Below, one piece after another: positions 1 through 64,000 of a DNA stretch of 64,000 nucleotides. Origin of the DNA: Colwellia sp. (lineage in GTDB: Bacteria > Pseudomonadota > Gammaproteobacteria > Enterobacterales > Alteromonadaceae); contig JAPHTO010000031.1 of the NCBI GenBank assembly GCA_026196955.1, positions 1 to 64,000 of the forward strand. Reading direction: 5' to 3'. The notes below the pieces were generated by a model. The model did not search any database. It saw only the letters and a list, made by a program, of their open reading frames with translations, and was not told the DNA's origin. How positions within the stretch are numbered: position 1 is the first letter of the stretch; each line of letters opens with the position of its first letter. The position numbers and the translations under genes are program-made.

Positions 1-569
1 AAGCCGTTTTTAATTCACTAATGATAAAAGCAGGTATAATAACGGTCATCGGTAAATCTGTTGGCTTATCAACAGCTTCTAGACCTGCCATGGAAGCTAA
101 TGTATCAAGATCTTTTAACCGAGTTTGTTCAAGCATAAAAGCACGTAGTGGCACTTTAGCTTTATCTATTGCCTCAACAGAGGTAAGTTGCTCAGCAAGA
201 TATGGCTGAATAGCCGCTTCATCAATTTGATTATAAACCGGTGTCATAATAAACAAGGTCATAAACAATGTTAGTCCAATAATGACTTGATTTGATGGTG
301 TTTGTTGTAAACCAAATGCTTGTCGCAAAATAGCCATAACCACAACAATGCGGGTAAAGGAGGTCATCATAATAACGGCAGCGGGAATAAAGCTGAGTGC
401 CGTCATAAAGATTAAAATTTGCAGCGTAACTGAATATTCTTGAGAGCCGTCAGGGTTAGTGGTTAAGGTTAACGCCGACATAGAAAGATCATCAGCAGCG
501 TACAGACCAAAGCTTGGGCTAAAAACTGCTAACAATAATAAAATTAGTAAGAGTGCTTTTTTAGTCATA
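1..569 (-). CDS. fliP: FliP, flagellar export-gate protein (3' end outside window)
   Basis: FliP is an inner-membrane subunit of the flagellar type III export gate, assembled with FliQ and FliR. About 189 codons are visible. They show an N-terminal signal-like hydrophobic stretch (LLLILLLLAVFSPSFG), a short periplasmic linker ending in YSVTLQIL, and the characteristic FliP segments FIPAAVIMMTSFTRIVVV and LRQAFGLQQTPSNQVIIGLTL. The gene runs off the left edge of the window, so the C-terminal membrane helices are missing. The ATG at 569 follows fliO by 38 bases, as in Vibrio-type fliLMNOPQR operons. The identification is very secure. Confidence 0.95.
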
Positions 570-607
570 ATTATTTGCGTTCTTTAACTTACTTTACTTT
601 TTAAAGT

Positions 608-1084
608 TTATTTAGCCGACTTGGGCTTACCGTTAGCCTTTTGCAAAAAAGCTAACACATTACCTGTCATTGGCATTGATGACTCTGCTGTCGTATCAAT
701 TGGCTCAGCTAATTGCTCAATTAAGGTTATTTGCTGTGCAGTAACCCCTAAAACTAATTGCTGCTCAGCCACTTGCACTATCACTACACGCTCTTTTGCG
801 CCTAAAGATAAGCTAGCAACAACTTTTAGTTGATTAGTGTTTTGCTGGACAATATTAAAGCGTTTCAATACAAAGGCACAAATAACAATCAATACTAATA
901 CCATCAACAGGGATAAAATCATGCTCTCTGCATCGGTATTAGTCACATGTTTACCCACTTCAGGTGCTTTTGTAGCTACGACTGTAGTTGACTGGTTGCT
1001 CTGCTTACCCACTTCTTCAGCAAAAGATAGAGGGATAAAAGTGCAACAAACAAGTGTAAATATTACGATTAAATATTTACTCAT
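608..1084 (-). CDS. fliO: FliO, flagellar export-gate assembly protein
   Basis: FliO is a small bitopic membrane protein that helps FliP assemble into the export gate. The 158-residue protein has a signal peptide (LIVIFTLVCCTFIPLSFA), a low-complexity periplasmic segment, one transmembrane helix at about residues 53-72 (MILSLLMVLVLIVICAFVL) and a cytoplasmic domain with the family's LGAKERVVIVQV and LVLGVT motifs. Its ATG overlaps the fliN stop codon by one base (TAATG), which suggests translational coupling. Confidence 0.9.
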   Translation of the reverse strand: MSKYLIVIFTLVCCTFIPLSFAEEVGKQSNQSTTVVATKAPEVGKHVTNTDAESMILSLLMVLVLIVICAFVLKRFNIVQQNTNQLKVVASLSLGAKERVVIVQVAEQQLVLGVTAQQITLIEQLAEPIDTTAESSMPMTGNVLAFLQKANGKPKSAK

Positions 1085-1491
1085 TATTTTAATTTTTTAA
1101 TACGTTCTATTTGGCTAATCACATCCGTTAAACGAATACCAAATTTGTCATTAACAACCACAACCTCACCATGAGCAATTAAGGTGCCATTTACTAAAAC
1201 ATCAAGGGCCTCACCTGCAACACGATCTAGCTCGACTACCGAGCCTTGGTTTAATTGCAATAAATTCCTAATACTTATATTACTTCGACCGACTTCCATA
1301 GAAATAGTGACAGGAATATCTAAAATAGCATCAAGCTTGCGTTTTTCTTCCCCAGTAATTGGCGAGTCGTCCTCGGTCAATTCTTCTAATTCAACCGCTT
1401 CGGCTTGCTCAGATGCTTGGGCAGAGGCTTCGGCTTGCTCATCTAGCGCCTCATCCCACATACTTAAATCTTCATCATTATCATTACTCAT
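1084..1491 (-). CDS. fliN: FliN, flagellar motor switch protein
   Basis: FliN is a C-ring protein that binds FliM and the export apparatus through FliH. The acidic N-terminal tail (DNDEDLSMWDEAL) is followed by the SpoA/FliN domain, which carries ILDIPVTISMEVGRSNISI and LNQGSVVELDRVAGEALDVLVNGTLIAHGEVVV split over the usual positions. An upstream ATG at 1512 exists, but the ATG at 1491 has a GAGG ribosome site about 9 bases upstream and matches the start of other FliN proteins. I therefore chose 1491, giving 135 residues. The stop overlaps the fliO start. Confidence 0.94.
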   Translation of the reverse strand: MSNDNDEDLSMWDEALDEQAEASAQASEQAEAVELEELTEDDSPITGEEKRKLDAILDIPVTISMEVGRSNISIRNLLQLNQGSVVELDRVAGEALDVLVNGTLIAHGEVVVVNDKFGIRLTDVISQIERIKKLK

Positions 1492-1554
1492 ACCGCTTGC
1501 CTCAATGTTCAATGCTTTAAAATGTTTTTTATGATTGTTACTTTATGGATTAAG

Positions 1555-2619
1555 TTATAAATCATCTTCTAGTAGTTGCAGCTCTGCATCACTATCAAGG
1601 CGCTTTCCGCCCTTGGTTAAAATAGTCAGCTCAGATTTTACTGATTCTGGACGTTTAATTTTTTCTTCAATTTTCAGGGCTACATTATCTCTACTGCGCC
1701 CTAGTTTCGCTCTAAAAGTTGGTAAATCTTCAATTAGCACAGTGATATGATCTGGCATTTCTATCGGAATAATATCACCCGCTTGCAACTCCATCACTTG
1801 ACTTAACGGAATTTCAACATCTAAAAACTTAGTATTAACGGCGACAGGGACATCCATAATTTCATCGCGCAGTGCTTTTGACCAACGCATATCCGTGTCT
1901 TCTTTATCACTTTGTACACCGGCATCTAGTAATTCCCGAATAGGCTCTAACATGGAATAAGGCAATGCCACATGAAAATCACCGCCGCCACCATCAAGCT
2001 CAATATGAAAAGAGCTGATCACAACCACTTCGGTTGGACTAACAATATTAGCCATCGAGGGATTAACTTCAGAGTCTAAATATTCAAACGAGACATCCAT
2101 CACTGGCGACCAAGCTTCTTTGTAATCTTCAAAAATTAGCTTTAATAGCATTTGAATGATGCGGCGCTCTGTTGGTGTAAATTCACGACCTTCAATTTTT
2201 GCATGGTAACGACCATCACCACCAAAAAAGTTATCCACTAAAATAAAGACTAAGCGCGCTTCCATCGTAATAAGTGCTGTGCCTTTTAAAGGACGAAAAC
2301 GCACCATATTCAAACTAGTAGGCACAAATAAAGTATGAATATACTCACCAAACTTTATCATTTGTATGCCGTTAATAGACACTTCTGCCGTACGGCGCAT
2401 CATATTGAATAAACTGATCCGCATATGACGGGCAAAACGTTCGTTGACCATCTCCAGCGTAGGCATACGACCACGAACAATTCTGTCTTGCGAAGAAAAA
2501 TCATAGTCTGAGGTGCCGTTGCCTGTATCGACAGCCTCTTCAACTATTTCTTCTTCTTCAACGTCATCAACACCATGTAGTAAAGCATCAATTTCGTCTT
2601 GCGATAATAAATCACTCAC
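1555..2619 (-). CDS. fliM: FliM, flagellar motor switch protein and CheY-P receptor
   Basis: FliM links phospho-CheY binding to the rotation switch in the C-ring. The 354-residue protein starts with the CheY-binding motif (LLSQDEIDALLHGV). After an acidic linker comes the middle CheC-like domain (from about residue 48, RIVRGRMPTLEMVNERFARHM in part) and then the C-terminal SpoA domain that contacts FliN (VPVAVNTKFLDVEIPLSQV). The start codon is GTG with GAGA upstream. The gene lies 63 bases upstream of fliN and is cotranscribed in the fliK-to-fliP direction. Confidence 0.97.
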   Translation of the reverse strand: MSDLLSQDEIDALLHGVDDVEEEEIVEEAVDTGNGTSDYDFSSQDRIVRGRMPTLEMVNERFARHMRISLFNMMRRTAEVSINGIQMIKFGEYIHTLFVPTSLNMVRFRPLKGTALITMEARLVFILVDNFFGGDGRYHAKIEGREFTPTERRIIQMLLKLIFEDYKEAWSPVMDVSFEYLDSEVNPSMANIVSPTEVVVISSFHIELDGGGGDFHVALPYSMLEPIRELLDAGVQSDKEDTDMRWSKALRDEIMDVPVAVNTKFLDVEIPLSQVMELQAGDIIPIEMPDHITVLIEDLPTFRAKLGRSRDNVALKIEEKIKRPESVKSELTILTKGGKRLDSDAELQLLEDDL

Positions 2620-2690
2620 TGGCCATTCTCTTTTTTAGCTTAGTTTCTTTCTTCTAATATCAATACGTGCTGTCGCAAACAGTTATGCTG

Positions 2691-3254
2691 TTATTGCATA
2701 ACAAAACCGGTAAAAAGCACTTTTTCAATCGTCTTATTACCTTCAACATCTGTCATTACTTTTTGTACTGCGGCAAGCGATTGCTGTTTAAGTGACTCTT
2801 TACCCGCACTCGTTGATAAATCATCAGCATTTGCCTGCGAAAAAACACCTAATAAAGTACTTTCAATTAATGGTACATGCATCTTGGCATTTTCTTCATT
2901 ATCACCGCCACGTACCAAGAGTTGCACTCGAATTTCAACAAATCGATCACGAGCGGCACCAGGAACATTGAAACGAAATGGCCTTGGCATAGGTACGTAA
3001 AGTGCAGTGCCAATTTGGGCCCCTTCTTTTGCGACACCTTCAGCTTTAGGTGATTCACTATCCAAAGCTGAGTCAAGTTGCGCTTGCGTTACTGCGTCAT
3101 CGTCACCTGACATAAAAAAGAAATAACCACCGCCAGCAGCAGCGAGTAAAACCACTGCAGCGATAATAATGATAAGCATTTTTTTCTTTTTACCACTACC
3201 GTCTAACTCTAATTCCGCTTCATTACCGTCGGCTTTATCTTTATCGTCTGCCAT
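2691..3254 (-). CDS. fliL: FliL, basal-body-associated stator-binding protein
   Basis: FliL is a single-pass inner-membrane protein that surrounds and supports the stator units. A charged cytoplasmic N-terminus (KADGNEAELELDGSGKKKK) precedes one transmembrane helix (MLIIIIAAVVLLAAAGGGYFFFM, about residues 26-48). A periplasmic domain follows, with the family signature YVPMPRPFRFNV and a C-terminal KTIEKVLFTGFVMQ. The length of 187 residues is typical of Vibrio-type FliL. A 145-base gap separates it from fliK upstream; I see no convincing promoter in that gap. Confidence 0.93.
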   Translation of the reverse strand: MADDKDKADGNEAELELDGSGKKKKMLIIIIAAVVLLAAAGGGYFFFMSGDDDAVTQAQLDSALDSESPKAEGVAKEGAQIGTALYVPMPRPFRFNVPGAARDRFVEIRVQLLVRGGDNEENAKMHVPLIESTLLGVFSQANADDLSTSAGKESLKQQSLAAVQKVMTDVEGNKTIEKVLFTGFVMQ

Positions 3255-3399
3255 GAGTTGCCCTTTATTATTCTCTTAAATTTATTTTGTTAGCTTTATC
3301 TTTAGATAATATCCTTGAAATGCATCCTAGCCAATGTGTTTTCACTAACTTAATGCGATTTAGCTTAATTTCTAGTCATTTACCTATATTTATCACTCG

Positions 3400-5520
3400 T
3401 TATGCATAGTAATCGACAGCATTCATTGAGGCATTAACCATTCGCGCAGATAACGTTTGCTCTATCAAATCGTCAGCTTGGGCAATATTTTCGCCTTGCT
3501 GATGATTATGGTTTTTAGCGTCTCCTTCATTATCTGACTGTTGCGATTGCTGTTCAACATTCGCATCGCCAACATCAACACCTTGCTGCGCTAACATATC
3601 ACGCAATTTATGCATGTTTTGTTCAATAGCTTCTTTCGCTTGCTGATTTTGTACCATAAAGCTCACCGCCGCTTGTTCATTTTGCAGATTAACCCTAACT
3701 TGCATATTGCCTAACTCTGGCGGATCTAGACTTATATCAAAGCGTTGCAGTTTTTGTGAAATCATCAACATGACTTTGTCTTTCACAGCGTCAGCAAAAT
3801 CTTTACGGAAAATAGCAATGGTTTCTTGATGTAATTGAGCATTCGTTTTTTGCTGTTGAGGGACTTCTGCAGAAACCGCAGGGTTAAGAATATCAGCAGC
3901 TTGTTGCTCAACCACATGGTGAGCGACTTGCGTTGCTTTACTACTGACATCCGTAAAACTAGCATTCGCTGAAAACTCAGCTTTTAGCGGTTTAGTCATT
4001 TTTTCTGCTGTTACAGATTCTTCGCTTTCTTGAGCTAAATGGCTTTGTCCTTTAACCGATAACTGCTCTTGCGTTAAAATTTGCTCTTGGGCTTTATTCA
4101 AGGCTTGTCCAACAGCGTCACTTACTGAAGTACTCGTTTGCGCACTTTGATTGGCTTGATTAATGCGATAATCAGCTGATTTTTGATTGCTTCTCTGCTC
4201 TTCGCTAGAAGAGATTGCAGCTTGATTAGCTATGACTTGATTAGGATTAACAGGCCTGAAATCTTCTTTTTTATGCTCATGCTCAGCCAGCAGTTCAGGG
4301 TTTGTTTCACTATTAGCATTGATATCAACACTGCTATTAACCTTACTGTTGCCCTTATTCTCGGCTTGGTTAATAGTTGCTATTGAGGCTTGTTTTAACG
4401 TTGAACCTTGACTCTCATCTTGTGCTATTGGCTTACGTTGTGCTAACTCAGCAATCTTTTTATTCAATTCAGATTGAGTACTTTCAAATTGTGCAGCAGC
4501 ATCAAGTACAGGTTTACCTTGTGATGCCTCTATTGGCTTGCCATTATTTATAGCTACATTTTCTGACTTGCTGATATTTGATATAGCGAGTTCACTCTGT
4601 TTTACCTGTTCTGCAGTAATCGCTGCCTTAACGCTTTCGTGAGTTTTGGATAGGCTATCTTGACTAGCACTATCTAGATTTTGCTGCCTGTATTTAGCAG
4701 CAGATAGGCTAGTTTCTGCAAGTTTTTGTCCCGCTTGAGCTGTTTGCAGCTCAGCATGAGCAACTTTATCTTTGCCAGTTAACAACATCTGCTCGCTAAT
4801 TTCTCTCGCTACTGAGCTTTGAAGCTTGTCAGTAATTATCGGCTCAACGGGTAGTTTTGCTATCCCTTTATCAACAGTAGGAAGAGGAGCAGACGTACTT
4901 AACAGTTGCTTTTTATCAACAGTATTTTGTGCTAATTCATAGTCAAATTGTTCTGTCGACAACGCTGTAGCAAGCCCTGATAAATCAGCCACCAAGTTAC
5001 TGCCTTTTAGCAGTAACTGCGCTTCATATAACGCTTTCTGCTCAGGAGATAGCTGCTCGAGTTGCTTGGCTATTAACTCAGGCTCAGTACGTAAAGTTTT
5101 ATCTGCTTTATATAGGAAAGACATCAATTGCTCAGATGCTTTTAATGCTTGTTCGTCACTAACATTGGCTGTAGAAACTACGCTCTCTACATGACCATTA
5201 TTGCCGCTTGCGGCAAGTTCTTGCTGCTCAGCATGTGATATATCATCACTTATTTGTCTTTCATTAGCGTTTGTATCATCTATTGCTTCTACATATTGCT
5301 CAGGGTCTTGATCGAGCTTTTCACTGCCACTCTCCCTGCCTGCTTTAGCCATGCTATCAACACCTTTTCTTTCCTCTGGGCGCTCCTGTCCATGAGTAAG
5401 GTGTTGCTCAATTAACTGTGAAAAGTCATCATTGCGCTTTGCACTTGCCAAAGCAGCTCCGTCATCAATGACATCGACACTTTGAGAAACATTAATTGGT
5501 AAGACATTGAGTTGCGACAT
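3400..5520 (-). CDS. fliK: FliK, hook-length control protein
   Basis: FliK is the molecular ruler that stops hook growth and switches export to filament substrates. This 706-residue protein is long for the family. It has a Gln/Ser/Ala-rich, poorly conserved ruler region and a recognisable C-terminal Flg_hook domain (SLDPPELGNMQVRVNLQNEQ, then AKEAIEQNMHKLRDMLAQQGV). The reading frame opens at 5535, but the ATG at 5520 (MSQLNVLPIN) has a GGAA ribosome site about 8 bases upstream and is the better start. A weak sigma54-like site lies upstream at 5595-5609. It is the first gene of the fliKLMNOP block. Confidence 0.9.
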   Translation of the reverse strand: MSQLNVLPINVSQSVDVIDDGAALASAKRNDDFSQLIEQHLTHGQERPEERKGVDSMAKAGRESGSEKLDQDPEQYVEAIDDTNANERQISDDISHAEQQELAASGNNGHVESVVSTANVSDEQALKASEQLMSFLYKADKTLRTEPELIAKQLEQLSPEQKALYEAQLLLKGSNLVADLSGLATALSTEQFDYELAQNTVDKKQLLSTSAPLPTVDKGIAKLPVEPIITDKLQSSVAREISEQMLLTGKDKVAHAELQTAQAGQKLAETSLSAAKYRQQNLDSASQDSLSKTHESVKAAITAEQVKQSELAISNISKSENVAINNGKPIEASQGKPVLDAAAQFESTQSELNKKIAELAQRKPIAQDESQGSTLKQASIATINQAENKGNSKVNSSVDINANSETNPELLAEHEHKKEDFRPVNPNQVIANQAAISSSEEQRSNQKSADYRINQANQSAQTSTSVSDAVGQALNKAQEQILTQEQLSVKGQSHLAQESEESVTAEKMTKPLKAEFSANASFTDVSSKATQVAHHVVEQQAADILNPAVSAEVPQQQKTNAQLHQETIAIFRKDFADAVKDKVMLMISQKLQRFDISLDPPELGNMQVRVNLQNEQAAVSFMVQNQQAKEAIEQNMHKLRDMLAQQGVDVGDANVEQQSQQSDNEGDAKNHNHQQGENIAQADDLIEQTLSARMVNASMNAVDYYA

Positions 5521-5594
5521 AATTATTCCAATCACTAGTGTTAATAGCGAAATTAAAAACTAACGAGATAATCTACTTATTGTCTTTGAATATT

Positions 5595-5609
5595 GCAAAA
5601 AACATTCCA
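5595..5609 (-). promoter_or_regulatory. Possible sigma54 promoter upstream of fliK
   Basis: Read on the minus strand this is TGGAATGTTTTTTGC. The -24 GG and -12 TTGC are correctly spaced, but the -24 box is TGGAA rather than TGGCA. It lies about 75 bases upstream of the fliK start, at the head of the fliKLMNOP block, which is sigma54-dependent in Vibrio. I rate it weak because of the -24 mismatch and the AT-rich surroundings. Confidence 0.35.
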
Positions 5610-5647
5610 ATTTCATTTATGTGATTTATTAGTGCAGTATCGGCTTG

Positions 5648-6088
5648 TTAAGCTTGACGACGGATAAATTGCTGGATGGCTATTTCATCAAACATATTTT
5701 GCTCTTTTTTATTGGCTATTTTAGTCTGTACTAACTGCCGTTTAGCCGATAACATCTCTACAGCTTGTACTTTTTGGCGCTGTTTAATCCAAAGTGATTT
5801 GCTTTGCTCAACCAATGCTTTTGCCTGTTTCATGGCAATCTCTACTTGTTCAGAGGCATAGTCAAGTTTACTGATAAAAGCATGATAATGATTGTAAGTA
5901 GCACTGTCTAAACCGACACTAGAGCGCTGACTTAAACGTTTCATATACTCTAAGCGATAATCGGCAACGCTTTGCAAACGAATTAAGTTTTGCTGATAAT
6001 CATTTTCAGCAGCGCGCAATGTATTGGCGGCTAATTCTTCTTTACCTTGTTCAAACTTCAGTAAGGTTTCAAGTTGTTTTGTTGCCAT
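5648..6088 (-). CDS. fliJ: FliJ, flagellar export chaperone/stalk protein
   Basis: FliJ is a coiled-coil protein that sits in the central pore of the FliI ATPase ring and couples it to the export gate. The 146 residues are almost entirely helical and rich in Gln, Lys and Glu (LKFEQGKEELAANTLRAAE; LVEQSKSLWIKQRQKVQAVEM), as expected for an antiparallel coiled coil. A strong GGAGAG ribosome site precedes the ATG. It is the last gene of the fliEFGHIJ block, 38 bases after fliI. Confidence 0.9.
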   Translation of the reverse strand: MATKQLETLLKFEQGKEELAANTLRAAENDYQQNLIRLQSVADYRLEYMKRLSQRSSVGLDSATYNHYHAFISKLDYASEQVEIAMKQAKALVEQSKSLWIKQRQKVQAVEMLSAKRQLVQTKIANKKEQNMFDEIAIQQFIRRQA

Positions 6089-6126
6089 GTTAACTCTCCA
6101 AAGACTTAGGCTGCTATACCGGTAAT

Positions 6127-7500
6127 TTAAGCCGGCACGCCTTGATTAGCATTTGCTTGGCTATTTGCACTTGCAGCAGCAATGATTTCTTTTAACTGAC
6201 CAATACTTTGCTCATAAGGAATAACTTCTTGTATTTGTTGCTGTAAAAAGAAATTAATTACAGGTACAACATTTATCGCTTGATCGATACGAGGATCATT
6301 ACCTTGGGTATAAGCGCCAATAGCGATCAAATCTTTATTTTGTTGGTACACTGAATAGATTTGTTTTAATTGACGTGCAAGTACTTGATGCTCTTCACTG
6401 GCAACCATGGGCATAACCCTAGAAATAGAGCTTTCAATATCCACTGCTGGATAATGACCTGCATCCGCCAACTCACGAGATAAAACAATATGACCATCTA
6501 ATATGGCTCTGGCAGCATCAGCAATGGGATCTTGCAGATCATCTCCTTCAGTTAATACCGTATAGAATGCGGTGATGGAGCCTTGGCCTTCCCCGCCATT
6601 ACCTGCCCGCTCAACGAGTTGCGGTAATTTAGAAAAAACCGAAGGCGGATAACCTTTTGTGGCTGGAGGCTCACCAACGGCTAAGGCAATTTCACGTTGT
6701 GCTTGTGCATAGCGGGTTAGTGAGTCTAATAGCAGTAAGACATTAAGTCCCTGATCGCGAAAGTACTCACTAATTTGTACCGCACTTTCACACCCTTTTA
6801 ACCGCATCAAGGGTGAATTATCAGCGGGAGCCGCAACCACTACAGAGCGAGCACGGCCTTCTTCTCCTAAAATTTCTTCAATAAACTCTTTAACTTCTCG
6901 GCCACGTTCACCCACTAGACCAACAACAATAACATCCGCAGTAGTACCTCGGGTCATCATCCCCATCAAGACACTTTTACCCACACCTGAGCCGGCAAAT
7001 AGTCCCATTCGTTGTCCTTTACCAACACTAATAAAACTATTAATTGCCCTTACCCCAACATCAAGAGGCTCAGTGATAGCGCGTCTAGATAAGGGGTTTA
7101 TTGGTTGATTATCATTAGCGTAATCACTATCAGACTCAATTGGCCCTTTGCCATCAAGAGGCTTACCAATACCATTGATCACTCGACCGAGTAATTTCAT
7201 GGATAACGGTAGGTGTAACTTGGTTGATACGGGTAAAACACGCGCACCTGGTGAAACGCCGCGTAGACTTTCTTCTGGCATCAAATAGGTAATATCTTGA
7301 GCAAAACCAACCACTTCAGCCAATAAATCACCTTGCGCGGTTTCAACTAAACATTGGCTGCCAATGTGTGCTTTTACACCAACAGCTTCAAGCGTTAAGC
7401 CAACAACACGTACCAAACGTCCTGCGACACTTTCCTTAAAGGGGTGGACAAAGCTTTGACTGTTTTTTAGTCTTTCGCTGATGCGCAGGCTATCTACCAT
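6127..7500 (-). CDS. fliI: FliI, flagellum-specific export ATPase
   Basis: FliI is the hexameric, F1-beta-like ATPase of the flagellar export apparatus. The 457-residue protein carries the Walker A loop [13 protein letters not shown], the Walker B region [21 protein letters not shown], and the conserved [25 protein letters not shown] loop (given here as landmarks). The N-terminal beta-barrel contains [21 protein letters not shown]. It lies between fliH (its regulator) and fliJ in the standard order. Confidence 0.98.
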
Positions 7501-7519
7501 GTTTTACCTTTTTGTTAAT

Positions 7520-8302
7520 TTATTGATGCAAAGCATCTTGCAAAAAAGACTCTAACACTTGCTTAAGTCGAGATTTCATTTGCAAATCAATGTTACTGGT
7601 ACTGTTTTCTATCTGACAACTTCCAGGCGTTAACTGAGGTGCAGGTAATAAGTGCCAGCCACTGTCGATGAGGTGCTTTTCACCAAATTGTTGCTCAACC
7701 AATTTAACATCATCAGGATGCAAATAAATTTGGGTTTTTGCTTCATTGCTAGGTAAGGCTTTAATACCTGTACTCACTGCTGCCATTAAAATATCAGGAT
7801 TTGTTTTTGCTTCCTGTAAGACCACAGCTTCTGTCAATTGAACCACTAAGTGAAGCAGTTGCTCTTCAACATTTTTTTCTACACTGGCTAGCGGTTTATC
7901 CAATTGATTTATCAAGCTTTGCCAGTGCGCAGTTAAAGCCTCAATACGCTCTTTACCTTGAGCTAAACCTTGCTCTGTACCTTCTTCTATCCCTTGAGTT
8001 GTTCCTTCCTCATGCCCTTTAGCTTTTCCTTCTTCATAGCCCTTAGCAAAACCTTCTTCTTTACCTTGATTAAAACCTTCTTCGTGTGCAGCTTGTCGGA
8101 TCGCTTCTATATCATCAGCGGTAAGAGGCTGAACCTCTACTTCTTCCTCTTCTGGTGGCTCATAATGCCAATTAGCCCTTTGTCCAAATGCATTGGTGTG
8201 GCTTTCTTGCTCTGGGGTCGGCTTAGTTTCTACGTTAGGCAGTGACCATACATCTAGATCTTGTTGGTCGGCCTTGATAATACGAACGGCTGGTTTTTTC
8301 AT
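7520..8302 (-). CDS. fliH: FliH, negative regulator of the FliI ATPase
   Basis: FliH binds FliI and docks it to FliN at the C-ring. The 260-residue protein has an N-terminal acidic, disordered region. From residue 76 to 116 a glycine occurs at every fourth position without a break (11 glycines, GxxxG type), a known hallmark of FliH/YscL helices. The C-terminal E-subunit-like domain is recognisable (LLHLVVQLTEAVVLQEAKTN, then IYLHPDDVKLV). It lies 51 bases after fliG and 19 bases before fliI. Confidence 0.93.
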   Translation of the reverse strand: MKKPAVRIIKADQQDLDVWSLPNVETKPTPEQESHTNAFGQRANWHYEPPEEEEVEVQPLTADDIEAIRQAAHEEGFNQGKEEGFAKGYEEGKAKGHEEGTTQGIEEGTEQGLAQGKERIEALTAHWQSLINQLDKPLASVEKNVEEQLLHLVVQLTEAVVLQEAKTNPDILMAAVSTGIKALPSNEAKTQIYLHPDDVKLVEQQFGEKHLIDSGWHLLPAPQLTPGSCQIENSTSNIDLQMKSRLKQVLESFLQDALHQ

Positions 8303-8353
8303 TATTGCTTATCCTGCACACTCTTTGTCAAGCAACTGCCAAACTGACAATAC

Positions 8354-9412
8354 TTATAAGAATTCATCGCCACCGCCACCGCCGCCAAGCATGATTTCGC
8401 CCGCGTCAGATAATCGACGTGCAATAGATAGAATTTCTTTTTGCGCGGCTTCCACCTCGCTGATACGTACAGGTCCCATAGCTTCCAGATCATCCGCCAG
8501 CATTTCTGCTGCTCGTTTAGACATATTGCTAAGAATTTTCTCTTTAAGGGCGTCATCTGTACCTTTGATCGCTTTCATTAAGGCATCTTGTTGCACTTCT
8601 CGCAATATTGCTTGCATACCTCTATCATCAACATCCGCTAAATTCTCAAAAACAAACATTAAGTCTTGAATTTGCTGACTCATTTCTTCGTCACTTTCAC
8701 GAATAGCATCCATCAACATACCTTCTACATTGGTATCTAAATAGTTCATGATATCTGCAGCAGCTTTCAAGCCGCCCATTTTCGCAGCCTGTGCTCCGGC
8801 TTGACCAGCAAATTGTTTTTCCATGATCTCATTCAATTCTTGCAATGCTGCTGGCTGTACTTCTTCTAAGTTAGCAATTCGCATCATTAAGTCTAAACGC
8901 ACTTTTTCAGTGAACTGACCAACAATTTCGGCGGATTGCTCAGGCTCTAAATAAGACAATACAATTGTTTGAATTTGTGGATGTTCATTTCGAATAATAT
9001 TTGCTACTTGTTTAGAGTCCATCCATTTCAATGAGTCTAAACCTTTAGCGCCACCGCCCATCACAATTTGATCAATCAAATTACCGGCTTTATCTTCGCC
9101 TAACGCAGCCGTTAATGCCTTTCTAACAAACTCTTCACTTTGGAAACCAATAGTAGAGAAGTTTTGTATTTCATGGATAAATTGCTTATGAACCGCGGTG
9201 ATTTTCTCTTGGGTAAAATCTTCCATAGCAGCCATTACTGTACCCACTTGTTGTACTTGCTTAGGCTCTAAGTGTTTTAAGATTTGTGCAGCATCTTCCT
9301 CTGATAAACTTAAGAGTAAAATACCTGCTTTTTCAGCGCCATCTAATTTGTCTACATCAAAACCTTGGGGAGCTGCGGCTAATTCACCGATTTCTTGGCT
9401 TTCATCACTCAT
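8354..9412 (-). CDS. fliG: FliG, flagellar motor switch/torque protein
   Basis: FliG connects the MS-ring (FliF) to the C-ring and contacts the stators. The 352-residue protein has the N-terminal FliF-binding domain (LDGAEKAGILLLSLSEEDAA), the middle domain with the EHPQ motif (IIRNEHPQIQTIVLSYL) and the C-terminal torque helix region (MFVFENLADVDDRGMQAILREV). The ATG overlaps the end of fliF by 8 bases, so the two proteins are probably translated together. Confidence 0.98.
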   Translation of the reverse strand: MSDESQEIGELAAAPQGFDVDKLDGAEKAGILLLSLSEEDAAQILKHLEPKQVQQVGTVMAAMEDFTQEKITAVHKQFIHEIQNFSTIGFQSEEFVRKALTAALGEDKAGNLIDQIVMGGGAKGLDSLKWMDSKQVANIIRNEHPQIQTIVLSYLEPEQSAEIVGQFTEKVRLDLMMRIANLEEVQPAALQELNEIMEKQFAGQAGAQAAKMGGLKAAADIMNYLDTNVEGMLMDAIRESDEEMSQQIQDLMFVFENLADVDDRGMQAILREVQQDALMKAIKGTDDALKEKILSNMSKRAAEMLADDLEAMGPVRISEVEAAQKEILSIARRLSDAGEIMLGGGGGGDEFL

Positions 9413-11162
9413 CTTCGTTCAACCAACTTTTCACTACTTGCGACGACAATTCTGGCTCATTGGCAACTAACGCACGAACCGCTTTTAATACATCTTCATC
9501 TCGATGAAGATCAGGTAACTGTAAGCTACCATCAGGAGCGAAACCGACATTACCTGCATCAAATTCAGAGGTTAACATGTCCATCGTTTCGTCGCCTAAA
9601 TCAATATGGCTATCCAAAGATTTATCACCATAATCTTCCGGCGTTCTATCTGGGTAAATTAGGCGTTTCAACATTGGACGGACAACAGCTAATATCAAGA
9701 CGATAATCACTAAAGCGCCCATGACCAGTTTTAGCACCTTCATAAACCAAGGTTGCTCCCAAATAGGTACTTCTTCTACAACACCAAAATCTGAACGGCT
9801 AAAGGGAATGGTGATGACTTCTAAAATATCACCGCGTTGTAAATCAAAGCCTATACTCCCTTGCAACAATCGACGAATTGCCGCAATTTCAGCAACACTT
9901 CTAGGTATTTTTGCGGCTGCGGCGACTTGCGCCCCTTCTGCATTTTCAGCATCCGCATTAACAGGAGTTGCTGCTGTATTGTTTATATAATCAAGTGCAA
10001 CAGAGACACTTACTTTTCGAATAATTCCCGCTTGTTGTTTCGTATGGCTTATGGCTTCATCTAGCTCATAGTTTTTTGTTGACTCACTATGCTTTCTACT
10101 TGGCAGCGTTTTATTTTGCCCTGTTGTTGCATCTTCAGGAATACTTGATTCAAGTGGTGGTTGGTTAGTTAACGCGCCTGGTATTCCTCCTAGTGCACCA
10201 CCAATCGAGTTATCTTCAACTTTCATTTCACTACGTAAAGCCGGTAAATCTGAATTATAGCGACGCGCTGTCTCTTCGGTATGGGTAAAGTCCATGGTGA
10301 CATCAACCTGAGCGGTATAATTACCTAAGCCCACAACCGGGATTAAAATATTGTCAATTTTCTCCATGTATTCCTGTTCACGCTTTTGCTCAATTTCAAA
10401 TTCACCACGAGAGCGTGAAGATATTGAGTCTTGAGAGCCTGAATTAAGTAAGCGGCCATTTTGATCTGTCACGGTTACTCGGTTAGGACTTAACCCTTGA
10501 ACAGCAGAAGCGACAATATCAACAACAGCATCAACTTCTTCTGCTGATAAAATTCGGCCGCGTTGCATAGTCAAAACAACGGTTGCTGATGGATTCTTTT
10601 CACGACGTGCAAAAATATTTTCTTTTGGGATGGCTAAAAGTACTTTAGCCCGTGAAATACTTTGTAATTGCTCAATCGTTTTAGCTAATCGTTGCTCTCG
10701 ACCATACTTTAGTCGCTCTCGCTCCATACGCTGACTTACACCAAACCCCATGTCTTTCATCAACACATCTTCGCCTTGCGAGGGTTCATTGGTTAAACCT
10801 TCACGAGCAAGTAATAACTTTACATTTTGGTATTCATCGGCAGGCACTGAAATAGTATTATTTTCTTGACGATACTCCACTTTATTGGCATCGAGAAAAT
10901 CCATTGTTTTGATTAATTGCTCTGTCGGTAACTTAGATAGAAATCGATAGTCTGGCTCGTTGGCTAAAATAATGACAAAAACAGCAATTGCCAAACAAAT
11001 AGACAGCGCAACCACTAAGGTTATCTGACGTAAAATATCCACATTGCCCAATGCGGCTGAGAAGCCTGATTTCTGCTCTTGCATACCACCATGATCACTT
11101 GAATCACTAGCAATCATGTCTGTACTATTATCAGTTGCTACCATGGAATTTGTATCCGCCAC
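9405..11162 (-). CDS. fliF: FliF, flagellar MS-ring protein
   Basis: FliF forms the MS-ring in the inner membrane. The 585-residue protein has two transmembrane helices, at about residues 47-68 (ITLVVALSICLAIAVFVIIL) and 475-495 (VLKLVMGALVIIVLILAVV). Between them are the YscJ/FliF ring-building domain (YRFLSKLPTEQLIKTMDFL, VSQRMERERLKYGREQRLA) and the FliF-specific domain. The cytoplasmic tail that binds FliG is at the C-terminus. The start is a GTG with GGAG about 9 bases upstream; an alternative ATG lies six codons further in. Confidence 0.97.
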   Translation of the reverse strand: MADTNSMVATDNSTDMIASDSSDHGGMQEQKSGFSAALGNVDILRQITLVVALSICLAIAVFVIILANEPDYRFLSKLPTEQLIKTMDFLDANKVEYRQENNTISVPADEYQNVKLLLAREGLTNEPSQGEDVLMKDMGFGVSQRMERERLKYGREQRLAKTIEQLQSISRAKVLLAIPKENIFARREKNPSATVVLTMQRGRILSAEEVDAVVDIVASAVQGLSPNRVTVTDQNGRLLNSGSQDSISSRSRGEFEIEQKREQEYMEKIDNILIPVVGLGNYTAQVDVTMDFTHTEETARRYNSDLPALRSEMKVEDNSIGGALGGIPGALTNQPPLESSIPEDATTGQNKTLPSRKHSESTKNYELDEAISHTKQQAGIIRKVSVSVALDYINNTAATPVNADAENAEGAQVAAAAKIPRSVAEIAAIRRLLQGSIGFDLQRGDILEVITIPFSRSDFGVVEEVPIWEQPWFMKVLKLVMGALVIIVLILAVVRPMLKRLIYPDRTPEDYGDKSLDSHIDLGDETMDMLTSEFDAGNVGFAPDGSLQLPDLHRDEDVLKAVRALVANEPELSSQVVKSWLNEDE

Positions 11163-11309
11163 TTAACTTCTCCGCTTACGACTTTATTTATTTTTTCAAA
11201 CTCACATTTAAGTGAGAGTAAATCATCAAGAGCAAGGCGCTTGAATGAGTAATAGCGAGTCTATTGCGATTTAAAGCAACGCTGCTATTGGTTATTTAAT
11301 CCGCTTAAA

Positions 11310-11663
11310 TTAAACTGGCATGCTCATAATTTCTTTATATGCTTCTACAAATTTATTTCGAACTTGCACCGTTGCATCTAAAGCGATGCCCGATTTGGAT
11401 GAGGCTACCATCACTTCAGCTAGCGTGACACTGCGATCGCCCATTTCAAACGCCATTTTTTTAGCGCCCGTATCTTGTTGCAATTCATTAACCGTTTTTA
11501 AAGCATCAGTAAGTAATTCACCAAAATTATTGCTTGACTGATTCACTTGACCTGTGGGGTTTACCGCTTGTAAATCACCGCCTACCGCAGGTAATTTGTT
11601 GCCTGTAGCTTGCAGAGACATATTTTGCATTTGGGCAAATAAGGAATTTGTTTTGATATCCAT
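11310..11663 (-). CDS. fliE: FliE, hook-basal body adaptor protein
   Basis: FliE joins the MS-ring to the rod and is the first axial protein exported. The 117-residue protein has the FliE family C-terminal signature (VTLAEVMVASSKSGIALDATV and RNKFVEAYKEIMSMPV). It heads the fliEFGHIJ operon. A very good sigma54 site lies 66-80 bases upstream, and the gap to fliF is 147 bases. Confidence 0.95.
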   Translation of the reverse strand: MDIKTNSLFAQMQNMSLQATGNKLPAVGGDLQAVNPTGQVNQSSNNFGELLTDALKTVNELQQDTGAKKMAFEMGDRSVTLAEVMVASSKSGIALDATVQVRNKFVEAYKEIMSMPV

Positions 11664-11728
11664 GATGGGCTCACTTGTGTCAATTTTTTGCTTTTTAAAG
11701 CAGTAAACAACGTATTAATAGTGATACT

Positions 11729-11743
11729 GCAAACATGGTGCCA
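11729..11743 (-). promoter_or_regulatory. Sigma54 promoter of the fliEFGHIJ operon
   Basis: The minus strand reads TGGCACCATGTTTGC, a full match to TGGCAC-N5-TTGC. The expected transcript start is near 11717, giving a leader of about 54 bases before fliE. In Vibrio this operon is FlrA- and sigma54-dependent, so the placement agrees with the family pattern. Confidence 0.85.
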
Positions 11744-11772
11744 ATCAAGAAGGCTCTGAGGCCTTAACGAAC

Positions 11773-11806
11773 AAAGGCTGTAATGTTTTATACATTACAG
11801 CCTTTT
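11773..11806. terminator. Hairpin terminator after flrC
   Basis: AAAGGCTGTAATGT and its reverse complement enclose a loop of about 5 bases, forming a strong stem of at least 13 pairs. On the minus strand the stem is followed by TTTGTT. It separates the end of flrC (11831) from the fliE promoter. It is nearly symmetric and could act in both directions. Confidence 0.7.
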
Positions 11807-11830
11807 AATCATGCTTTTTTAGCAATATAT

Positions 11831-13171
11831 TTACGCAGGTATTTGAATGCCAGAGTCTCGCATTCGAGCAATTTTATAACGTAAGGTGCGCGGACTAATC
11901 CCTAAGCGCTCAGCAACCTCTTTTCGGCTACCATGACAGGCCTGTAAGGTGTCAAGAATGATTTGATGCTCTTGGATCTTAAGCTCACTGCCTAATTTGT
12001 CATCTTGCACTGTTTGATTTTCGACCTTACTCACGCTTGCCGTTTCAAAATTTTCAATAAGTAAATCTTGAGCATCAATTATTTGGTTGCTATGCAAAAT
12101 TAATGCGCGCTGTATAACATTATCCAGTTCGCGTACATTGCCCGGCCAATTATACGCGTTAAGTTTACTGCGCGCTGCAGGACTAAACTCGGCAATTTTT
12201 TCGCCACTTTTTTGGCAGTAACACTCAACCAAGTGTTGAGCTAACGGCAAAATATCATCAACACGTTCAGCTAACGGCAACCAAGTTAGCGGGAAAACAT
12301 TAAGGCGATAATATAAATCTTCTCTAAAGTCCCCTTTACTGACCGCTTCTTTTAAATCTCTATTACTGGTTGCAATAACACGTACATCTAACTGAATTGT
12401 TTTTCTTCCCCCTAAACGCTCCACCTCGCGCTCTTGCAGCACTCGTAATATCTTTGCTTGCAGACCTAAATCCATTTCGGTTATTTCATCTAATAAAATT
12501 GTACCACCTTGAGCTTGCTCAAATTTTCCAGGACAAGCTTGAATAGCACCAGTAAACGCCCCTTTTTCATAGCCAAATAAAGTCGCTTCCAACATGTTTT
12601 CAGGAATAGCGGCACAGTTAATAGCAACAAAAGGCTGCTTTGCTCTTGGTGAATTGTTATGAACAAACTGAGATAGCACTTCTTTACCTGAGCCGCTTGG
12701 ACCAAGTACCATCACAGAAGCTTCAGTTGTCGCAACTTTACGCGCAAGATTGAGTAGCTCAATACTGCGTTTATCAGCAACAATAGGCGTGTTTTCATTA
12801 ACCATTGATGGGGGAATATATTGGCTCACCATATTAAGCAATACTTCTGGCGCAAAGGGCTTTGCAATGTAATTACATGCCCCATCTTTCATTGCCTGAA
12901 CCGCATCATCAATGGTGGCATAAGCTGTCATTAACAATACAGGCATATTGGGTAATTGATTTTTAATACTTTTAAGCAATGACAATCCTGACATACCGCT
13001 CATTTGTACATCACTCACGATCAAGTCAACTTTATGATTTTTTAAAAGCAACAAGGCCGCTTCAGCAGACTCAGCTTCAACGCAGTGATAGTCAGCTAGG
13101 GTTAGTGTATCAATTAATGCCTCACGTAAACCGGCATCATCTTCTACTACTAATATTTTATGTTGACTCAT
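11831..13171 (-). CDS. flrC: FlrC, sigma54-dependent flagellar response regulator
   Basis: FlrC activates class III flagellar promoters with sigma54 after phosphorylation by FlrB. The 446-residue protein has a receiver domain (ILVVEDDAGLREAL; phospho-acceptor in LIVSDVQMSGMSG), an AAA+ domain with Walker A GPSGSGKEVL, the sigma54-contact loop GAFTGA ([10 protein letters not shown]) and Walker B TILLDEI, and a C-terminal Fis-type helix-turn-helix (RKEVAERLGISPRTLRYKI). Its ATG overlaps the flrB stop as ATGA. In Vibrio the pair forms one FlrA-dependent operon. Confidence 0.95.
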   Translation of the reverse strand: MSQHKILVVEDDAGLREALIDTLTLADYHCVEAESAEAALLLLKNHKVDLIVSDVQMSGMSGLSLLKSIKNQLPNMPVLLMTAYATIDDAVQAMKDGACNYIAKPFAPEVLLNMVSQYIPPSMVNENTPIVADKRSIELLNLARKVATTEASVMVLGPSGSGKEVLSQFVHNNSPRAKQPFVAINCAAIPENMLEATLFGYEKGAFTGAIQACPGKFEQAQGGTILLDEITEMDLGLQAKILRVLQEREVERLGGRKTIQLDVRVIATSNRDLKEAVSKGDFREDLYYRLNVFPLTWLPLAERVDDILPLAQHLVECYCQKSGEKIAEFSPAARSKLNAYNWPGNVRELDNVIQRALILHSNQIIDAQDLLIENFETASVSKVENQTVQDDKLGSELKIQEHQIILDTLQACHGSRKEVAERLGISPRTLRYKIARMRDSGIQIPA

Positions 13172-14367
13172 TTTACGTCTCCTAACTTACTTTTAGTCAG
13201 TAATGGAAGTTTTAAACAAAAATGTGCCCCTTGCCCAGCTTTGCTAAGGTAACTTACTTCACCTTGATGTGCCTCAAGAACTGACTTAACTACCGCAAGA
13301 CCAAGCCCTGTGCCTTTTGAACTTGAAGTGAAAAATGGCTCAAAAATTTTATTAACATCGGCTAAATCGATACCGGGACCGTTATCCTGTACACTGATAT
13401 ATACGCTATTTTGCTCAACATAAACTTGAATGTTAATCACAGCCGGCTCAGATTTAGCCACCGAAGCTGCTTGTAAAGCATTATGAATGAGGTTTTGAAT
13501 AGCGCCGACTAAGGCATTTTTATTTGCCAGAATTTGATATTCTTCATTATTTGAATGCACATGCACTTGTGCTTTGGCTTTCGTTATAAGTGCATCCATT
13601 GCTTGCACAGAATCATCAATTAATTCATTAACTGATAGCGGCGCGACAACTTGTTCATTACCACTTTTAGAAAACAGCAACATATCATTGACCTGCTGTT
13701 CTAGATCATGAAGACGGGCAGTAAGCTTTTCTTGAAAAGTTGCTCGGGCACTATCTGCTAATTTTCTATTAGACAAATTAGCGCTATATAACATAGCTGC
13801 TGATAGCGGTGTGCGAATTTGATGGGCTAACGTTGAGACCATTTTTCCTAAGGATGAAAGGCGTTGCATTTGGCCTACTTTATCTTGTAATAATCGCGTT
13901 TCTGTCAAATCCGTGATCATAATTAATTGCCCAGGCTGATTTCCTAAGCTGGCAATTTCTAACTTAACGCGGCGGCCATCCTTGAGTGAGACTTCATGCC
14001 AGTCATCTGCTCTGGGCTTAAAAGATCGGGCAATAACATTAAACCAAAGTTGTCCTAAAATAGGCTCATCTAACAAGCTTCTCGCAACTTTATTAATTTT
14101 AACGACAACACCATTACCATCAAGCATTACCAAGCCAGTTGGCATCATTTCAATGAGCTGATCTGCCATTTGGGTCTGCTTTACTACTTGCTCAGATACT
14201 ATAGGTTTAACTAATTTATTTGGACTTTTCTTTAATTGAGCCAGCTCATTACGCAAAGCGGCTAATTCTCCTGGAAAAGTTTCTTTGGCTAACATGCCTT
14301 CATCATTAAAGGAGACATTGGCAGGATTAAAAGTGTGAGTGGCATCGAAATGCTGTGCTAGTGCCAT
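13168..14367 (-). CDS. flrB: FlrB, flagellar sensor histidine kinase
   Basis: FlrB is the cytoplasmic kinase that phosphorylates FlrC; no membrane segment is visible. The 399-residue protein has a PAS-like domain (MPTGLVMLDGNGVVVKINKV), a HisKA domain with the phospho-accepting histidine in LAHQIRTPLSAAMLY, and a HATPase domain with the N-box (AIQNLIHNALQAAS), DNGPGI and [13 protein letters not shown]. It is preceded by a sigma54 site about 30 bases from the predicted transcript start. Confidence 0.94.
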   Translation of the reverse strand: MALAQHFDATHTFNPANVSFNDEGMLAKETFPGELAALRNELAQLKKSPNKLVKPIVSEQVVKQTQMADQLIEMMPTGLVMLDGNGVVVKINKVARSLLDEPILGQLWFNVIARSFKPRADDWHEVSLKDGRRVKLEIASLGNQPGQLIMITDLTETRLLQDKVGQMQRLSSLGKMVSTLAHQIRTPLSAAMLYSANLSNRKLADSARATFQEKLTARLHDLEQQVNDMLLFSKSGNEQVVAPLSVNELIDDSVQAMDALITKAKAQVHVHSNNEEYQILANKNALVGAIQNLIHNALQAASVAKSEPAVINIQVYVEQNSVYISVQDNGPGIDLADVNKIFEPFFTSSSKGTGLGLAVVKSVLEAHQGEVSYLSKAGQGAHFCLKLPLLTKSKLGDVK

Positions 14368-14408
14368 AAAACAAAGTCCAAATAAAGAATATATCTACTT
14401 GGAATAAA

Positions 14409-14423
14409 GCATTTTACATGCCA
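14409..14423 (-). promoter_or_regulatory. Sigma54 promoter of flrBC
   Basis: The minus strand reads TGGCATGTAAAATGC. The -24 TGGCA and -12 TGC have exact N7 spacing; the deviation is A in place of the first T of TTGC, plus T after TGGCA. The transcript would start near 14397, 30 bases before the flrB ATG. FlrA-dependent flrBC transcription is established in Vibrio. Confidence 0.75.
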
Positions 14424-14733
14424 TAAGTTTTAATTAATATTATCAATTACTTAAGATTATATTTCTATTTTGTTAGGTGTCAAACTATTGGCTAGGTAAA
14501 ACACTACTCTTAATAAAGTAACAAAGTACAGTTTAAAACAAAAAGCATAAGGTGCTTTCGTTAGGCCAAAGGCCATGCTTAACAATGTAGCAAATTAATT
14601 TACACAGTTATCAACAGAGTTGCGGAAAATAAACTCCCGCATTGGGATACAGCAAATGGCGTTGCACGCAACTTAGCAGTGAAATGAGGCTATCAATATG
14701 CGGGGGAATACACCGCCTACAAGGTATTCAAAA
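14424..14733. other. Intergenic region between flrA and flrB
   Basis: No reading frame of note is present. The sequence upstream of the flrBC promoter (14424-14560) is AT-rich and would be the place for FlrA enhancer sites, but I could not define a site. The stretch at 14606-14715 is less AT-rich and contains a small inverted repeat around GTTGCACGCAAC (14653-14664). Nothing else is recognised. Confidence 0.4.
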
Positions 14734-14760
14734 CCTAATTGGGTAGAGTCTCCAATTAGG
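14734..14760 (-). terminator. Terminator of flrA, overlapping its stop codon
   Basis: A perfect 9-base inverted repeat (CCTAATTGG ... CCAATTAGG, loop of 9) is followed on the minus strand by TTTTG. The flrA TAA (14756-14758) lies inside the 5' arm of the stem, so the terminator begins within the coding region. Confidence 0.7.
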
Positions 14761-16279
14761 CCGTAGGTTTTTGTAAATCATATTTGCGCATTTTTTCCAC
14801 TAAAGTGGTTCTTCGCATGCCTAAAGTTTCTGCTGCGCGAGCAACGACATAGTCATGCTTCACTAGCGACTGTGAAATCAATGAAATCTCTAAATCTGCT
14901 AAATGATCTTTTAAATTAAGACCTTCACTAGGTAACAAGCAGACATTTGGCCCAACTAGGGGATTTTCTTCGCCAAATTCCTGCAGAGTTTCAACATTAC
15001 TTTCATCTTCATCATCATAATCAAAGCCTGAAAATAACTCATTAATTGCATCTTGCTCTTGTAATTCTTCCGGGTACTCAGGTGTATACTCTTCAACTTC
15101 AATGTGCTGGTATTTCTTAGGCAATTCAGCCACATCGACAATTTGCTCGCCATACATAATCAGCATGCGTTCAATTAAATTAGATAATTCACGAACGTTC
15201 CCCGCCCACGGATGCTCCATTAACGACTCAATTGCTTTTTCAGTGAAACGTACCGTTCTATTTTGCTCATGCTCAAAACGCGTTAACAGCTCTTTTAGTA
15301 ATAATGGGATATCTTCTTTTCGCTCACGTAGTGCTGGCGTTTCAATAGGGAAAACATTAGGTCGGTAGAAGAGATCTTCTCGAAAATCGCCTGACTTGAT
15401 CATTTCTTCTAGGTTTTGATGTGTCGCAGCAATAATACGAACATCAGCTCTGATGCTTTTACTGCCACCAACTCGTTCAAAAGTTCGCTCTTGCAATACC
15501 CGCAGTAATTTTACTTGCATGGGTTGCGGCATATCACCTATTTCATCCAGAAATAATGTCCCACCTTCTGCAAGTTCAAAGCGTCCTTTACGTGCAGAGA
15601 TTGCCCCTGTAAAAGCGCCTTTCTCATGACCAAACAATTCACTTTCAAGTAGCTCTCCAGGAATTGCTCCACAATTTACTGGCACAAAAGTTCCTGTTGC
15701 GCGTTCAGATAAGTTATGTATATTTCGTGCAACCACTTCCTTACCTGTGCCAGACTCACCAAGCACTAACACGCTAGCGGGAGTTTTTGCCACCTGTTCT
15801 ATCAAAAAACGTACTTCATTCATGGCCTTACTCGTTCCAACTAACGAACGAAATAAAGCACTTGTGCCAAGCTTACCACCCATACGTGGCAATTTATTAT
15901 GATATTGATGACAATGATGAATAAGCTCAGTTAACTGTGCATAATTCAAAGGTGTTGATAAATTTCCAATGACATTTGCGTAACCGTTGACACTACTCAT
16001 ATCGACAACATCATGCAGTAAAAATGGTATTTTAGGGTTGTTTTTAACAATATCAGCTGTCGTTTGAGAGATATCACCAGCCAGAATAACGGTGAGAAAA
16101 TGCTCACTATCTTTAAATACTGCAGATGCTTCATCTTGTCGACATTGAAAGAAGTATTCTCCAACAAAGGATAATACCGTTGCCATTTGGTGCGATCTTG
16201 CACTGTCATTGTCAAGAACAAGAATTTGTTTATGCACCTGTAGTTGAGAAAGCGGTAAGTCAGAAGCAATTTGTGGCAT
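14756..16279 (-). CDS. flrA: FlrA/FleQ-type master regulator of flagellar genes
   Basis: FlrA is the sigma54 activator at the top of the polar-flagellum cascade. The N-terminal FleQ-type receiver-like domain ([21 protein letters not shown]) is followed by an AAA+ domain with Walker [15 protein letters not shown], the sigma54 loop [16 protein letters not shown] and Walker [12 protein letters not shown], and a C-terminal helix-turn-helix ([16 protein letters not shown]). The open frame reaches 16345 through a TTG, but the ATG at 16279 gives a 507-residue protein close to the usual family length. Neither start has a strong ribosome site. It is divergent from pseB. Confidence 0.93.
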
Positions 16280-16459
16280 AAGTAGAATTTTTTTTGTCGG
16301 TAATCTTAAAAATGATTTTAGCTGCTCATCACAATTAATCAACAAATATTTGACGGTTTATAACAAAAAATAGACAGTTTTTTGACTCGCTAGAGTAAAT
16401 GAAATAAATAGTGTCTAAATTGCTGTAAAAACGAGCAAAATCAATAAATTTACCGTTTT

Positions 16460-16474
16460 GGGCATATAATTTGC
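16460..16474 (+). promoter_or_regulatory. Sigma54-type promoter of the pse operon
   Basis: GGGCATATAATTTGC has the -24 GGCA and -12 TTGC in exact register; the only core deviation is G instead of T before GGCA. The expected transcript start is near 16486, about 48 bases before the pseB ATG. A TATAAT hexamer is embedded in the spacer (16464-16469), but no good -35 box stands 17 bases upstream. A sigma70 reading is therefore weaker, though possible. Confidence 0.6.
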
Positions 16475-16482
16475 TATATTAG

Positions 16483-17544
<1,062 letters not shown>

Positions 17545-17555
17545 AGGCATAAGCT

Positions 17556-18818
17556 ATGTTCCCAACAACTATGATCCCCTATGGCAAACAAAACATCAGT
17601 GATGAAGATATTGCTGCTGTGGTTGACGTATTAAAATCAGATTTTATCACCCAAGGACCAAAAGTTGTCGACTTCGAGCAAGCTATCGCCAAACAGTGTC
17701 AAGCAAGCGATCGCCAGCCTCCACATGCCATTGCGACAAATAGCGCGACCTCTGCACTGCATATTGCTTGTTTAGCGCTCGAAGTGGGTATTGGGGATAG
17801 TGTTTGGACATCGCCAATATCTTTTGTCGCCTCAAGTAATTGCGCCTTGTATTGTGGTGCTTCCATTGACTTTGTTGATATTGACTTAAATTCAGGAAAC
17901 ATGTGCCCACACGCCTTAGCAATTAAACTAGCCAAAGCAAAGCAAAATAATAGCTTACCTAAAGTTGTTATTGCTGTGCATTTGGCTGGGCAATCATGTG
18001 ATATGAAAGCCATTAAGGCGCTTAGTGAGCAATACCATTTTGCTATTATTGAAGACGCATCGCATGCGGTTGGTGCCCGTTATAACAACACTCCAGTTGG
18101 AAGCAACCAATACTGTGACATTAGTATTTTTAGCTTTCATCCGGTTAAAATTATTACCAGCGCTGAAGGAGGAATGGCGTTAACCAATTCACCCGAGTTA
18201 GCCAAAAAAATGCATTCGTTACGCAGCCATGGTATCACCAGTGATCAAACTGAGATGACAGAGCAAAGTCACGGCCCTTGGTATTATCAACAACTTGCAC
18301 TAGGTTTTAATTATCGCATGACAGAATTACAAGCAGCTTTAGGCGTTAGTCAAACAAGGCGCTTGTCAGAATTTGTCAAACAAAGAAATGCCTTAGCCAA
18401 AACCTATGATAATGCCTTCGCTAACAGCTCATTAACACCTCTAACGCCGAGTGTAGATACATATTCAGCCTATCATTTATATATTGTGCTGCTACCGTCA
18501 TGCGATGATAAAACAAAAAATAAGGCGGTTCATAAACAAGTCATAGCCAACCTTAGAGCAAAAAACATTTGTGCTCATGTGCACTATATTCCTATTCACT
18601 TACAGCCTTATTATCAGCAATCGACACCTGAATTAGGTTTTAAAACGGGCGACTTTCCTGTTGCGGAAGAGTATTACAACCGTGCTATTTCTCTGCCTTT
18701 ATACCCACAACTTAGCGCTCAAGAGCAACAATATATTATTGCTACTGTATTAGCCGAAGTTGATAATGTTAAGGAAGAAAGTAGCAAACTAACCAGCGCA
18801 GCAAGTGATGAGTTGTGA
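17556..18818 (+). CDS. pseC: PseC, PLP-dependent sugar 4-aminotransferase
   Basis: PseC converts the PseB product into UDP-4-amino-4,6-dideoxy-beta-L-AltNAc using glutamate. The 420-residue DegT/DnrJ/EryC1/StrS family protein starts with the typical IPYGKQNISDEDI. It has IIEDASHAVGARY (PLP-contacting Asp at about residue 167) and FSFHPVKIITSAEGG, with the Schiff-base lysine at about residue 198. The stop overlaps the next ATG by one base (TGATG). Confidence 0.93.
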   Translation: MFPTTMIPYGKQNISDEDIAAVVDVLKSDFITQGPKVVDFEQAIAKQCQASDRQPPHAIATNSATSALHIACLALEVGIGDSVWTSPISFVASSNCALYCGASIDFVDIDLNSGNMCPHALAIKLAKAKQNNSLPKVVIAVHLAGQSCDMKAIKALSEQYHFAIIEDASHAVGARYNNTPVGSNQYCDISIFSFHPVKIITSAEGGMALTNSPELAKKMHSLRSHGITSDQTEMTEQSHGPWYYQQLALGFNYRMTELQAALGVSQTRRLSEFVKQRNALAKTYDNAFANSSLTPLTPSVDTYSAYHLYIVLLPSCDDKTKNKAVHKQVIANLRAKNICAHVHYIPIHLQPYYQQSTPELGFKTGDFPVAEEYYNRAISLPLYPQLSAQEQQYIIATVLAEVDNVKEESSKLTSAASDEL

Positions 18819-19732
18819 TGAAATTAGCGTTAGGCACAGTACAATTTGGCCTTGATTACGGTATCAGTAATAAACAAGGACAAGTCGATAAGGCACAAGT
18901 CGCTGATATTTTAACTCAAGCAGCAAACTTAGGTATAGACACCTTAGACTGTGCAGGTGCATACGGAAATAGTGAACAAGTGATAGGAGCGCAACTATCT
19001 TCGCTTGCTCATCAAGCAAAATTTACTATTGTTAGCAAAATTCCTGCATTACATAGTCAATCAGATAACATTACAGAGCATTTCGAGCAAACCCTCACTG
19101 ATTTACAAGTCGAAAACATAGATACATTACTTTTTCATCATGCTGACAACATACTTTTTCATCCTAATAGAGTTAAAATTTTTCAACAGTTGGAAGCTCT
19201 AAAAGCACAGCAGAAAGTAAAACGTATTGGTGCGTCACTTTATAGTCCTGAGCAGTTAATTGCTATCAGTGAGCAATACACAATTGATATTGCACAAGTA
19301 CCATTAAATATTTTTGATCAACGTTTTATTACTAACGACATATTAACCCTTTGTCAGCAAAAGCATATCAAGCTACATGCTAGATCGTTATTTTTACAAG
19401 GCTTACTGCTTATCGAAGTCAATGAGCTAGCTAGCTATTTTTCTCCCTTTAAAGATAAAATCGATGCTTTCACATCACTGGCTGATTATTTAGGCTGCTC
19501 AAGACTAGCATTAGCGTTATCTATAGTGCCACATGGGATAGCTCCGTCTTTAAAACAGAGCGCAGATGAGATAATAGAAAAAGTTGTCGTCGGTGTTTGT
19601 TCAAGTGAGCAATTAATAGAAATAGTAACGGCCTACCAACATGCAAAAGAGTTATCTATCTCAACAGAAGAATTACAGTCATTAGCAGACAATCGACTTG
19701 AATTTATTAACCCAAGCCTTTGGAAGATATAA
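18818..19732 (+). CDS. Aldo/keto reductase of the sugar locus
   Basis: This 304-residue protein is an aldo/keto reductase by its TIM-barrel signatures. These are LALGTVQFGLDYGISN at the start, LGIDTLDCAGAYGNSEQVIG with the catalytic Asp and Tyr, and the later TIVSKIPAL strand. Members of this subgroup recur in nonulosonic-acid clusters, but their substrate is not established as far as I know. It may reduce a keto-sugar or a side branch of the pathway. Translation is probably coupled to pseC through the TGATG overlap. Confidence 0.75.
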   Translation: MKLALGTVQFGLDYGISNKQGQVDKAQVADILTQAANLGIDTLDCAGAYGNSEQVIGAQLSSLAHQAKFTIVSKIPALHSQSDNITEHFEQTLTDLQVENIDTLLFHHADNILFHPNRVKIFQQLEALKAQQKVKRIGASLYSPEQLIAISEQYTIDIAQVPLNIFDQRFITNDILTLCQQKHIKLHARSLFLQGLLLIEVNELASYFSPFKDKIDAFTSLADYLGCSRLALALSIVPHGIAPSLKQSADEIIEKVVVGVCSSEQLIEIVTAYQHAKELSISTEELQSLADNRLEFINPSLWKI

Positions 19733-19739
19733 TTAAATC

Positions 19740-20534
19740 ATGATGGATGCCGCTGAAACTTTAGTTATTTTACAAGCACGTATGTCTTCTTCAAGGCTGC
19801 CTAATAAAGTGCTAATGCCAATACTTGACAAACCTATGCTTGCCCATCAAGTAGCAAGATTGTCAAAAATTAAAACGCCTCATAAGCTTATCATTGCCAC
19901 CAGTGTTCAACCCAGTGACGATGCGATTGAAAGTTTATGCCAACAATTAAAGGTGAGTTGTTTTCGAGGCTCTCTTGATGATGTATTAGCGAGATATTTT
20001 CATGCCGCACAAGCTTTTAATCAGCATAATAATGTTAAAAACATTGTTAGAGTGACGGGTGACTGTCCACTGATTGATAGTGAAATTATTGATCAGGTTA
20101 TTCAATTGTATGTATCCACTAAGGTAGATTATTGCTCAAATTGCGCACCAGCCACCTTACCTGATGGTTTAGATGTTGAAGTGTTTAGTTTTTCTGCATT
20201 GGCAAAAGCAGCCAAACTAGCCAAAAAACCTTCTGAGCGTGAGCATGTTACCCCTTTTATTCGAAATACCCCTGAGCTATTTAGCACGACAAATTATTAT
20301 CACCAACCAGACTTATCTCACTATCGCTGGACAGTAGACGAGCCCCGCGACTTTGAGTTAGTCACTAAAATATATCAAGCACTTTTTGATAAAAATCCAT
20401 ATTTTTCCCTTGAAGACATTACTCGCTTAATTCAACAACACCCAGAATTAGCAATGATAAATCAAGGTATTATACGTAACGAAGGCTTACTCAAATCAGA
20501 GCGAGCTGATAAAAAAGCAGATGAATCACTATGA
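19740..20534 (+). CDS. SpsF-type cytidylyltransferase, probable CMP-nonulosonate synthetase
   Basis: This is a COG1861 (SpsF) nucleotidyltransferase of 264 residues. The pyrophosphorylase loop LQARMSSSRLPNKVLMPIL is at the N-terminus, and the metal-binding VRVTGDCPLID and YRWTVDEPRDFELV follow. In the pseudaminate pathway the last step, PseF, makes CMP-Pse and is usually a NeuA-type protein. No NeuA-type gene is present, and this one lies between pseC and pseG, so it probably fills the PseF role. The start may be either of two adjacent ATGs (19740 or 19743). It overlaps the next gene by 4 bases (ATGA). Confidence 0.78.
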   Translation: MMDAAETLVILQARMSSSRLPNKVLMPILDKPMLAHQVARLSKIKTPHKLIIATSVQPSDDAIESLCQQLKVSCFRGSLDDVLARYFHAAQAFNQHNNVKNIVRVTGDCPLIDSEIIDQVIQLYVSTKVDYCSNCAPATLPDGLDVEVFSFSALAKAAKLAKKPSEREHVTPFIRNTPELFSTTNYYHQPDLSHYRWTVDEPRDFELVTKIYQALFDKNPYFSLEDITRLIQQHPELAMINQGIIRNEGLLKSERADKKADESL

Positions 20535-21832
20535 ACAACAGTGCTAGAAAACAATTCTTACAATCAAACTTATGGCTTGAGCGCGCCGAAAAAACCATCC
20601 CTTTAGGCTCACAAACCTTTAGCAAAAGCCGCATTGCTTATCCTAACAATGTTTCACCTTTATTTATCAAGCGTGGTCAAGGCTGCCAAGTTTGGGATGC
20701 TGACGATAATCAATACACTGATTTTGTTAGCGGTTTATTGTCTGTTTCTTTAGGTTATTGCAATAAAGCAGTTGATGAGGCTGTTATTAAGCAAATCAAA
20801 TCAGGCGTGACTTTTTCTTTACCACATCAACTTGAAATGGAAGTCGCCGAAAAATTAGTCGAGCTAATTCCTTGTGCTGAGATGGTACGCTTTGGTAAAA
20901 ATGGTAGTGATGCCACTTCTGCCGCGATACGCTTAGCACGTGCTTTTACAGGTAAAGAGCACGTTGCCGTATGTGGTTATCATGGTTGGCAAGACTGGTA
21001 TATTGGCTCAACCTCACGCGATCTAGGTGTGCCAGCAGCCACTAAAGCATTAACCCACCCCTTTTCTTACAATGATATAGCCTCGTTAAAGCAAGTTTTT
21101 AGTGACAATAACGAAAAAATCGCTGCCGTTATTTTAGAGCCAATGAATACACAGTTTCCAGAAAATAATTTTTTACAACAAGTAAAAGACTTGTGTCATC
21201 AACATGGCGCTGTATTGATTTTTGACGAAACCATCACCGGCTTTCGCTACCATATGGGCGGTGCGCAAACACTGTTTGGCGTTACCCCAGACTTAGCAAC
21301 CTTTGGTAAAGGCATGGCAAATGGTTACCCTATTTCAGCCGTGGTTGGTCGCAAAGATATTATGAGCTTGATGGCAGATATTTTTTTCTCGGGTACTTTT
21401 GCAGGGGAAACCTTGTCGCTGGCAGCAACCCAAGCCACACTTGATTTTATGTTAGAAAATAATGTTGTAGAACACTTAACTACTATGGGTGATAAATTAA
21501 AAACAGGTTTATCTGAGATAATTAATGACATGCAAGCCCAGCAATGGCTAAGCGTTAGCGGCCACGCTGTTTGGTCATTTCTAAATATTGCTGCCCACGG
21601 CAAATATAGTGCTATTAAGTTAAAGTCACTATTTTTACAAGAAATGGCGCAACGGGGTTTCTTATTAGGTGGCGGTCATAACTTAAATTATGCTCATAAG
21701 AGTAGCGATATCGACGCATTGCTGACGGCTTATCAAGACGTTTTACCCTTATTAGCTGAGACCATTAAAAACGAAGATTTCAGCATGAAATTTAAAGGCG
21801 AATTGCTTGAGCCTGTATTTAAGGTCAGGTGA
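20531..21832 (+). CDS. Class-III PLP aminotransferase, glutamate-1-semialdehyde aminomutase-like
   Basis: This 433-residue fold-type I enzyme resembles HemL and class-III aminotransferases. It has GKNGSDATSAAIRLARAFTG, the PLP-contacting FDETITGF (Asp at about residue 232) and the lysine of ATFGKGMANGYPISAV at about residue 260. HemL itself normally lies elsewhere and is not glycan-linked. Here the ATGA overlap with the SpsF-type gene ties it to the sugar pathway. The amino acceptor is unknown; a keto-sugar or a keto group on the nonulosonate side chain are possibilities. Confidence 0.75.
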   Translation: MNNSARKQFLQSNLWLERAEKTIPLGSQTFSKSRIAYPNNVSPLFIKRGQGCQVWDADDNQYTDFVSGLLSVSLGYCNKAVDEAVIKQIKSGVTFSLPHQLEMEVAEKLVELIPCAEMVRFGKNGSDATSAAIRLARAFTGKEHVAVCGYHGWQDWYIGSTSRDLGVPAATKALTHPFSYNDIASLKQVFSDNNEKIAAVILEPMNTQFPENNFLQQVKDLCHQHGAVLIFDETITGFRYHMGGAQTLFGVTPDLATFGKGMANGYPISAVVGRKDIMSLMADIFFSGTFAGETLSLAATQATLDFMLENNVVEHLTTMGDKLKTGLSEIINDMQAQQWLSVSGHAVWSFLNIAAHGKYSAIKLKSLFLQEMAQRGFLLGGGHNLNYAHKSSDIDALLTAYQDVLPLLAETIKNEDFSMKFKGELLEPVFKVR

Positions 21833-21866
21833 TTGATGAATATCGATAATAAAGCAAATAATTAAC

Positions 21867-22979
21867 ATGCATATAGCTTTTCGTGTTGATAGCTCGACCA
21901 TTTTAGGTCATGGTCATGTGATGAGGTGTTTAACCTTAGCACAAGCCATTGTACGCGCCGAAAAACACCCTAAGATCAGTATTAGCTTTATCACTAAAGC
22001 CAATCAAGGCAATATTAACCACTTGATCTGCAAAGCGGGTTACCAGCTAATACTGCTTCCTACAGGTGACATTCCTATTAGGCAAGAAGATAGCAATACT
22101 TGGCTAGGCTGTACGCCTGAGCAAGACGCATTACACACTATCGAGGCAATGAAAGCTTTAGCTGAAATTGATTTACTCATAGTAGATCATTACGCGATAG
22201 CAAAATCATGGCATCAACTTATTAAACCATTTTGCCGACAATTGATGGTGATTGACGATTTAGCCAACCGTTCACTCGATTGTGACGTTTTGCTTGATCA
22301 AACACTTAATCGCCAAGCGAGACAATATCAAGCATTAGTTCCTGAGCATTGCCAACTGCTGTTAGGGCAAAACTATATGTTATTACGCGATGAGTTTTTA
22401 TTATTAAAGGCACAAGCTAAACGTCGCCGTAAACAGCAAAGTAAGCAGTTAACACACGCAAATATCCTGATCACTATGGGGGGAAGCGACCCTGACAATC
22501 TTTCAGAATTAGCACTACACGCGATTGAAAAGCTCAAGGTTGACTTACCAAATATCAGCGCTACTTTAGTCATATCAAGCCAGTCTAAACACATTGACGC
22601 TATACAGCAGCAACAAAAGCGCCTTTCTTGGTGTCAGCTTATTACCGACAGCCAGCATATGGCCGAGTTAATGTTACACGCTGATATTGCCATTGGCGCA
22701 AGTGGGACAACAGCTTGGGAACGCTGCTGCTTAGGTTTACCTTGCCTTACAACAATCAATGCACAAAACCAGCAGCTTATTGCTGAAAACTTGACTAGCG
22801 CTGGCGCGACGATTAATTTGGGGTGGCATCAACAAGTCACGCTTGATGCGATATCTGAACAACTTAGTTATATACTTAATAATGCCCAAGCGTACTTATC
22901 TTTCGTCAATAACTGTTTCGCTGCTTGTGATGGCAAAGGTGCCAACAGAGTAGCTAAAAAATTACTGCAAAGATGCTAA
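21867..22979 (+). CDS. pseG: PseG, UDP-6-deoxy-AltdiNAc hydrolase
   Basis: PseG removes UDP from UDP-2,4-diacetamido-2,4,6-trideoxy-beta-L-altropyranose. The 370-residue GT-B-like protein has the diagnostic N-terminal loop ILGHGHVMRCLTLAQAI with its catalytic histidine. Further landmarks are LLIVDHYAI, MVIDDLANRSLDCDVLLDQT, the donor-binding ITMGGSDPDN and IGASGTTAWERCCLGLP. It follows the aminotransferase by 34 bases and precedes pseI by 155 bases. Confidence 0.93.
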   Translation: MHIAFRVDSSTILGHGHVMRCLTLAQAIVRAEKHPKISISFITKANQGNINHLICKAGYQLILLPTGDIPIRQEDSNTWLGCTPEQDALHTIEAMKALAEIDLLIVDHYAIAKSWHQLIKPFCRQLMVIDDLANRSLDCDVLLDQTLNRQARQYQALVPEHCQLLLGQNYMLLRDEFLLLKAQAKRRRKQQSKQLTHANILITMGGSDPDNLSELALHAIEKLKVDLPNISATLVISSQSKHIDAIQQQQKRLSWCQLITDSQHMAELMLHADIAIGASGTTAWERCCLGLPCLTTINAQNQQLIAENLTSAGATINLGWHQQVTLDAISEQLSYILNNAQAYLSFVNNCFAACDGKGANRVAKKLLQRC

Positions 22980-23134
22980 ACGGAGAAGCCATAATATAAA
23001 TATCCATAACAAACACCAAAAGCTTTTTACATGATAATTATTTTATCTTACCCTTTGAAAAGGCTAGATTAAGCAAAAATAGATTAACCCCAGAACAAAT
23101 CACTTTAATAAGTAAAACGAAACTTGAGATTAAC

Positions 23135-24193
23135 ATGACTGATAACTTCATCACCATCAATGGTAGAAAAATAGGCCCCGCATTTAAGCCCTACATCATT
23201 GCTGAATTATCAGCCAATCATAATGGTAAAATAGAAAAAGCACTTGAGAGTATTGAAGTTGCAGCAAAATGTGGTGTTGATGCGATAAAAATTCAAAGTT
23301 ATACGCCTGATACTATGACCATTGACTGTGATAAAGAAGACTTTCAAGTGCAAGGCGGTTTATGGGATGGTTATAAACTTTATGATCTTTATGATTGGGC
23401 ACAAACCCCATTTGAATGGCATGAACAACTTTTCAATAAAGCCAAAGCCGTGGGCGTAACATTATTTTCTACCCCGTTTGATGAAACGGCTGTCGATTTA
23501 TTAGAGTCGCTAAACGCCCCTGCTTATAAATTGGCTTCTTTTGAAATCACTGATTTACCCTTAATTAAACGCATTGCAAAAACCGGCAAGCCTTTGATTA
23601 TTTCAACTGGCATGGCAAATTTAGAAGAAATATCAGATGCCATTAACACCGCAAGAAACAATGGTTGTCAGGAGTTGGTAGTGCTACATTGCATTAGCGC
23701 TTACCCTGCACCGATTGAACAAGCAAACTTAGCGACAATTGCCGATATTAGTCAACGATTTAACGTGATTGCTGGCCTTTCTGATCATACATTAGGCACA
23801 GTAGTGTCAGTTACTAGCATTGCCTTAGGCGCTTGTTTAATTGAGAAACACTTCACCTTAGATAGAAATGATAAAGGCCCTGATTCCGAGTTTTCATTAG
23901 AGCCAAGCGATCTAGTGCGACTAGTCAATGAAACCAAAGCAGCTCACCAAGCAATAGGTAACGCTGGTTACGAGAGAAAACCCGTTGAAGAAGCTAGCAT
24001 GAAGTTTCGGCGTTCGCTATATTTTGTCAAAGATATTAAGCAAGGTGAGATTATTACTGAACAACACTTAAGCAGAATACGACCCGGTTACGGTTTATCT
24101 CCTAAGTACTATCAACAATTACTTGGCAAAAAGGTCAAGCAAGACATCTCCCGTGGTACGGCGACATCTTGGGATTTAATTAAACAAGAATAG
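23135..24193 (+). CDS. pseI: PseI, pseudaminic acid synthase
   Basis: PseI condenses 6-deoxy-AltdiNAc with phosphoenolpyruvate. The 352-residue NeuB-family protein has IIAELSANHNGKIEKALE near the N-terminus, DAIKIQSYTP, KLASFEITDLPLI and IEKHFTLDRNDKGPDSEFSL, and a C-terminal antifreeze-like SAF domain (FVKDIKQGEIITEQHLSRIRP). Upstream, the same frame stays open for 45 codons (from 23000) with no ATG, GTG or TTG, so I keep the ATG at 23135. No clear promoter was found in the 155-base gap. Confidence 0.95.
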   Translation: MTDNFITINGRKIGPAFKPYIIAELSANHNGKIEKALESIEVAAKCGVDAIKIQSYTPDTMTIDCDKEDFQVQGGLWDGYKLYDLYDWAQTPFEWHEQLFNKAKAVGVTLFSTPFDETAVDLLESLNAPAYKLASFEITDLPLIKRIAKTGKPLIISTGMANLEEISDAINTARNNGCQELVVLHCISAYPAPIEQANLATIADISQRFNVIAGLSDHTLGTVVSVTSIALGACLIEKHFTLDRNDKGPDSEFSLEPSDLVRLVNETKAAHQAIGNAGYERKPVEEASMKFRRSLYFVKDIKQGEIITEQHLSRIRPGYGLSPKYYQQLLGKKVKQDISRGTATSWDLIKQE

Positions 24194-24205
24194 CGGAGCT
24201 CATTC

Positions 24206-24814
24206 GTGATTACGACCCAAAAATCAAACGCTATTTTATTCCTCGGAGACTCACAATCGCCGTTGCTTCATTGGTTAGCAGAGCAAGAAAGTAACCTGAT
24301 ACAAACCAGTGACAAAATAACGGCTGACTTCATTAAAACAAATAATATTCAATGTATTATCAGTTATGGCTATCGGCATATTATTAAAAGAGATGTATTG
24401 GATATATTGCCGAGTAATGTTTTTAATTTGCATATTTCATTGCTTCCGTGGAACCGCGGGGCAGATCCAAATTTCTGGAGTTTTATCGATAATACCCCCA
24501 AAGGCGTGACTATCCATCATATAGATGAAGGAGTTGATACTGGTGATATCATTGCTCAGCAAGAAGTGACCTTTACCAGTGCAAAAGAAACCTTAACCAG
24601 CTCATACCAACTATTGCAGCAAACAATAGAGGCACTATTCAAACTACATTGGCCTTCCCTCAAAAAAGGCGTTGGGCAACGTAAAGCACAAGTTGGCAAA
24701 GGTACAAGTCATAGAGTTGGAGATAAAGCGGCATTGGCGCACCTATTAACTGAAGGTTGGAACACGCCAGTCACGGTATTAGAGCGTCATGCTAAAAAAG
24801 CTCAAAAAAAATAA
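24206..24814 (+). CDS. Formyltransferase-family protein (sugar N-formyltransferase candidate)
   Basis: This 202-residue protein is a single Formyl_trans_N domain. The catalytic Asn and His are present in VFNLHISLLPWNRGADPNFW, and the Asp in HIDEGVDTGDIIAQQ. Relatives use N10-formyl-tetrahydrofolate to formylate amino sugars such as UDP-4-amino-sugars. Here it could acylate the PseC-type amine in place of, or after, acetylation. The start is GTG, with GGAG about 10 bases upstream. It follows pseI by 12 bases and is the last gene before an internal promoter. Confidence 0.8.
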   Translation: MITTQKSNAILFLGDSQSPLLHWLAEQESNLIQTSDKITADFIKTNNIQCIISYGYRHIIKRDVLDILPSNVFNLHISLLPWNRGADPNFWSFIDNTPKGVTIHHIDEGVDTGDIIAQQEVTFTSAKETLTSSYQLLQQTIEALFKLHWPSLKKGVGQRKAQVGKGTSHRVGDKAALAHLLTEGWNTPVTVLERHAKKAQKK

Positions 24815-24862
24815 ATTTATTTAAATAAAAACAAACAGTAAAGTAGATAACACTTAAAGCCT

Positions 24863-24877
24863 TGGCATCTAACTTGC
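24863..24877 (+). promoter_or_regulatory. Sigma54 promoter inside the sugar locus, before the amidation trio
   Basis: TGGCATCTAACTTGC keeps the full TGGCA-N7-TGC core with TTGC at -12; only the C after TGGCA is changed to T. The transcript would start near 24889, about 46 bases before the wbuX-like ATG. The 120-base gap it lies in holds no gene. Confidence 0.75.
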
Positions 24878-24934
24878 TAATTTAACTATATATTGAAAAC
24901 ATCCAGTAAACGTTTAGAGATTGGACATATAATC

Positions 24935-26119
24935 ATGCAAAAATGTACCGCCTGTAATTTACCTGAAACCTATGAAACCATTGAATTTGATGAAAATGGA
25001 GTCTGTAATATATGCCGTCAAAAACAGCATAAAGATCAAAATATAGATTGGCAAAAGCGCGCCGAGATGTTGGCACGCGTAGTGGAAAAGCATCGAGGTA
25101 AATACGAGTATGACTGCATTTTACCCTTCTCAGGGGGGAAAGACTCTACCTATACTCTTTGGTATTTAGTAAAACATTTTAATATTCGTCCGCTTGTTGT
25201 GCAGTTTAATCATGGCTTTATGCGCGATACTTTATTAGAGAATAATCAACGTACTTTCAAAAAGCTTGGTGTTGATGTTATTTCCTTTACCCCAAATTGG
25301 AAGCTAGTGAAACGATTAATGTTAGAAACATTGGTTCGTAAGGGCGACTTTTGCTGGCATTGTCATACGGGAATTTTTGCATACCCTATGCATATTGCCT
25401 TGAAATACCAAGTGCCATTGATTTTCTGGGGAGAGCCTTCATCGGAATACACCGCTTATTATAATTATGAAGATGATGAGGTAGAGCAAGTAGATGAAAC
25501 GCGCTTTAATCGCTTTATCAATTTAGGTATAACGGCAGAAGACATGTATTCGATGATCAAAGATGATTATCAATGTGATCCTCGCGAGCTTACTCCTTAC
25601 ACTTATCCTAAACTTAGAGATTTGAAAAAACTTAAATATCAGTCTGTTTGCTTAGGCTCTTATATCCCATGGGATGTAAAAGCCAATACTAAGCTAATTG
25701 AAGACGAGCTCGGTTGGCGTGGCGATCAAGTAGAAGGTATGCCGTGGGACGAATACCCTTATGAAAAAATAGAATGTTCAATGCAAGGCATGCGTGATTA
25801 TATAAAATATTTAAAACGGGGTTATAGCCGTGTTAGCCAAATGACAGCGCTTGATTTACGTAACGGTAGAATAGCAAAAGAGCATGCAGACAAGTTAATT
25901 GCAGACTATGAAGGCAGAAAACCACCATCACTCAACTTATTTTTAGAGTATTTAGGGATCAGTGAAGATCAATTTAACCATATTGTTGCCAAAACCGTAG
26001 TCCCGCCTTTTAAACCTGATTTTGAAGGGATGGAATATGCCCCTAAAACCAGTGATTTTGACCGCTGGTATCGTGAAGATCCACAAGACAGAGGCATAAT
26101 AGCCAAGAGCTCGGTGTAA
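24935..26119 (+). CDS. N-acetyl sugar amidotransferase (WbuX/WbpG/PseA family)
   Basis: Members of this family convert an acetamido group on a sugar to acetamidino, using ammonia from a HisH/HisF-like pair. The 394-residue protein has a zinc-ribbon N-terminus (CTAC ... CNIC), the ATP-PPi loop motif LPFSGGKDSTYTLWY, GDFCWHCHTGIF and WGEPSSEYTAYYNY. The open frame begins at a TTG (24893), but the ATG at 24935 places the CxxC motif at the N-terminus as in relatives. Acetamidino forms of pseudaminate and legionaminate are known on flagellins. The exact target sugar here is inferred. Confidence 0.88.
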   Translation: MQKCTACNLPETYETIEFDENGVCNICRQKQHKDQNIDWQKRAEMLARVVEKHRGKYEYDCILPFSGGKDSTYTLWYLVKHFNIRPLVVQFNHGFMRDTLLENNQRTFKKLGVDVISFTPNWKLVKRLMLETLVRKGDFCWHCHTGIFAYPMHIALKYQVPLIFWGEPSSEYTAYYNYEDDEVEQVDETRFNRFINLGITAEDMYSMIKDDYQCDPRELTPYTYPKLRDLKKLKYQSVCLGSYIPWDVKANTKLIEDELGWRGDQVEGMPWDEYPYEKIECSMQGMRDYIKYLKRGYSRVSQMTALDLRNGRIAKEHADKLIADYEGRKPPSLNLFLEYLGISEDQFNHIVAKTVVPPFKPDFEGMEYAPKTSDFDRWYREDPQDRGIIAKSSV

Positions 26120-26128
26120 TAAAATAGC

Positions 26129-26758
26129 ATGATAGGTATCCTTAATATTGGTTTAGGCAATGTGCAATCTGTTTACAATGCTATTTATGAAAATGGTTAT
26201 GATCCGGTATTTATAAACACACCTGAACAGCTAGCTGATTTGAGTCACTTTATATTACCCGGCGTTGGTAACTTCAATGCGGTTATGAAACGTCTAGAGC
26301 AGCTTGGCTTTGTTAGCGCAATCAATGACTTAATTGCTCGTGGCACACCAACCTTAGGTATATGCCTTGGGATGCAACTACTGGCAACAACAGGGGTAGA
26401 AGGGGGTGAGATTAAAGGCTTAAACGCCATTAGTGCCAAGGTGCCAGCCATAACGCCTCTTCAGGGCTTAAGAGTGCCTCATGTTGGTTGGAATGAAGTT
26501 AATTTTTGCCAAAAACATCCTGTTTTTGAAGAGATCAAAGACGGGCGAGATTTTTATTTTGTTCATAGCTACCATGTAACATGCCAGCACAGTAAAAATG
26601 TTATTGCCACGACAGATTATGGAGAGAGTTTAACTTGTGTTATCGCCACTAAAAACGTTATTGGTGTACAATTCCACCCAGAAAAAAGTCAAAAGAATGG
26701 TATGCAACTACTCGAAAACTTTTGTGAATGGGATGGCTGCTTTGAACAAAACACGTAA
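26129..26758 (+). CDS. HisH-like glutaminase of sugar amidation
   Basis: This 209-residue class-I glutamine amidotransferase has the nucleophile Cys79 in TLGICLGMQLLA, the oxyanion region LPGVGNF and the His-Glu pair in GVQFHPEKSQ. It should hydrolyse glutamine and feed ammonia through its HisF-like partner. It sits between the amidotransferase and the hisF-like gene and is not in a his operon. I therefore call it the WbuY/HisH2 type rather than the histidine-pathway enzyme. Confidence 0.87.
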   Translation: MIGILNIGLGNVQSVYNAIYENGYDPVFINTPEQLADLSHFILPGVGNFNAVMKRLEQLGFVSAINDLIARGTPTLGICLGMQLLATTGVEGGEIKGLNAISAKVPAITPLQGLRVPHVGWNEVNFCQKHPVFEEIKDGRDFYFVHSYHVTCQHSKNVIATTDYGESLTCVIATKNVIGVQFHPEKSQKNGMQLLENFCEWDGCFEQNT

Positions 26759-26772
26759 AGTGGAAAGAGTTA

Positions 26773-27534
26773 ATGCTTAAAAAACGTATTATTCCCATGA
26801 TGCAACTGCTTAATGAGCAGTTAGTGAAAACCTGTCAATTTGACAGTTGGCGCAATGTCGGCGATCCAGTAAAAAGCGCGAGTGTTTATAACTCTCAGTA
26901 CACAGATGAATTAGTATTACTCAACATAAATCGAGAAAACCGCAGTCTAGAGCAATTGGCTCAGCTTATTCCTGATATTGCCCAAGTAAGCTTTATGCCC
27001 TTATCTGTTGGCGGGGGTATCAATAGCCTTGAGGATGCAAGCTATTTGATCAATCAAGGGGCTGATAAAATAATCGTTAATTCTAGTGTCTATCAAGACC
27101 CGACACTTATTACTCAAATAGCCACCAAATTTGGTCAACAAGCTGTAGTGGTTAGTATAGATATTAAAACAACCGAACTTGGTAAATATCAACTTTATTC
27201 ACACTGCGGCAAACAGCTGGAAGAGATCAGCTTAGCTGAGCATATTAACCAGTGCCAGCAAGCAGGTGCTGGAGAATTTATGATCCAATCTATTGAGCAT
27301 GACGGTATGATGTCAGGCTTTAATATTCCTTTATTGAAACAAGTAATGTCGCTCGCTACCATTCCTGTTATAGGCTGTAGTGGCTCAGGTGATTATCAAC
27401 ACTTAAGAGAAGCTTTTGTTGAAACAGACGTTAGCGCACTGGGCTGTGGTAGCTTATTTAACTTTTCTGATAGCAATCCTATTCGCGCTAAAAACTATCT
27501 TACTAATTATAATATTCCTTTTAAAAAGGTGTAA
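26773..27534 (+). CDS. HisF-like subunit of sugar amidation (WbuZ/HisF2 type)
   Basis: This 253-residue TIM-barrel protein is HisF-like: KKRIIP at the N-terminus, MPLSVGGGINSLEDASYLI, and VVVSIDIKT with the second conserved Asp. The first catalytic Asp of HisF, residue 11 in the CLDV motif, is replaced here by Gln (MMQLL at residues 9-13). It therefore should not make the imidazole ring. Its likely role is as an ammonia-channelling partner of the HisH-like glutaminase. The stop overlaps the next start by one base. Confidence 0.87.
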   Translation: MLKKRIIPMMQLLNEQLVKTCQFDSWRNVGDPVKSASVYNSQYTDELVLLNINRENRSLEQLAQLIPDIAQVSFMPLSVGGGINSLEDASYLINQGADKIIVNSSVYQDPTLITQIATKFGQQAVVVSIDIKTTELGKYQLYSHCGKQLEEISLAEHINQCQQAGAGEFMIQSIEHDGMMSGFNIPLLKQVMSLATIPVIGCSGSGDYQHLREAFVETDVSALGCGSLFNFSDSNPIRAKNYLTNYNIPFKKV

Positions 27535-28625
27535 TGATGTTGCTACCTACTCATAACAAGCAAACAGTGCCCGTTAATTTTTCAGCGTTAAAAAATATAG
27601 TCTTAATTGGCGGCGGTGACTTAATGGCTGCTAGCGCCAAAATATTTCATACTTTGGGTTTCAATGTCACCATTGTTGCAGCCACTCGTCATATCAATGA
27701 GCAACTAGTATTAAACAATGAAACATTCAGTCAGGCTTGCCAACCATACGCTATTGCTCAACATACAATTAGCGATATAAACCAGTTAAGCAAGCAACAA
27801 CTCAATGACATAATACCTGAAGATGCTATGGCAATCTGTTTTGGTCCAGCTTGGGTGTTTAACAAGCAAATCATACAAACTTTTCATTATGGTATGTTTA
27901 ATATTAATGCTATTCCTATTCCGCATTATTTAGGTGGCGCTCACTATACTTGGCAATTACTCAATAACAATCGTGATGGAGGGTGCTTTTTTCAACAAAT
28001 AACCGCACAAGTCGATCAAGGAGATATATTTGCGAAACACCAATTTAGCATTAGCCAACAAGCAAGCACACCGCATGAATATTTTGTAGAAAATATCAAG
28101 CAAGGCGTTATTTTTATTGAAGAACTCGCACAAATGTTTATTCAAGGTGTTACTTTTTCACCTACTGCCTACGCCCCGTTAAATGACGATAGGCTTTATT
28201 TACCGCGTTTGAGAACAGATAAGCAAGGCTATATAAACTGGCAATGGAGCGCAGCAGATATTGTCAGTTTCTGCCAAGGTTTTGATAGCCCTTATCTGGG
28301 TGTAGCCAGTTTTATAGCCGATAAAAAACTGCGCTTTAAACAAATGAAACAAGTTAACCTAACGGATAATAACCATAATGCCATAGCTGCTATGCATCCC
28401 TTTTGCTCAGGCCTTATTGTCAGAAAAGTAAAACAAGCTAACAACACAACGATTATTGTTGCCGCACAGAATGGCTTTATTGAATTAGGAGATGTAATCG
28501 ATGAACAAGGTGTTTGTGTAAAAGCGAGTTTAAAAGAAGGTATGCGACTACATACCCCACAAAAGCTACTTGATGAAGCATTAGCATATCAAGTCGTCAT
28601 TGATGGCTCAGGTTTTAAGGATTAG
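27534..28625 (+). CDS. Formyltransferase-like protein with altered active site
   Basis: This 363-residue protein resembles methionyl-tRNA formyltransferase. It has an N-terminal Rossmann start (NIVLIGGGDLMAASAKIF), a Formyl_trans_N core and a C-terminal Formyl_trans_C-like domain (from about residue 225, LRTDKQGYINWQWSAADIV). The core motif reads FNINAIPIPHYLGGAHYTW, so the usual catalytic His of the NxH pair is Asn. The late Asp is present (QVDQGDIFAK). It may be a variant or inactive enzyme, or use the nearby His. The TAATG overlap couples it to the hisF-like gene. Two ATGs are adjacent (27534 and 27537). Confidence 0.72.
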   Translation: MMLLPTHNKQTVPVNFSALKNIVLIGGGDLMAASAKIFHTLGFNVTIVAATRHINEQLVLNNETFSQACQPYAIAQHTISDINQLSKQQLNDIIPEDAMAICFGPAWVFNKQIIQTFHYGMFNINAIPIPHYLGGAHYTWQLLNNNRDGGCFFQQITAQVDQGDIFAKHQFSISQQASTPHEYFVENIKQGVIFIEELAQMFIQGVTFSPTAYAPLNDDRLYLPRLRTDKQGYINWQWSAADIVSFCQGFDSPYLGVASFIADKKLRFKQMKQVNLTDNNHNAIAAMHPFCSGLIVRKVKQANNTTIIVAAQNGFIELGDVIDEQGVCVKASLKEGMRLHTPQKLLDEALAYQVVIDGSGFKD

Positions 28626-28629
28626 CCAT

Positions 28630-30006
28630 ATGAGTGTACTTTCTTTAGTTAAAAAAATATTCCCTTTTAGTTACTCCATAACAGGTAGTGGTAACGATAA
28701 AGCTATTGCTCAATATAGAGATGAGGTTAATTTTACTGTTCATGAATATGCTTCAGGGCAAACTCTAAACGGTTGGTTCATACCACATGCTTGGCAGGTC
28801 AATACCGCCTGTATCTACCATGGTAATAATCTTATTTATGATGCAAAAAGTTCACCGCTTGGCGTTGCCAGCTTATCACCCAGTTTTTGTGGAGAATTAT
28901 CACTCAGTGAATTACAAACACACTTAGCCAGCAGTGAACTATTACCTGATGCGATATTATATCAATGGCAAAATTTATATCGTCCAAAAGAGATGTCTTG
29001 GGGGATTTCTATACCTCACAAGCTCAGAGAACAGCTAGAAGATGTTAAATACCGTGTAGAAATAAAAACAGAATTAACGCCAAGTACCATGAAAGTACTT
29101 GATTACTTACTGCCAGGCGAAAGTAAAGAGACTATAGTAATCAATGGTCATAATTGTCACCCCTTTCAGGCTAATGATGATATTTCAGGCTGTGCGGTTG
29201 CCATCAGAGTAATACAGGCTTTAGAAAAAAAATCACTCAAGCAAAAGCTAAAATATAGTTATCGAGTCATTATTGCGCCTGAGCTGCATGGTCCTATGTT
29301 TTGGCTAAATGAGATGAGCCAAGAACAACAAGACTCTCTCAAGGGATGTATATTACTAAAATCTGTAGGCAATAAAGCCAGCATGCGATTACAGCGTAGT
29401 TACTTAGGCAATCAAAAAATAGATCAAGCAGCGCAGTCTGCTTTTGCAAACCAATATGGTGAATTTGAACAAGGGGAGTTTCGAAGTATCTATGGTAATG
29501 ATGAAACGGTTTTTGAAGCACCGCCCTATAATATTCCTACCATTTCATTAACACGCTGGCCATTTAATGAATACCATAGCGATCTAGACACACCTGAAAC
29601 ACTGTCCGAGCAACATTTACAAGACAGTGTCGATTTAGTGCTTAATATTATTGAACACTATGAAAATGATAAACCAAAAGAAATCACAAAGCCTAGCCAA
29701 CACAGCTCAACAACGTCGAAGCAAGATGCCCCGAATCAGTACTACAAAATTAATTTTAAAGGCTTGGTGTGTTTATCTGCATACGGCTTGTATAAATCAG
29801 TTCCTCCAGTAAGTGAAGCAGGTGTAGATTACAACTCTCTACATGGCCGTTGGAATAAGTTAATGAACTGCTTGCCAAGAGATCTTGATAATAATATGAC
29901 CGTAAATGAGTTAGCAAAAAAATATCAATTGCCCTATGATGAAATTCAACATTATTTACAGCAATGGCTTGAACATGGCTTAGTTAAGATTGAAAATACC
30001 CCTTAA
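28630..30006 (+). CDS. DUF4910 zinc-peptidase-like protein with winged-helix tail
   Basis: This 458-residue protein matches the COG4310/DUF4910 architecture, which has an M28-like aminopeptidase fold. It opens with KKIFPFSYSITGSGND. The probable metal ligands lie in VINGHNCHPFQANDDISG, APELHGPMFWL and FNEYHSDLDTPE. A C-terminal winged helix follows (VNELAKKYQLPYDEIQHYLQQWL). Its function is not established; in a sugar locus, cleavage of an amide on a sugar precursor is a reasonable guess. The ATG at 28630 follows AAGGA by 9 bases, so I do not use the ATG at 28600 inside the preceding gene. Confidence 0.7.
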   Translation: MSVLSLVKKIFPFSYSITGSGNDKAIAQYRDEVNFTVHEYASGQTLNGWFIPHAWQVNTACIYHGNNLIYDAKSSPLGVASLSPSFCGELSLSELQTHLASSELLPDAILYQWQNLYRPKEMSWGISIPHKLREQLEDVKYRVEIKTELTPSTMKVLDYLLPGESKETIVINGHNCHPFQANDDISGCAVAIRVIQALEKKSLKQKLKYSYRVIIAPELHGPMFWLNEMSQEQQDSLKGCILLKSVGNKASMRLQRSYLGNQKIDQAAQSAFANQYGEFEQGEFRSIYGNDETVFEAPPYNIPTISLTRWPFNEYHSDLDTPETLSEQHLQDSVDLVLNIIEHYENDKPKEITKPSQHSSTTSKQDAPNQYYKINFKGLVCLSAYGLYKSVPPVSEAGVDYNSLHGRWNKLMNCLPRDLDNNMTVNELAKKYQLPYDEIQHYLQQWLEHGLVKIENTP

Positions 30007-30034
30007 AGTCCAACCTACTATTGATGGCTAAAAA

Positions 30035-30607
30035 ATGAGTTCAATTAAAATATCAAGTGCGCGAGTACCTTCAGTTTATTTACAAAGTATTTCTGAGCAA
30101 GATGCGAGCAATGAATATGTGCAATGGCTCAATGACCCTCTGGTAAATCAATATTTAGAAACACGCTTTTATCCACAAGACTTGTCTTCAGTACTTGATT
30201 TTATTCGTAATATTATCGCAAATCCCAATGAGCATTTATTTACCATTCGTTTAACAGAAAACAATAAGCATATCGGCAATATTAAAATTGGTGGCATAAA
30301 CACTCATCACAATGTTGGCGATGTTAGCTTATTTATTGGCGATAAAAATGCGTGGGGTAAGGGCTTGGCCAGCCAAGCCATTCAATTGATTTCTCGCTAT
30401 AGTATTGAACAACTGCACTTAAGAAAACTCTGCGCTGGTGCTTACCAAGCTAATGTTGGCAGTACTAAAGCTTTTTTAAATTCAGGTTATCAGCGTGATG
30501 GTGTGCTGGTTGACCATTATACATTTAACGGCCAACCAGTAGATTTAGTGCAGGTTTGCATATTTAATCATCAACTTGAACGTTTGCCTGAAATAACTAT
30601 TCAGTAA
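30035..30607 (+). CDS. GNAT-family N-acetyltransferase, PseH-like candidate
   Basis: This 190-residue protein is a RimJ/RimL-type GNAT enzyme. It has the substrate-side EYVQWLNDPLVNQYLETRF and the acetyl-CoA pyrophosphate loop AWGKGLASQAIQLI, followed by LRKLCAGAYQANVGSTKAFLNSGYQRDG. It is the only acetyltransferase in the locus. It is therefore the best candidate for the PseH step, N-acetylation of UDP-4-amino-4,6-dideoxy-AltNAc, although it lies far from pseBC. Its 3' end overlaps the convergent gene by 11 bases. Confidence 0.75.
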   Translation: MSSIKISSARVPSVYLQSISEQDASNEYVQWLNDPLVNQYLETRFYPQDLSSVLDFIRNIIANPNEHLFTIRLTENNKHIGNIKIGGINTHHNVGDVSLFIGDKNAWGKGLASQAIQLISRYSIEQLHLRKLCAGAYQANVGSTKAFLNSGYQRDGVLVDHYTFNGQPVDLVQVCIFNHQLERLPEITIQ

Positions 30608-32705
30608 CAAATATTTCTTTAAACATGGCAACAACCTGCGCCACTGTGGTGGATTTTACGTGGCGAGTGTCTGTTTCCCATGCATCTTCAACACATTCAG
30701 TCACTAGTTCATAACTTGGCAAATAATAGATGTCTTTGTTATTACTAACAAGTTGATCAGCGGCAACACGCAATACCGCTTTTGAATGACAATTAGCGCT
30801 AATAATATGCTGTTCATCCGCTCTGCCTGTTGCTAAAAACGGTATGGGTGAGACACTAATAATTAACTTAAAATCAGGGTTGTGCTGCTTAATAATATCG
30901 AAAAAACGCTGAATGTTTGCCACGTTTTCTTCAACACTCAATGTTTTATGTTTAACAAGATGATACATATTTTCTCTTGGATTACGCGACATAACAGTGC
31001 CATCTGCTAATTGCCAGCACTCATTTAACCCTAACGTCACAACAAACACTTGGCATTGTAAAAAAGCCTGTTTTACCGCTTCAACATGCTGTTCATAATC
31101 AGCTAAGTATGCTTGTTGTGAGTTAAAGGCAACATTTTCACGGTATGGGTCTAATAAACACCCTGTGTCAGACTTGATCAAAAGCTTATTAAATGTTCGT
31201 AAACCAAAGGCCTTCTCTGCTAACTGGCAAAAGCTTGGCGTGTTAAACAAAATACCATAATTGGCACAAAATTTAGCAATGGTATCTCCTGGTGTATAAC
31301 CGTCAACCTGCATGCCAGAATAAGGATTATCGTTACGCTCTGTAATCACATAGTTATACCCTTCTTGCTGAAAATACTTAGCTATTTCGAAAGCAAAGCA
31401 ACTTCCCGCAGAGCCAATAGCCGTATTCATATCCATAATCGGCTGCTTTTTTGCGTAAGGTAACATGTCGTATTTAGACTGTGGGTGTTTTTCGTGCTCT
31501 GGGTTTGGCCAAAAAACGGCATTTGGATTTGGCTTATTACCTAGCGCGTAACGACCCATGCTATCAATAAAGTTAGTTTCATACTCTGCAAGATCTGATA
31601 ATGCATCTAGCCACTTGGCTTCCATCAATTTCTCTGGCGACAATTGCTCAATGATAATTTTTTTCACTAACTTTAATAGCGCAAAAACAGAATGGCATTC
31701 GACTAAATTTGGATCGACTTTTTTAATATGATTGGCAATGGCGACCGCAGTACTCAGTTTTTCAATTATATTCGCTAATAAATATTCCACATGCTCGAAA
31801 TTCTCAATGCTATGAGCTAAGCCGATCTCAATATGTGCATTGGGCTGCATAGTTTTCTCAGTAATTTTGTTACTGATTTGAGTGAAATCTCGAAAATCTT
31901 GACAGTCGTAAATTGGAAAAAAATATTCTTCGGCCACTTTTTTCCAATGTAGTTCACTGGGGACGATACAAAAATTTAGCGCATACCTTGGTACACCAAC
32001 TTTTGGTGGGATGGCCCGGTGAGCTAATTGGTATGGATTAAATATGACTGTATCACCTACATTCGCCTTAACCCCTTTCGGCTGATAATTTATATCAAAG
32101 TGTTGGCATAAAGGTTCAATGTCAATATTACGCTCATGCATTTGATTAAATATATAACCAATATCTTTTAACGCTAAAGTCGATTTTTCATCAAGATAAC
32201 CAGTATCGCTGCCATGCTCTTCATAACCATTAAGGTAAGTGATTAGTTTTAAATGTTTAACAGGGCCACCATCACAGTGCCATTTGGTAGAATACCACTC
32301 TTCCTCATCATCAATGTGTACTTTATTGATAGACCACCAAAAAACACAATACTCACTATCGAAATAAGATCTAAGGTGTTCATCTACTTCTTCGGTGAGT
32401 ACTTGTGGCAATATCACTTCTAGCACAGAAGGATGCTGAATTCCTTGCTGATCATTTTCAAATTCGGTTATTAACGACTGGCAAAGCTCTTGCGGGATAT
32501 GATTACGTAAAACATGAATATGTTCATGCTTCAGGGGAGTCGCAACAGAATCACGTTGATAGGCCGATTGCGCTCTGTTAGAAATAGATTGATAGCCATG
32601 CTGGTGCTCAAAAAGCTTAAAAATTTCTTTATCAGCGTTCGGCATCAAATGGTAAATATGATCGCCAATGACTATTTTCTCTTCCCTTAAATCTTCTGCT
32701 GGCAT
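30597..32705 (-). CDS. 2OG-Fe(II) oxygenase-like / GSCFA fusion protein
   Basis: This 702-residue protein has two recognisable halves. Residues 60-250 look like a phytanoyl-CoA/prolyl-hydroxylase-type oxygenase, with the iron triad HCD (His143, Asp145) and His229 in LAHRAIPP, and a candidate 2-oxoglutarate Arg240 in VPRYALNF. A helical linker (about 290-420) leads to a C-terminal GSCFA domain (SGNH-hydrolase-like). That domain begins at IGSAGSCFAFEIAKYF (motif 434-438) and has VVTLGLNECWQ and SVSPIPFLATGR. I know no characterised homologue. Between maf and the sugar genes, it may hydroxylate and acylate or deacylate a glycan. Confidence 0.7.
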   Translation of the reverse strand: MPAEDLREEKIVIGDHIYHLMPNADKEIFKLFEHQHGYQSISNRAQSAYQRDSVATPLKHEHIHVLRNHIPQELCQSLITEFENDQQGIQHPSVLEVILPQVLTEEVDEHLRSYFDSEYCVFWWSINKVHIDDEEEWYSTKWHCDGGPVKHLKLITYLNGYEEHGSDTGYLDEKSTLALKDIGYIFNQMHERNIDIEPLCQHFDINYQPKGVKANVGDTVIFNPYQLAHRAIPPKVGVPRYALNFCIVPSELHWKKVAEEYFFPIYDCQDFRDFTQISNKITEKTMQPNAHIEIGLAHSIENFEHVEYLLANIIEKLSTAVAIANHIKKVDPNLVECHSVFALLKLVKKIIIEQLSPEKLMEAKWLDALSDLAEYETNFIDSMGRYALGNKPNPNAVFWPNPEHEKHPQSKYDMLPYAKKQPIMDMNTAIGSAGSCFAFEIAKYFQQEGYNYVITERNDNPYSGMQVDGYTPGDTIAKFCANYGILFNTPSFCQLAEKAFGLRTFNKLLIKSDTGCLLDPYRENVAFNSQQAYLADYEQHVEAVKQAFLQCQVFVVTLGLNECWQLADGTVMSRNPRENMYHLVKHKTLSVEENVANIQRFFDIIKQHNPDFKLIISVSPIPFLATGRADEQHIISANCHSKAVLRVAADQLVSNNKDIYYLPSYELVTECVEDAWETDTRHVKSTTVAQVVAMFKEIFVTE

Positions 32706-32751
32706 TGCTTGCCCCTCTTCTGAGATAAACTTTTTCTTTAAAGAATAATAA

Positions 32752-32766
32752 GCAATACCTATACCA
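32752..32766 (-). promoter_or_regulatory. Weak sigma54-like site before the oxygenase/GSCFA gene
   Basis: The minus strand reads TGGTATAGGTATTGC. The -24 GG and -12 TTGC spacing is correct, but TGGTA replaces TGGCA. It lies about 47 bases upstream of the gene, in the 112-base gap after maf. This is a low-scoring candidate. Confidence 0.3.
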
Positions 32767-32817
32767 ATAAACTACAATTGCATACGGTTTAAACAAGGCT
32801 AATACAGCTCTCAGGGC

Positions 32818-34977
32818 TTAGTCGTTCCACCAATCTGACGTTGTAATGTGGGGAACTAAATAATTCTCTTGATAATAAATAGGCGCTTCAGTTAAAAAGT
32901 TTTGAAAGTGTTGCTTAGCTTTATTAAAGTCTGCAACGGCGACACTTTCATCACGCGCTTCATACAAAATTCGCATCAACATTGCTTGATAGTGTAAAAG
33001 CGTACCATCTAGCAATAAAGAAAAGTGGGTATAGTCCCCTGTTTCTAACTCTGCTGCTGCTCTTGATTGCGCTCGGATCATGGTTACGCCTTCAGAGAGG
33101 CTTGTCACAGGCTTATCAATTACATCGCTCAAGTTTTGGCAAATTTCTGCAAACTTTTTACAATCAACTTTTTCAATAACACGTTGATAAAGTGCATGTT
33201 CTTCATCTAACCAAGCTGAGTGTGTATATGCATCATCAACCAATTGCTTTTTATCAATGTCAACTTTATGGCTTAAATCAATGACTCTCGCAGGTTTCGC
33301 TTTCGATATTTTTGCACCATCGCTTAAATTAACACAGTGGATATCTGGACGAGATGCCAACAGTTTTTCAATCATAGCGCGCGACATGTTGAAAAAATCA
33401 TTACAAACAAACTCACCGCCAAAGTTACCTTCAATACAGTTTTGTGAGTCTTCCGTTAGGTATAACGAAAGATCTTCCCCGTCTTTATTATAATAAATAC
33501 TTTTTGAGCTATGATGCTGCCCCCCTTGCTTGTGACCTAAATCAACGCCGAATAAATAAAACTCTCTAAAACCTAAATAATATCCCATGGAGATTGCAGT
33601 ATTAGAAACGGTTGGGTTTATATATACAGTCGGTTCAAAAAGATCTTTACCAATAACATCATTAACAATTATATCGGTTGAAGGCTCTCTTGATTTGGGG
33701 CACATAATAGCGCGATCAAATAGTTTAAAGGTTTCAGGGTGTACTGTTGATGGAGCCAATAACATATGGGTGCGCACTAAATCAGCATTACCATAATCTT
33801 TAACTTTTGCGGCTACCGGCAAGGTTCGCTCTTGCTCACAATGAAAATCAACTTTTATACCGTAATTCATCAAGGCGCTCATCGCTGAGCCACAACTAAT
33901 GATGATAGCTTTATCTTGATATTTTTTAACCAGCTCAATACTTTGATCTAGAGAAGGACCATTACCAACAATAAAAACAGGTACATCCGTCAAGTTTTCA
34001 TTAAATTGTGCTGACTTTTTTAATAGCGGAATATTGCTTTTTAAATTACTCAGTGTGTGAGATAACGACATAACACCGTCATCAAAGAATCCCCAACCTT
34101 GGATCATTTCATAAAAACGGCTTTTATAAATTCCCAATAATTTTTCAATTACGGGTGAGTGATAATGTACATAACCAAAAGTCTTTACGACATCATAGCG
34201 ACCATTTTGATATGTTTGATATAACAAGTCATCGAAGAATTCATTATCTTGCACACCAAGAGACAAGTGCAAATTACATTTTTGCGTATTTAAATGATCA
34301 AAAATATATTGCCAATTAGCTGTGTATAACGAGGCATAAAAGAGATCAATCTCTGGCTCAATAATGTATAAGTTATTAATTTTATGCTGGTTAATCAATA
34401 ACTCAATATGATAACCAGCTCCAGCACCAAACAACACTAAAGAGCCAATAGTTTCTGGTAAGCCTTTATTAGGAGAGTTTTCTTGCTCAACTCTATTCGT
34501 CAATATACGAAGCACTTCATTTAGATGCGTTGAGTGAATAAAGTTTCCTCTATTCTCTTCGTTCATTTCAAAAGTTGAATGCGTTGACTGAGGCGATTGC
34601 TGGTATTGTGTTAACTGCGCTGTAGCCATCAAATAGGCAGGATATTGATAAATATGCTGCTGGATTTCTTCATCAAAAATATTGGCAAAACCATCCACTA
34701 TTTCAATAAAATATCGACTAGGCTGGTAGTCTTTCACAACGTCATATACTTCTGGAAAGTATTCTTGGAGTGCAACAAGATTTTTTTCAAATTGGGCCAA
34801 TAATATATCTTCATTACAAGCAAGCAACGACATAGTATCAGCTATGCTCTGTAGATTTTCTTCTGTTTCCGTTGACTGAGTTTGCCCTTTTAATTTGTGC
34901 TCAACGGCATGTGCTTTTTCTTCTAATAAGCGAATTTTTTCAACAAGCTCTGCTTGCGTAGGGATATTTTTTGACAA
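32818..34977 (-). CDS. maf: Maf-family flagellin glycosyltransferase (DUF115)
   Basis: Motility accessory factors transfer nonulosonic acids onto Ser/Thr of flagellin in the cytoplasm. The roughly 719-residue protein has the DUF115/MptE-like core with VFIVGNGPSLDQSIELVKKY, IISCGSAMSALMNYGIKVDF, YINPTVSNTAISMGYYLGF and LFGVDLGH. A helical N-terminal region precedes the core (SLVLFGAGAGYHIELLI). The start is uncertain: the open frame reaches a TTG at 35001, but the TTG at 34977 has AAGG about 10 bases upstream and is used here. It is placed next to the flagellin assembly genes, as in other glycosylated-flagellin loci. Confidence 0.88.
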   Translation of the reverse strand: MSKNIPTQAELVEKIRLLEEKAHAVEHKLKGQTQSTETEENLQSIADTMSLLACNEDILLAQFEKNLVALQEYFPEVYDVVKDYQPSRYFIEIVDGFANIFDEEIQQHIYQYPAYLMATAQLTQYQQSPQSTHSTFEMNEENRGNFIHSTHLNEVLRILTNRVEQENSPNKGLPETIGSLVLFGAGAGYHIELLINQHKINNLYIIEPEIDLFYASLYTANWQYIFDHLNTQKCNLHLSLGVQDNEFFDDLLYQTYQNGRYDVVKTFGYVHYHSPVIEKLLGIYKSRFYEMIQGWGFFDDGVMSLSHTLSNLKSNIPLLKKSAQFNENLTDVPVFIVGNGPSLDQSIELVKKYQDKAIIISCGSAMSALMNYGIKVDFHCEQERTLPVAAKVKDYGNADLVRTHMLLAPSTVHPETFKLFDRAIMCPKSREPSTDIIVNDVIGKDLFEPTVYINPTVSNTAISMGYYLGFREFYLFGVDLGHKQGGQHHSSKSIYYNKDGEDLSLYLTEDSQNCIEGNFGGEFVCNDFFNMSRAMIEKLLASRPDIHCVNLSDGAKISKAKPARVIDLSHKVDIDKKQLVDDAYTHSAWLDEEHALYQRVIEKVDCKKFAEICQNLSDVIDKPVTSLSEGVTMIRAQSRAAAELETGDYTHFSLLLDGTLLHYQAMLMRILYEARDESVAVADFNKAKQHFQNFLTEAPIYYQENYLVPHITTSDWWND

Positions 34978-35047
34978 AATGATTAACCTTAACGAGAACA
35001 ACTTAGCCTAGAATGGTGACTATAGCGCTTCTAGGACATTTTGGAAA

Positions 35048-35386
35048 CTAACGATAGTTTGCTTGGTATTGCTTTAGGGCAAATTTAGTTTTTGATTGTT
35101 TTACACTTTTCTGCAAGATGACGGCTTTTTTTTCATTAAGCTGCTCAATAGCTGCTTGATCTGTTTTTAACATCCAAGCAACTAATTCGGCATAATGCTC
35201 AACTAATGCTGAGTGCTGCTCTTCAGGTTTTGAAGACTGCATAGCTTGATCTAACGCTATCAACCGTTGATGCCGTTGTGCTAGCGCTTGCTGACATGAG
35301 GTGATTTTATCTTCAGAAGTCAATTGAGCGGCAGACAAGGTCAACCGCCTAATTTCATTCATTTGCTGTTCAACAGTATCAGTCAT
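35048..35386 (-). CDS. FliT/FlaI-like small flagellar protein
   Basis: This 112-residue protein is all-helical and charged (EIRRLTLSAAQL ... AIEQLNEKKAVILQKSVKQSKT). It has little recognisable sequence beyond its helical pattern. The position directly after fliS corresponds to flaI/fliT in Vibrio, where the product is a chaperone-like partner of FliD. The call rests mainly on this synteny, and other small coiled-coil proteins could fit. Confidence 0.55.
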   Translation of the reverse strand: MTDTVEQQMNEIRRLTLSAAQLTSEDKITSCQQALAQRHQRLIALDQAMQSSKPEEQHSALVEHYAELVAWMLKTDQAAIEQLNEKKAVILQKSVKQSKTKFALKQYQANYR

Positions 35387-35410
35387 GAGAAATCATCATT
35401 CTTGCTAAAA

Positions 35411-35836
35411 TTAACCTTGTTGCTCTTTAGCACGTAACAATTGGTGACCTTCTGTTTTATCTGCTTCAGACATTTCAGCCCAAGCATCTCTTAATGGTTT
35501 CAATAAAGAAATAACTTCATCCAAAATGCCAACATTCAACGTCGCACTGGCATTCATTAAGCGATCGGCACAGTATTCATATAGCGCATCAAAGTTAGCT
35601 GATATTTCAGGTTGAGCATCATTATCAAGTGATGTTCTTAACGAATTGATAATATTAACAGCTTTGGTGATTTTTTCTGCTTTGACGGTAAAATCTTTTC
35701 GCTCAATTGCACCTTTAGCAAAAGCAATACTTTCCAATGCGCCATTAAATAACATTAAAATAATAGTGTGCGGCTCTGCAGCAAGTAAGCTACTTTCACG
35801 ATTTACATTTTGATAGGTTTTTAAATTACTTCTCAT
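35411..35836 (-). CDS. fliS: FliS, flagellin export chaperone
   Basis: FliS binds the C-terminus of flagellin to prevent premature polymerisation. The 141-residue protein has the family N-terminus LKTYQNVNRESSLLAAEPHTIILMLFNGALESI (key residues Y, Q, L, P, H) and the C-terminal LLKPLRDAWAEM. The frame opens at a GTG (35845), but the ATG at 35836 with AAGG about 9 bases upstream is preferred. It sits 39 bases after fliD. Confidence 0.95.
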   Translation of the reverse strand: MRSNLKTYQNVNRESSLLAAEPHTIILMLFNGALESIAFAKGAIERKDFTVKAEKITKAVNIINSLRTSLDNDAQPEISANFDALYEYCADRLMNASATLNVGILDEVISLLKPLRDAWAEMSEADKTEGHQLLRAKEQQG

Positions 35837-35875
35837 TAGATTCACCTTAGTTAATTATTAGTAATAACTACACTG

Positions 35876-37240
35876 CTAATCGTCACTATTTCCAGTAATA
35901 TTAGATAAAGATGACTTAACATACTCAGCTGTAGCATTATACCCTGCTAAAGTTGCATCAAGGGCAGTAAAACGCTTCCTCAATGTTTCTTCATAAGAGC
36001 GCAACCTCTCTTCTAACTCTGTCCACTCTTGACCAATGTTCGAAATTTGCTCATTTAAACTTGTTTCTCTAGAAGTTAATACCCCTGAAGAATCAATGTA
36101 AGTGTCAATGAACGAAGTCATTTGGGTCGCTATACCATCAGTTGAAGCAAATATCTCGCCAACTTGATCTAAGTTATCCTTTAATGCTGCATCTAAACGG
36201 TCAGACCCACTAGGTAGCGAACTATCACTAAATGATGAAACTTCCAGTTTACCTTCTTTATTTAAATCGATGCCTATTTTACTCAACGAGTCCAAGCTAC
36301 CTGTTAAGCCAGTAACACTATTAATCACCACATCTGTCAGCTTTTGTTTTACTTGTCTAATATTAGGATCAAATGCTAAACGCCCTAATTTAGGGGCTCC
36401 TAGACCAGTAATATTATCCATTAAGGCATTAAAGCCATCAACAAATTCATTGATGAGCTCTTTAGCATTCTCTTCATCTTGGGCGATAGATAATGTCGCT
36501 GGTGCACCTGTATTCACTTTTTTTGCTGTAATAGTGACATCTTCAATGACATTTTTAAATTCATTGGTCTCTTTGGTGATGGTATTACCGTCAACAACAA
36601 TAATGGCATCACTAGCAGTTTGTTCAGTGGTATTATTGGTCGAAATATTATCAAGCGATGCATCAGAGGTGGTAACTGTCAAATTATTGGCTAAACCTGT
36701 TACCGTAGAGCTATAGACTAAATATGAGCCAGCATCACTATTAATGATGTTCGCAGTCACTCCAAAATTTTCTGATTGGGCATTTATTTTGTCACGTATT
36801 GCAGAAAGATCATCAGCGGCATCAATAGCCACATCAAAAGTATTCGCTCCGGCGGTCAATGTTAATGTACCCGAGCCAACAGTATCAGCAGAACTAGCAA
36901 ATGCTGCTGACTTTAACCTACTTCCTTGGGCTAACTGTTGAACTTCAATGGAGAACTCACCATTACTGGCAAAACCATTAGTGGTAACGCTAACATCTTC
37001 GGTTGATACAGCAATGGTTTGCTGATTAAACGCATCATCTTTAGCAAGTTTTTCAAGGGTGGTATTAAAGGTAGATAAAGCAGATTTAAAACTACCAATA
37101 CCTGACAGTTCAACATTTAGCCTTTCTTCTTTTTCTTGTAAACGAATCTCTGTCGGAATTGCTTCAGCATCAATAAAGGCTGTAACTATACCTTCTAAAT
37201 CTAAACCTGATCCTATCCCCAATGAGGTAATGTTAGGCAT
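35876..37240 (-). CDS. fliD: FliD, filament cap protein
   Basis: FliD caps the growing filament and helps flagellin polymerise. The 454-residue protein has the N-terminal FliD domain (SLGIGSGLDLEGIVTAFIDAE) and the C-terminal domain (YIDSSGVLTSRETSLNEQI, then LRSYEETLRKRFTALDATLAGYN), with long coiled ends. It is preceded by a weak variant promoter, and a terminator separates it from the upstream flagellin. Confidence 0.95.
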   Translation of the reverse strand: MPNITSLGIGSGLDLEGIVTAFIDAEAIPTEIRLQEKEERLNVELSGIGSFKSALSTFNTTLEKLAKDDAFNQQTIAVSTEDVSVTTNGFASNGEFSIEVQQLAQGSRLKSAAFASSADTVGSGTLTLTAGANTFDVAIDAADDLSAIRDKINAQSENFGVTANIINSDAGSYLVYSSTVTGLANNLTVTTSDASLDNISTNNTTEQTASDAIIVVDGNTITKETNEFKNVIEDVTITAKKVNTGAPATLSIAQDEENAKELINEFVDGFNALMDNITGLGAPKLGRLAFDPNIRQVKQKLTDVVINSVTGLTGSLDSLSKIGIDLNKEGKLEVSSFSDSSLPSGSDRLDAALKDNLDQVGEIFASTDGIATQMTSFIDTYIDSSGVLTSRETSLNEQISNIGQEWTELEERLRSYEETLRKRFTALDATLAGYNATAEYVKSSLSNITGNSDD

Positions 37241-37366
37241 AATAACTCCAAAAATTCTCGTTTACTTTCATGCTATTTGAGCATCAATATTAACAATATG
37301 TTTATTACAAAATACATTGAACAATTTACAGCTAATGCGCTGTACCATTTAATGACTAATCTATCT

Positions 37367-37381
37367 TCAAAATATATGCCA
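37367..37381 (-). promoter_or_regulatory. Variant sigma54-like site upstream of fliD
   Basis: The minus strand reads TGGCATATATTTTGA. The -24 box TGGCA is intact, but -12 is TTGA rather than TTGC. It lies about 127 bases before the fliD ATG. The same kind of variant precedes flgB. The call is weak because the -12 GC is normally the most conserved part. Confidence 0.3.
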
Positions 37382-37401
37382 AAAACACTCTTTTTACTAT
37401 T

Positions 37402-37430
37402 AAAAAAGGCGACTAATGATTAGTCGCCTT
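37402..37430 (-). terminator. Terminator of the fliD-proximal flagellin
   Basis: AAGGCGACTAA and TTAGTCGCCTT form a perfect 11-base stem with a 3-base loop. On the minus strand the stem is followed by T residues. It lies 28 bases after the stop of the flagellin at 37458-38270. Confidence 0.85.
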
Positions 37431-37457
37431 AATATACCTTCTAAAGCGACTATTTAA

Positions 37458-38270
37458 CTATAGTAGCGATAAAGCAATTTGTGGTTGCTGGTTTGCTTGC
37501 GCTAGCATTGAGCTTGACGCTTGTTGTAACACTGAATTACGTGCTAATTGTGCAGATTCAGCGGCATAATCAGTGTCTTCAATACGTGAACGAGATGCTG
37601 ATACATTTTCTGCAGCATTATCATTACTACGAATGACACTTGAAAAACGGTTTTGCTTCGCACCTAAGTCAGAACGCGTGCTGTTTACTGTTGACAATAC
37701 ACTGTCTAAATCGGTTATACGCGATTGAGCACCATCAAAGGTTAATAAAGAGCCAGATGCGCCAATAGTTCCCGAATCAAAATCTTGCGCAATTGATACT
37801 GAAATAGTCTGGCCTGCTTCTGCACCTATTTGGAACTCAGCAGCATAAGTACCATCAAGTAAGTTAGTGCCACCAAAAGAGGCTTGCTCAGAAATACGAG
37901 TTAGCTCTAATTCTAACTCACCATACTCAGTATCTAGTGCCGTTAAATCAGCGGCTGTGTTTGAGCCATTAGACGCTTGTACCGCCAAAGTTCGCATACG
38001 TTGTACTGTATTCGTATACTCATCTAGTGCACCTTCAGCCGTTTGCGCTAAAGAAATAGCGTCATTAGCATTACGAGAGCCTTGATTCAAACCATTAACT
38101 TGTGAAGTTAAACGGCTAGATATTTGTAATCCAGCGGCATCATCTTTAGCACTATTGATACGCTTACCTGAGGATAAACGCTCATAACTCGTGCTTAAGT
38201 CATTGGTTGCTTTTGACAACTGACGCTGAGAATTTAATGATGCGATATTACTGTTAACACTTAAGGCCAT
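37458..38270 (-). CDS. Flagellin 4 (fliD-proximal paralogue)
   Basis: This 270-residue short flagellin consists of D0/D1 domains only. Its N-terminus ([19 protein letters not shown]) and C-terminus ([18 protein letters not shown]) are shared with the neighbouring paralogues, and the central part (residues 105-190) varies. No large D2/D3 insert is present. The promoter is a sigma28-type site, 38354-38380. It sits between flaG and fliD, apart from the other three flagellins. Confidence 0.96.
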   Translation of the reverse strand: MALSVNSNIASLNSQRQLSKATNDLSTSYERLSSGKRINSAKDDAAGLQISSRLTSQVNGLNQGSRNANDAISLAQTAEGALDEYTNTVQRMRTLAVQASNGSNTAADLTALDTEYGELELELTRISEQASFGGTNLLDGTYAAEFQIGAEAGQTISVSIAQDFDSGTIGASGSLLTFDGAQSRITDLDSVLSTVNSTRSDLGAKQNRFSSVIRSNDNAAENVSASRSRIEDTDYAAESAQLARNSVLQQASSSMLAQANQQPQIALSLL

Positions 38271-38353
38271 AATACTTTCCTTTACGGTTGTTACTTATCT
38301 TTTCGTTAGAAATATTGAAAATGATATTTCAAATATTTCCTGCTCTGATACCT

Positions 38354-38380
38354 ATATCGACATGTGTTGAGAAAGCTTTA
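38354..38380 (-). promoter_or_regulatory. Sigma28 promoter of flagellin 4
   Basis: The minus strand reads TAAAGCTT, 11 bases, then GTCGATAT, close to the FliA consensus TAAAGTTT-N11-GCCGATAA. The transcript start would be about 77 bases before the flagellin ATG. Confidence 0.75.
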
Positions 38381-38587
38381 ACATTTATTAGCATTATTTA
38401 TAAAGCAATGAGCCTTTGGTGCAAAAAGTCGTTAAAAATCGGCTTCTTTAGGGTAAATAAATTTTGTAGACAGCTTAGTTATAGGCATTTTCAGTGCCTA
38501 TTGAATGATTGAGCCGTTAAATGCTCAATTCATTAATGGCATGATGAACAATGCAAGTAACGGTATTTAACGTTTAATGACAGACAT
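38381..38587. other. Gap between flagellin 4 and flaG, with two small hairpins
   Basis: Upstream of the flagellin-4 promoter are two close inverted repeats: ATAGGCA/TGCCTAT (38481-38501) and ATTGAGC/GCTCAAT (38508-38529). The stems are of about 7 pairs each with short loops. No reading frame or further promoter is seen. They could add to flaG termination or mark a regulatory RNA segment. Confidence 0.35.
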
Positions 38588-38612
38588 AAAAAAAGCCACT
38601 GAAGGCCTTTAT
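38588..38612 (-). terminator. Terminator of flaG
   Basis: A GC-rich stem (AAAGGCC/GGCTTT with one bulged G) is followed on the minus strand by seven T residues. It lies 24-48 bases after the flaG stop codon. Confidence 0.65.
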
Positions 38613-38635
38613 TTATTATATGCTAGTAGCTATTT

Positions 38636-39115
38636 TTAAACACTTTCGTCCAAAAACAGCCCTGTTTTACTACTTATTTGCTCTTGTAGCTCTTTAATGC
38701 GAGTTGCCATTGAAATTATTTCATCTGAAGGAAATTGTCTAATCAACTCCTGGCTTTTAACATCAATAATTTTTATAACGGTTCTGCCTGAATCTTCATC
38801 AACTAAGAAATCAACGTTCTTATTCACAGAATTTACAAAATTTGCAACTGATTCGATAGATTCTTCAATTAAGCTTTTTGACTGCTCTGAATCCTGCTCT
38901 GCTTGTTTATCAAGTTTAAGCTGGGCATTTTCAGCAGCTTCTGCTGCTCTTAATTGCTCGACACTTGTTACAGGCACTTGATTACTATTTGCTAATTCGT
39001 TCTGCTGCTCACTTGCCGCCAACTCAGCTCGCTCATGTTTCGTGCTTACCTGACTCGGCGCAGAAAAATCTGCACTTATATTGGCGCCTTGAGACGTTAT
39101 TGCTGATGTGGACAT
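38636..39115 (-). CDS. flaG: FlaG, flagellar filament-length protein
   Basis: The 159-residue protein has a long, Ser/Gln/Glu-rich disordered N-terminus and a C-terminal FlaG domain (VDFLVDEDSGRTVIKIID, then QELIRQFPSDEIISMATRIKELQEQ). In Vibrio flaG lies between flagellin and fliD genes and affects filament length. Here a fourth flagellin gene lies between flaG and fliD. Confidence 0.9.
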   Translation of the reverse strand: MSTSAITSQGANISADFSAPSQVSTKHERAELAASEQQNELANSNQVPVTSVEQLRAAEAAENAQLKLDKQAEQDSEQSKSLIEESIESVANFVNSVNKNVDFLVDEDSGRTVIKIIDVKSQELIRQFPSDEIISMATRIKELQEQISSKTGLFLDESV

Positions 39116-39172
39116 AAGTGTCCCTCCCTACTTTAGCTATAACTAACCATTTAACTTAGCAACCCTAAACGA

Positions 39173-39204
39173 CTAAAGGACACCCATCTTGAGTGCCCTT
39201 TAAA
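39173..39204 (-). terminator. Probable terminator of flagellin 3
   Basis: AAAGGGCAC and GTGTCCTTT (with one G-U pair) form a 9-pair stem around an 8-9 base loop, 20-48 bases after the stop codon at 39224. The T run afterwards is poor, so the strength is uncertain. Confidence 0.55.
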
Positions 39205-39223
39205 TAGCATTAGGGCATCACTA

Positions 39224-40036
39224 TTACAATAACGACAATGCAATTTGAGGCTGTTGATTAGCTTGAGCCAACATTGAGCTTGCTGCTTGTTGCAATACAC
39301 TATTTCTTGCTAACGTTGCAGACTCAGCAGCATAATCAGTATCTTCAATACGTGAACGCGATGCTGATACATTTTCTGCAGCATTATCATTACTACGAAT
39401 AACACTTGAGAAGCGGTTTTGTTTTGCACCTAAATCTGAACGTGTACTGTTCACTGTTGATAATACACTGTCTAAATTAGTGATCACAGACTGTGCATCG
39501 GCAAACGTAGTCAGGTTACCTGCTGCACCAATTGCAGTAGCAGAAAAACTTGCACTAATGGTGATTGAAATCGTTTGTCCTGCATCAGCACCAATTTGGA
39601 AGTTTGCTGAATAAGTTGAATCTAATAATGAAGTACCACCAAATGATGCTTGCTCTGAGATACGAGTCAATTCTAATTCAAGTTCAGAATACTCGGTATC
39701 AAGTGCTGCTAAATCAGCTTCAGTATTTGAACCATTTGATGCTTGAACGGCTAAGGTACGCATACGTTGTACTGTATTGGTATATTCATCAAGTGCACCT
39801 TCAGCAGTTTGCGCTAAAGAAATAGCATCGTTTGCATTACGAGAGCCTTGATTCAAACCATTAACTTGAGAGGTTAAACGGCTAGATATCTGCAAACCCG
39901 CAGCATCATCTTTAGCACTATTGATACGCTTGCCTGAAGATAAACGTTCATAGCTAGTATTTAATTCATTAGTTGCACGTGACAACTGACGTTGAGAGTT
40001 TAATGATGCGATATTACTGTTTACTGATAAAGCCAT
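39224..40036 (-). CDS. Flagellin 3
   Basis: This 270-residue flagellin has the same D0/D1-only layout as its neighbours. Residues 1-106 are identical to flagellin 2, and the C-terminal 75 residues are nearly identical. The variable centre includes QTISITISASFSATAIGAAG. It has a sigma28-type promoter at 40118-40144. Confidence 0.96.
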   Translation of the reverse strand: MALSVNSNIASLNSQRQLSRATNELNTSYERLSSGKRINSAKDDAAGLQISSRLTSQVNGLNQGSRNANDAISLAQTAEGALDEYTNTVQRMRTLAVQASNGSNTEADLAALDTEYSELELELTRISEQASFGGTSLLDSTYSANFQIGADAGQTISITISASFSATAIGAAGNLTTFADAQSVITNLDSVLSTVNSTRSDLGAKQNRFSSVIRSNDNAAENVSASRSRIEDTDYAAESATLARNSVLQQAASSMLAQANQQPQIALSLL

Positions 40037-40117
40037 AACTTGCCCCTATTGGATTTCAATCCGTTTTACTATTTACAACTAATAAGTGTTGCTAACTAAA
40101 TTTATTGTCTATTTACG

Positions 40118-40144
40118 TTATCGGTTAGTATTTAAAATACTTGA
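40118..40144 (-). promoter_or_regulatory. Sigma28 promoter of flagellin 3
   Basis: The minus strand reads TCAAGTAT, 11 bases, then ACCGATAA. The -10 matches CCGATAA exactly, and the -35 keeps AAGT. The predicted leader is about 75 bases. Confidence 0.75.
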
Positions 40145-40181
40145 GAATAACTTTTACTTTTTCTACATTAATTACTAACTG

Positions 40182-40224
40182 TTTGATAAGTTGTTGTATT
40201 TTAAATAAACAACAACTTATCAAA
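40182..40224. terminator. Strong hairpin terminator after flagellin 2
   Basis: TTTGATAAGTTGTTG and its exact reverse complement form a 15-pair stem with a 13-base loop, 7 bases after the flagellin-2 stop. It is flanked by A/T-rich runs on both sides and probably works in both directions. Confidence 0.75.
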
Positions 40225-40230
40225 ATAAAA

Positions 40231-41043
40231 CTACAGTAGTGATAACGCGATTTGTGGTTGTTGATTAGCCTGAGCTAACATCGAACTTGCTGCTTGTTGT
40301 AATACAGAGTTACGGGCTAATTGTGCAGATTCAGCAGCGTAATCAGTATCTTCAATACGTGAACGCGATGCTGCTACATTTTCTGCGGCATTTTCATTAC
40401 TACGAATAACACTTGAGAAGCGATTTTGTTTCGCACCCAAGTCTGAACGTGTAGAGTTCACGGTTGATAACACGGTATCTAAGTCTGTAATACGTGATTG
40501 TGCGCCATTAAAGCTGGTGATAGAGCCAGCAGCATTTATATTACCTGAAGAAAAGTTCTGCCCGATAGAGATAGAAATGGTTTGCCCTGCATCAGCACCA
40601 ATTTGGAAGTTTGCTGAATAAGTACCATCTAACAAGTTAGTGCCACCAAAAGAAGCTTGAGCAGCAACGCGATCAAGCTCTAGTTCTAGTTCGCTGTACT
40701 CTGTATTTAGTGCTACTAAATCGGCATCTGTATTAGAACCATTTGATGCTTGTACCGCCAAAGTACGCATACGCTGTACTGTATTGGTGTACTCATCAAG
40801 TGCACCTTCAGCCGTTTGCGCTAAAGAAATAGCATCATTAGCATTACGAGAGCCTTGATTCAAACCGTTTACTTGTGAGGTTAAGCGGCTAGAAATTTGT
40901 AAACCAGCCGCATCATCTTTAGCACTATTGATACGCTTACCTGATGATAAACGCTCATAACTGGTATTTAGTTCATTTGTTGCACGTGACAGCTGACGCT
41001 GTGAATTTAACGAAGCGATATTACTATTAACACTTAAAGCCAT
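40231..41043 (-). CDS. Flagellin 2
   Basis: This 270-residue flagellin has the conserved D0/D1 ends and differs from its neighbours mainly between residues 106 and 190 (for example [20 protein letters not shown] and [18 protein letters not shown]). It is preceded by the best sigma28 site of the cluster at 41110-41136. Confidence 0.96.
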
Positions 41044-41109
41044 CTCAAAGCCCTCATAATCAAATTAAAACAGTAAATAAACGAATGAATTTACCGCCAT
41101 TAACCTAAG

Positions 41110-41136
41110 TTATCGGACAAGCTTTAATTAACTTTA
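41110..41136 (-). promoter_or_regulatory. Sigma28 promoter of flagellin 2
   Basis: The minus strand reads TAAAGTTA, 11 bases, then TCCGATAA, nearly identical to the FliA consensus. The expected transcript start is near 41103, giving a leader of about 60 bases. Confidence 0.85.
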
Positions 41137-41147
41137 ACTTTTTTTTT

Positions 41148-41189
41148 AAAAAAAAGACCTACTTCGTTTAAAAACAAAGTAAGTCTTTT
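41148..41189 (-). terminator. Terminator of flagellin 1
   Basis: On the minus strand AAAGACTTACTTTG pairs with CGAAGTAGGTCTTT, including G-U pairs, and is followed by eight T residues. This is a canonical intrinsic terminator, about 55 bases after the stop of the flagellin at 41245-42060. Confidence 0.85.
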
Positions 41190-41244
41190 ATTTTTTCACA
41201 ATACTCTATTGATATTATCTAATAATATCAATAGTTAAAGTTAT

Positions 41245-42060
41245 CTATTGTAATAAAGACAACGCTATTTGTGGTTGCTGATTTGCTTGGGCTAGCATAG
41301 AGCTTGATGCTTGTTGCAAGACACTATTTCTCGCTAATGTTGCTGACTCTTTAGCATAATCAGCATCTTCGATACGTGAGCGTGATGCTGACACGTTTTC
41401 AGCAGCATTATCATTACTACGAATAACACTTGAGAAACGGTTTTGTTTCGCACCTAAATCAGAACGTGTGCTGTTCACTGTTGCTAACACTGAATCTAGG
41501 TTTGTGATACGTGATTGCGCACCATCAAAACTGGTAATACTACCTACAGCGCCTACAGCTGTTGCAGAGAAGCTCGCAGCAATAGTGATTGAGATAGTTT
41601 GCCCAGCATCAGCACCAATTTGGAAGTTAGCTGAGTAAGTACCATCAAGCAAGTTAACACCACCAAAGCTAGCATCATTAGAGATTCTATCTAATTCTAA
41701 TTCTAACTCTGTAAATTCAGTGTTTAGCGCAGCTAAATCAACTTCGGTATTCGAACCATTAGACGCTTGAACGGCTAGGGTTCTCATACGTTGTACTGTG
41801 TTTGTGTATTCATCTAATGCACCTTCAGCAGTTTGCGCCAAAGAAATGGCGTCATTTGCATTTCGAGATGCCTGATTTAAACCATTAACTTGTGACGTTA
41901 AACGAGCCGATATTTGCAAACCTGCAGCATCATCTTTGGCACTATTAATTCTTTTACCAGAAGACAAACGTTCATATGAAGTTGTCAAATCATTGGTAGA
42001 TTGAGCCAGTTGACGCTGTGAGTTCAACGATGCGATATTACTATTGACGACTAAAGCCAT
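41245..42060 (-). CDS. Flagellin 1 (flgL-proximal, sigma54-controlled)
   Basis: This 271-residue flagellin starts [17 protein letters not shown] (Val instead of Ser at residue 4) and ends with an extra Gln. It is the most distinct of the four in its D1 region ([27 protein letters not shown]). The open frame reaches an ATG at 42069, but AGGAG abuts that codon, so the ATG at 42060 is used. Its promoter is sigma54-type, unlike the other three. This parallels Vibrio flaA, the essential flagellin. Confidence 0.96.
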
Positions 42061-42186
42061 TGTTATCATCTCCTAATTTTAGGGTGGCTCTTAGATAACA
42101 AAATCGTTTGGGAACCACACTCATTTTCTAAATTACTTTTCGGTTAAGCTAGTTTTCAGTTTTCTTAATTACTGTCTATATGATTT

Positions 42187-42201
42187 GCACGTTATATGCC
42201 A
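42187..42201 (-). promoter_or_regulatory. Sigma54 promoter of flagellin 1
   Basis: The minus strand reads TGGCATATAACGTGC, an exact TGGCA-N7-TGC. The transcript would start near 42175, giving a leader of about 115 bases, longer than for the other flagellar sigma54 sites here. Confidence 0.75.
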
Positions 42202-42216
42202 ACATAGAAAGAATTA

Positions 42217-43422
42217 TCATAAATAGTTAAATAAACTTAAGTTTTTAATTTGTACAAAACTTTGCTGCGCTGCCTGCAGTGACACTTGTGATTGCTCGAA
42301 TGTTGCCACAGCCTTAGCAAAATCAAGATCTTCAATATTAGATCTTCCTGAAGATAGATAAAGCTCTGAGTCAAGGTGGTTAGATACTTGATTCTCAATA
42401 AGCTTCAATCGAACCCCAGCTTCTGCTCTTCTTCCGGTCATATGATTTAACGCTTCATCGAGTTGTCCTAAAATCACATCATAATCAACACTGTGTTGAG
42501 TTGGATCCGCGGGATTAACACCGACATTCATCCAATCAATCGCATTTTTAATGGTGTCAAATATACTGATTTCAGCTTGTGGCGTTAAATCAAAATCATC
42601 ACCCGGCAATGGGTTGCCGCTTATTTGGACTTCAATACCATTAAAGGCAACCGTTTGCCCAGGCGCATAAGTGTTGGTATTAAACACAACGGCACCATTA
42701 GCATCTGTTACCGTTAAATCAGTTGACGAGGTAAAGTTAAAATTATAATCCGGTGGGTTGGTGACGCTATCGTAAGAGCCAGGATTAACGATCACAGCTT
42801 TGTTAACCAAAATTCCTGAAGTATTCGCATTGTAGTTAGCTGCAAAATCTCCGACATTGTTAGGGACTTTTTCAAAAGCATCATCACCTGATTGATTGAT
42901 ATCAACCATCACGTTTTTAGCTATTTGCAATTCTCTTATGCCACCATCACCTTGATAAATAACCGAATCATCAGGTTGTAATGAGAAAGGCTGAACGTCA
43001 ATTTGATAACCGGCAAAAATATAGTCACCCGACTCATCTTGAGTATTAGCAACATCAAGTAATTGTGATTGACTATTTTTAGCCAACTCAGCGAGAGACT
43101 TGATACTATCATCAGATAGGGTGCCATTATTGGCTTGAATAAATAGTTGCTTAAGCTGTTGCATAACATCTTCAGCACTTGCAAATGACACTTCTTGTAA
43201 ACTGTTACGGTTTTCTGCTTGGTTCAGGTTTCGCTGATATTTTTCAATATTCGCTAAACCGTCTTTGTAACCCGCTAAGGTGCCGTAAGATACGGCATCA
43301 TCTTTAGCTGTTAGAACACGTTTACCACTTGATAGGTACTTTACTTGATCATTAACATCAGTCTGTTTGTTGCTAAGTTGTTGAGCATTTTGAAAATAAA
43401 ACTGTTGAGTAGAAACACGCAT
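42217..43422 (-). CDS. flgL: FlgL, hook-filament junction protein
   Basis: FlgL (HAP3) joins the filament to the hook through FlgK. The 401-residue protein shares flagellin-like ends: N-terminal VKYLSSGKRVLTAKDDAVS and C-terminal IEDLDFAKAVATFEQSQVSLQAAQ. A variable central domain contains VIVNPGSYDSVTNPPDYNFN. It lies 14 bases after flgK and 147 bases before flagellin 1. Confidence 0.96.
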   Translation of the reverse strand: MRVSTQQFYFQNAQQLSNKQTDVNDQVKYLSSGKRVLTAKDDAVSYGTLAGYKDGLANIEKYQRNLNQAENRNSLQEVSFASAEDVMQQLKQLFIQANNGTLSDDSIKSLAELAKNSQSQLLDVANTQDESGDYIFAGYQIDVQPFSLQPDDSVIYQGDGGIRELQIAKNVMVDINQSGDDAFEKVPNNVGDFAANYNANTSGILVNKAVIVNPGSYDSVTNPPDYNFNFTSSTDLTVTDANGAVVFNTNTYAPGQTVAFNGIEVQISGNPLPGDDFDLTPQAEISIFDTIKNAIDWMNVGVNPADPTQHSVDYDVILGQLDEALNHMTGRRAEAGVRLKLIENQVSNHLDSELYLSSGRSNIEDLDFAKAVATFEQSQVSLQAAQQSFVQIKNLSLFNYL

Positions 43423-43436
43423 AAATAACTCCTAGC

Positions 43437-45407
43437 CTACCTTGCTGCTGCTAATAAAGTGTCAAAAAGAGTATTAGCCACTGAAATGATTTGTGAAGAC
43501 GCTTGATAGGCCTGCTGGAACTTTAATAAATTCGCAGCTTCTTCGTCTAAATTTACCCCTGACGTTTCTTGGTTACGGTTGAAAGCTTGAGTGAAAAGCG
43601 CTTCAGCAGTTTCCGCTACTAGCTTTGCCGAGCTTGATTTTGAACCAATAACAGAGGTTGAAATGGCTAAGCTTTGACTAAACGTTTCTTTGCCACCATT
43701 AAGTACACCTTGCTCTTGCGTTTTTGCCATAGCGACAATATTGCTATTATTTCCAAGCCCAAAAGCATCGCCGATAAAAAACTGCTCTGGTGCATTGGGT
43801 GCTGAGCCGGACGGCATGCCAGAAATTTCTATTTGAAAACTTGCTATTGATGGCAATGGTGGTAAATCAACAGTTTGACTTGGTGGTGTATAAGCAATAG
43901 GCGCTGATGTCACCCCTAGCTTGTCAGTGATGGTGTAATTAAACGTGCCGACCGGGCTTTCCAGCACATCGATGCGTATTGGCATAGCAGCTTGGGCACT
44001 TACAGGATCAAACATATCCACCACGGCTATTTTTCCGGCACTAATATTATTATCTGATGGGGTCACTTCCACTGCTGAGCTAGCAGCAATTGCCGCACCA
44101 TCAGCTAGGGTAACATTCATCAGTGCAGCACTATTCTCATTGGGTCTGACAATAAAGGAGTCATCATTCGCTGGTGCACCACTTGTTTCAATAAATTCAA
44201 AGCCAAAAGGTGTCGCATAAGTACCACTACCTGGAGCACCTAAATTTGTACTTGCGTTAGTCGTCATGTTAGTCATGATGTAATCTGTGCCGTTGTAGCG
44301 CACTTCAAACTCATCTGTTGGCAATGCAGACACGTCAGTAATATTCACTTGAGCCTGCAAGTTCCCGTTATTGGTTGTTGGCGTCAACACACGGCCTTGC
44401 TGCAATTGGGTAGTATTAATATCAGAGAAGATATTTGCCCCTTGCTGACCATTTAAATCTAAGCCATTGCTTTGACTTTCATTTAAGGTTGAAGACACCG
44501 CCATAGCGAGTCGATTCATTTCACTACGTAATTGCGTTAAGTTTTCGTCACGAAATTCAAAAGCACCGCCCAATGCCCCGCCTAATGTAGAGCCTTTGAT
44601 AGCCACGGTTGAATTAGGGCTAACGAGACGTAATTGTGTTTGTAAAGGATCCGGATCCCCTGACTCAACACTTACGGTTAAGGGCGTTATACCGGCAACT
44701 AAGGTTGTGCCTTGCCCTATCATCACTGTCATTACACCATTAGTATCTTCGACGGTATTCACTTTGGTATATTGACCTAGCTCATTAACTAATTGGTCTC
44801 GTTTATCAAGCAAATCATTAGGTTGACCTGCTTGGGTTAAATCTTTCGCTTGTAAAATAGTTTCATTAATTTTGGCAAGCTCTACCGATATTTCTGAAAT
44901 TTTTCGCGCAACCTGCTCTATTTCGCCATTAATAGATTTTTCAATTTCGTCAAAGTTTTGGTTCAAGGCACGAAAATCACTCGTTAATGTTTCAGCTTGA
45001 TTTAAAACAATGCTACGCAAACCTAAATCACTTGGATTATCAGCAACACCATTCACAGCTTGATAAAATTGCCCGACCGAATTCATGATTGCTTGACCAG
45101 AAAAACTCATGATGTCATTGAGCTGATTTAAGCTGCCATTTAGGGCATTAGCATTACCTAAGTTAGACTGGTTAAGAAGCTGCTCTTTATAGGAGAATTG
45201 ATCATAAAGGCGAGTAATATCTTCAACATAAGTGCCTGAGCCTATATAGTTTGGCCCATTGGAAAGTCCTAAAGATGCATTTTGCTCTGCACGTTGACGG
45301 GTATAGCCTTCGGTATTGACGTTTGCAATATTATGACCTGTCGTCGCCAACTGCTGCTGAGCAGCTAATAAGCCACTTACACCGGTTTGGTATAAACTTA
45401 CTGTCAT
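43437..45407 (-). CDS. flgK: FlgK, hook-associated protein 1
   Basis: FlgK is the hook-side junction protein of the filament. The 656-residue protein has the N-terminal rod/hook motif TGHNIANVNTEGYTRQRAEQN and a C-terminal helix with ANLLKFQQAYQASSQIISV. In between are large inserted domains rich in Thr and Asn, as in other marine gammaproteobacteria. It follows flgJ by 43 bases. Confidence 0.96.
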   Translation of the reverse strand: MTVSLYQTGVSGLLAAQQQLATTGHNIANVNTEGYTRQRAEQNASLGLSNGPNYIGSGTYVEDITRLYDQFSYKEQLLNQSNLGNANALNGSLNQLNDIMSFSGQAIMNSVGQFYQAVNGVADNPSDLGLRSIVLNQAETLTSDFRALNQNFDEIEKSINGEIEQVARKISEISVELAKINETILQAKDLTQAGQPNDLLDKRDQLVNELGQYTKVNTVEDTNGVMTVMIGQGTTLVAGITPLTVSVESGDPDPLQTQLRLVSPNSTVAIKGSTLGGALGGAFEFRDENLTQLRSEMNRLAMAVSSTLNESQSNGLDLNGQQGANIFSDINTTQLQQGRVLTPTTNNGNLQAQVNITDVSALPTDEFEVRYNGTDYIMTNMTTNASTNLGAPGSGTYATPFGFEFIETSGAPANDDSFIVRPNENSAALMNVTLADGAAIAASSAVEVTPSDNNISAGKIAVVDMFDPVSAQAAMPIRIDVLESPVGTFNYTITDKLGVTSAPIAYTPPSQTVDLPPLPSIASFQIEISGMPSGSAPNAPEQFFIGDAFGLGNNSNIVAMAKTQEQGVLNGGKETFSQSLAISTSVIGSKSSSAKLVAETAEALFTQAFNRNQETSGVNLDEEAANLLKFQQAYQASSQIISVANTLFDTLLAAAR

Positions 45408-45450
45408 AATGGTTGCCTCAAGTACAAGTCGAATTTATTCGACTAACTCT

Positions 45451-46515
45451 TTATTTAGTTATTAAATTGGAGACTGTACGCAGCGTTGCCATAATTTTAT
45501 TGGCATATTGTGGATCTGTCGCATAGCCTGCTTTTTGTAATCCATGCAGGAAGTGTTCCACATCACCTGAATTTTGAAGTGCGTCTTGGTATCTATCGCT
45601 ATCTGAAAGGAAGTTTACATAATCATTAAAACTTTCCGATAGATTTTGGTAGGCTCTAAAGGGTGCTGATTTTTTCACCATAGCGCCTTGCTCAAACTCT
45701 AATGTTTCTTTTTGAATTTTCTCGCCAGCCCAGCGGTTATCAGCTTTGATATTAAAGAGGTTGTTTGAACTGGTACCATTCTCATGCTTGATGATTTTTT
45801 GTCCCCAACCTGTTTCAAGGGCTGCTTGGGCTATTACCACTTGAAATGGCACACCTAATTTTTCTTGGACGGCTTTCGCTGGCTCAGTTAATGCGGTAAC
45901 AAAATCTTTAGGCGCATCAAAACTTGGTGTTGAAAAATTGACGTTTTTATTGGTTCCAACACTAGTTTCAGCAGTCACTATTGGCTTGGCCTGCGGCTCA
46001 TATGGAATGGTGGTCTCATCACGCATAGCACTACTGGCACGGTTTAATTGCTTAGCTAAATAATCATCTGCTGTCTGTGCGTGTTGTGCGCTTAATTTAT
46101 CTTCTTTAGCTAACCGCTTAATTTGCTCAAGGTTAGCATCGTTTCTCAGTACCGTTCTTGGCGTAAAGCTATCACTGTCTCCCCCTAACTGCCTAACAAT
46201 GAGATCTGTTAAACCTAAAGAGCCATTCGATGACATTTCCAGTGACATTTGCTGATCATGCATGTCACGATAAAACTTTGTCGATTGGGAATTAAATGGG
46301 CTGTCAGACTCAAGCACCTCTTGCGCTTTACGCATGCTTTTTAGCAACATTTGGGTAAATATCGCTTCAAATTGCTGAGCAGCTTCTTGCAAGGCGGCTT
46401 TTTTAGTTTCACCGTCCGTCGCTTTTGACTGCTGACGAATGTTATTTAAGCCATTTAGCTCTAAAGCATTACGTGCTTGATCAAAATTTGCCGTATTGAG
46501 GAAATTATCTGCCAT
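45451..46515 (-). CDS. flgJ: FlgJ, rod cap and peptidoglycan hydrolase
   Basis: FlgJ caps the growing rod and cuts peptidoglycan for its passage. The 354-residue protein has the N-terminal rod-binding domain (AAQQFEAIFTQMLLKSMRKA) and the C-terminal glucosaminidase domain (PFQVVIAQAALETGWGQKII with the catalytic Glu, then NLFNIKADNRW). An alternative GTG start at 46551 would overlap flgI. The ATG at 46515 has GGGAT upstream and is preferred. Confidence 0.94.
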   Translation of the reverse strand: MADNFLNTANFDQARNALELNGLNNIRQQSKATDGETKKAALQEAAQQFEAIFTQMLLKSMRKAQEVLESDSPFNSQSTKFYRDMHDQQMSLEMSSNGSLGLTDLIVRQLGGDSDSFTPRTVLRNDANLEQIKRLAKEDKLSAQHAQTADDYLAKQLNRASSAMRDETTIPYEPQAKPIVTAETSVGTNKNVNFSTPSFDAPKDFVTALTEPAKAVQEKLGVPFQVVIAQAALETGWGQKIIKHENGTSSNNLFNIKADNRWAGEKIQKETLEFEQGAMVKKSAPFRAYQNLSESFNDYVNFLSDSDRYQDALQNSGDVEHFLHGLQKAGYATDPQYANKIMATLRTVSNLITK

Positions 46516-46528
46516 TAAATCTATCCCA

Positions 46529-47611
46529 TTATATGACGATAAGCTCGCCACGAATTGCGCCAGCTTGATCTAAAGCCTCTAAAATCGCCATTACATCACC
46601 GGGCCCAGCACCTACTTCGTTAATAGCTCTTACTAACGTGTCTAAAGTAACCCCTGGGTTAAAAACAAACATGCGCGCATCACTTTGGGTGATATTCACT
46701 GCAGACTGGTTAGTGACCACGGTTTCCCCTTCAGCAAAGGCATTTGGCTGAGAAACTTCTTGCACTTCATTAATGGTCACGGTAATACCACCATGAGTAA
46801 TTGCCGCAGGTAAAAGCTGAACTTCTGAGCCAATAACTATGGTGCCTGTTCTAGAGTTGACAATAATTTTTGCAGAGCCTGCGGCGGGTTCAAATTCTAA
46901 GTTTTCAAGCACCGACAAAAAACTCACTCTATCATTAATGTCTCGTGGCGCATTAACCTGCACTGAAGCAGCATCAATCGCCCGCGCAGCACCAGGTATA
47001 AGATCATTAATGGTATCGGCTAATAGCTTAGCGGTTGTGAAATCAGTTCTATGCAAATTGAAGGTAATATGATCCCCTTGACCAAATGGCGACTTCACTT
47101 CTCGCTCAACCGTTGCTCCATTAGAGATCCTGCCCACTGTTGGCGTATTCACCAATATTTTTGAGCCATCTAAACCTTCAGCGCCTAAACCGCTAACAAC
47201 TAATGAGCCTTGTGCTACTGCATAGGCATTACCATCAATCCCCATTAAAATAGTTTGTAGTAATGTTCCGCCACGTAAACTTTGCGCACTACCCATACTC
47301 GATACAGTGACATCAATGGTTTGCCCTGGTTTTTTGAATGCATCTAGTTGTGCATGCACTGCAACAGCAGCAACATTTTTAATTTTTGGTTTTAAATTTT
47401 CTGGCATGGTAATACCGAAATTGCTGAGCATGGTTTTAAAGCTTTGCTCAGTAAATGGACTTTGCTCTCCAGTACCGGGTAAACCCACAACTAAGCCATA
47501 GCCTATAAGCTGGTTTGAACGTACGCCAGCAACATCAACAGCATCTTTAATACGTTGCGCATGACTGGAAAAAGCCAGCATGAAAAAAATGATTGTAAAA
47601 ACTGCTTTCAT
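46529..47611 (-). CDS. flgI: FlgI, flagellar P-ring protein
   Basis: FlgI forms the P-ring around the rod in the periplasm. The mature protein starts after the signal peptide ([17 protein letters not shown]) with the family motif [29 protein letters not shown]. The C-terminus [18 protein letters not shown] is also typical. The open frame extends to 47695, but the ATG at 47611 with AAGG upstream starts directly at the signal peptide, giving 360 residues. Confidence 0.97.
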
Positions 47612-47679
47612 AATTTTACCTTTACATACATCGTCACTTATCCCGTCAACTTGACGAGTAAGTGCGACCGACAAATGCG

Positions 47680-48375
47680 TTATAATGGCCACCAAGAGCT
47701 ATTGAAAAATTTAGTTAACCAACCTTGCTCGTTTACATCGGCAAAAGTACCTGTGCCAGCATATTGAATTCGAGCATTGGCTACTTTCGTTGATAAAATA
47801 GTATTGTTTGAATTAATATCTTTAGAGCGAATAACACCGGTTAAACGAATATACTCATCGCCATTATTAAGAGTGATCCATTTTTCACCACGGATCATCA
47901 AGTTACCGTTAGGGAGTACTTTCAGCACATGCACCGAAATATTGCCGCTTAAGCTATTACCTTGATCGGCTTTAGAGTCCCCCTTAAATTTACTGTTTTG
48001 ATTAATACCAAATTGCAATGCTTGACCATTAATCGTGACGGGCGAGCCACCTAAACCAACAACGGGATCTAAAGCGGTATTACTTTCTTTTTTCAATTCG
48101 GTTTTGGCATTTTTCTTCGCTTGCGTATTCTCTTCTAAAATAACCGAGATAATATCGCCGATACGATGTGCCTTTGAGTCTGAATAAATGTTATTCACAT
48201 AGTTTTTCTTAAAAAGTGATCCCGTAGGCACAATAGATGATTCTTCCTCTTCAGGTAAAATAGGGGCAAAATCAGGATCATTGGGCAAAGCTTTACTCAA
48301 CTCAACGGTGTTACTACAAGCACCTAATTGACTAATAAGCAGCATTGCCAAAAGGTAAGTGAATATTTTTTTCAT
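47680..48375 (-). CDS. flgH: FlgH, flagellar L-ring lipoprotein
   Basis: FlgH forms the L-ring in the outer membrane. The 231-residue protein has a lipoprotein signal with lipobox LGAC (Cys near residue 20), the family motif [27 protein letters not shown] (landmark residues G, Y, D, R, D) and the C-terminal [11 protein letters not shown]. An upstream ATG at 48396 exists, but the ATG at 48375 follows GAGG by 8 bases and starts at the signal peptide. Confidence 0.96.
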
Positions 48376-48409
48376 AATAGCCTCAATAATGGTCAAGGGT
48401 TTACATGAC

Positions 48410-49198
48410 CTATAGTTGCTGATTGATATAACTTAACATTTGATCTACCGCTGAAATGACCTTCGAGTTCATTTCATAAACACGTTGTGATTCAATCAAA
48501 TTCACTAATTCTTCGGTGGTATTCACATTGGAGGTCTCTAATGCCCCCTGCACTATCATGCCAAAGCCTTCAAGCCCAGGAACACCTTCTTGTGGAGCGC
48601 CACTCACTTGTGTTTCAATAAATAAGTTTTGTCCTATTGGCTCAAGGCCTGTTGGGTTAACAAAATTTACCGTATTAATTTGTCCAACAACGGCAGGCTC
48701 TGCTTGTCCTTGTAAGGTAACTGATACTTCACCATCTTGAGAGATCACAATGCTCAAGGCATCTTCTGGAATAGTCACTTGTGGCTGTAATAAATAGCCT
48801 GCCCCTGGAGTCACCATGTTGCCTTCATCATCCATGGTAAATTGACCATTTCGACTATAAGCGGATGTGCCATCAGGCATTAATATTTCAAAGAAACCTT
48901 CCCCTTGGACCATCAGATCGAGTGCATTGTCTGTGGTTAGCATATCCCCTTGGGTATGAATTTTTTGTGTCGCAACCACTTTAGTGCCGGCGCCAAGCAT
49001 TAAACCTGAAGGTGCTTCGCTATCATCTGCTGTCCGCCCGCCCGGTTGGTTGATATTTTGATAAAGCAGGTCTTCAAAAACCGCACGACTTTTCTTAAAG
49101 CCAACAGTACTCGCATTGGCTAAGTTATTAGAAATTACCGCAATATCTTTAGTTTGCGCATCTAAGCCGGTTTTACTGATCCATAATGCTGGGTTCAT
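48410..49198 (-). CDS. flgG: FlgG, distal rod protein
   Basis: FlgG is the distal rod subunit. The 262-residue protein has the N-terminal Flg_bb_rod motif (DIAVISNNLANASTVGFKKSR), the central hook-rod domain with AYSRNGQFTMDDEGNMVTPGAGYLL (partly quoted) and the C-terminal NTTEELVNLIESQRVYEMNSK. It lies 35 bases after flgF and ahead of flgH in the standard order. Confidence 0.97.
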   Translation of the reverse strand: MNPALWISKTGLDAQTKDIAVISNNLANASTVGFKKSRAVFEDLLYQNINQPGGRTADDSEAPSGLMLGAGTKVVATQKIHTQGDMLTTDNALDLMVQGEGFFEILMPDGTSAYSRNGQFTMDDEGNMVTPGAGYLLQPQVTIPEDALSIVISQDGEVSVTLQGQAEPAVVGQINTVNFVNPTGLEPIGQNLFIETQVSGAPQEGVPGLEGFGMIVQGALETSNVNTTEELVNLIESQRVYEMNSKVISAVDQMLSYINQQL

Positions 49199-49232
49199 AC
49201 ATCACCCCTTTCTCTGTGAATTATTATCTAAG

Positions 49233-50021
49233 CTAGAAAGCGCGTAATAACGCGGCCGTACTAGCATCTATCTCTTCTGCGGTTTTCATCATTTTCAATT
49301 GCATTTCAAATTGTCTTTGTAAAGCAATCATGTCTGTCATTTCACTAATAGGATTGACATTGCTTGACTCAAGCATGCCGCCTTGCACCTTCACATTGAC
49401 ATCGGCTAGCACAGCCTGCCCATCCTTGCGTCGGAATAAACCATCATTGCCCTTTTCTAATAAACGCACATCTGGATTAACTAGTTTTATGCGTCCAACC
49501 TCTTCTAGAACAGTACTTGGCGCACCTTCAGGCTGAACCATAATGGTTCCATCTGGTGATATTTGGATATTATTAACAGGTAAAGGTAACGTGATAGGGC
49601 CATTGTCGCCTAGCACAACTTCTCCACTAGAGGTTTCTAACAAACCATCTTCGGTAAGGCGTAAATCCCCTTGTCGGGTATAAGCTTCGCCCGAGGCTGT
49701 TGCGCCAAAAGCGGCAGCTTGTGCTCCAGTTTTACCTGTATCAGGTGCTTGCACGGCAAACCAACCTTCACCTGAAATAGCGATATCAAGCGATCTTCCT
49801 GTGGTCAATAAAGCACCTGAGTCAAAATTTTGGCTAGCGCGCTCTGTCATGGCAAACACACGTGTCGGCTGACCTTCACCAAATGCCTGCATACTTCGAG
49901 CTTGGGCTAAATCAGCTTTAAAGCCTGTAGTTTTAGCATTAGCAAGATTATTCGCATTTATTGATAGTGCTTGCATGTTCTGTTTGGCACCGCTCATCGC
50001 GATGTAAAGCAGCTTATCCAT
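49233..50021 (-). CDS. flgF: FlgF, proximal rod protein
   Basis: FlgF is a proximal rod subunit. The 262-residue protein starts DKLLYIAMSGAKQNMQALSI and has NANNLANAKTTGFKADLA and the C-terminal SEMTDMIALQRQFEMQLKMM. An ATG at 50036 is in frame, but the ATG at 50021 has GGAAA about 9 bases upstream and the usual N-terminus. It has its own sigma54 promoter, separated from flgE by a strong terminator. Confidence 0.96.
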   Translation of the reverse strand: MDKLLYIAMSGAKQNMQALSINANNLANAKTTGFKADLAQARSMQAFGEGQPTRVFAMTERASQNFDSGALLTTGRSLDIAISGEGWFAVQAPDTGKTGAQAAAFGATASGEAYTRQGDLRLTEDGLLETSSGEVVLGDNGPITLPLPVNNIQISPDGTIMVQPEGAPSTVLEEVGRIKLVNPDVRLLEKGNDGLFRRKDGQAVLADVNVKVQGGMLESSNVNPISEMTDMIALQRQFEMQLKMMKTAEEIDASTAALLRAF

Positions 50022-50062
50022 AATGAATTTCCACATGGGTTACTTCTATTAAGTAGATAAAT

Positions 50063-50077
50063 GCAAAGAAAGTGCCA
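50063..50077 (-). promoter_or_regulatory. Sigma54 promoter of flgF and downstream genes
   Basis: The minus strand reads TGGCACTTTCTTTGC, a full match to TGGCAC-N5-TTGC. The transcript would start near 50051, 30 bases before flgF. It would drive flgFGHIJ and, with no terminator seen, probably flgKL. Confidence 0.88.
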
Positions 50078-50128
50078 GATAGCTTAGAAGAGCAACTCGA
50101 ATGAGTGTTTAGATGAGCAGAAAAACAA

Positions 50129-50172
50129 AAAGCAGCTAGCTAAGGAGTATCCACGCCTTAGCTAGCTGCTTT
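50129..50172. terminator. Strong terminator after flgE
   Basis: A 17-base perfect inverted repeat (AAAGCAGCTAGCTAAGG and its complement) with a 10-base loop lies 26-69 bases after the flgE stop, between flgE and the flgF promoter. It splits the flg genes into flgBCDE and flgFGHIJKL transcription units. Confidence 0.85.
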
Positions 50173-50197
50173 ATTCAAACTAAAAGGATTATAGTTT

Positions 50198-51595
50198 TTA
50201 TCTGATTTGCAATATCGTTTGGTTTAATTGGTTATCAACTTCTAGCGCTCTTGAGTTGGCTTGGAAGTTTCGTTGTGCTGAAATTAAGTCAATCAATTCT
50301 GTAGTTAAGTTCACATTGGATTGCTCTAGTGCAGAGGAGTTAATAGTACCGAAGGTACCTGAGCCACCCTCACCTGCTAGCGGCTCACCGGAAACAATAC
50401 TTTCTTTCCAGCCTGTATTACCGACTTGTGTTAAGCCTTGCTCATTTGCAAAGTTTACCATGGCAATACGAGCTAATGGCTGGGAAGTACCATTTGAATA
50501 GGTCGCCCGTACAAGGCCATCAGAGCCAATATCAATACCCGTTAGTCGCCCTACCGCTAAGCCATTTTGATTTAATGCAGTAACTTCAAAGTTAGAAGCA
50601 AATTGCGTCGGTTCATTAGGGTTTGGTGCAATCGGATCTAAATTAAAATCAATCTCTACCGTTTGTGTTGTATCAGCGCCATTAGGTAAATGATTGCTAA
50701 AGTCAGTAGTTACAATCCCCCCATTGGCTAGCGTTGGGATTTGACCTTCGAAATCGCCCGAAGCACTAAACATTAACCGCGCACCTTGAACCCCAGTACC
50801 AACAGCTGGTGGTGGTAAAGGTCTACCCGACAACGGCCCTGAAACAGAGCCACCAACTGGGTTAGTACCTCCAACGGGATCAACAATATCAATGACATTG
50901 CCATCGACAGCCGCAAACATCATCCACTCATTTGGGCTTACCGCGGGGTCATCTTTAACAAAGAAGTAAGTCATAATATGACTATCACCTAAGGAGTCAA
51001 AAATAGTCACTGACGTTGAGTTGTTAAAGGTTAGAGGATCATCAGGGTCAAAATTACCTGGCGCATTAGAAATATAAGAGTCTCCTGCCGGTAAGTTCAT
51101 ACGTACATCAACTTCACTGGTTTTGGTTGGTGCGCCTGAGGCGGTAGGAATAAGTACTGGCTCAGCAGTACTTAAACTTACTGAGGCTGAAGAGCCATCA
51201 GGGTTTACTGGAAAGCCTAATAAATGACCACCTTGCGAGTTAACAACAAAATTATCAGCATTTAATTTAAATTGCCCAGCGCGAGTATAGGACGTTTCTA
51301 ACGAGCCAAGCTCTGGTACGGTGGCAAAAAAACCATTACCAGTAATTGCTAAATCCAAAGCATTATTAGTAAACTGAATGCTGCCTTGCGAAAACTGCTG
51401 AGCAACATCGGCAGTAAGTACACCATCACCCACTTTAGTTTTGCCCGATGCAAGTAATGATGCAGCATAAACATCAACAAATTCAGCACGCGATTCTTTA
51501 AAACCCGTAGTATTAACATTAGCAATGTTATTGGATGAGACATCTAGGTCTTTTTGTGCAGCGTTTAATCCGCTTAGTGCTATATTAAATGACAT
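50198..51595 (-). CDS. flgE: FlgE, flagellar hook protein
   Basis: FlgE polymerises into the hook. The 465-residue protein has the N-terminal motif ALSGLNAAQKDLDVSSNNIANVNTTGFKESR (landmark residues N, N, G, F) and the C-terminal LTTELIDLISAQRNFQANSRAL. The middle carries Gly/Pro/Asn-rich variable domains. It follows flgD by 26 bases and ends before a strong terminator. Confidence 0.97.
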   Translation of the reverse strand: MSFNIALSGLNAAQKDLDVSSNNIANVNTTGFKESRAEFVDVYAASLLASGKTKVGDGVLTADVAQQFSQGSIQFTNNALDLAITGNGFFATVPELGSLETSYTRAGQFKLNADNFVVNSQGGHLLGFPVNPDGSSASVSLSTAEPVLIPTASGAPTKTSEVDVRMNLPAGDSYISNAPGNFDPDDPLTFNNSTSVTIFDSLGDSHIMTYFFVKDDPAVSPNEWMMFAAVDGNVIDIVDPVGGTNPVGGSVSGPLSGRPLPPPAVGTGVQGARLMFSASGDFEGQIPTLANGGIVTTDFSNHLPNGADTTQTVEIDFNLDPIAPNPNEPTQFASNFEVTALNQNGLAVGRLTGIDIGSDGLVRATYSNGTSQPLARIAMVNFANEQGLTQVGNTGWKESIVSGEPLAGEGGSGTFGTINSSALEQSNVNLTTELIDLISAQRNFQANSRALEVDNQLNQTILQIR

Positions 51596-51621
51596 AATTT
51601 AACCCTCTTAAAAATTTTGTT

Positions 51622-52311
51622 TTAGCCTTGTGATACTTCAACTACATCGGCTAATGCCATTGAGCTGCCACCATTAAGGTTTAATAAAATACTACCGTTA
51701 GCACCTGCTAAGGTAACGCTGTCAACTTTGCGATAAGTCATGGCTTGAAGCTCGGATGCTTGACCATCGACTAAACCAGCAACTCTAAAACGATAGGCGC
51801 CTGCTGGTGCAGCTTCGCCGCTACTTGTCTGCCCGTCCCAAGTAAAGGTACCGCCACCTTCGGCAAGATTACCAACAGGTACCGTTTGAATGATTTCGCC
51901 GGCAATGTTTTCCACATAAATATTGACGTTACTTGCGGGTGTTTCACTGACTATTTTACCTTTAACAGGCTCGCCTTCATTCATACCAAAAATATTATCT
52001 TCTACTAGCACACTACGCCCAACTAATGAGGAAGCCTGCAATGCTTGGCTAGAAGTCATAGAACTAGCAAAATCAGTGAATGACTCATTTAATTGCTGGA
52101 CACCATCTGTGGTGGAGAACGCCGTCATTTGTGAGATCATTTCATTATTATCCACCGGTTTGGTTGGATCTTGATTTGACAATTCTTTGGTGAGTAACGC
52201 AAAAAAATCTTCTTGCGTAAGCATGCCATTGTCATTAGTGTCAGCTACTTTATAATCTTCTTGTTGCCAACGAATACCATCGAGTAAATTGCCGCCTGAA
52301 ACTGTTTCCAT
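51622..52311 (-). CDS. flgD: FlgD, hook cap protein
   Basis: FlgD is the scaffold that caps the hook during assembly. The 229-residue protein has the N-terminal FlgD motif (DFFALLTKELSNQDPTKPVDN, then EMISQMTAFSTTDGVQQLN) and a FlgD Ig-like/tudor region with FTWDGQTSSGEAAPAGAYRF. It lies 16 bases after flgC. Confidence 0.96.
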   Translation of the reverse strand: METVSGGNLLDGIRWQQEDYKVADTNDNGMLTQEDFFALLTKELSNQDPTKPVDNNEMISQMTAFSTTDGVQQLNESFTDFASSMTSSQALQASSLVGRSVLVEDNIFGMNEGEPVKGKIVSETPASNVNIYVENIAGEIIQTVPVGNLAEGGGTFTWDGQTSSGEAAPAGAYRFRVAGLVDGQASELQAMTYRKVDSVTLAGANGSILLNLNGGSSMALADVVEVSQG

Positions 52312-52327
52312 TATCGACTCCTATAAC

Positions 52328-52747
52328 CTATCGTTGACCTAAAGTAAGTGTCTTATTCAGCATATTCTTTGCTGACTCTGCCAATTGAACATTGGTTTGG
52401 TATGAGCGTGAGGCTGAAATCATATTAGTCATTTCTTCTATTACATTGACATTAGGCTTATAAATATAACCTTCATTATCCGCCATTGGATGATCCGGTG
52501 CATATTCGATATTTAACGGTTTATTGCTTTCAACAACACCAAGCACCTGTACGCCAACGTTCTCTTTTTGGCCGGCGGCAGCATCTTGCATGGCAGCGGC
52601 AAAAACTGGATGGCGAGCTCGGTAAGTTTGGTCAATGCTTGAACTCACACTGTCAGCATTGGCAATATTACTTGCGGTAGTATTCAAGCGCATTGATTGT
52701 GCGCTCATACCACTGCCAGTAATATTAAATACATTAAATAGACTCAT
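52328..52747 (-). CDS. flgC: FlgC, proximal rod protein
   Basis: FlgC is a proximal rod subunit. The 139-residue protein starts SLFNVFNITGSGMSAQSMRL, with TTASNIANADSVSSSIDQTY, and ends with NVIEEMTNMISASRSYQTNV. Two bases separate it from flgB. Confidence 0.96.
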   Translation of the reverse strand: MSLFNVFNITGSGMSAQSMRLNTTASNIANADSVSSSIDQTYRARHPVFAAAMQDAAAGQKENVGVQVLGVVESNKPLNIEYAPDHPMADNEGYIYKPNVNVIEEMTNMISASRSYQTNVQLAESAKNMLNKTLTLGQR

Positions 52748-52749
52748 AA

Positions 52750-53148
52750 TTATCTGCCTCCGCTAATCACTTTTTGCAGTGCTTTTATTTTTCCGTTAAG
52801 AAACTGCACACCTGCTTGGTACTCTAATGAGTTTTCTAAATACAAGTTTCGTTCCACTTGTACATCAACGGTATTTCCGTCACCGGTATCTGGTTGATTA
52901 GGTATGCGAAAATCGACGTTATTGTTTAATTCAGTGCGAACATCAAAATGTTTAGCATTGGTTCGACTCATGCCATTTTGCTGTTGAAGCGAGGCTTGTT
53001 GCATGGCTTGTTGAAAATCCATGCCTTTTGCTTTGTAACCGGGTGTATCAGCATTAGCGATATTAGCGGCAATGACTTCTGCTCGCTCGGCGCGCAGTTG
53101 CATGCCTTGCGCATGTAGCTCAAACCCTTTATCAAAACCTACAGCCAT
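52750..53148 (-). CDS. flgB: FlgB, proximal rod protein
   Basis: FlgB is the rod subunit next to FliE. The protein has VIAANIANADTPGYKAKGMDF and the C-terminal LEYQAGVQFLNGKIKALQKVI. The frame reaches 53169, but the ATG at 53148 (MAVGFDKGFEL) follows GAG by about 8 bases and gives the usual 132-residue protein. It begins the flgBCDE unit; a variant sigma54-like site lies 40-54 bases upstream. Confidence 0.95.
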   Translation of the reverse strand: MAVGFDKGFELHAQGMQLRAERAEVIAANIANADTPGYKAKGMDFQQAMQQASLQQQNGMSRTNAKHFDVRTELNNNVDFRIPNQPDTGDGNTVDVQVERNLYLENSLEYQAGVQFLNGKIKALQKVISGGR

Positions 53149-53187
53149 AATAAGCTCACTGTTAATCAAATATTAACAGTGAAACAT

Positions 53188-53202
53188 TCAATAATTATGC
53201 CA
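53188..53202 (-). promoter_or_regulatory. Variant sigma54-like site before flgB
   Basis: The minus strand reads TGGCATAATTATTGA. The -24 TGGCA is intact and -12 is TTGA instead of TTGC. A transcript from it would start near 53176, about 28 bases before the flgB ATG, a spacing similar to that at flgF and flrB. Family knowledge (Vibrio flgB is sigma54-dependent) raises its plausibility. Confidence 0.45.
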
Positions 53203-53253
53203 AAAAGAATAAAATAGGAAGTTCTAACTAAGGTGTATTAAAAGAGATTGAAG

Positions 53254-53292
53254 CTGCTGTTCACGTTTTCTATATAGTTGAGCAAACAGCAG
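53254..53292. repeat. Inverted repeat between cheR and flgB
   Basis: CTGCTGTT and AACAGCAG are 23 bases apart. No T run follows on the minus strand, so a terminator role for the upstream cheR is not clear. It may be the remnant of one or a regulatory operator upstream of the flgB promoter. Confidence 0.3.
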
Positions 53293-53337
53293 TGTGTATA
53301 AGAGATACAGAGGATATTAAGTGTTTAACGGACATAA

Positions 53338-54168
53338 TTATTTTTTTTGATAGACAATGCCGGGATTGCATCTAAGCATATTAAAATCATCACTTAACCC
53401 TGATAAAGATTCTGATGCGCCTAAAAATAGATAACCCGCATTATTTAAAGTGCCATGAATTTGACCAATAATTTGTGATTTAATTTCGGGTGAAAAATAA
53501 ATAAGTACATTACGGCAAAAAACGATATCAAACCGTCCCATTAAACTGTAGCTATTGAGCAGATTAAGCGGTCTAAAACTGACCATTTTTTTCACCTGCT
53601 CTTTAACTTTTAGCATTCCGTTTTCACCAACTTCAAAAAACTTACTTTTACGCTCTTCAGATAACCCGCGCGCTAATGCAAGTGAGTCATAATGCCCGAA
53701 CTTACAATGCTCTAACATGGTCGTAGAAATATCGGTGCCAATAACCTGAACACCACGCGGAAAAGCACCTGGATTTTTTTCCTGATACTCTAATACGGAC
53801 ATAGCGATGGAATAAGGCTCTTGCCCTGAAGAGCTAGCTGCTGACCATATCTTCACCGGCGTTCTTTTATCTGCAAAATCAGGCAATAGCTGCCTTTGAA
53901 GTAATTTAAAGGGATAATCGTCACGAAACCATAACGTTTCATTGGTGGTCATCGCATCAATAACAGCAGCACGTAATTGCCGCTCAACAGGAGATAAGGT
54001 ACTAGTGACTAATTCACTTAAAGAGCTTATGTTAAATTTACTCATTAACGGTGCTAAGCGACTCTTTACTAGGTACTGCTTATTTTCACCTAAGACGATG
54101 CCACATTGCTGCTCTAAAAAAGTTCTAAATTGATTATAACTTTTATCGTCAAGTTGTCTTACTGACAC
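53338..54168 (-). CDS. cheR: CheR, chemoreceptor methyltransferase
   Basis: CheR methylates glutamates of methyl-accepting chemotaxis proteins with SAM. The 276-residue protein has the N-terminal helical CheR_N domain with TTNETLWFRDDYPF and the SAM-binding KIWSAASSSGQEPYSIAM (GxE-type loop). It also has VIGTDIS and FDIVFCRNVLIYFSPEIK. The start is a GTG with AGGAAG about 10 bases upstream. It follows cheV, as in Vibrio and Shewanella flg loci. Confidence 0.95.
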   Translation of the reverse strand: MSVRQLDDKSYNQFRTFLEQQCGIVLGENKQYLVKSRLAPLMSKFNISSLSELVTSTLSPVERQLRAAVIDAMTTNETLWFRDDYPFKLLQRQLLPDFADKRTPVKIWSAASSSGQEPYSIAMSVLEYQEKNPGAFPRGVQVIGTDISTTMLEHCKFGHYDSLALARGLSEERKSKFFEVGENGMLKVKEQVKKMVSFRPLNLLNSYSLMGRFDIVFCRNVLIYFSPEIKSQIIGQIHGTLNNAGYLFLGASESLSGLSDDFNMLRCNPGIVYQKK

Positions 54169-54207
54169 TATTACTACTTCCTAAAAACTATACGATTAAT
54201 GATGTAT

Positions 54208-55137
54208 TTAAACATCATGCTCTAGCCATTTCTTTACCGCTGTGGCTAATTCGTCAGGATGAAATTTAGGGATAAAGTCTTCCGCCCCCACTTTTGCAAC
54301 CATAGCATTATTAAAGACCCCACTTAATGACGTGTGAAGTATCACTGGCATTTTTGCCATACGTTCATTACCTTTCACTTCAGCCGTTAGGGTATAACCA
54401 TCCATTTCTGGCATTTCTATATCTGAAACCATCAAAGCAACTTTTTCAGTAATAGAGTGTTCACAAGTTGCCTCAATAGCTTTTAATTGCTCTAGGGCAT
54501 CTTGGCCATTTTTAGCTAACGCCATTTTTATGCCTAATGGCTCCAATGCTCTTTTCACCTGGTTACGAGCAACCGTTGAGTCATCAGCGATCATAACGAT
54601 GCGCTCACCTAGTTCTTCACCCACGGTTTCATCAGCAACATCATCACTTAAGTCCGTCGAAACGGGGTTAATTTCATTAAGGATTTTTTCTACGTCTAAA
54701 ATAGACACCATTTCATTATCTATTTCAGTCACTGCCGTTAAATAGCTTGACTTACCAGCGCCTTCTGGCGGCGGCATCATATCCTTCCAACTCAGCGTCA
54801 CAATGCGTTCAACCCCGGCAACTAGAAAGCCCTGAACACTACGGTTATATTCCGCAATAATAATAAATGAGTCTTTAGTTTGAGTAATAGGTGGAGCACC
54901 TATTGCTTTACTTAAATCAATAACAGATATTGTTTGACCACGAATATGCGCAACACCTTTAATAAAGGCGTCCTGCTTTGGTAAAGAGGTCAATCGAGGA
55001 CACTGTAATACTTCTCTTACTTTAAAAACATTAATGCCAAATCGCTGTCTTCCCACCAATTTAAAAAGTAGTAACTCCAGTCTGTTTTGCCCAACTAATT
55101 GCGTTCGTTGGTTAACTGAATCTAATATACCTGCCAT
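54208..55137 (-). CDS. cheV: CheV, CheW-receiver coupling protein
   Basis: CheV couples receptors to CheA and can be phosphorylated for adaptation. The 309-residue protein has a CheW-like domain (FGINVFKVREVLQCPRL, HIRGQTISVIDLSKAI) and a C-terminal receiver (IADDSTVARNQVKRALEPLG, phospho-acceptor in MVSDIEMPEMDGYTLT). The frame reaches 55158, but the ATG at 55137 follows GAGG by 8 bases. It is transcribed divergently from flgA. Confidence 0.95.
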   Translation of the reverse strand: MAGILDSVNQRTQLVGQNRLELLLFKLVGRQRFGINVFKVREVLQCPRLTSLPKQDAFIKGVAHIRGQTISVIDLSKAIGAPPITQTKDSFIIIAEYNRSVQGFLVAGVERIVTLSWKDMMPPPEGAGKSSYLTAVTEIDNEMVSILDVEKILNEINPVSTDLSDDVADETVGEELGERIVMIADDSTVARNQVKRALEPLGIKMALAKNGQDALEQLKAIEATCEHSITEKVALMVSDIEMPEMDGYTLTAEVKGNERMAKMPVILHTSLSGVFNNAMVAKVGAEDFIPKFHPDELATAVKKWLEHDV

Positions 55138-55421
55138 AACAACCTCGTTTAAAATCAAAAACGATAACTTTTTAACTATTTAAATTAAAAGTCAAAAAGG
55201 CACAATTCTTGATTGCTCCAGTAATGAGTCAATTATAAGTCAAAAAGACTTATTGATAGTGAGTGATAGCTTATCAAAAAGTCTTGTTATTACTAGATAA
55301 GTAATTAACAAGGCTCAAGTTAATAATCTTTCGTCACAATTTTGACAAACTAACAACTATGCTGACTTAGTTTAAGCATAGTCGACTATTTGAATTTACC
55401 TAAAGATAAAGCACAAAAACT

Positions 55422-56114
55422 ATGTCTTATATAAAAGTTTTTTTATTTATTATCTGCTTCACAGTGCTCACACCTGTTACAAGCCTCGCTAGCACTTTTG
55501 ATAGTGATTATATTAGGGCTTTTGCTAAGGATTATCTTGAAAGTAAAATATCACCACCAGAAGGTGGAAAAACAACAATTACCATCGCGAATATTGACTC
55601 AAGAATAATAATTAAACCATGTCAGCGTGCGCTGAAAGCAAATATACCTGAAAACTATAGCGGTAGGAACGTAAATGTTAAAATAACTTGCGATGATCCA
55701 GCGCCATGGAAAATGTTTATTCCTGCAAAAATTGAAAATACCTTTGCTGTTGTAGTGGCAACTACAACAATTGAAAAAAATACTCTATTAACCGAGAGCA
55801 ATATTAATGTTGAATATATAGCAAGTAATAAGATACGCGGCAAGAAGCTCTCTGATATGGATGCGGTATTAGGCAGCAAAACCAAAAAGAGAGTCGCTAA
55901 AGGTCGCGCTATCAATAGCAATTATGTTTGCCTAGTCTGTAAAGGCGATACTGTCACTATCATTGCTAAGTCTGAACACTTTATGATTAAAACCCGGGGC
56001 ACTGCGCTAAGTGATGGTAATGTTAATCAGCAAATAAAAGTTAGAAACATTCGCTCTGGAAAAATTATAACGCCTAAAGTTAGCGCTATTAATCAAGTCA
56101 CTATTCACTTATAA
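55422..56114 (+). CDS. flgA: FlgA, P-ring assembly chaperone
   Basis: FlgA is a periplasmic chaperone for P-ring (FlgI) assembly. The 230-residue protein has a signal peptide (VFLFIICFTVLTPVTSLAS), an N-terminal SAF-like region and the typical C-terminal SAF domain (TIEKNTLLTESNINVEY, RAINSNYVCLVCKGDTVTI, RGTALSDGNVNQQIKVRN). It begins the plus-strand flgA-flgM-flgN segment. No convincing promoter was found upstream. Confidence 0.92.
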   Translation: MSYIKVFLFIICFTVLTPVTSLASTFDSDYIRAFAKDYLESKISPPEGGKTTITIANIDSRIIIKPCQRALKANIPENYSGRNVNVKITCDDPAPWKMFIPAKIENTFAVVVATTTIEKNTLLTESNINVEYIASNKIRGKKLSDMDAVLGSKTKKRVAKGRAINSNYVCLVCKGDTVTIIAKSEHFMIKTRGTALSDGNVNQQIKVRNIRSGKIITPKVSAINQVTIHL

Positions 56115-56266
56115 TTTTAATATAGAGTAAGGCGTTAAAATGAAGTTTAACGATAATTAACAGCAATAACTCAAGAAGTGAATAGAAGAATATTGCTTGA
56201 AAAATAAGTGGCCTATGAGTCAGGTATTGGCATCATAAAGCGGCTTAAATTTTTTAATATTTTAAT

Positions 56267-56293
56267 TTAAGTTTTCACTCAATTTGCCGATAC
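56267..56293 (+). promoter_or_regulatory. Sigma28 promoter of flgM
   Basis: TTAAGTTT, 11 bases, then GCCGATAC, close to TAAAGTTT-N11-GCCGATAA. It lies in the 229-base gap between flgA and flgM and gives a leader of about 44 bases. FlgM under the control of the sigma factor it inhibits is the usual arrangement. Confidence 0.85.
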
Positions 56294-56343
56294 AAAGTTA
56301 GTGAATTAATTTTAAATAAAATTTTCTGCCGCAGGTTAATATT

Positions 56344-56652
56344 ATGGCTATAAATATCAACAACTTGAACAATCAAAATCAAGTTCACCAAAATAATCAA
56401 ACGCAAGTTAAGCAGCAAGCTGCGAAAACCGCAAGTGCTAATGCGCCAGCGCAACAACCTCGCGCTGATTCTGTATCTATCACGCCTCAAGCAAAGCAAT
56501 TAAGTGAATTACAGAAAAAAGCCAATGAAGCGCCTGTTGTCGATCAAAAAAAGGTCGCTGAATTGAAAAAAGCTATTGCTTCGGGCGATTATAAGGTTGA
56601 TCCTGAAAAGCTTGCTGCCAGTATTGCAAAATTTGAATTTGATCTTATTTAA
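56344..56652 (+). CDS. flgM: FlgM, anti-sigma28 factor
   Basis: FlgM binds FliA until it is exported through the finished hook. The 102-residue protein has a disordered, Asn/Gln-rich N-terminus and the conserved C-terminal FliA-binding part (DSVSITPQAKQLSELQKKANE, then VAELKKAIASGDYKVDPEKLAASIAKFEFDL). Confidence 0.92.
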   Translation: MAININNLNNQNQVHQNNQTQVKQQAAKTASANAPAQQPRADSVSITPQAKQLSELQKKANEAPVVDQKKVAELKKAIASGDYKVDPEKLAASIAKFEFDLI

Positions 56653-56736
56653 TTGAATTTCTCTGCTTTGATTTGAAATCAACTAAGCACTAGGTGATAA
56701 TCGGCTTACTATGATTATCATCTCAAGGTGTTTTAC

Positions 56737-57168
56737 ATGTCAGCCTCTCCACAATCCCTAGCTTTCCTCGCCAAGCAATATGCTCAGCTTCAAACACTTG
56801 AAAAAATCATTGCTGATGAAAAGCTGATTTTACAACAACATCAACCTGATCAATTAATTACCATTAGTGAGCAGAAAAACCAGCAGCTCATGGCAATTCA
56901 AACATTAGATCAAGAAATTAGTATTAACCAGCAGTTTGCTCAAGATAAAGCGGCGAATTTGTTAAACCAAGAATTGGCTGATATTGAGACTTTATTAACA
57001 AAATGCCAACAACAAAATCAAGTGAATGGACAAATCATCGCCCAATCTCAGCTTGCTGTTGAACGTATGAAAACTACCCTGTTAGAAAGCCATAATAAAA
57101 CCGCCATTACTTACGATAATAAAGGTAAGAAAAGTGGCGGTTTATCAAGTATTGGCATAAAGGCTTAG
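56737..57168 (+). CDS. flgN: FlgN, FlgK/FlgL export chaperone
   Basis: FlgN is the chaperone for the hook-associated proteins. The 143-residue protein is helical and Gln-rich (LAKQYAQLQTLEKIIADEKL, then LADIETLLTKCQQQNQVNGQIIAQ). Its position after flgM is diagnostic. The frame can be opened by a GTG at 56728, but the ATG at 56737 has AAGG about 9 bases upstream. Confidence 0.85.
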   Translation: MSASPQSLAFLAKQYAQLQTLEKIIADEKLILQQHQPDQLITISEQKNQQLMAIQTLDQEISINQQFAQDKAANLLNQELADIETLLTKCQQQNQVNGQIIAQSQLAVERMKTTLLESHNKTAITYDNKGKKSGGLSSIGIKA

Positions 57169-57170
57169 CG

Positions 57171-57209
57171 TGTTCAGCTTAAATTAAAAATACTGAACAT
57201 CTTTTATTT
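57171..57209. terminator. Hairpin between convergent flgN and flgP
   Basis: TGTTCAG and CTGAACA pair around a 15-base loop between the flgN stop and the end of flgP. The flgP stop codon lies in the loop. TCTTTTATTT follows on the plus strand. The short stem makes it a moderate candidate. Confidence 0.5.
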
Positions 57210-57684
57210 CTTTACGATTAACGCTTGCCTGATAAATTTCATAAACATCTTTAAAATCAAGCTGTAGCTCTGTTGTATAGGTATCACCAACAGGGTAACT
57301 TTTAACGACTTTAGCTCCTCGGATCAAACCTTGTACTGATGCAGCCAACTGTTGATTATCAATAATCATATCTGCCATTGTCGTTTTACTGCTAACTTGT
57401 TGCCCATACACTTGCTCAGCTAACTCAGCATAAGCGGCAATTTTCGACGCTTTAATGGCCATTAGCATCCGCTGAGTATCATGCTCAGATTTTTGTAAAC
57501 TGATTGGCGCATAACCAATACCACGAATAATAGGAAAAGTTTCAGGCTCAACTGCCTGCCATTGCACATGCTTATCGTATACGCTTGAGCAAGCAGAAAT
57601 AGTCACTAAGCTAATGACTATAAATAACGTTTTAATGTAAATGCTTTTTATTTGGCTAACTAACATCATATTTTTACTTAACAT
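57184..57684 (-). CDS. flgP: FlgP, LPP20-type flagellar outer-membrane lipoprotein
   Basis: FlgP is an outer-membrane lipoprotein of polar flagella needed for normal motility in Vibrio. The 166-residue protein has a hydrophobic N-terminus with lipobox ISAC (Cys at about residue 32) and the LPP20-like region IIRGIGYAPISLQKSEHDTQRMLMAIKASKIAAYAELAEQVYG (landmarks G, Y, A, E, L). The ATG has AGG about 8 bases upstream. It is the second gene after flgO, 12 bases apart. Confidence 0.85.
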   Translation of the reverse strand: MLSKNMMLVSQIKSIYIKTLFIVISLVTISACSSVYDKHVQWQAVEPETFPIIRGIGYAPISLQKSEHDTQRMLMAIKASKIAAYAELAEQVYGQQVSSKTTMADMIIDNQQLAASVQGLIRGAKVVKSYPVGDTYTTELQLDFKDVYEIYQASVNRKEIKDVQYF

Positions 57685-57696
57685 AGTAACACCTAA

Positions 57697-58344
57697 TTAA
57701 TTTTGTATTTCAACGGCTCTTTCATTGTCAATTAGCATTGCATTACTTCGAATGATCATTCCATCTTTCATTTTTACATTTTCACTGTGACTTTTCTCTT
57801 CACCTAACACCCAAGACGGAATAAACGACTGAGCCGTTGCAACCACAACGCGTGATTGAATACCTATCATTCTGGCATTAATTAAAATACCATTCTCTTG
57901 CTCCATCATTGTTCCCGCGACTACGTAGTCAATAATCTGACGTTCAGGAAGCTCTTTCCAATCTCGACTAAAGACATAATCGCCTTCCTTAGTCACTCGA
58001 ATGTGGCCAGTGGTTTTAAAATCAATAACCACTAAGCCATGGCGCTGCAGCTCATGAACAAAGTTTTCAGCCAATTGATTCCCTAACCAATTTGTTGACT
58101 CCAAATCTTTTAAGTTAACAAATGAGGCAACAGCAACAGGTGTTTTTGCATTGACAAAAGCGCTACTTTCTAACATTTGATAAGCTAACCCTTTAACTAC
58201 ATCATTGATAGCGTGCTTTGGCAGGTTATAACTGTCAATTTCACCTTTATCTACTTGTGCTGACTTATAAAAATCTTCTTCTTGAGTTATCACTTCACAA
58301 GAGAGAAGTGTTGGTAAAAGTAATGGTATAAGCCACTTTTTCAT
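57697..58344 (-). CDS. flgO: FlgO, flagellar outer-membrane protein
   Basis: FlgO works with FlgP and FlgT in the polar flagellum of Vibrio. The 215-residue protein has a lipoprotein-like signal (KKWLIPLLLPTLLSCEV) and the FlgO domain with PVAVASFVNLKDLESTNWLGNQLAENFVHELQRHGLVVIDF (partial landmarks). The open frame extends upstream to 58443, but the ATG at 58344 follows GGGG by about 8 bases and begins the signal peptide. Confidence 0.88.
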   Translation of the reverse strand: MKKWLIPLLLPTLLSCEVITQEEDFYKSAQVDKGEIDSYNLPKHAINDVVKGLAYQMLESSAFVNAKTPVAVASFVNLKDLESTNWLGNQLAENFVHELQRHGLVVIDFKTTGHIRVTKEGDYVFSRDWKELPERQIIDYVVAGTMMEQENGILINARMIGIQSRVVVATAQSFIPSWVLGEEKSHSENVKMKDGMIIRSNAMLIDNERAVEIQN

Positions 58345-58432
58345 GGTGATCCCCTTTAAAAAGTCAGCGCAACAAAAGACTAACAGCCCGAGCGCATTAA
58401 CTGGCAACTTTATTTCTATATACAAAAATAAT

Positions 58433-58447
58433 GCACATATCACGCCA
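58433..58447 (-). promoter_or_regulatory. Possible sigma54 promoter of flgOP
   Basis: The minus strand reads TGGCGTGATATGTGC. The GG and GC spacing and TGGC are right, but the fifth base of the -24 box is G. It would give a leader of about 77 bases before flgO. Confidence 0.45.
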
Positions 58448-58490
58448 AGTAAACAGCAATTTTCTTGCTAGCTATTCTCTTTATATAAAC

Positions 58491-58505
58491 AGGCATAATT
58501 AATGC
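58491..58505 (+). promoter_or_regulatory. Possible sigma54 promoter of flgT
   Basis: AGGCATAATTAATGC has the -24 GGCA and -12 TGC in register. A replaces T before GGCA, and AT replaces TT at -12. The expected start is near 58517, about 58 bases before the flgT ATG. It lies back-to-back with the flgOP candidate. Confidence 0.4.
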
Positions 58506-58574
58506 ATTGCTATCTACCAATCAAATAACGACTAAGCGATTAAAGGTCAATGACTTTGCCTAATGGAAAATTTT

Positions 58575-59750
58575 ATGCGTAACCTAATATTATCACTGGC
58601 TTTATTTACCAGCGTAAACTTGATCAGTTTTGATACCTTAGCCCAGTGGTATGAAGCGCAAGGACATGCAAGTTTAGAAAATAACGCCTTAGAGATAGCC
58701 CGCACAAAGGCCACTGAGAACGCCTTAAAAAAAGCCTTATTAGTGGCTGGCGCAAGCGTTTCTAGTGTGCAACAGGTAGTCAATGGTTTACTCACCCAAG
58801 ATAAAATAAATATTCGCGCCAGTGGCACGGTCAATTCAATAGAGCTTATTGATGAACTGCATAGTGACAACGCTATTATGGTAACAATTCGAGCTGATAT
58901 CTTTCCACAAGAAAAAAAGTGTTTTGCGTTAGACTTTAAAAAATCAATATTGTTAACTAAAGGTCGTCTAATTCATAGAGAGCAAGCTAATATTGGTAAA
59001 ATTTATTCCATTGATACGGCTTTAATAAAACAGCTAAATAAACGACTTTCCTCACAAAGTAGCTACTCAAGTACTAAGCTATTATTAAAAGATGCCACTG
59101 AATTTTCTCGCCTTAATCAAAGCTTTCAAGCAGAAGATATAAAGCAATTAACTATGTCATTGGCTGACACCACGGATAGTCAATATATAGTATTTACTGA
59201 AATTAACGACTTATCTTTAACTGAGCAAAGAACCAATGCTTGGAAAATATGGCAACAAGGCACCTACCCTAGAAACTTTAATTTCACACTATACCTTTAT
59301 AATGGCTTAAGTGGTGAATTAGTGTGGCAACAAAGCTATCAAAACGAAGCAGTTTGGGATTTCAATAAACGAGAAACGGTTGATGTTAATAGCAGTAATT
59401 TTTGGCAAAGCGACTATGGTAATATGATCAATTCACTTATTGATAAAACCGTCACTGATATTGATGAAAATATTATGTGTGAGCCGAGTGAAGGTAAAAT
59501 TTTGCAAGTTGCAGGTAACCAAGTGGTTATCAACTTAGGCCGCCATCATGGTGTAAAAATTGGCGATGAATTTTCACTGATACATCTTAACAATTTTACC
59601 AGTGAAAGTGGTAAGCACTATGCCAGCTACAATATCAGCCCATACAAGGTAAAAGTGACTAAATTAACCAAACAAAGCGCCACTGCTACCACTATTGATA
59701 ATGGGCTATTAGGTAACATTCAATTAAATGACTTAGCGGTAAGGTTTTAA
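58575..59750 (+). CDS. flgT: FlgT, H-ring flagellar protein
   Basis: FlgT forms the H-ring around the polar-flagellum basal body in Vibrio. The 391-residue protein has a signal peptide (LILSLALFTSVNLISFDTLA) and the FlgT N-terminal domain WYEAQGHASLENNALEIARTKATENALKKALLVAGASV. The middle and C-terminal domains are recognisable (NFTLYLYNGLSGELVWQQSY, NLGRHHGVKIGDEFSLIH). An ATG at 58563 is in frame, but the ATG at 58575 begins the signal peptide. Confidence 0.93.
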   Translation: MRNLILSLALFTSVNLISFDTLAQWYEAQGHASLENNALEIARTKATENALKKALLVAGASVSSVQQVVNGLLTQDKINIRASGTVNSIELIDELHSDNAIMVTIRADIFPQEKKCFALDFKKSILLTKGRLIHREQANIGKIYSIDTALIKQLNKRLSSQSSYSSTKLLLKDATEFSRLNQSFQAEDIKQLTMSLADTTDSQYIVFTEINDLSLTEQRTNAWKIWQQGTYPRNFNFTLYLYNGLSGELVWQQSYQNEAVWDFNKRETVDVNSSNFWQSDYGNMINSLIDKTVTDIDENIMCEPSEGKILQVAGNQVVINLGRHHGVKIGDEFSLIHLNNFTSESGKHYASYNISPYKVKVTKLTKQSATATTIDNGLLGNIQLNDLAVRF

Positions 59751-59789
59751 TTTAGCAAAGAAAAGTAAAAATTATTTTATCAAAAAGCA

Positions 59790-59818
59790 TTAACTTAAAT
59801 TTAAAATGCTATTACAAT
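59790..59818 (+). promoter_or_regulatory. Sigma70 promoter of tRNA-Arg
   Basis: TTAACT (59790-59795), a 17-base spacer and TACAAT (59813-59818). The transcript would start near 59826, about 12 bases before the tRNA. Confidence 0.65.
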
Positions 59819-59837
59819 AAGTTTTCTTAAAGTTAAT

Positions 59838-59914
59838 GCCTTTGTAGCTCAGCTGGATAGAGCAAGCGCCTCCTAAGCGCTAGGTCGGAAGTTCGAATCT
59901 TCTCAAGGGCGCCA
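59838..59914 (+). tRNA. tRNA-Arg (anticodon CCT)
   Basis: The 77-base cloverleaf has a 7-pair acceptor stem (GCCTTTG/CAAGGGC with one G-U), D arm GCTCAGCTGGATAGAGC, anticodon stem AGCGC/GCGCT with loop CTCCTAA, T arm GGAAGTTCGAATCTTCT and an encoded CCA. The anticodon CCT reads the rare AGG codon. A decayed integrase fragment lies downstream, on the usual side for a tRNA attachment site. Confidence 0.95.
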
Positions 59915-60327
59915 ACACAAATTCCAACACAATCCCAAACCGTCTTAAACCCCATATAAAACAAAGTAAATACCAAAGGCAGTGTTACTAAGATAGCTAG
60001 AACAACCAAACCACTTACCAATACGGAGGTAAGCAAAGCACAGCCTAAAGATAAGGAATACAACCTTGCTGACGGTGACCGTTTAGCGCTTAGAATTAAG
60101 CCTCAAGGCTCTAAATTATGGGTATTTAACTATTCACAACCTTACATCAATAAAATAACAAAGTTTATAAATGCTCTTGAATATAATTACCAAGCGAGAT
60201 CCTGTAATCCTTATAGGTTATTAGAAGAAACAAATGACAATAGTTAAACTAAACCAAAATAAAAGCCTATCTCAGAGAGTTATCACATAAATTCATGAAA
60301 ATGGGTTTATCTGTCAAATAGCGATTA
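59915..60327 (+). pseudogene. Region after tRNA-Arg with decayed tyrosine-recombinase fragment
   Basis: The plus-strand frame from about 60008 to 60247 reads PLTNTEVSKAQPKDKEYNLA and then DGDRLALRIKPQGSKLWVFNY. This is the N-terminal arm-binding segment (DUF4102) of phage-type integrases. No start codon precedes it in frame, the homology fades after about 50 codons, and the catalytic domain is missing. The frame ends at a TAA at 60245-60247. No second copy of the tRNA 3' end was seen in the rest of the gap, which otherwise holds nothing recognised. Confidence 0.7.
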
Positions 60328-61302
60328 TCAAAAACTCATAACAAGCTGTCCACATCGTTCCAAAAACCAATAACTCGCGAGCACACCAATAAAGCCACAG
60401 GTATATTGAATGAAGACTCTTGCTTCAATAAACCTAAATAGCAAATTTTGTATTAGCAATATCAGTGCAATAAATAATAACTGACCAATTTCAACACCAA
60501 TATTAAAACTCAATAGCGCTTGCGGAATACTTTGTGTGGGTAAGCCGATATCTTGTAAAACAGCAGCAAAACCAAAACCATGAAACAAGCCAAACAGTGC
60601 AGTTATAGTTAAGGGGTAACGCACTGTTAAACTACTTTTTTTGTCATTAATTAAAACTTCCCTAGCAACAAAAACAATACTTGCTGCAATTAAAATCTCG
60701 ACACTTGTTATTGGTAAATTAACCCAGTTGAGCGTGCTTGCTACAAGCGTAACTGAATGTGCTAGAGTAAAGCCTGTCACCGATAACAGAAGTTGTTTTT
60801 TTGACTTTAACAAATACATTATAAGTAGAATAAAGCAAAGGTGATCCCAGCCTAACAAAATATGCTCAACCCCTAATAAGGTATAAGTGCTCCAAACATT
60901 GCCTTGATTCTTGGCTAAAACTTGTTCTGAATGTCTTGCTGTTAAGCGGTAGTGATATTCACTGTCTACATTCTGATAACGTAGATAAACATCAGTACTA
61001 GAAGTCTGTAGATTTGGGATAGATATTTTTCTCCCTTGCAATGACTCTAAGCATTCGAGCTGCCAATACTGTGTGCTAGCTCGGCCATCCTGAAAACTAT
61101 GTTTGAGTATTGCTGTGCAATCCTCCGGATATTCAGGATAAAGGCTCAAGATGCGATCACCTTTCATCGGTAGCTTCAAGACTATTTGATACGTTAATTC
61201 AGAGTCAGCGCTAATAGATAAATAACCAGGGCGTATTTCGTCTGCATAAGTTGAGGCAGATAATAACGTCAATAAAACACTAAGCAGTCGTATTATATTC
61301 AA
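60328..61302 (-). CDS. HupE/UreJ-family membrane protein
   Basis: This 324-residue protein has a signal peptide (LLSVLLTLLSASTYADE) and a periplasmic N-terminal domain of about 110 residues. About six membrane helices carry the HupE/UreJ motifs VEHILLGWDHLCFILLIM, GFTLAHSVTLV and FGLFHGFGFAAVL. Relatives in hydrogenase and urease clusters are linked to nickel or cobalt, but this COG2370 subgroup has no proven function. The start is a TTG overlapping the preceding stop as TTGA, with GAGG upstream, so translation is probably coupled to the parvulin-like gene. Confidence 0.75.
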   Translation of the reverse strand: MNIIRLLSVLLTLLSASTYADEIRPGYLSISADSELTYQIVLKLPMKGDRILSLYPEYPEDCTAILKHSFQDGRASTQYWQLECLESLQGRKISIPNLQTSSTDVYLRYQNVDSEYHYRLTARHSEQVLAKNQGNVWSTYTLLGVEHILLGWDHLCFILLIMYLLKSKKQLLLSVTGFTLAHSVTLVASTLNWVNLPITSVEILIAASIVFVAREVLINDKKSSLTVRYPLTITALFGLFHGFGFAAVLQDIGLPTQSIPQALLSFNIGVEIGQLLFIALILLIQNLLFRFIEARVFIQYTCGFIGVLASYWFLERCGQLVMSF

Positions 61303-62141
61303 GGGATTTCTACCTCAATTTGATAATCAGCACTCAAATCTTGATATAAAGTATCTTCAGCTTGTTGTCTTTGCTGATAAATATATTCATTTAAGACTTT
61401 GGTTTCAATTTGAGAAAATTCAGGTATCTGAGGTTGTTCTTTACCTTCAACCATCAGTAAATAATGGCTCCCCTGTAGTAATATAGGTCCTGTCCATTCT
61501 TTAACGGGCGCAGCAATAATCTCTGGAATTATAGATGAGCTTAAGCGATGTTCGAGTGCTTGAATTGTCAGATCTTCCAGTTTTTCTGGCAACATAGACG
61601 CTGCAAAAATATCTTTATTCTCTTGATCATTACTTTGATGGGAAAGTGATTTTATAATACTAGGTAGGTCATCCTGAGTTTGTTGATTTAACCAACTGGC
61701 CTTAAGTTTTTTAAGACGAACACTATAACGCTTCTCCGGTAAAAATTTATCCTTATGCTTTAAATAGAATAACTGTAGTTGCTCATCTTTTGGTAGCTCT
61801 TGTTCAACGATGCCTTCCGCTAAAAAGGAAAGCTTTTGATATAGGCGATTACGAATAGCCGAATCATTCTCTGCTAACCCCATTTTTATTGCTTCACGGT
61901 AAAAAACCTCTTCTTTAATATGTTGCTTTATTAGGCCGTCTAATTCCTGGTTGGTTGGTGCGCGAAAATACATTTTCTTCCAGCGTTGTTTCATTATTAA
62001 AACATCACTTTCTGTTACTTTTACTTGCAAAGCTTGTTCAAGTTCACTTTGTTGAACAGAACTTTCGACCGTAATTAACATTACAGCTAACAGTAAAAAA
62101 TACACTAAAGGTTCTCTAAATGTTTTTTTTAGAATTGACAT
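61299..62141 (-). CDS. Parvulin-like (PpiC-type) peptidyl-prolyl isomerase
   Basis: This 280-residue protein has an N-terminal membrane anchor (PLVYFLLLAVMLITVES) and a SurA/PpiC-like helical N-domain with KEEVFYREAIKMGLAENDSA, LYQKLSFLAEGIVEQEL and FLPEKRYSVRLKKL. A degenerate parvulin domain follows (ILLQGSHYLLMVEGKEQPQIPEF). It is likely periplasmic and assists folding of a neighbour's product. It overlaps the HupE-like gene by 4 bases and follows the DUF3604 gene by 75 bases. Confidence 0.7.
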   Translation of the reverse strand: MSILKKTFREPLVYFLLLAVMLITVESSVQQSELEQALQVKVTESDVLIMKQRWKKMYFRAPTNQELDGLIKQHIKEEVFYREAIKMGLAENDSAIRNRLYQKLSFLAEGIVEQELPKDEQLQLFYLKHKDKFLPEKRYSVRLKKLKASWLNQQTQDDLPSIIKSLSHQSNDQENKDIFAASMLPEKLEDLTIQALEHRLSSSIIPEIIAAPVKEWTGPILLQGSHYLLMVEGKEQPQIPEFSQIETKVLNEYIYQQRQQAEDTLYQDLSADYQIEVEIP

Positions 62142-62216
62142 ATTTCAACCCGATAAATAATTATTAAAATAGAGAACCTTTAAGCACTCTCTGTATTACA
62201 GATGAAATAGGGCTAA

Positions 62217-64000
62217 CTAGTTAACCCAAATAGGTGAAGTATAGGCTCGCTCAACAGTTGTTAGCTTAACTTTTTCAGGTAAATCAAGGTTAAACTCCTT
62301 AGCATCATATGCCGTCCATCTTGGGGTTGGAATTTCCAAAACTCTGGCATAATAAAAGGCATTTTGCCCTACCTGATATTCCTCATCTTTCCATAAAGTC
62401 ATCAATTCTTCAGTGCCAATGTCGTTGGTGTAGCTAGCATTTTTAATATCAACCGTATTACCTACAGAAGGTAATTTACCGTCTTTATTTATTTTGCGAT
62501 CTCCAGACCAAACCACGTCAAAGACTTTCTCTTGCGACTGGCCCTCTTCATCTATCCAGCCTTTAACAATTTGAATTCTATCCAGGTTAGCACCTTGAGG
62601 ATCTTTTGATGCGGCTAAAACAAAGCTAGGAGCTGTAGTCTTTTTTGCAGATGATAGTGTTCCGCCCATTGGTACGCCTGCTTTGTAGGCTTGGTTAATC
62701 CAATCACTATTTTTAAGAATGCCTTGTGGAAATTCCCAGCTGGCAAATAACCTAACAGAGATACGGCTACCGGTAGTTGCAAAGGTTTCTTTGCGTTTCA
62801 TGGCATCAAATAAAGCTTCACGAGTATTTTCTGTTGCCCATACTGCCGCTAAACCTGAAGCACTCATTGTCCAGCCTTCATTGATTAACTTTTTATCAAC
62901 AGACTGACTCGCCGGTTTTGTCCAACGCTTCTTTGATGGTTCCATCTGAGCATTTTTTCCAAAGAAAACATCTTCTTCTGTTACTGGAATTGCATTGTGG
63001 CTATCAGAGCTAGCTATAAGGCCGAATTTATAAGGATTTACACCAAGTTTTTGCTCCATTTCTAGACCACGCTTATAACCCGATCTTGCATAGCTTCCCG
63101 CTAGCATTTCAGGCTTAATCACTTGTGTCATAGCTAAGTTAGCAACTTCCCAAGTTTCATAGTCTGCAAATTCATCATTAGGCGATAAGTAAGGGTGTGT
63201 TTCAGAATCCCCTTTGGTTTGGCTAACTTCGAGTAAGGGCTCCCATCGCTGAAGTAGTTTTGCGTATTTCTTATCAATGGGTTTTCCATTAACCTGATTA
63301 TAATCAAACATCATGCCGCCACTTAAATTGGAATTGTGGGGAATTGCCAATACTTGGCCACCTGTATTCTTTTCATAAGCAGACATTGCTTGCCATAGTT
63401 GCAGAGGGTCATGGGCGGTTTTATTACTGTCTACTGGTAATGTTTTTTTAACGGTTTCGGCATCATCTCTGAAAATAACGACACGGTGCAAGTTGTTGCC
63501 TTTTCGCATCGCGGTCCATTCATAACCAATGAGGGCGGTAAACTTGCCCGGTTCGTTATGACGTTCAGCAGTATCTAAGTAATTATCCCAAATAGGCTGT
63601 GTTAACTCAGGATTATCGATGAGTTCTTTTGGAAGTTTACCTGTTCCTTGAGCCGTTACGATTTCTCTCACTGCCAAATAAGCAGTTTTTGGCCCTTTAG
63701 TTATCATGTCATGCCAACGTCTAGCGGTTGAATTCTTCATCAATACTGGATTGCCTTTAATTAGCTCATCCATCATGCCATAACCTTCGGCGTGATCTGC
63801 AACCACCATAAAATCTAAAGGCTTTCTTAATTTAACTAGTCGGCCAGACATTGATTTAACAGACTCGCCCTTTGCAATGCGAAAGCCCTCTTCTGGTGAT
63901 AAAGTAAGGCCATAACCTCTTGCATCACCAGAAAGTGAGGTATGAAGATGGGTATCACCAAAAAATGCTTGCTGTGGAACTTTGTCAGAGGCGAATGCAT
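62217..64000 (-). CDS. DUF3604 protein (5' end outside window)
   Basis: The frame runs to the right edge, so the N-terminus is missing; about 594 residues are visible. The N-terminal visible part reads FFGDTHLHTSLSGDARGYG, followed by DFMVVADHAEGYGMMDE, and later FGLIASSDSHNAIPVTEEDV and ETFATTGSRISVR. These His/Asp motifs match the PHP-like metal-binding core of DUF3604. The function is unknown for the family. The two genes downstream on the minus strand are probably cotranscribed. Confidence 0.8.
   Translation of the reverse strand, partial: AFASDKVPQQAFFGDTHLHTSLSGDARGYGLTLSPEEGFRIAKGESVKSMSGRLVKLRKPLDFMVVADHAEGYGMMDELIKGNPVLMKNSTARRWHDMITKGPKTAYLAVREIVTAQGTGKLPKELIDNPELTQPIWDNYLDTAERHNEPGKFTALIGYEWTAMRKGNNLHRVVIFRDDAETVKKTLPVDSNKTAHDPLQLWQAMSAYEKNTGGQVLAIPHNSNLSGGMMFDYNQVNGKPIDKKYAKLLQRWEPLLEVSQTKGDSETHPYLSPNDEFADYETWEVANLAMTQVIKPEMLAGSYARSGYKRGLEMEQKLGVNPYKFGLIASSDSHNAIPVTEEDVFFGKNAQMEPSKKRWTKPASQSVDKKLINEGWTMSASGLAAVWATENTREALFDAMKRKETFATTGSRISVRLFASWEFPQGILKNSDWINQAYKAGVPMGGTLSSAKKTTAPSFVLAASKDPQGANLDRIQIVKGWIDEEGQSQEKVFDVVWSGDRKINKDGKLPSVGNTVDIKNASYTNDIGTEELMTLWKDEEYQVGQNAFYYARVLEIPTPRWTAYDAKEFNLDLPEKVKLTTVERAYTSPIWVN

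Follow-up and report, generated by a model that had tools for sequence, protein, structure and literature searches.

A predicted oxygenase-GSCFA fusion protein in a flagellin glycosylation locus of Colwellia: a candidate flagellin-glycan tailoring enzyme

Beside its gene for a Maf flagellin glycosyltransferase, Colwellia sp. encodes a single protein that joins a predicted PhyH-like Fe(II)/2-oxoglutarate (2OG) oxygenase to a GSCFA domain. We give an even chance to the reading that this fusion is a cytoplasmic two-domain enzyme of flagellin-glycan tailoring, which would hydroxylate a sugar and then O-acylate the new hydroxyl. The model is supported by the predicted oxygenase fold and its residues, by membership in the GSCFA family, by the association with the locus and by the occurrence of a separate pair of such genes elsewhere. 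All coordinates refer to the window, the whole stretch of 64,000 nucleotides that was analysed (contig JAPHTO010000031.1). The genomic setting is as follows:

30597..32705, minus strand: open reading frame of the fusion protein, 702 residues, from its translation and its homologues
32818..35001, minus strand: Maf flagellin glycosyltransferase gene, upstream of the fusion gene and on the same strand (PF20157, PF01973)
35411..42069, minus strand: genes which we take, from their sequences and without family search, to be fliS-like, fliD-like, flaG-like and four flagellin-like genes
16501..30607, plus strand: pseudaminate-type nonulosonate cluster

The nonulosonate cluster comprises PseB-, PseC-, PseG-, PseI- and PseH-like genes, amidotransferase/HisH/HisF-like genes and formyltransferases, several of these names being presumptive. 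The first-pass annotation had described a single 702-residue protein between sugar-tailoring genes and maf, and so it is found: the gene lies downstream of maf, both on the minus strand and 112 bp apart, and a GNAT gene (30035-30607) converges on it with an overlap of 11 bp. The strand had not been given; the opposite, plus strand of 30597-32705 is riddled with stops. A scan for sigma-28-like promoters yielded no above-threshold site directly upstream of the fusion gene, and an Rfam search of 14000-46000 no match.

Is the fusion genuine? A chance open reading frame or gene-prediction artefact was rejected on its nearly end-to-end conservation in other genomes, and an assembly error or frameshift on the several independent assemblies with copies free of internal stops. 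Such copies, covering the protein completely or almost so, were found in 8 of the 196 same-family genomes sampled, its own included, and in Pseudoalteromonas sp. TB64; the fusion is therefore not an assembly artefact. It is rare but real. A first contig scan with the single protein as query returned no relative, and an N-domain profile run against 398 genomes of the phylum matched only the window's own copy. All 11 carrier genomes found have flagellin-, maf-, fleQ- or pse-type homologues in the vicinity of the fusion. The count includes G523 and G537, where contig ends leave nothing but split or partial copies, and G073, whose flagellar link is a partial maf-like reading frame. The flagellar setting of the fusion is well supported.

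The N-terminal half and the linker that follows it are composed of these features:

31920..32543, minus strand: predicted Fe(II)/2OG oxygenase domain, residues 55-262 (orthologue profile matches, AF2 model, fold search)
32271..32279, minus strand: His143-Cys144-Asp145, putative HxD iron ligands, invariant in 12 aligned copies
32019..32021, minus strand: His229, putative third iron ligand, invariant in 12 aligned copies
31986..31988, minus strand: Arg240, presumed 2OG-binding Arg, invariant in 12 aligned copies
31536..31919, minus strand: helical linker, residues 263-390, poorly conserved (alignment and AF2 model)

The triad proposed earlier (His143, Asp145, His229) thus holds residue for residue, and each member is invariant in the aligned copies. 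In oxygenases of this kind, the 2OG-binding Arg usually lies about ten residues after the second iron His; Arg240 is 11 residues past His229. Family searches with the two halves, which had been suggested as a check, gave a divided answer, as the GSCFA half matched PF08885 while the protein's own N-terminal half had no match in NCBIfam and none in Pfam with the E limit set at 1 or at 10. Among the 12 orthologous N domains (E up to 10), PF13640 matches four (best 1.1e-5), PF03171 three (best 0.0018) and the PhyH model one (E 0.12); a stand-alone relative (L069) reaches a family-profile E of 2.6e-5, under the curated cut-off. Sequence searches of the PDB with the whole protein or with either domain profile gave insignificant matches or none. 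The AF2 model built on a 29-row alignment has a mean pLDDT of 85.5 (36.2 from the single sequence), and its N domain adopts a double-stranded beta-helix. In a PDB fold search with this model, the best 50 of 1488 matches (E up to 10; best 9.2e-7) are all described or known as 2OG oxygenases, among them KanJ and HygX, which act on aminoglycosides, and proline hydroxylases. The oxygenase fold, on which the first-pass annotation had staked its proposal, is therefore present in the model, and the assignment of the N-terminal half as a PhyH-like Fe(II)/2OG oxygenase, predicted from residues and fold, is well supported.

One copy departs from this picture. The fourth copy in G073 has His143 changed, His229 replaced by Tyr and Arg240 by Gln, with its GSCFA residues kept; three of the four iron/2OG residues are lost there, against 4 changes in the remaining 34 invariant columns of the N domain (Fisher p 0.015, in a test picked after the copy had been seen). 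With the oxygenase site broken and the GSCFA residues kept, one step may proceed without the other in that genome. This copy would fit an oxygenase step that plays an incidental or a regulatory part, such as that of an oxygen-dependent switch, with acyl transfer to a pre-existing sugar hydroxyl as the main activity, and O-acetylated pseudaminate is known in Campylobacter jejuni, according to a published study (PMC3068675). We consider this reading very unlikely, as all 12 aligned copies keep the iron ligands and Arg240.

The C-terminal half was reported earlier as a GSCFA domain, and the Pfam match leaves this in place:

30621..31418, minus strand: GSCFA domain, residues 430-695 (PF08885; E 1.4e-44, 153 bits against a model cut-off of 25 bits)
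31398..31403, minus strand: Ser435-Cys436 of the GSCFA motif, at the SGNH block I position (alignment of copies)
30660..30671, minus strand: Asp679-x-x-His682, at the SGNH block V position (15 of 15 fusion copies)

Ser435, Gly484, Asn561 and His682, which we take to represent SGNH blocks I, II, III and V, are kept in all 15 fusion copies. By eye, the succession of secondary-structure elements modelled for this half looks compatible with SGNH; no SGNH structure is among the best 50 of 1488 fold matches of the whole-protein model. The family is placed in the SGNH clan by a 2022 review, which lists it as having no known activity or structure (PMC9487903).

The block V His divides the GSCFA proteins in two, with class assignment read from the aligned column: class 1 is without it, class 2 has it. 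An SGNH-like or WcbI partner accompanies 23 of the 24 class 1 proteins, and none was detected for class 2, all 15 fusion copies included. For the fusions, the search covered SGNH-like partners: profiles p1-p3 found none within 1.5 kb of the 15 copies, one of which (L072) runs into the end of its contig. The search for WcbI-like neighbours of class 2 genes used a short motif only and covered ten loci. As p1-p3 were seeded from class 1 neighbours, unrelated partners of class 2 could go undetected. The counts leave aside L042 and L079, whose GSCFA is split between frames with block V beyond the aligned piece, L074, a piece without the GSC motif, and L083/L103, which falls under the HMM threshold and has the His in its tail, with no partner seen. 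Among loci fetched after the rule had been noticed, a partner is present in 9 of 10 of class 1 and 0 of 4 of class 2 (Fisher p 0.005), a value that is only indicative because L086, L089, L091, L093 and L095 also seeded profiles and both classes contain many close relatives.

WcbI, annotated as a putative acetyltransferase, stands beside a GSCFA protein in one record and is fused to one in another, both of class 1. The oxygenase could also hydroxylate the sugar and the GSCFA domain act in reverse, as an esterase that strips an O-acyl group or edits an over-acylated sugar; several SGNH families are esterases, as the review tabulates (PMC9487903), and the fusion has the full SGNH residue set. We regard this as unlikely, since the only functional data on a GSCFA protein that we found concern acetylation (PMC12828459), and the association with WcbI points the same way, albeit in class 1.

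Oxygenase and GSCFA protein also occur together in two other genera, in which they are encoded by separate genes. In G016 (= L104) and G062 (= L105), a PhyH and a GSCFA gene share a flagellin/nonulosonate island with flagellin, NeuB-type and cytidylyltransferase genes; the two are adjacent in G016 and separated by one methyltransferase gene in G062, and the GSCFA gene lies about 12 kb and 7 kb, respectively, from the flagellin gene. Like the fusion, this pair combines a PhyH dioxygenase with a GSCFA protein carrying the block V His in a flagellin/NeuB-type island; unlike the fusion, it consists of two genes, and its PhyH is only distantly similar to the fusion's N domain (hhalign probability 31.9 for G016 and 2.1 for G062; E 4.9e-4 and 0.023), values so low that we claim no recent common origin. 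A PhyH neighbour was shown for 2 of the 11 stand-alone class 2 GSCFA genes, the other nine having been viewed only by loose motif and by eye, and several of the 11 lie outside flagellar loci. We found no published description of such a separate pair in flagellin/nonulosonate islands.

A biochemical precedent is the detoxin/rimosamide-like (DRL) pathway of Pseudomonas entomophila, reported in 2025. There the dioxygenase PipE makes a hydroxyl on the proline ring of a peptide, and O-acetylation of this hydroxyl requires the GSCFA protein PipG together with PipD and PipF (PMC12828459). A pipG deletion is rescued by pipFG but not when pipG is supplied by itself, no acetylation was obtained with pipDFG in E. 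coli (authors' data not shown), and the residues found important are a Ser and a His of PipF, with Cys47 in PipG (PMC12828459). The DRL-type GSCFA proteins alignable here (L075, L077, L095) are without the block V His, so that a transfer of function to the fusion crosses the class boundary. Together with the separate genes of the two other genera, this pathway lends weight to the two-step idea of the first-pass annotation.

The fusion might act on the flagellin peptide, hydroxylating and then acylating a residue such as proline independently of any glycan: in G172 its gene is flanked by flagellin genes, the best 50 of 1488 fold matches include proline hydroxylase H11 and collagen prolyl 3-hydroxylase complexes, and PipE and PipG work on a peptide's proline ring, as noted. 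Against this, the separate pair and most fusions lie amid nonulosonate synthesis genes, and, according to the review, all but 2 of 11 characterised SGNH families are known to include carbohydrate-active enzymes (PMC9487903). We therefore hold a peptide substrate to be improbable.

For the preferred glycan-tailoring enzyme, several elements are inferred: the two reactions and the sequence in which they occur, the donor of the acyl group, acylation rather than its reverse as the second step, the cytoplasmic location and a sugar in place of a peptide substrate. The N domain would bind Fe(II) and 2OG and hydroxylate a carbon of a pseudaminate-type sugar or of its N-acyl group, before or after Maf transfers the sugar to flagellin. 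The C domain would act as a self-contained SGNH-type GSCFA enzyme (Ser435/Cys436, Gly484, Asn561, Asp679-His682) and acylate the new hydroxyl, with acetyl as the most likely acyl group. Hydroxylation followed by acylation or deacylation of the flagellin glycan, or of the glycosylated flagellin, had been put forward before; its architecture, triad, fold and locus stand, and its chemistry, its direction and the choice of glycan over peptide remain conjecture.

The fuller claim, of a one-polypeptide hydroxylate-and-cap enzyme for flagellin nonulosonate, with a self-sufficient class of GSCFA proteins whose union with PhyH-like oxygenases came about repeatedly in flagellin islands, falls somewhat short of an even chance in our estimation. 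If true, the self-sufficient GSCFA proteins would form a mechanistic class distinct from the partner-dependent PipG class, and the union would have taken the form of a fusion here and of gene neighbours in two or more further genera. The product would be a nonulosonate both hydroxylated and O-acylated, of a kind so far undescribed for flagella, and bacterial flagellin glycans would gain a hydroxylation-plus-acylation step. From the split between partner-linked and self-contained GSCFA proteins follows a concrete prediction of where the active site is located. As flagellin is easily purified and weighed, an oxygenase-GSCFA fusion in its pathway makes GSCFA function directly testable.

How does the fusion compare with known systems? 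In the literature we found no report of an oxygenase-GSCFA fusion; with the PipE/PipG pathway, a dioxygenase and a GSCFA protein working as a pair have already been published. PipE and PipDFG resemble the fusion in pairing a 2OG-type dioxygenase with a GSCFA protein, yet they are separate proteins for a peptide natural product, whereas the fusion is one polypeptide in a flagellar setting. PipG acts with PipF and PipD, while in the fusion the block V His is built in and the surroundings yielded no partner of this kind, in a comparison whose alignments cover sequences other than that of PipG; the PipG type is marked by the missing His and an SGNH-like or WcbI partner, adjacent or fused, and His682 is present in 15 of 15 fusion copies. 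In a DRL-like cluster on a Streptomyces plasmid, the GSCFA gene lies one gene from a dioxygenase gene and its product aligns to fusion residues 394-695 with 29% identity, but the dioxygenase is of the TauD type, unlike the PhyH-like half of the fusion. PtlH, KanJ, HygX and proline hydroxylase H11, PhyH-type enzymes of solved structure, are top fold matches among the best 50 of 1488, at 12-16% sequence identity in structural alignments; they are not known to have a GSCFA domain. Finally, the WcbI-GSCFA protein of Sinorhizobium fredii (L087) and GSCFA-SGNH proteins some 590 residues long, such as L046 and L049, are likewise fusions of GSCFA to a partner, but there the partner is WcbI or SGNH-like and no oxygenase, and the GSCFA domain is without the block V His that the Colwellia fusion carries.

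What can be discerned from the DNA about the protein encoded beside maf? The first-pass annotation described a single 702-residue protein with a C-terminal GSCFA domain, lying between sugar genes and maf, and all three points are borne out by the reading frames and by Pfam, which places PF08885 (GSCFA) at residues 430-695 (E 1.4e-44).

30597-32705, minus strand, oxygenase/GSCFA fusion ORF, 702 residues
32818-35001, same strand as the fusion, maf, 112 bp from the fusion, which comes after it

The plus strand of 30597-32705 contains many stops. maf is preceded by what we take to be fliD/fliS-like and four flagellin-like genes. On the opposite strand a nonulosonate cluster faces the fusion, and its last gene overlaps the fusion's end by 11 bp. 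This cluster (16501-30607) is unusual in its putative gene content: two formyltransferases occur in it with an aldo/keto reductase, a class III aminotransferase and a trio resembling an amidotransferase, HisH and HisF, which suggests a product sugar with formyl, acetamidino and perhaps an extra amino group. Within it, 28600-30006 encodes a DUF4910/DUF2172 protein with similarity to M28 peptidases, and homologues occupy the equivalent place in two other carriers of the fusion, G109 and G133.

The fusion is sparsely distributed. A whole-genome search found full or near-full-length copies in 8 of the 196 family genomes, the window's own counted, and a partial-length match only in 12 more; at the order level, 345 sampled genomes gave no full or near-full-length match beyond the window's own. 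A profile of the N domain retrieved the window and two genomes with stand-alone relatives among 369 at the class level, and the window alone among 398 at the phylum level. Five of 39 genomes of the genus have a match: the fusion is whole in the window's genome and G109, split across two contig ends in G523 and a contig-end fragment in G537, while the match in G535 is confined to GSCFA. A further scan gave five fusion loci, of which only Pseudoalteromonas sp. TB64 was additional to G523, G029, G073 and G080. Three tandem copies are found in G029 (L037 12172-18630) and likewise in G073 (L039 1489-7948), which has a fourth about 6 kb off (14067-16328). A methyltransferase gene, tested as such, adjoins the G029 copies, and G073 has a gene with a similar start. 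At the start of one contig-end fragment (L074 3-47) the residues resemble an adapter-derived peptide, and the piece was trimmed before alignment A4.

The profile check proposed for both halves succeeded for GSCFA but not for the N-terminal half of the window's own protein, which matched nothing in Pfam or NCBIfam; with the threshold relaxed to E 10, 4 of 12 orthologous N domains matched 2OG-FeII_Oxy_3 (best 1.1e-5) and 3 of 12 2OG-FeII_Oxy (best 0.0018). The predicted structure gave the annotation's oxygenase fold firmer ground. AF2 reached a pLDDT of 36.2 on the single sequence, and a mean pLDDT of 85.5 with pTM 0.58 on a 29-row alignment mixing whole proteins and single domains. The best 50 of 1488 Foldseek matches in the PDB (E<=10) are all 2OG oxygenases, by their descriptions or as known enzymes, headed by PtlH (9.2e-7) and including ColD, KanJ, HygX, proline hydroxylase H11 and EctD, with target-normalised TM-scores of 0.21 to 0.56. 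The claimed iron triad, His143, Asp145 and His229, is invariant in all 12 copies of alignment A1, as is Arg240, the presumed 2OG-binding residue. The fourth G073 copy, left out of A1, has Gln at 143, Tyr at 229 and Gln at 240, and retains Asp145, Ser435, Cys436, Asp679 and His682. In the N domain, 38 columns are identical across the 12 A1 copies; this copy departs from 7 of them, and these changes take in three of the four presumed iron/2OG residues (Fisher p 0.015, the test having been picked after the copy was seen). Judged by its residues, its predicted fold and the joint loss of iron/2OG residues in one copy, the N domain very probably has oxygenase activity. G075 has a stand-alone relative of this domain (L044 3155-5767), with an aspartyl/asparaginyl hydroxylase gene nearby and, judged by eye, putative methyltransferase genes; the one of these tested had no Pfam match.

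For the GSCFA half we aligned 52 sequences and a reference row; the 50 readable at the His682 column separate there into two classes. Class 1 (n=24) has no His in this column, and 21 of the 24 have one five residues past the Ser. An SGNH-like or WcbI partner accompanies 23 of them, L085 being the sole exception. In eight the partner is fused (seven SGNH-like, and WcbI in Sinorhizobium fredii, L087 2122-4152); in 15 it is adjacent (14 SGNH-like, of which L016, L045, L084 and L094 are weak or motif-only and that of L016 is on the opposite strand, and WcbI in Alloyangia pacifica, L092 1988-2881). Class 2 has His in the column and takes in every one of the 15 fusion copies as well as 11 GSCFA proteins that stand alone, and a search for SGNH-like partners detected none for either group. 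Ser435, Gly484, Asn561 and His682 are present together in 15 of 15 fusion copies, so that the SGNH site would be complete within the fusion itself; Asn at 561 occurs in none of the 35 remaining readable sequences.

In the carriers found, flagellar or pse-type genes are near the fusion. The surroundings fetched, about 10 kb at most, hold one or more genes homologous to the flagellin, maf, fleQ-like or pse-type genes of the window in each of the 11 carriers (G000, G109, G133, G172, G186, G029, G073, G080, G523, G537 and TB64); flagellin genes flank the fusion in G172, and in G073 the sole link is an incomplete maf-like ORF where the contig ends. Two genomes have PhyH and GSCFA as separate, neighbouring genes: in G016 a stand-alone class 2 GSCFA gene has a PhyH gene (E 7.6e-13) as its immediate neighbour, and in G062 a methyltransferase gene separates the two (PhyH E 1.2e-7). 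Both islands contain a flagellin and a cytidylyltransferase gene (Pfam), the flagellin gene lying about 12 kb and 7 kb from GSCFA, respectively, and a NeuB-type gene (PF03102 in G016, a PseI homologue in G062). The nine remaining stand-alone class 2 genes, whose neighbours Pfam covered in part, showed no PhyH neighbour; three of these are in loci that appear to be for GDP-sugar synthesis. A probable role of the fusion is in a flagellin-glycan pathway, and its nonulosonate neighbours lead us to favour a sugar over a peptide as substrate. Of the same nine, one (L100 4201-7947) is in a putative nonulosonate-like cluster, with HisH/HisF-like genes on one side and a gene weakly matching metallo-beta-lactamase on the other, and another adjoins an acyl carrier protein gene with a ketoacyl-ACP synthase III gene near (L088 2857-6793), neighbours that hint at an acyl donor.

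In the mechanism we envisage, the oxygenase half would make a hydroxyl, which the GSCFA domain would then acylate; we give this full scheme an even chance. Of the two-step modification put forward by the annotation, the oxygenase/GSCFA pairing stands, resting on the fusion, the gene pairs of G016 and G062 and the precedent of the Pip pathway of Pseudomonas entomophila, and acylation of the new hydroxyl is argued by analogy. Excerpts of a 2022 SGNH review give GSCFA no known activity and no structure (PMC9487903). Titles and abstract openings yielded no report of a dioxygenase, phytanoyl-CoA dioxygenase or 2-oxoglutarate enzyme in flagellin glycosylation, and two sections of a Shewanella oneidensis flagellin paper name no oxygenase or GSCFA gene (PMC3765264). 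The component families are already known; in the literature searched we found no published description of the fusion, of the difference between the two classes or of the link to flagellin.

According to excerpts of the 2025 pseudotetraivprolide paper (PMC12828459), deletion of pipE, the dioxygenase gene, leads to non-hydroxylated products; O-acetylation of the hydroxyl that PipE installs depends on PipD, PipF and PipG; loss of pipG, the GSCFA gene, is rescued by pipFG and not by pipG alone; the residues reported as important are Ser18 and His211 in PipF and Cys47 in PipG; the Pip complex can also yield an N-acetylated product; and E. coli with pipDFG showed no acetylation. The DRL-type (detoxin/rimosamide-like) GSCFA proteins aligned here lack the block V His that the fusion has as His682, so acylation of an oxygenase-made hydroxyl by the fusion would be an analogy across the class boundary. 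Two Streptomyces plasmid clusters resemble the Pip pathway, both combining GSCFA and TauD with a small gene and an adenylation/NRPS gene, and the GSCFA protein of the first shares 29% identity with the fusion in the alignment.
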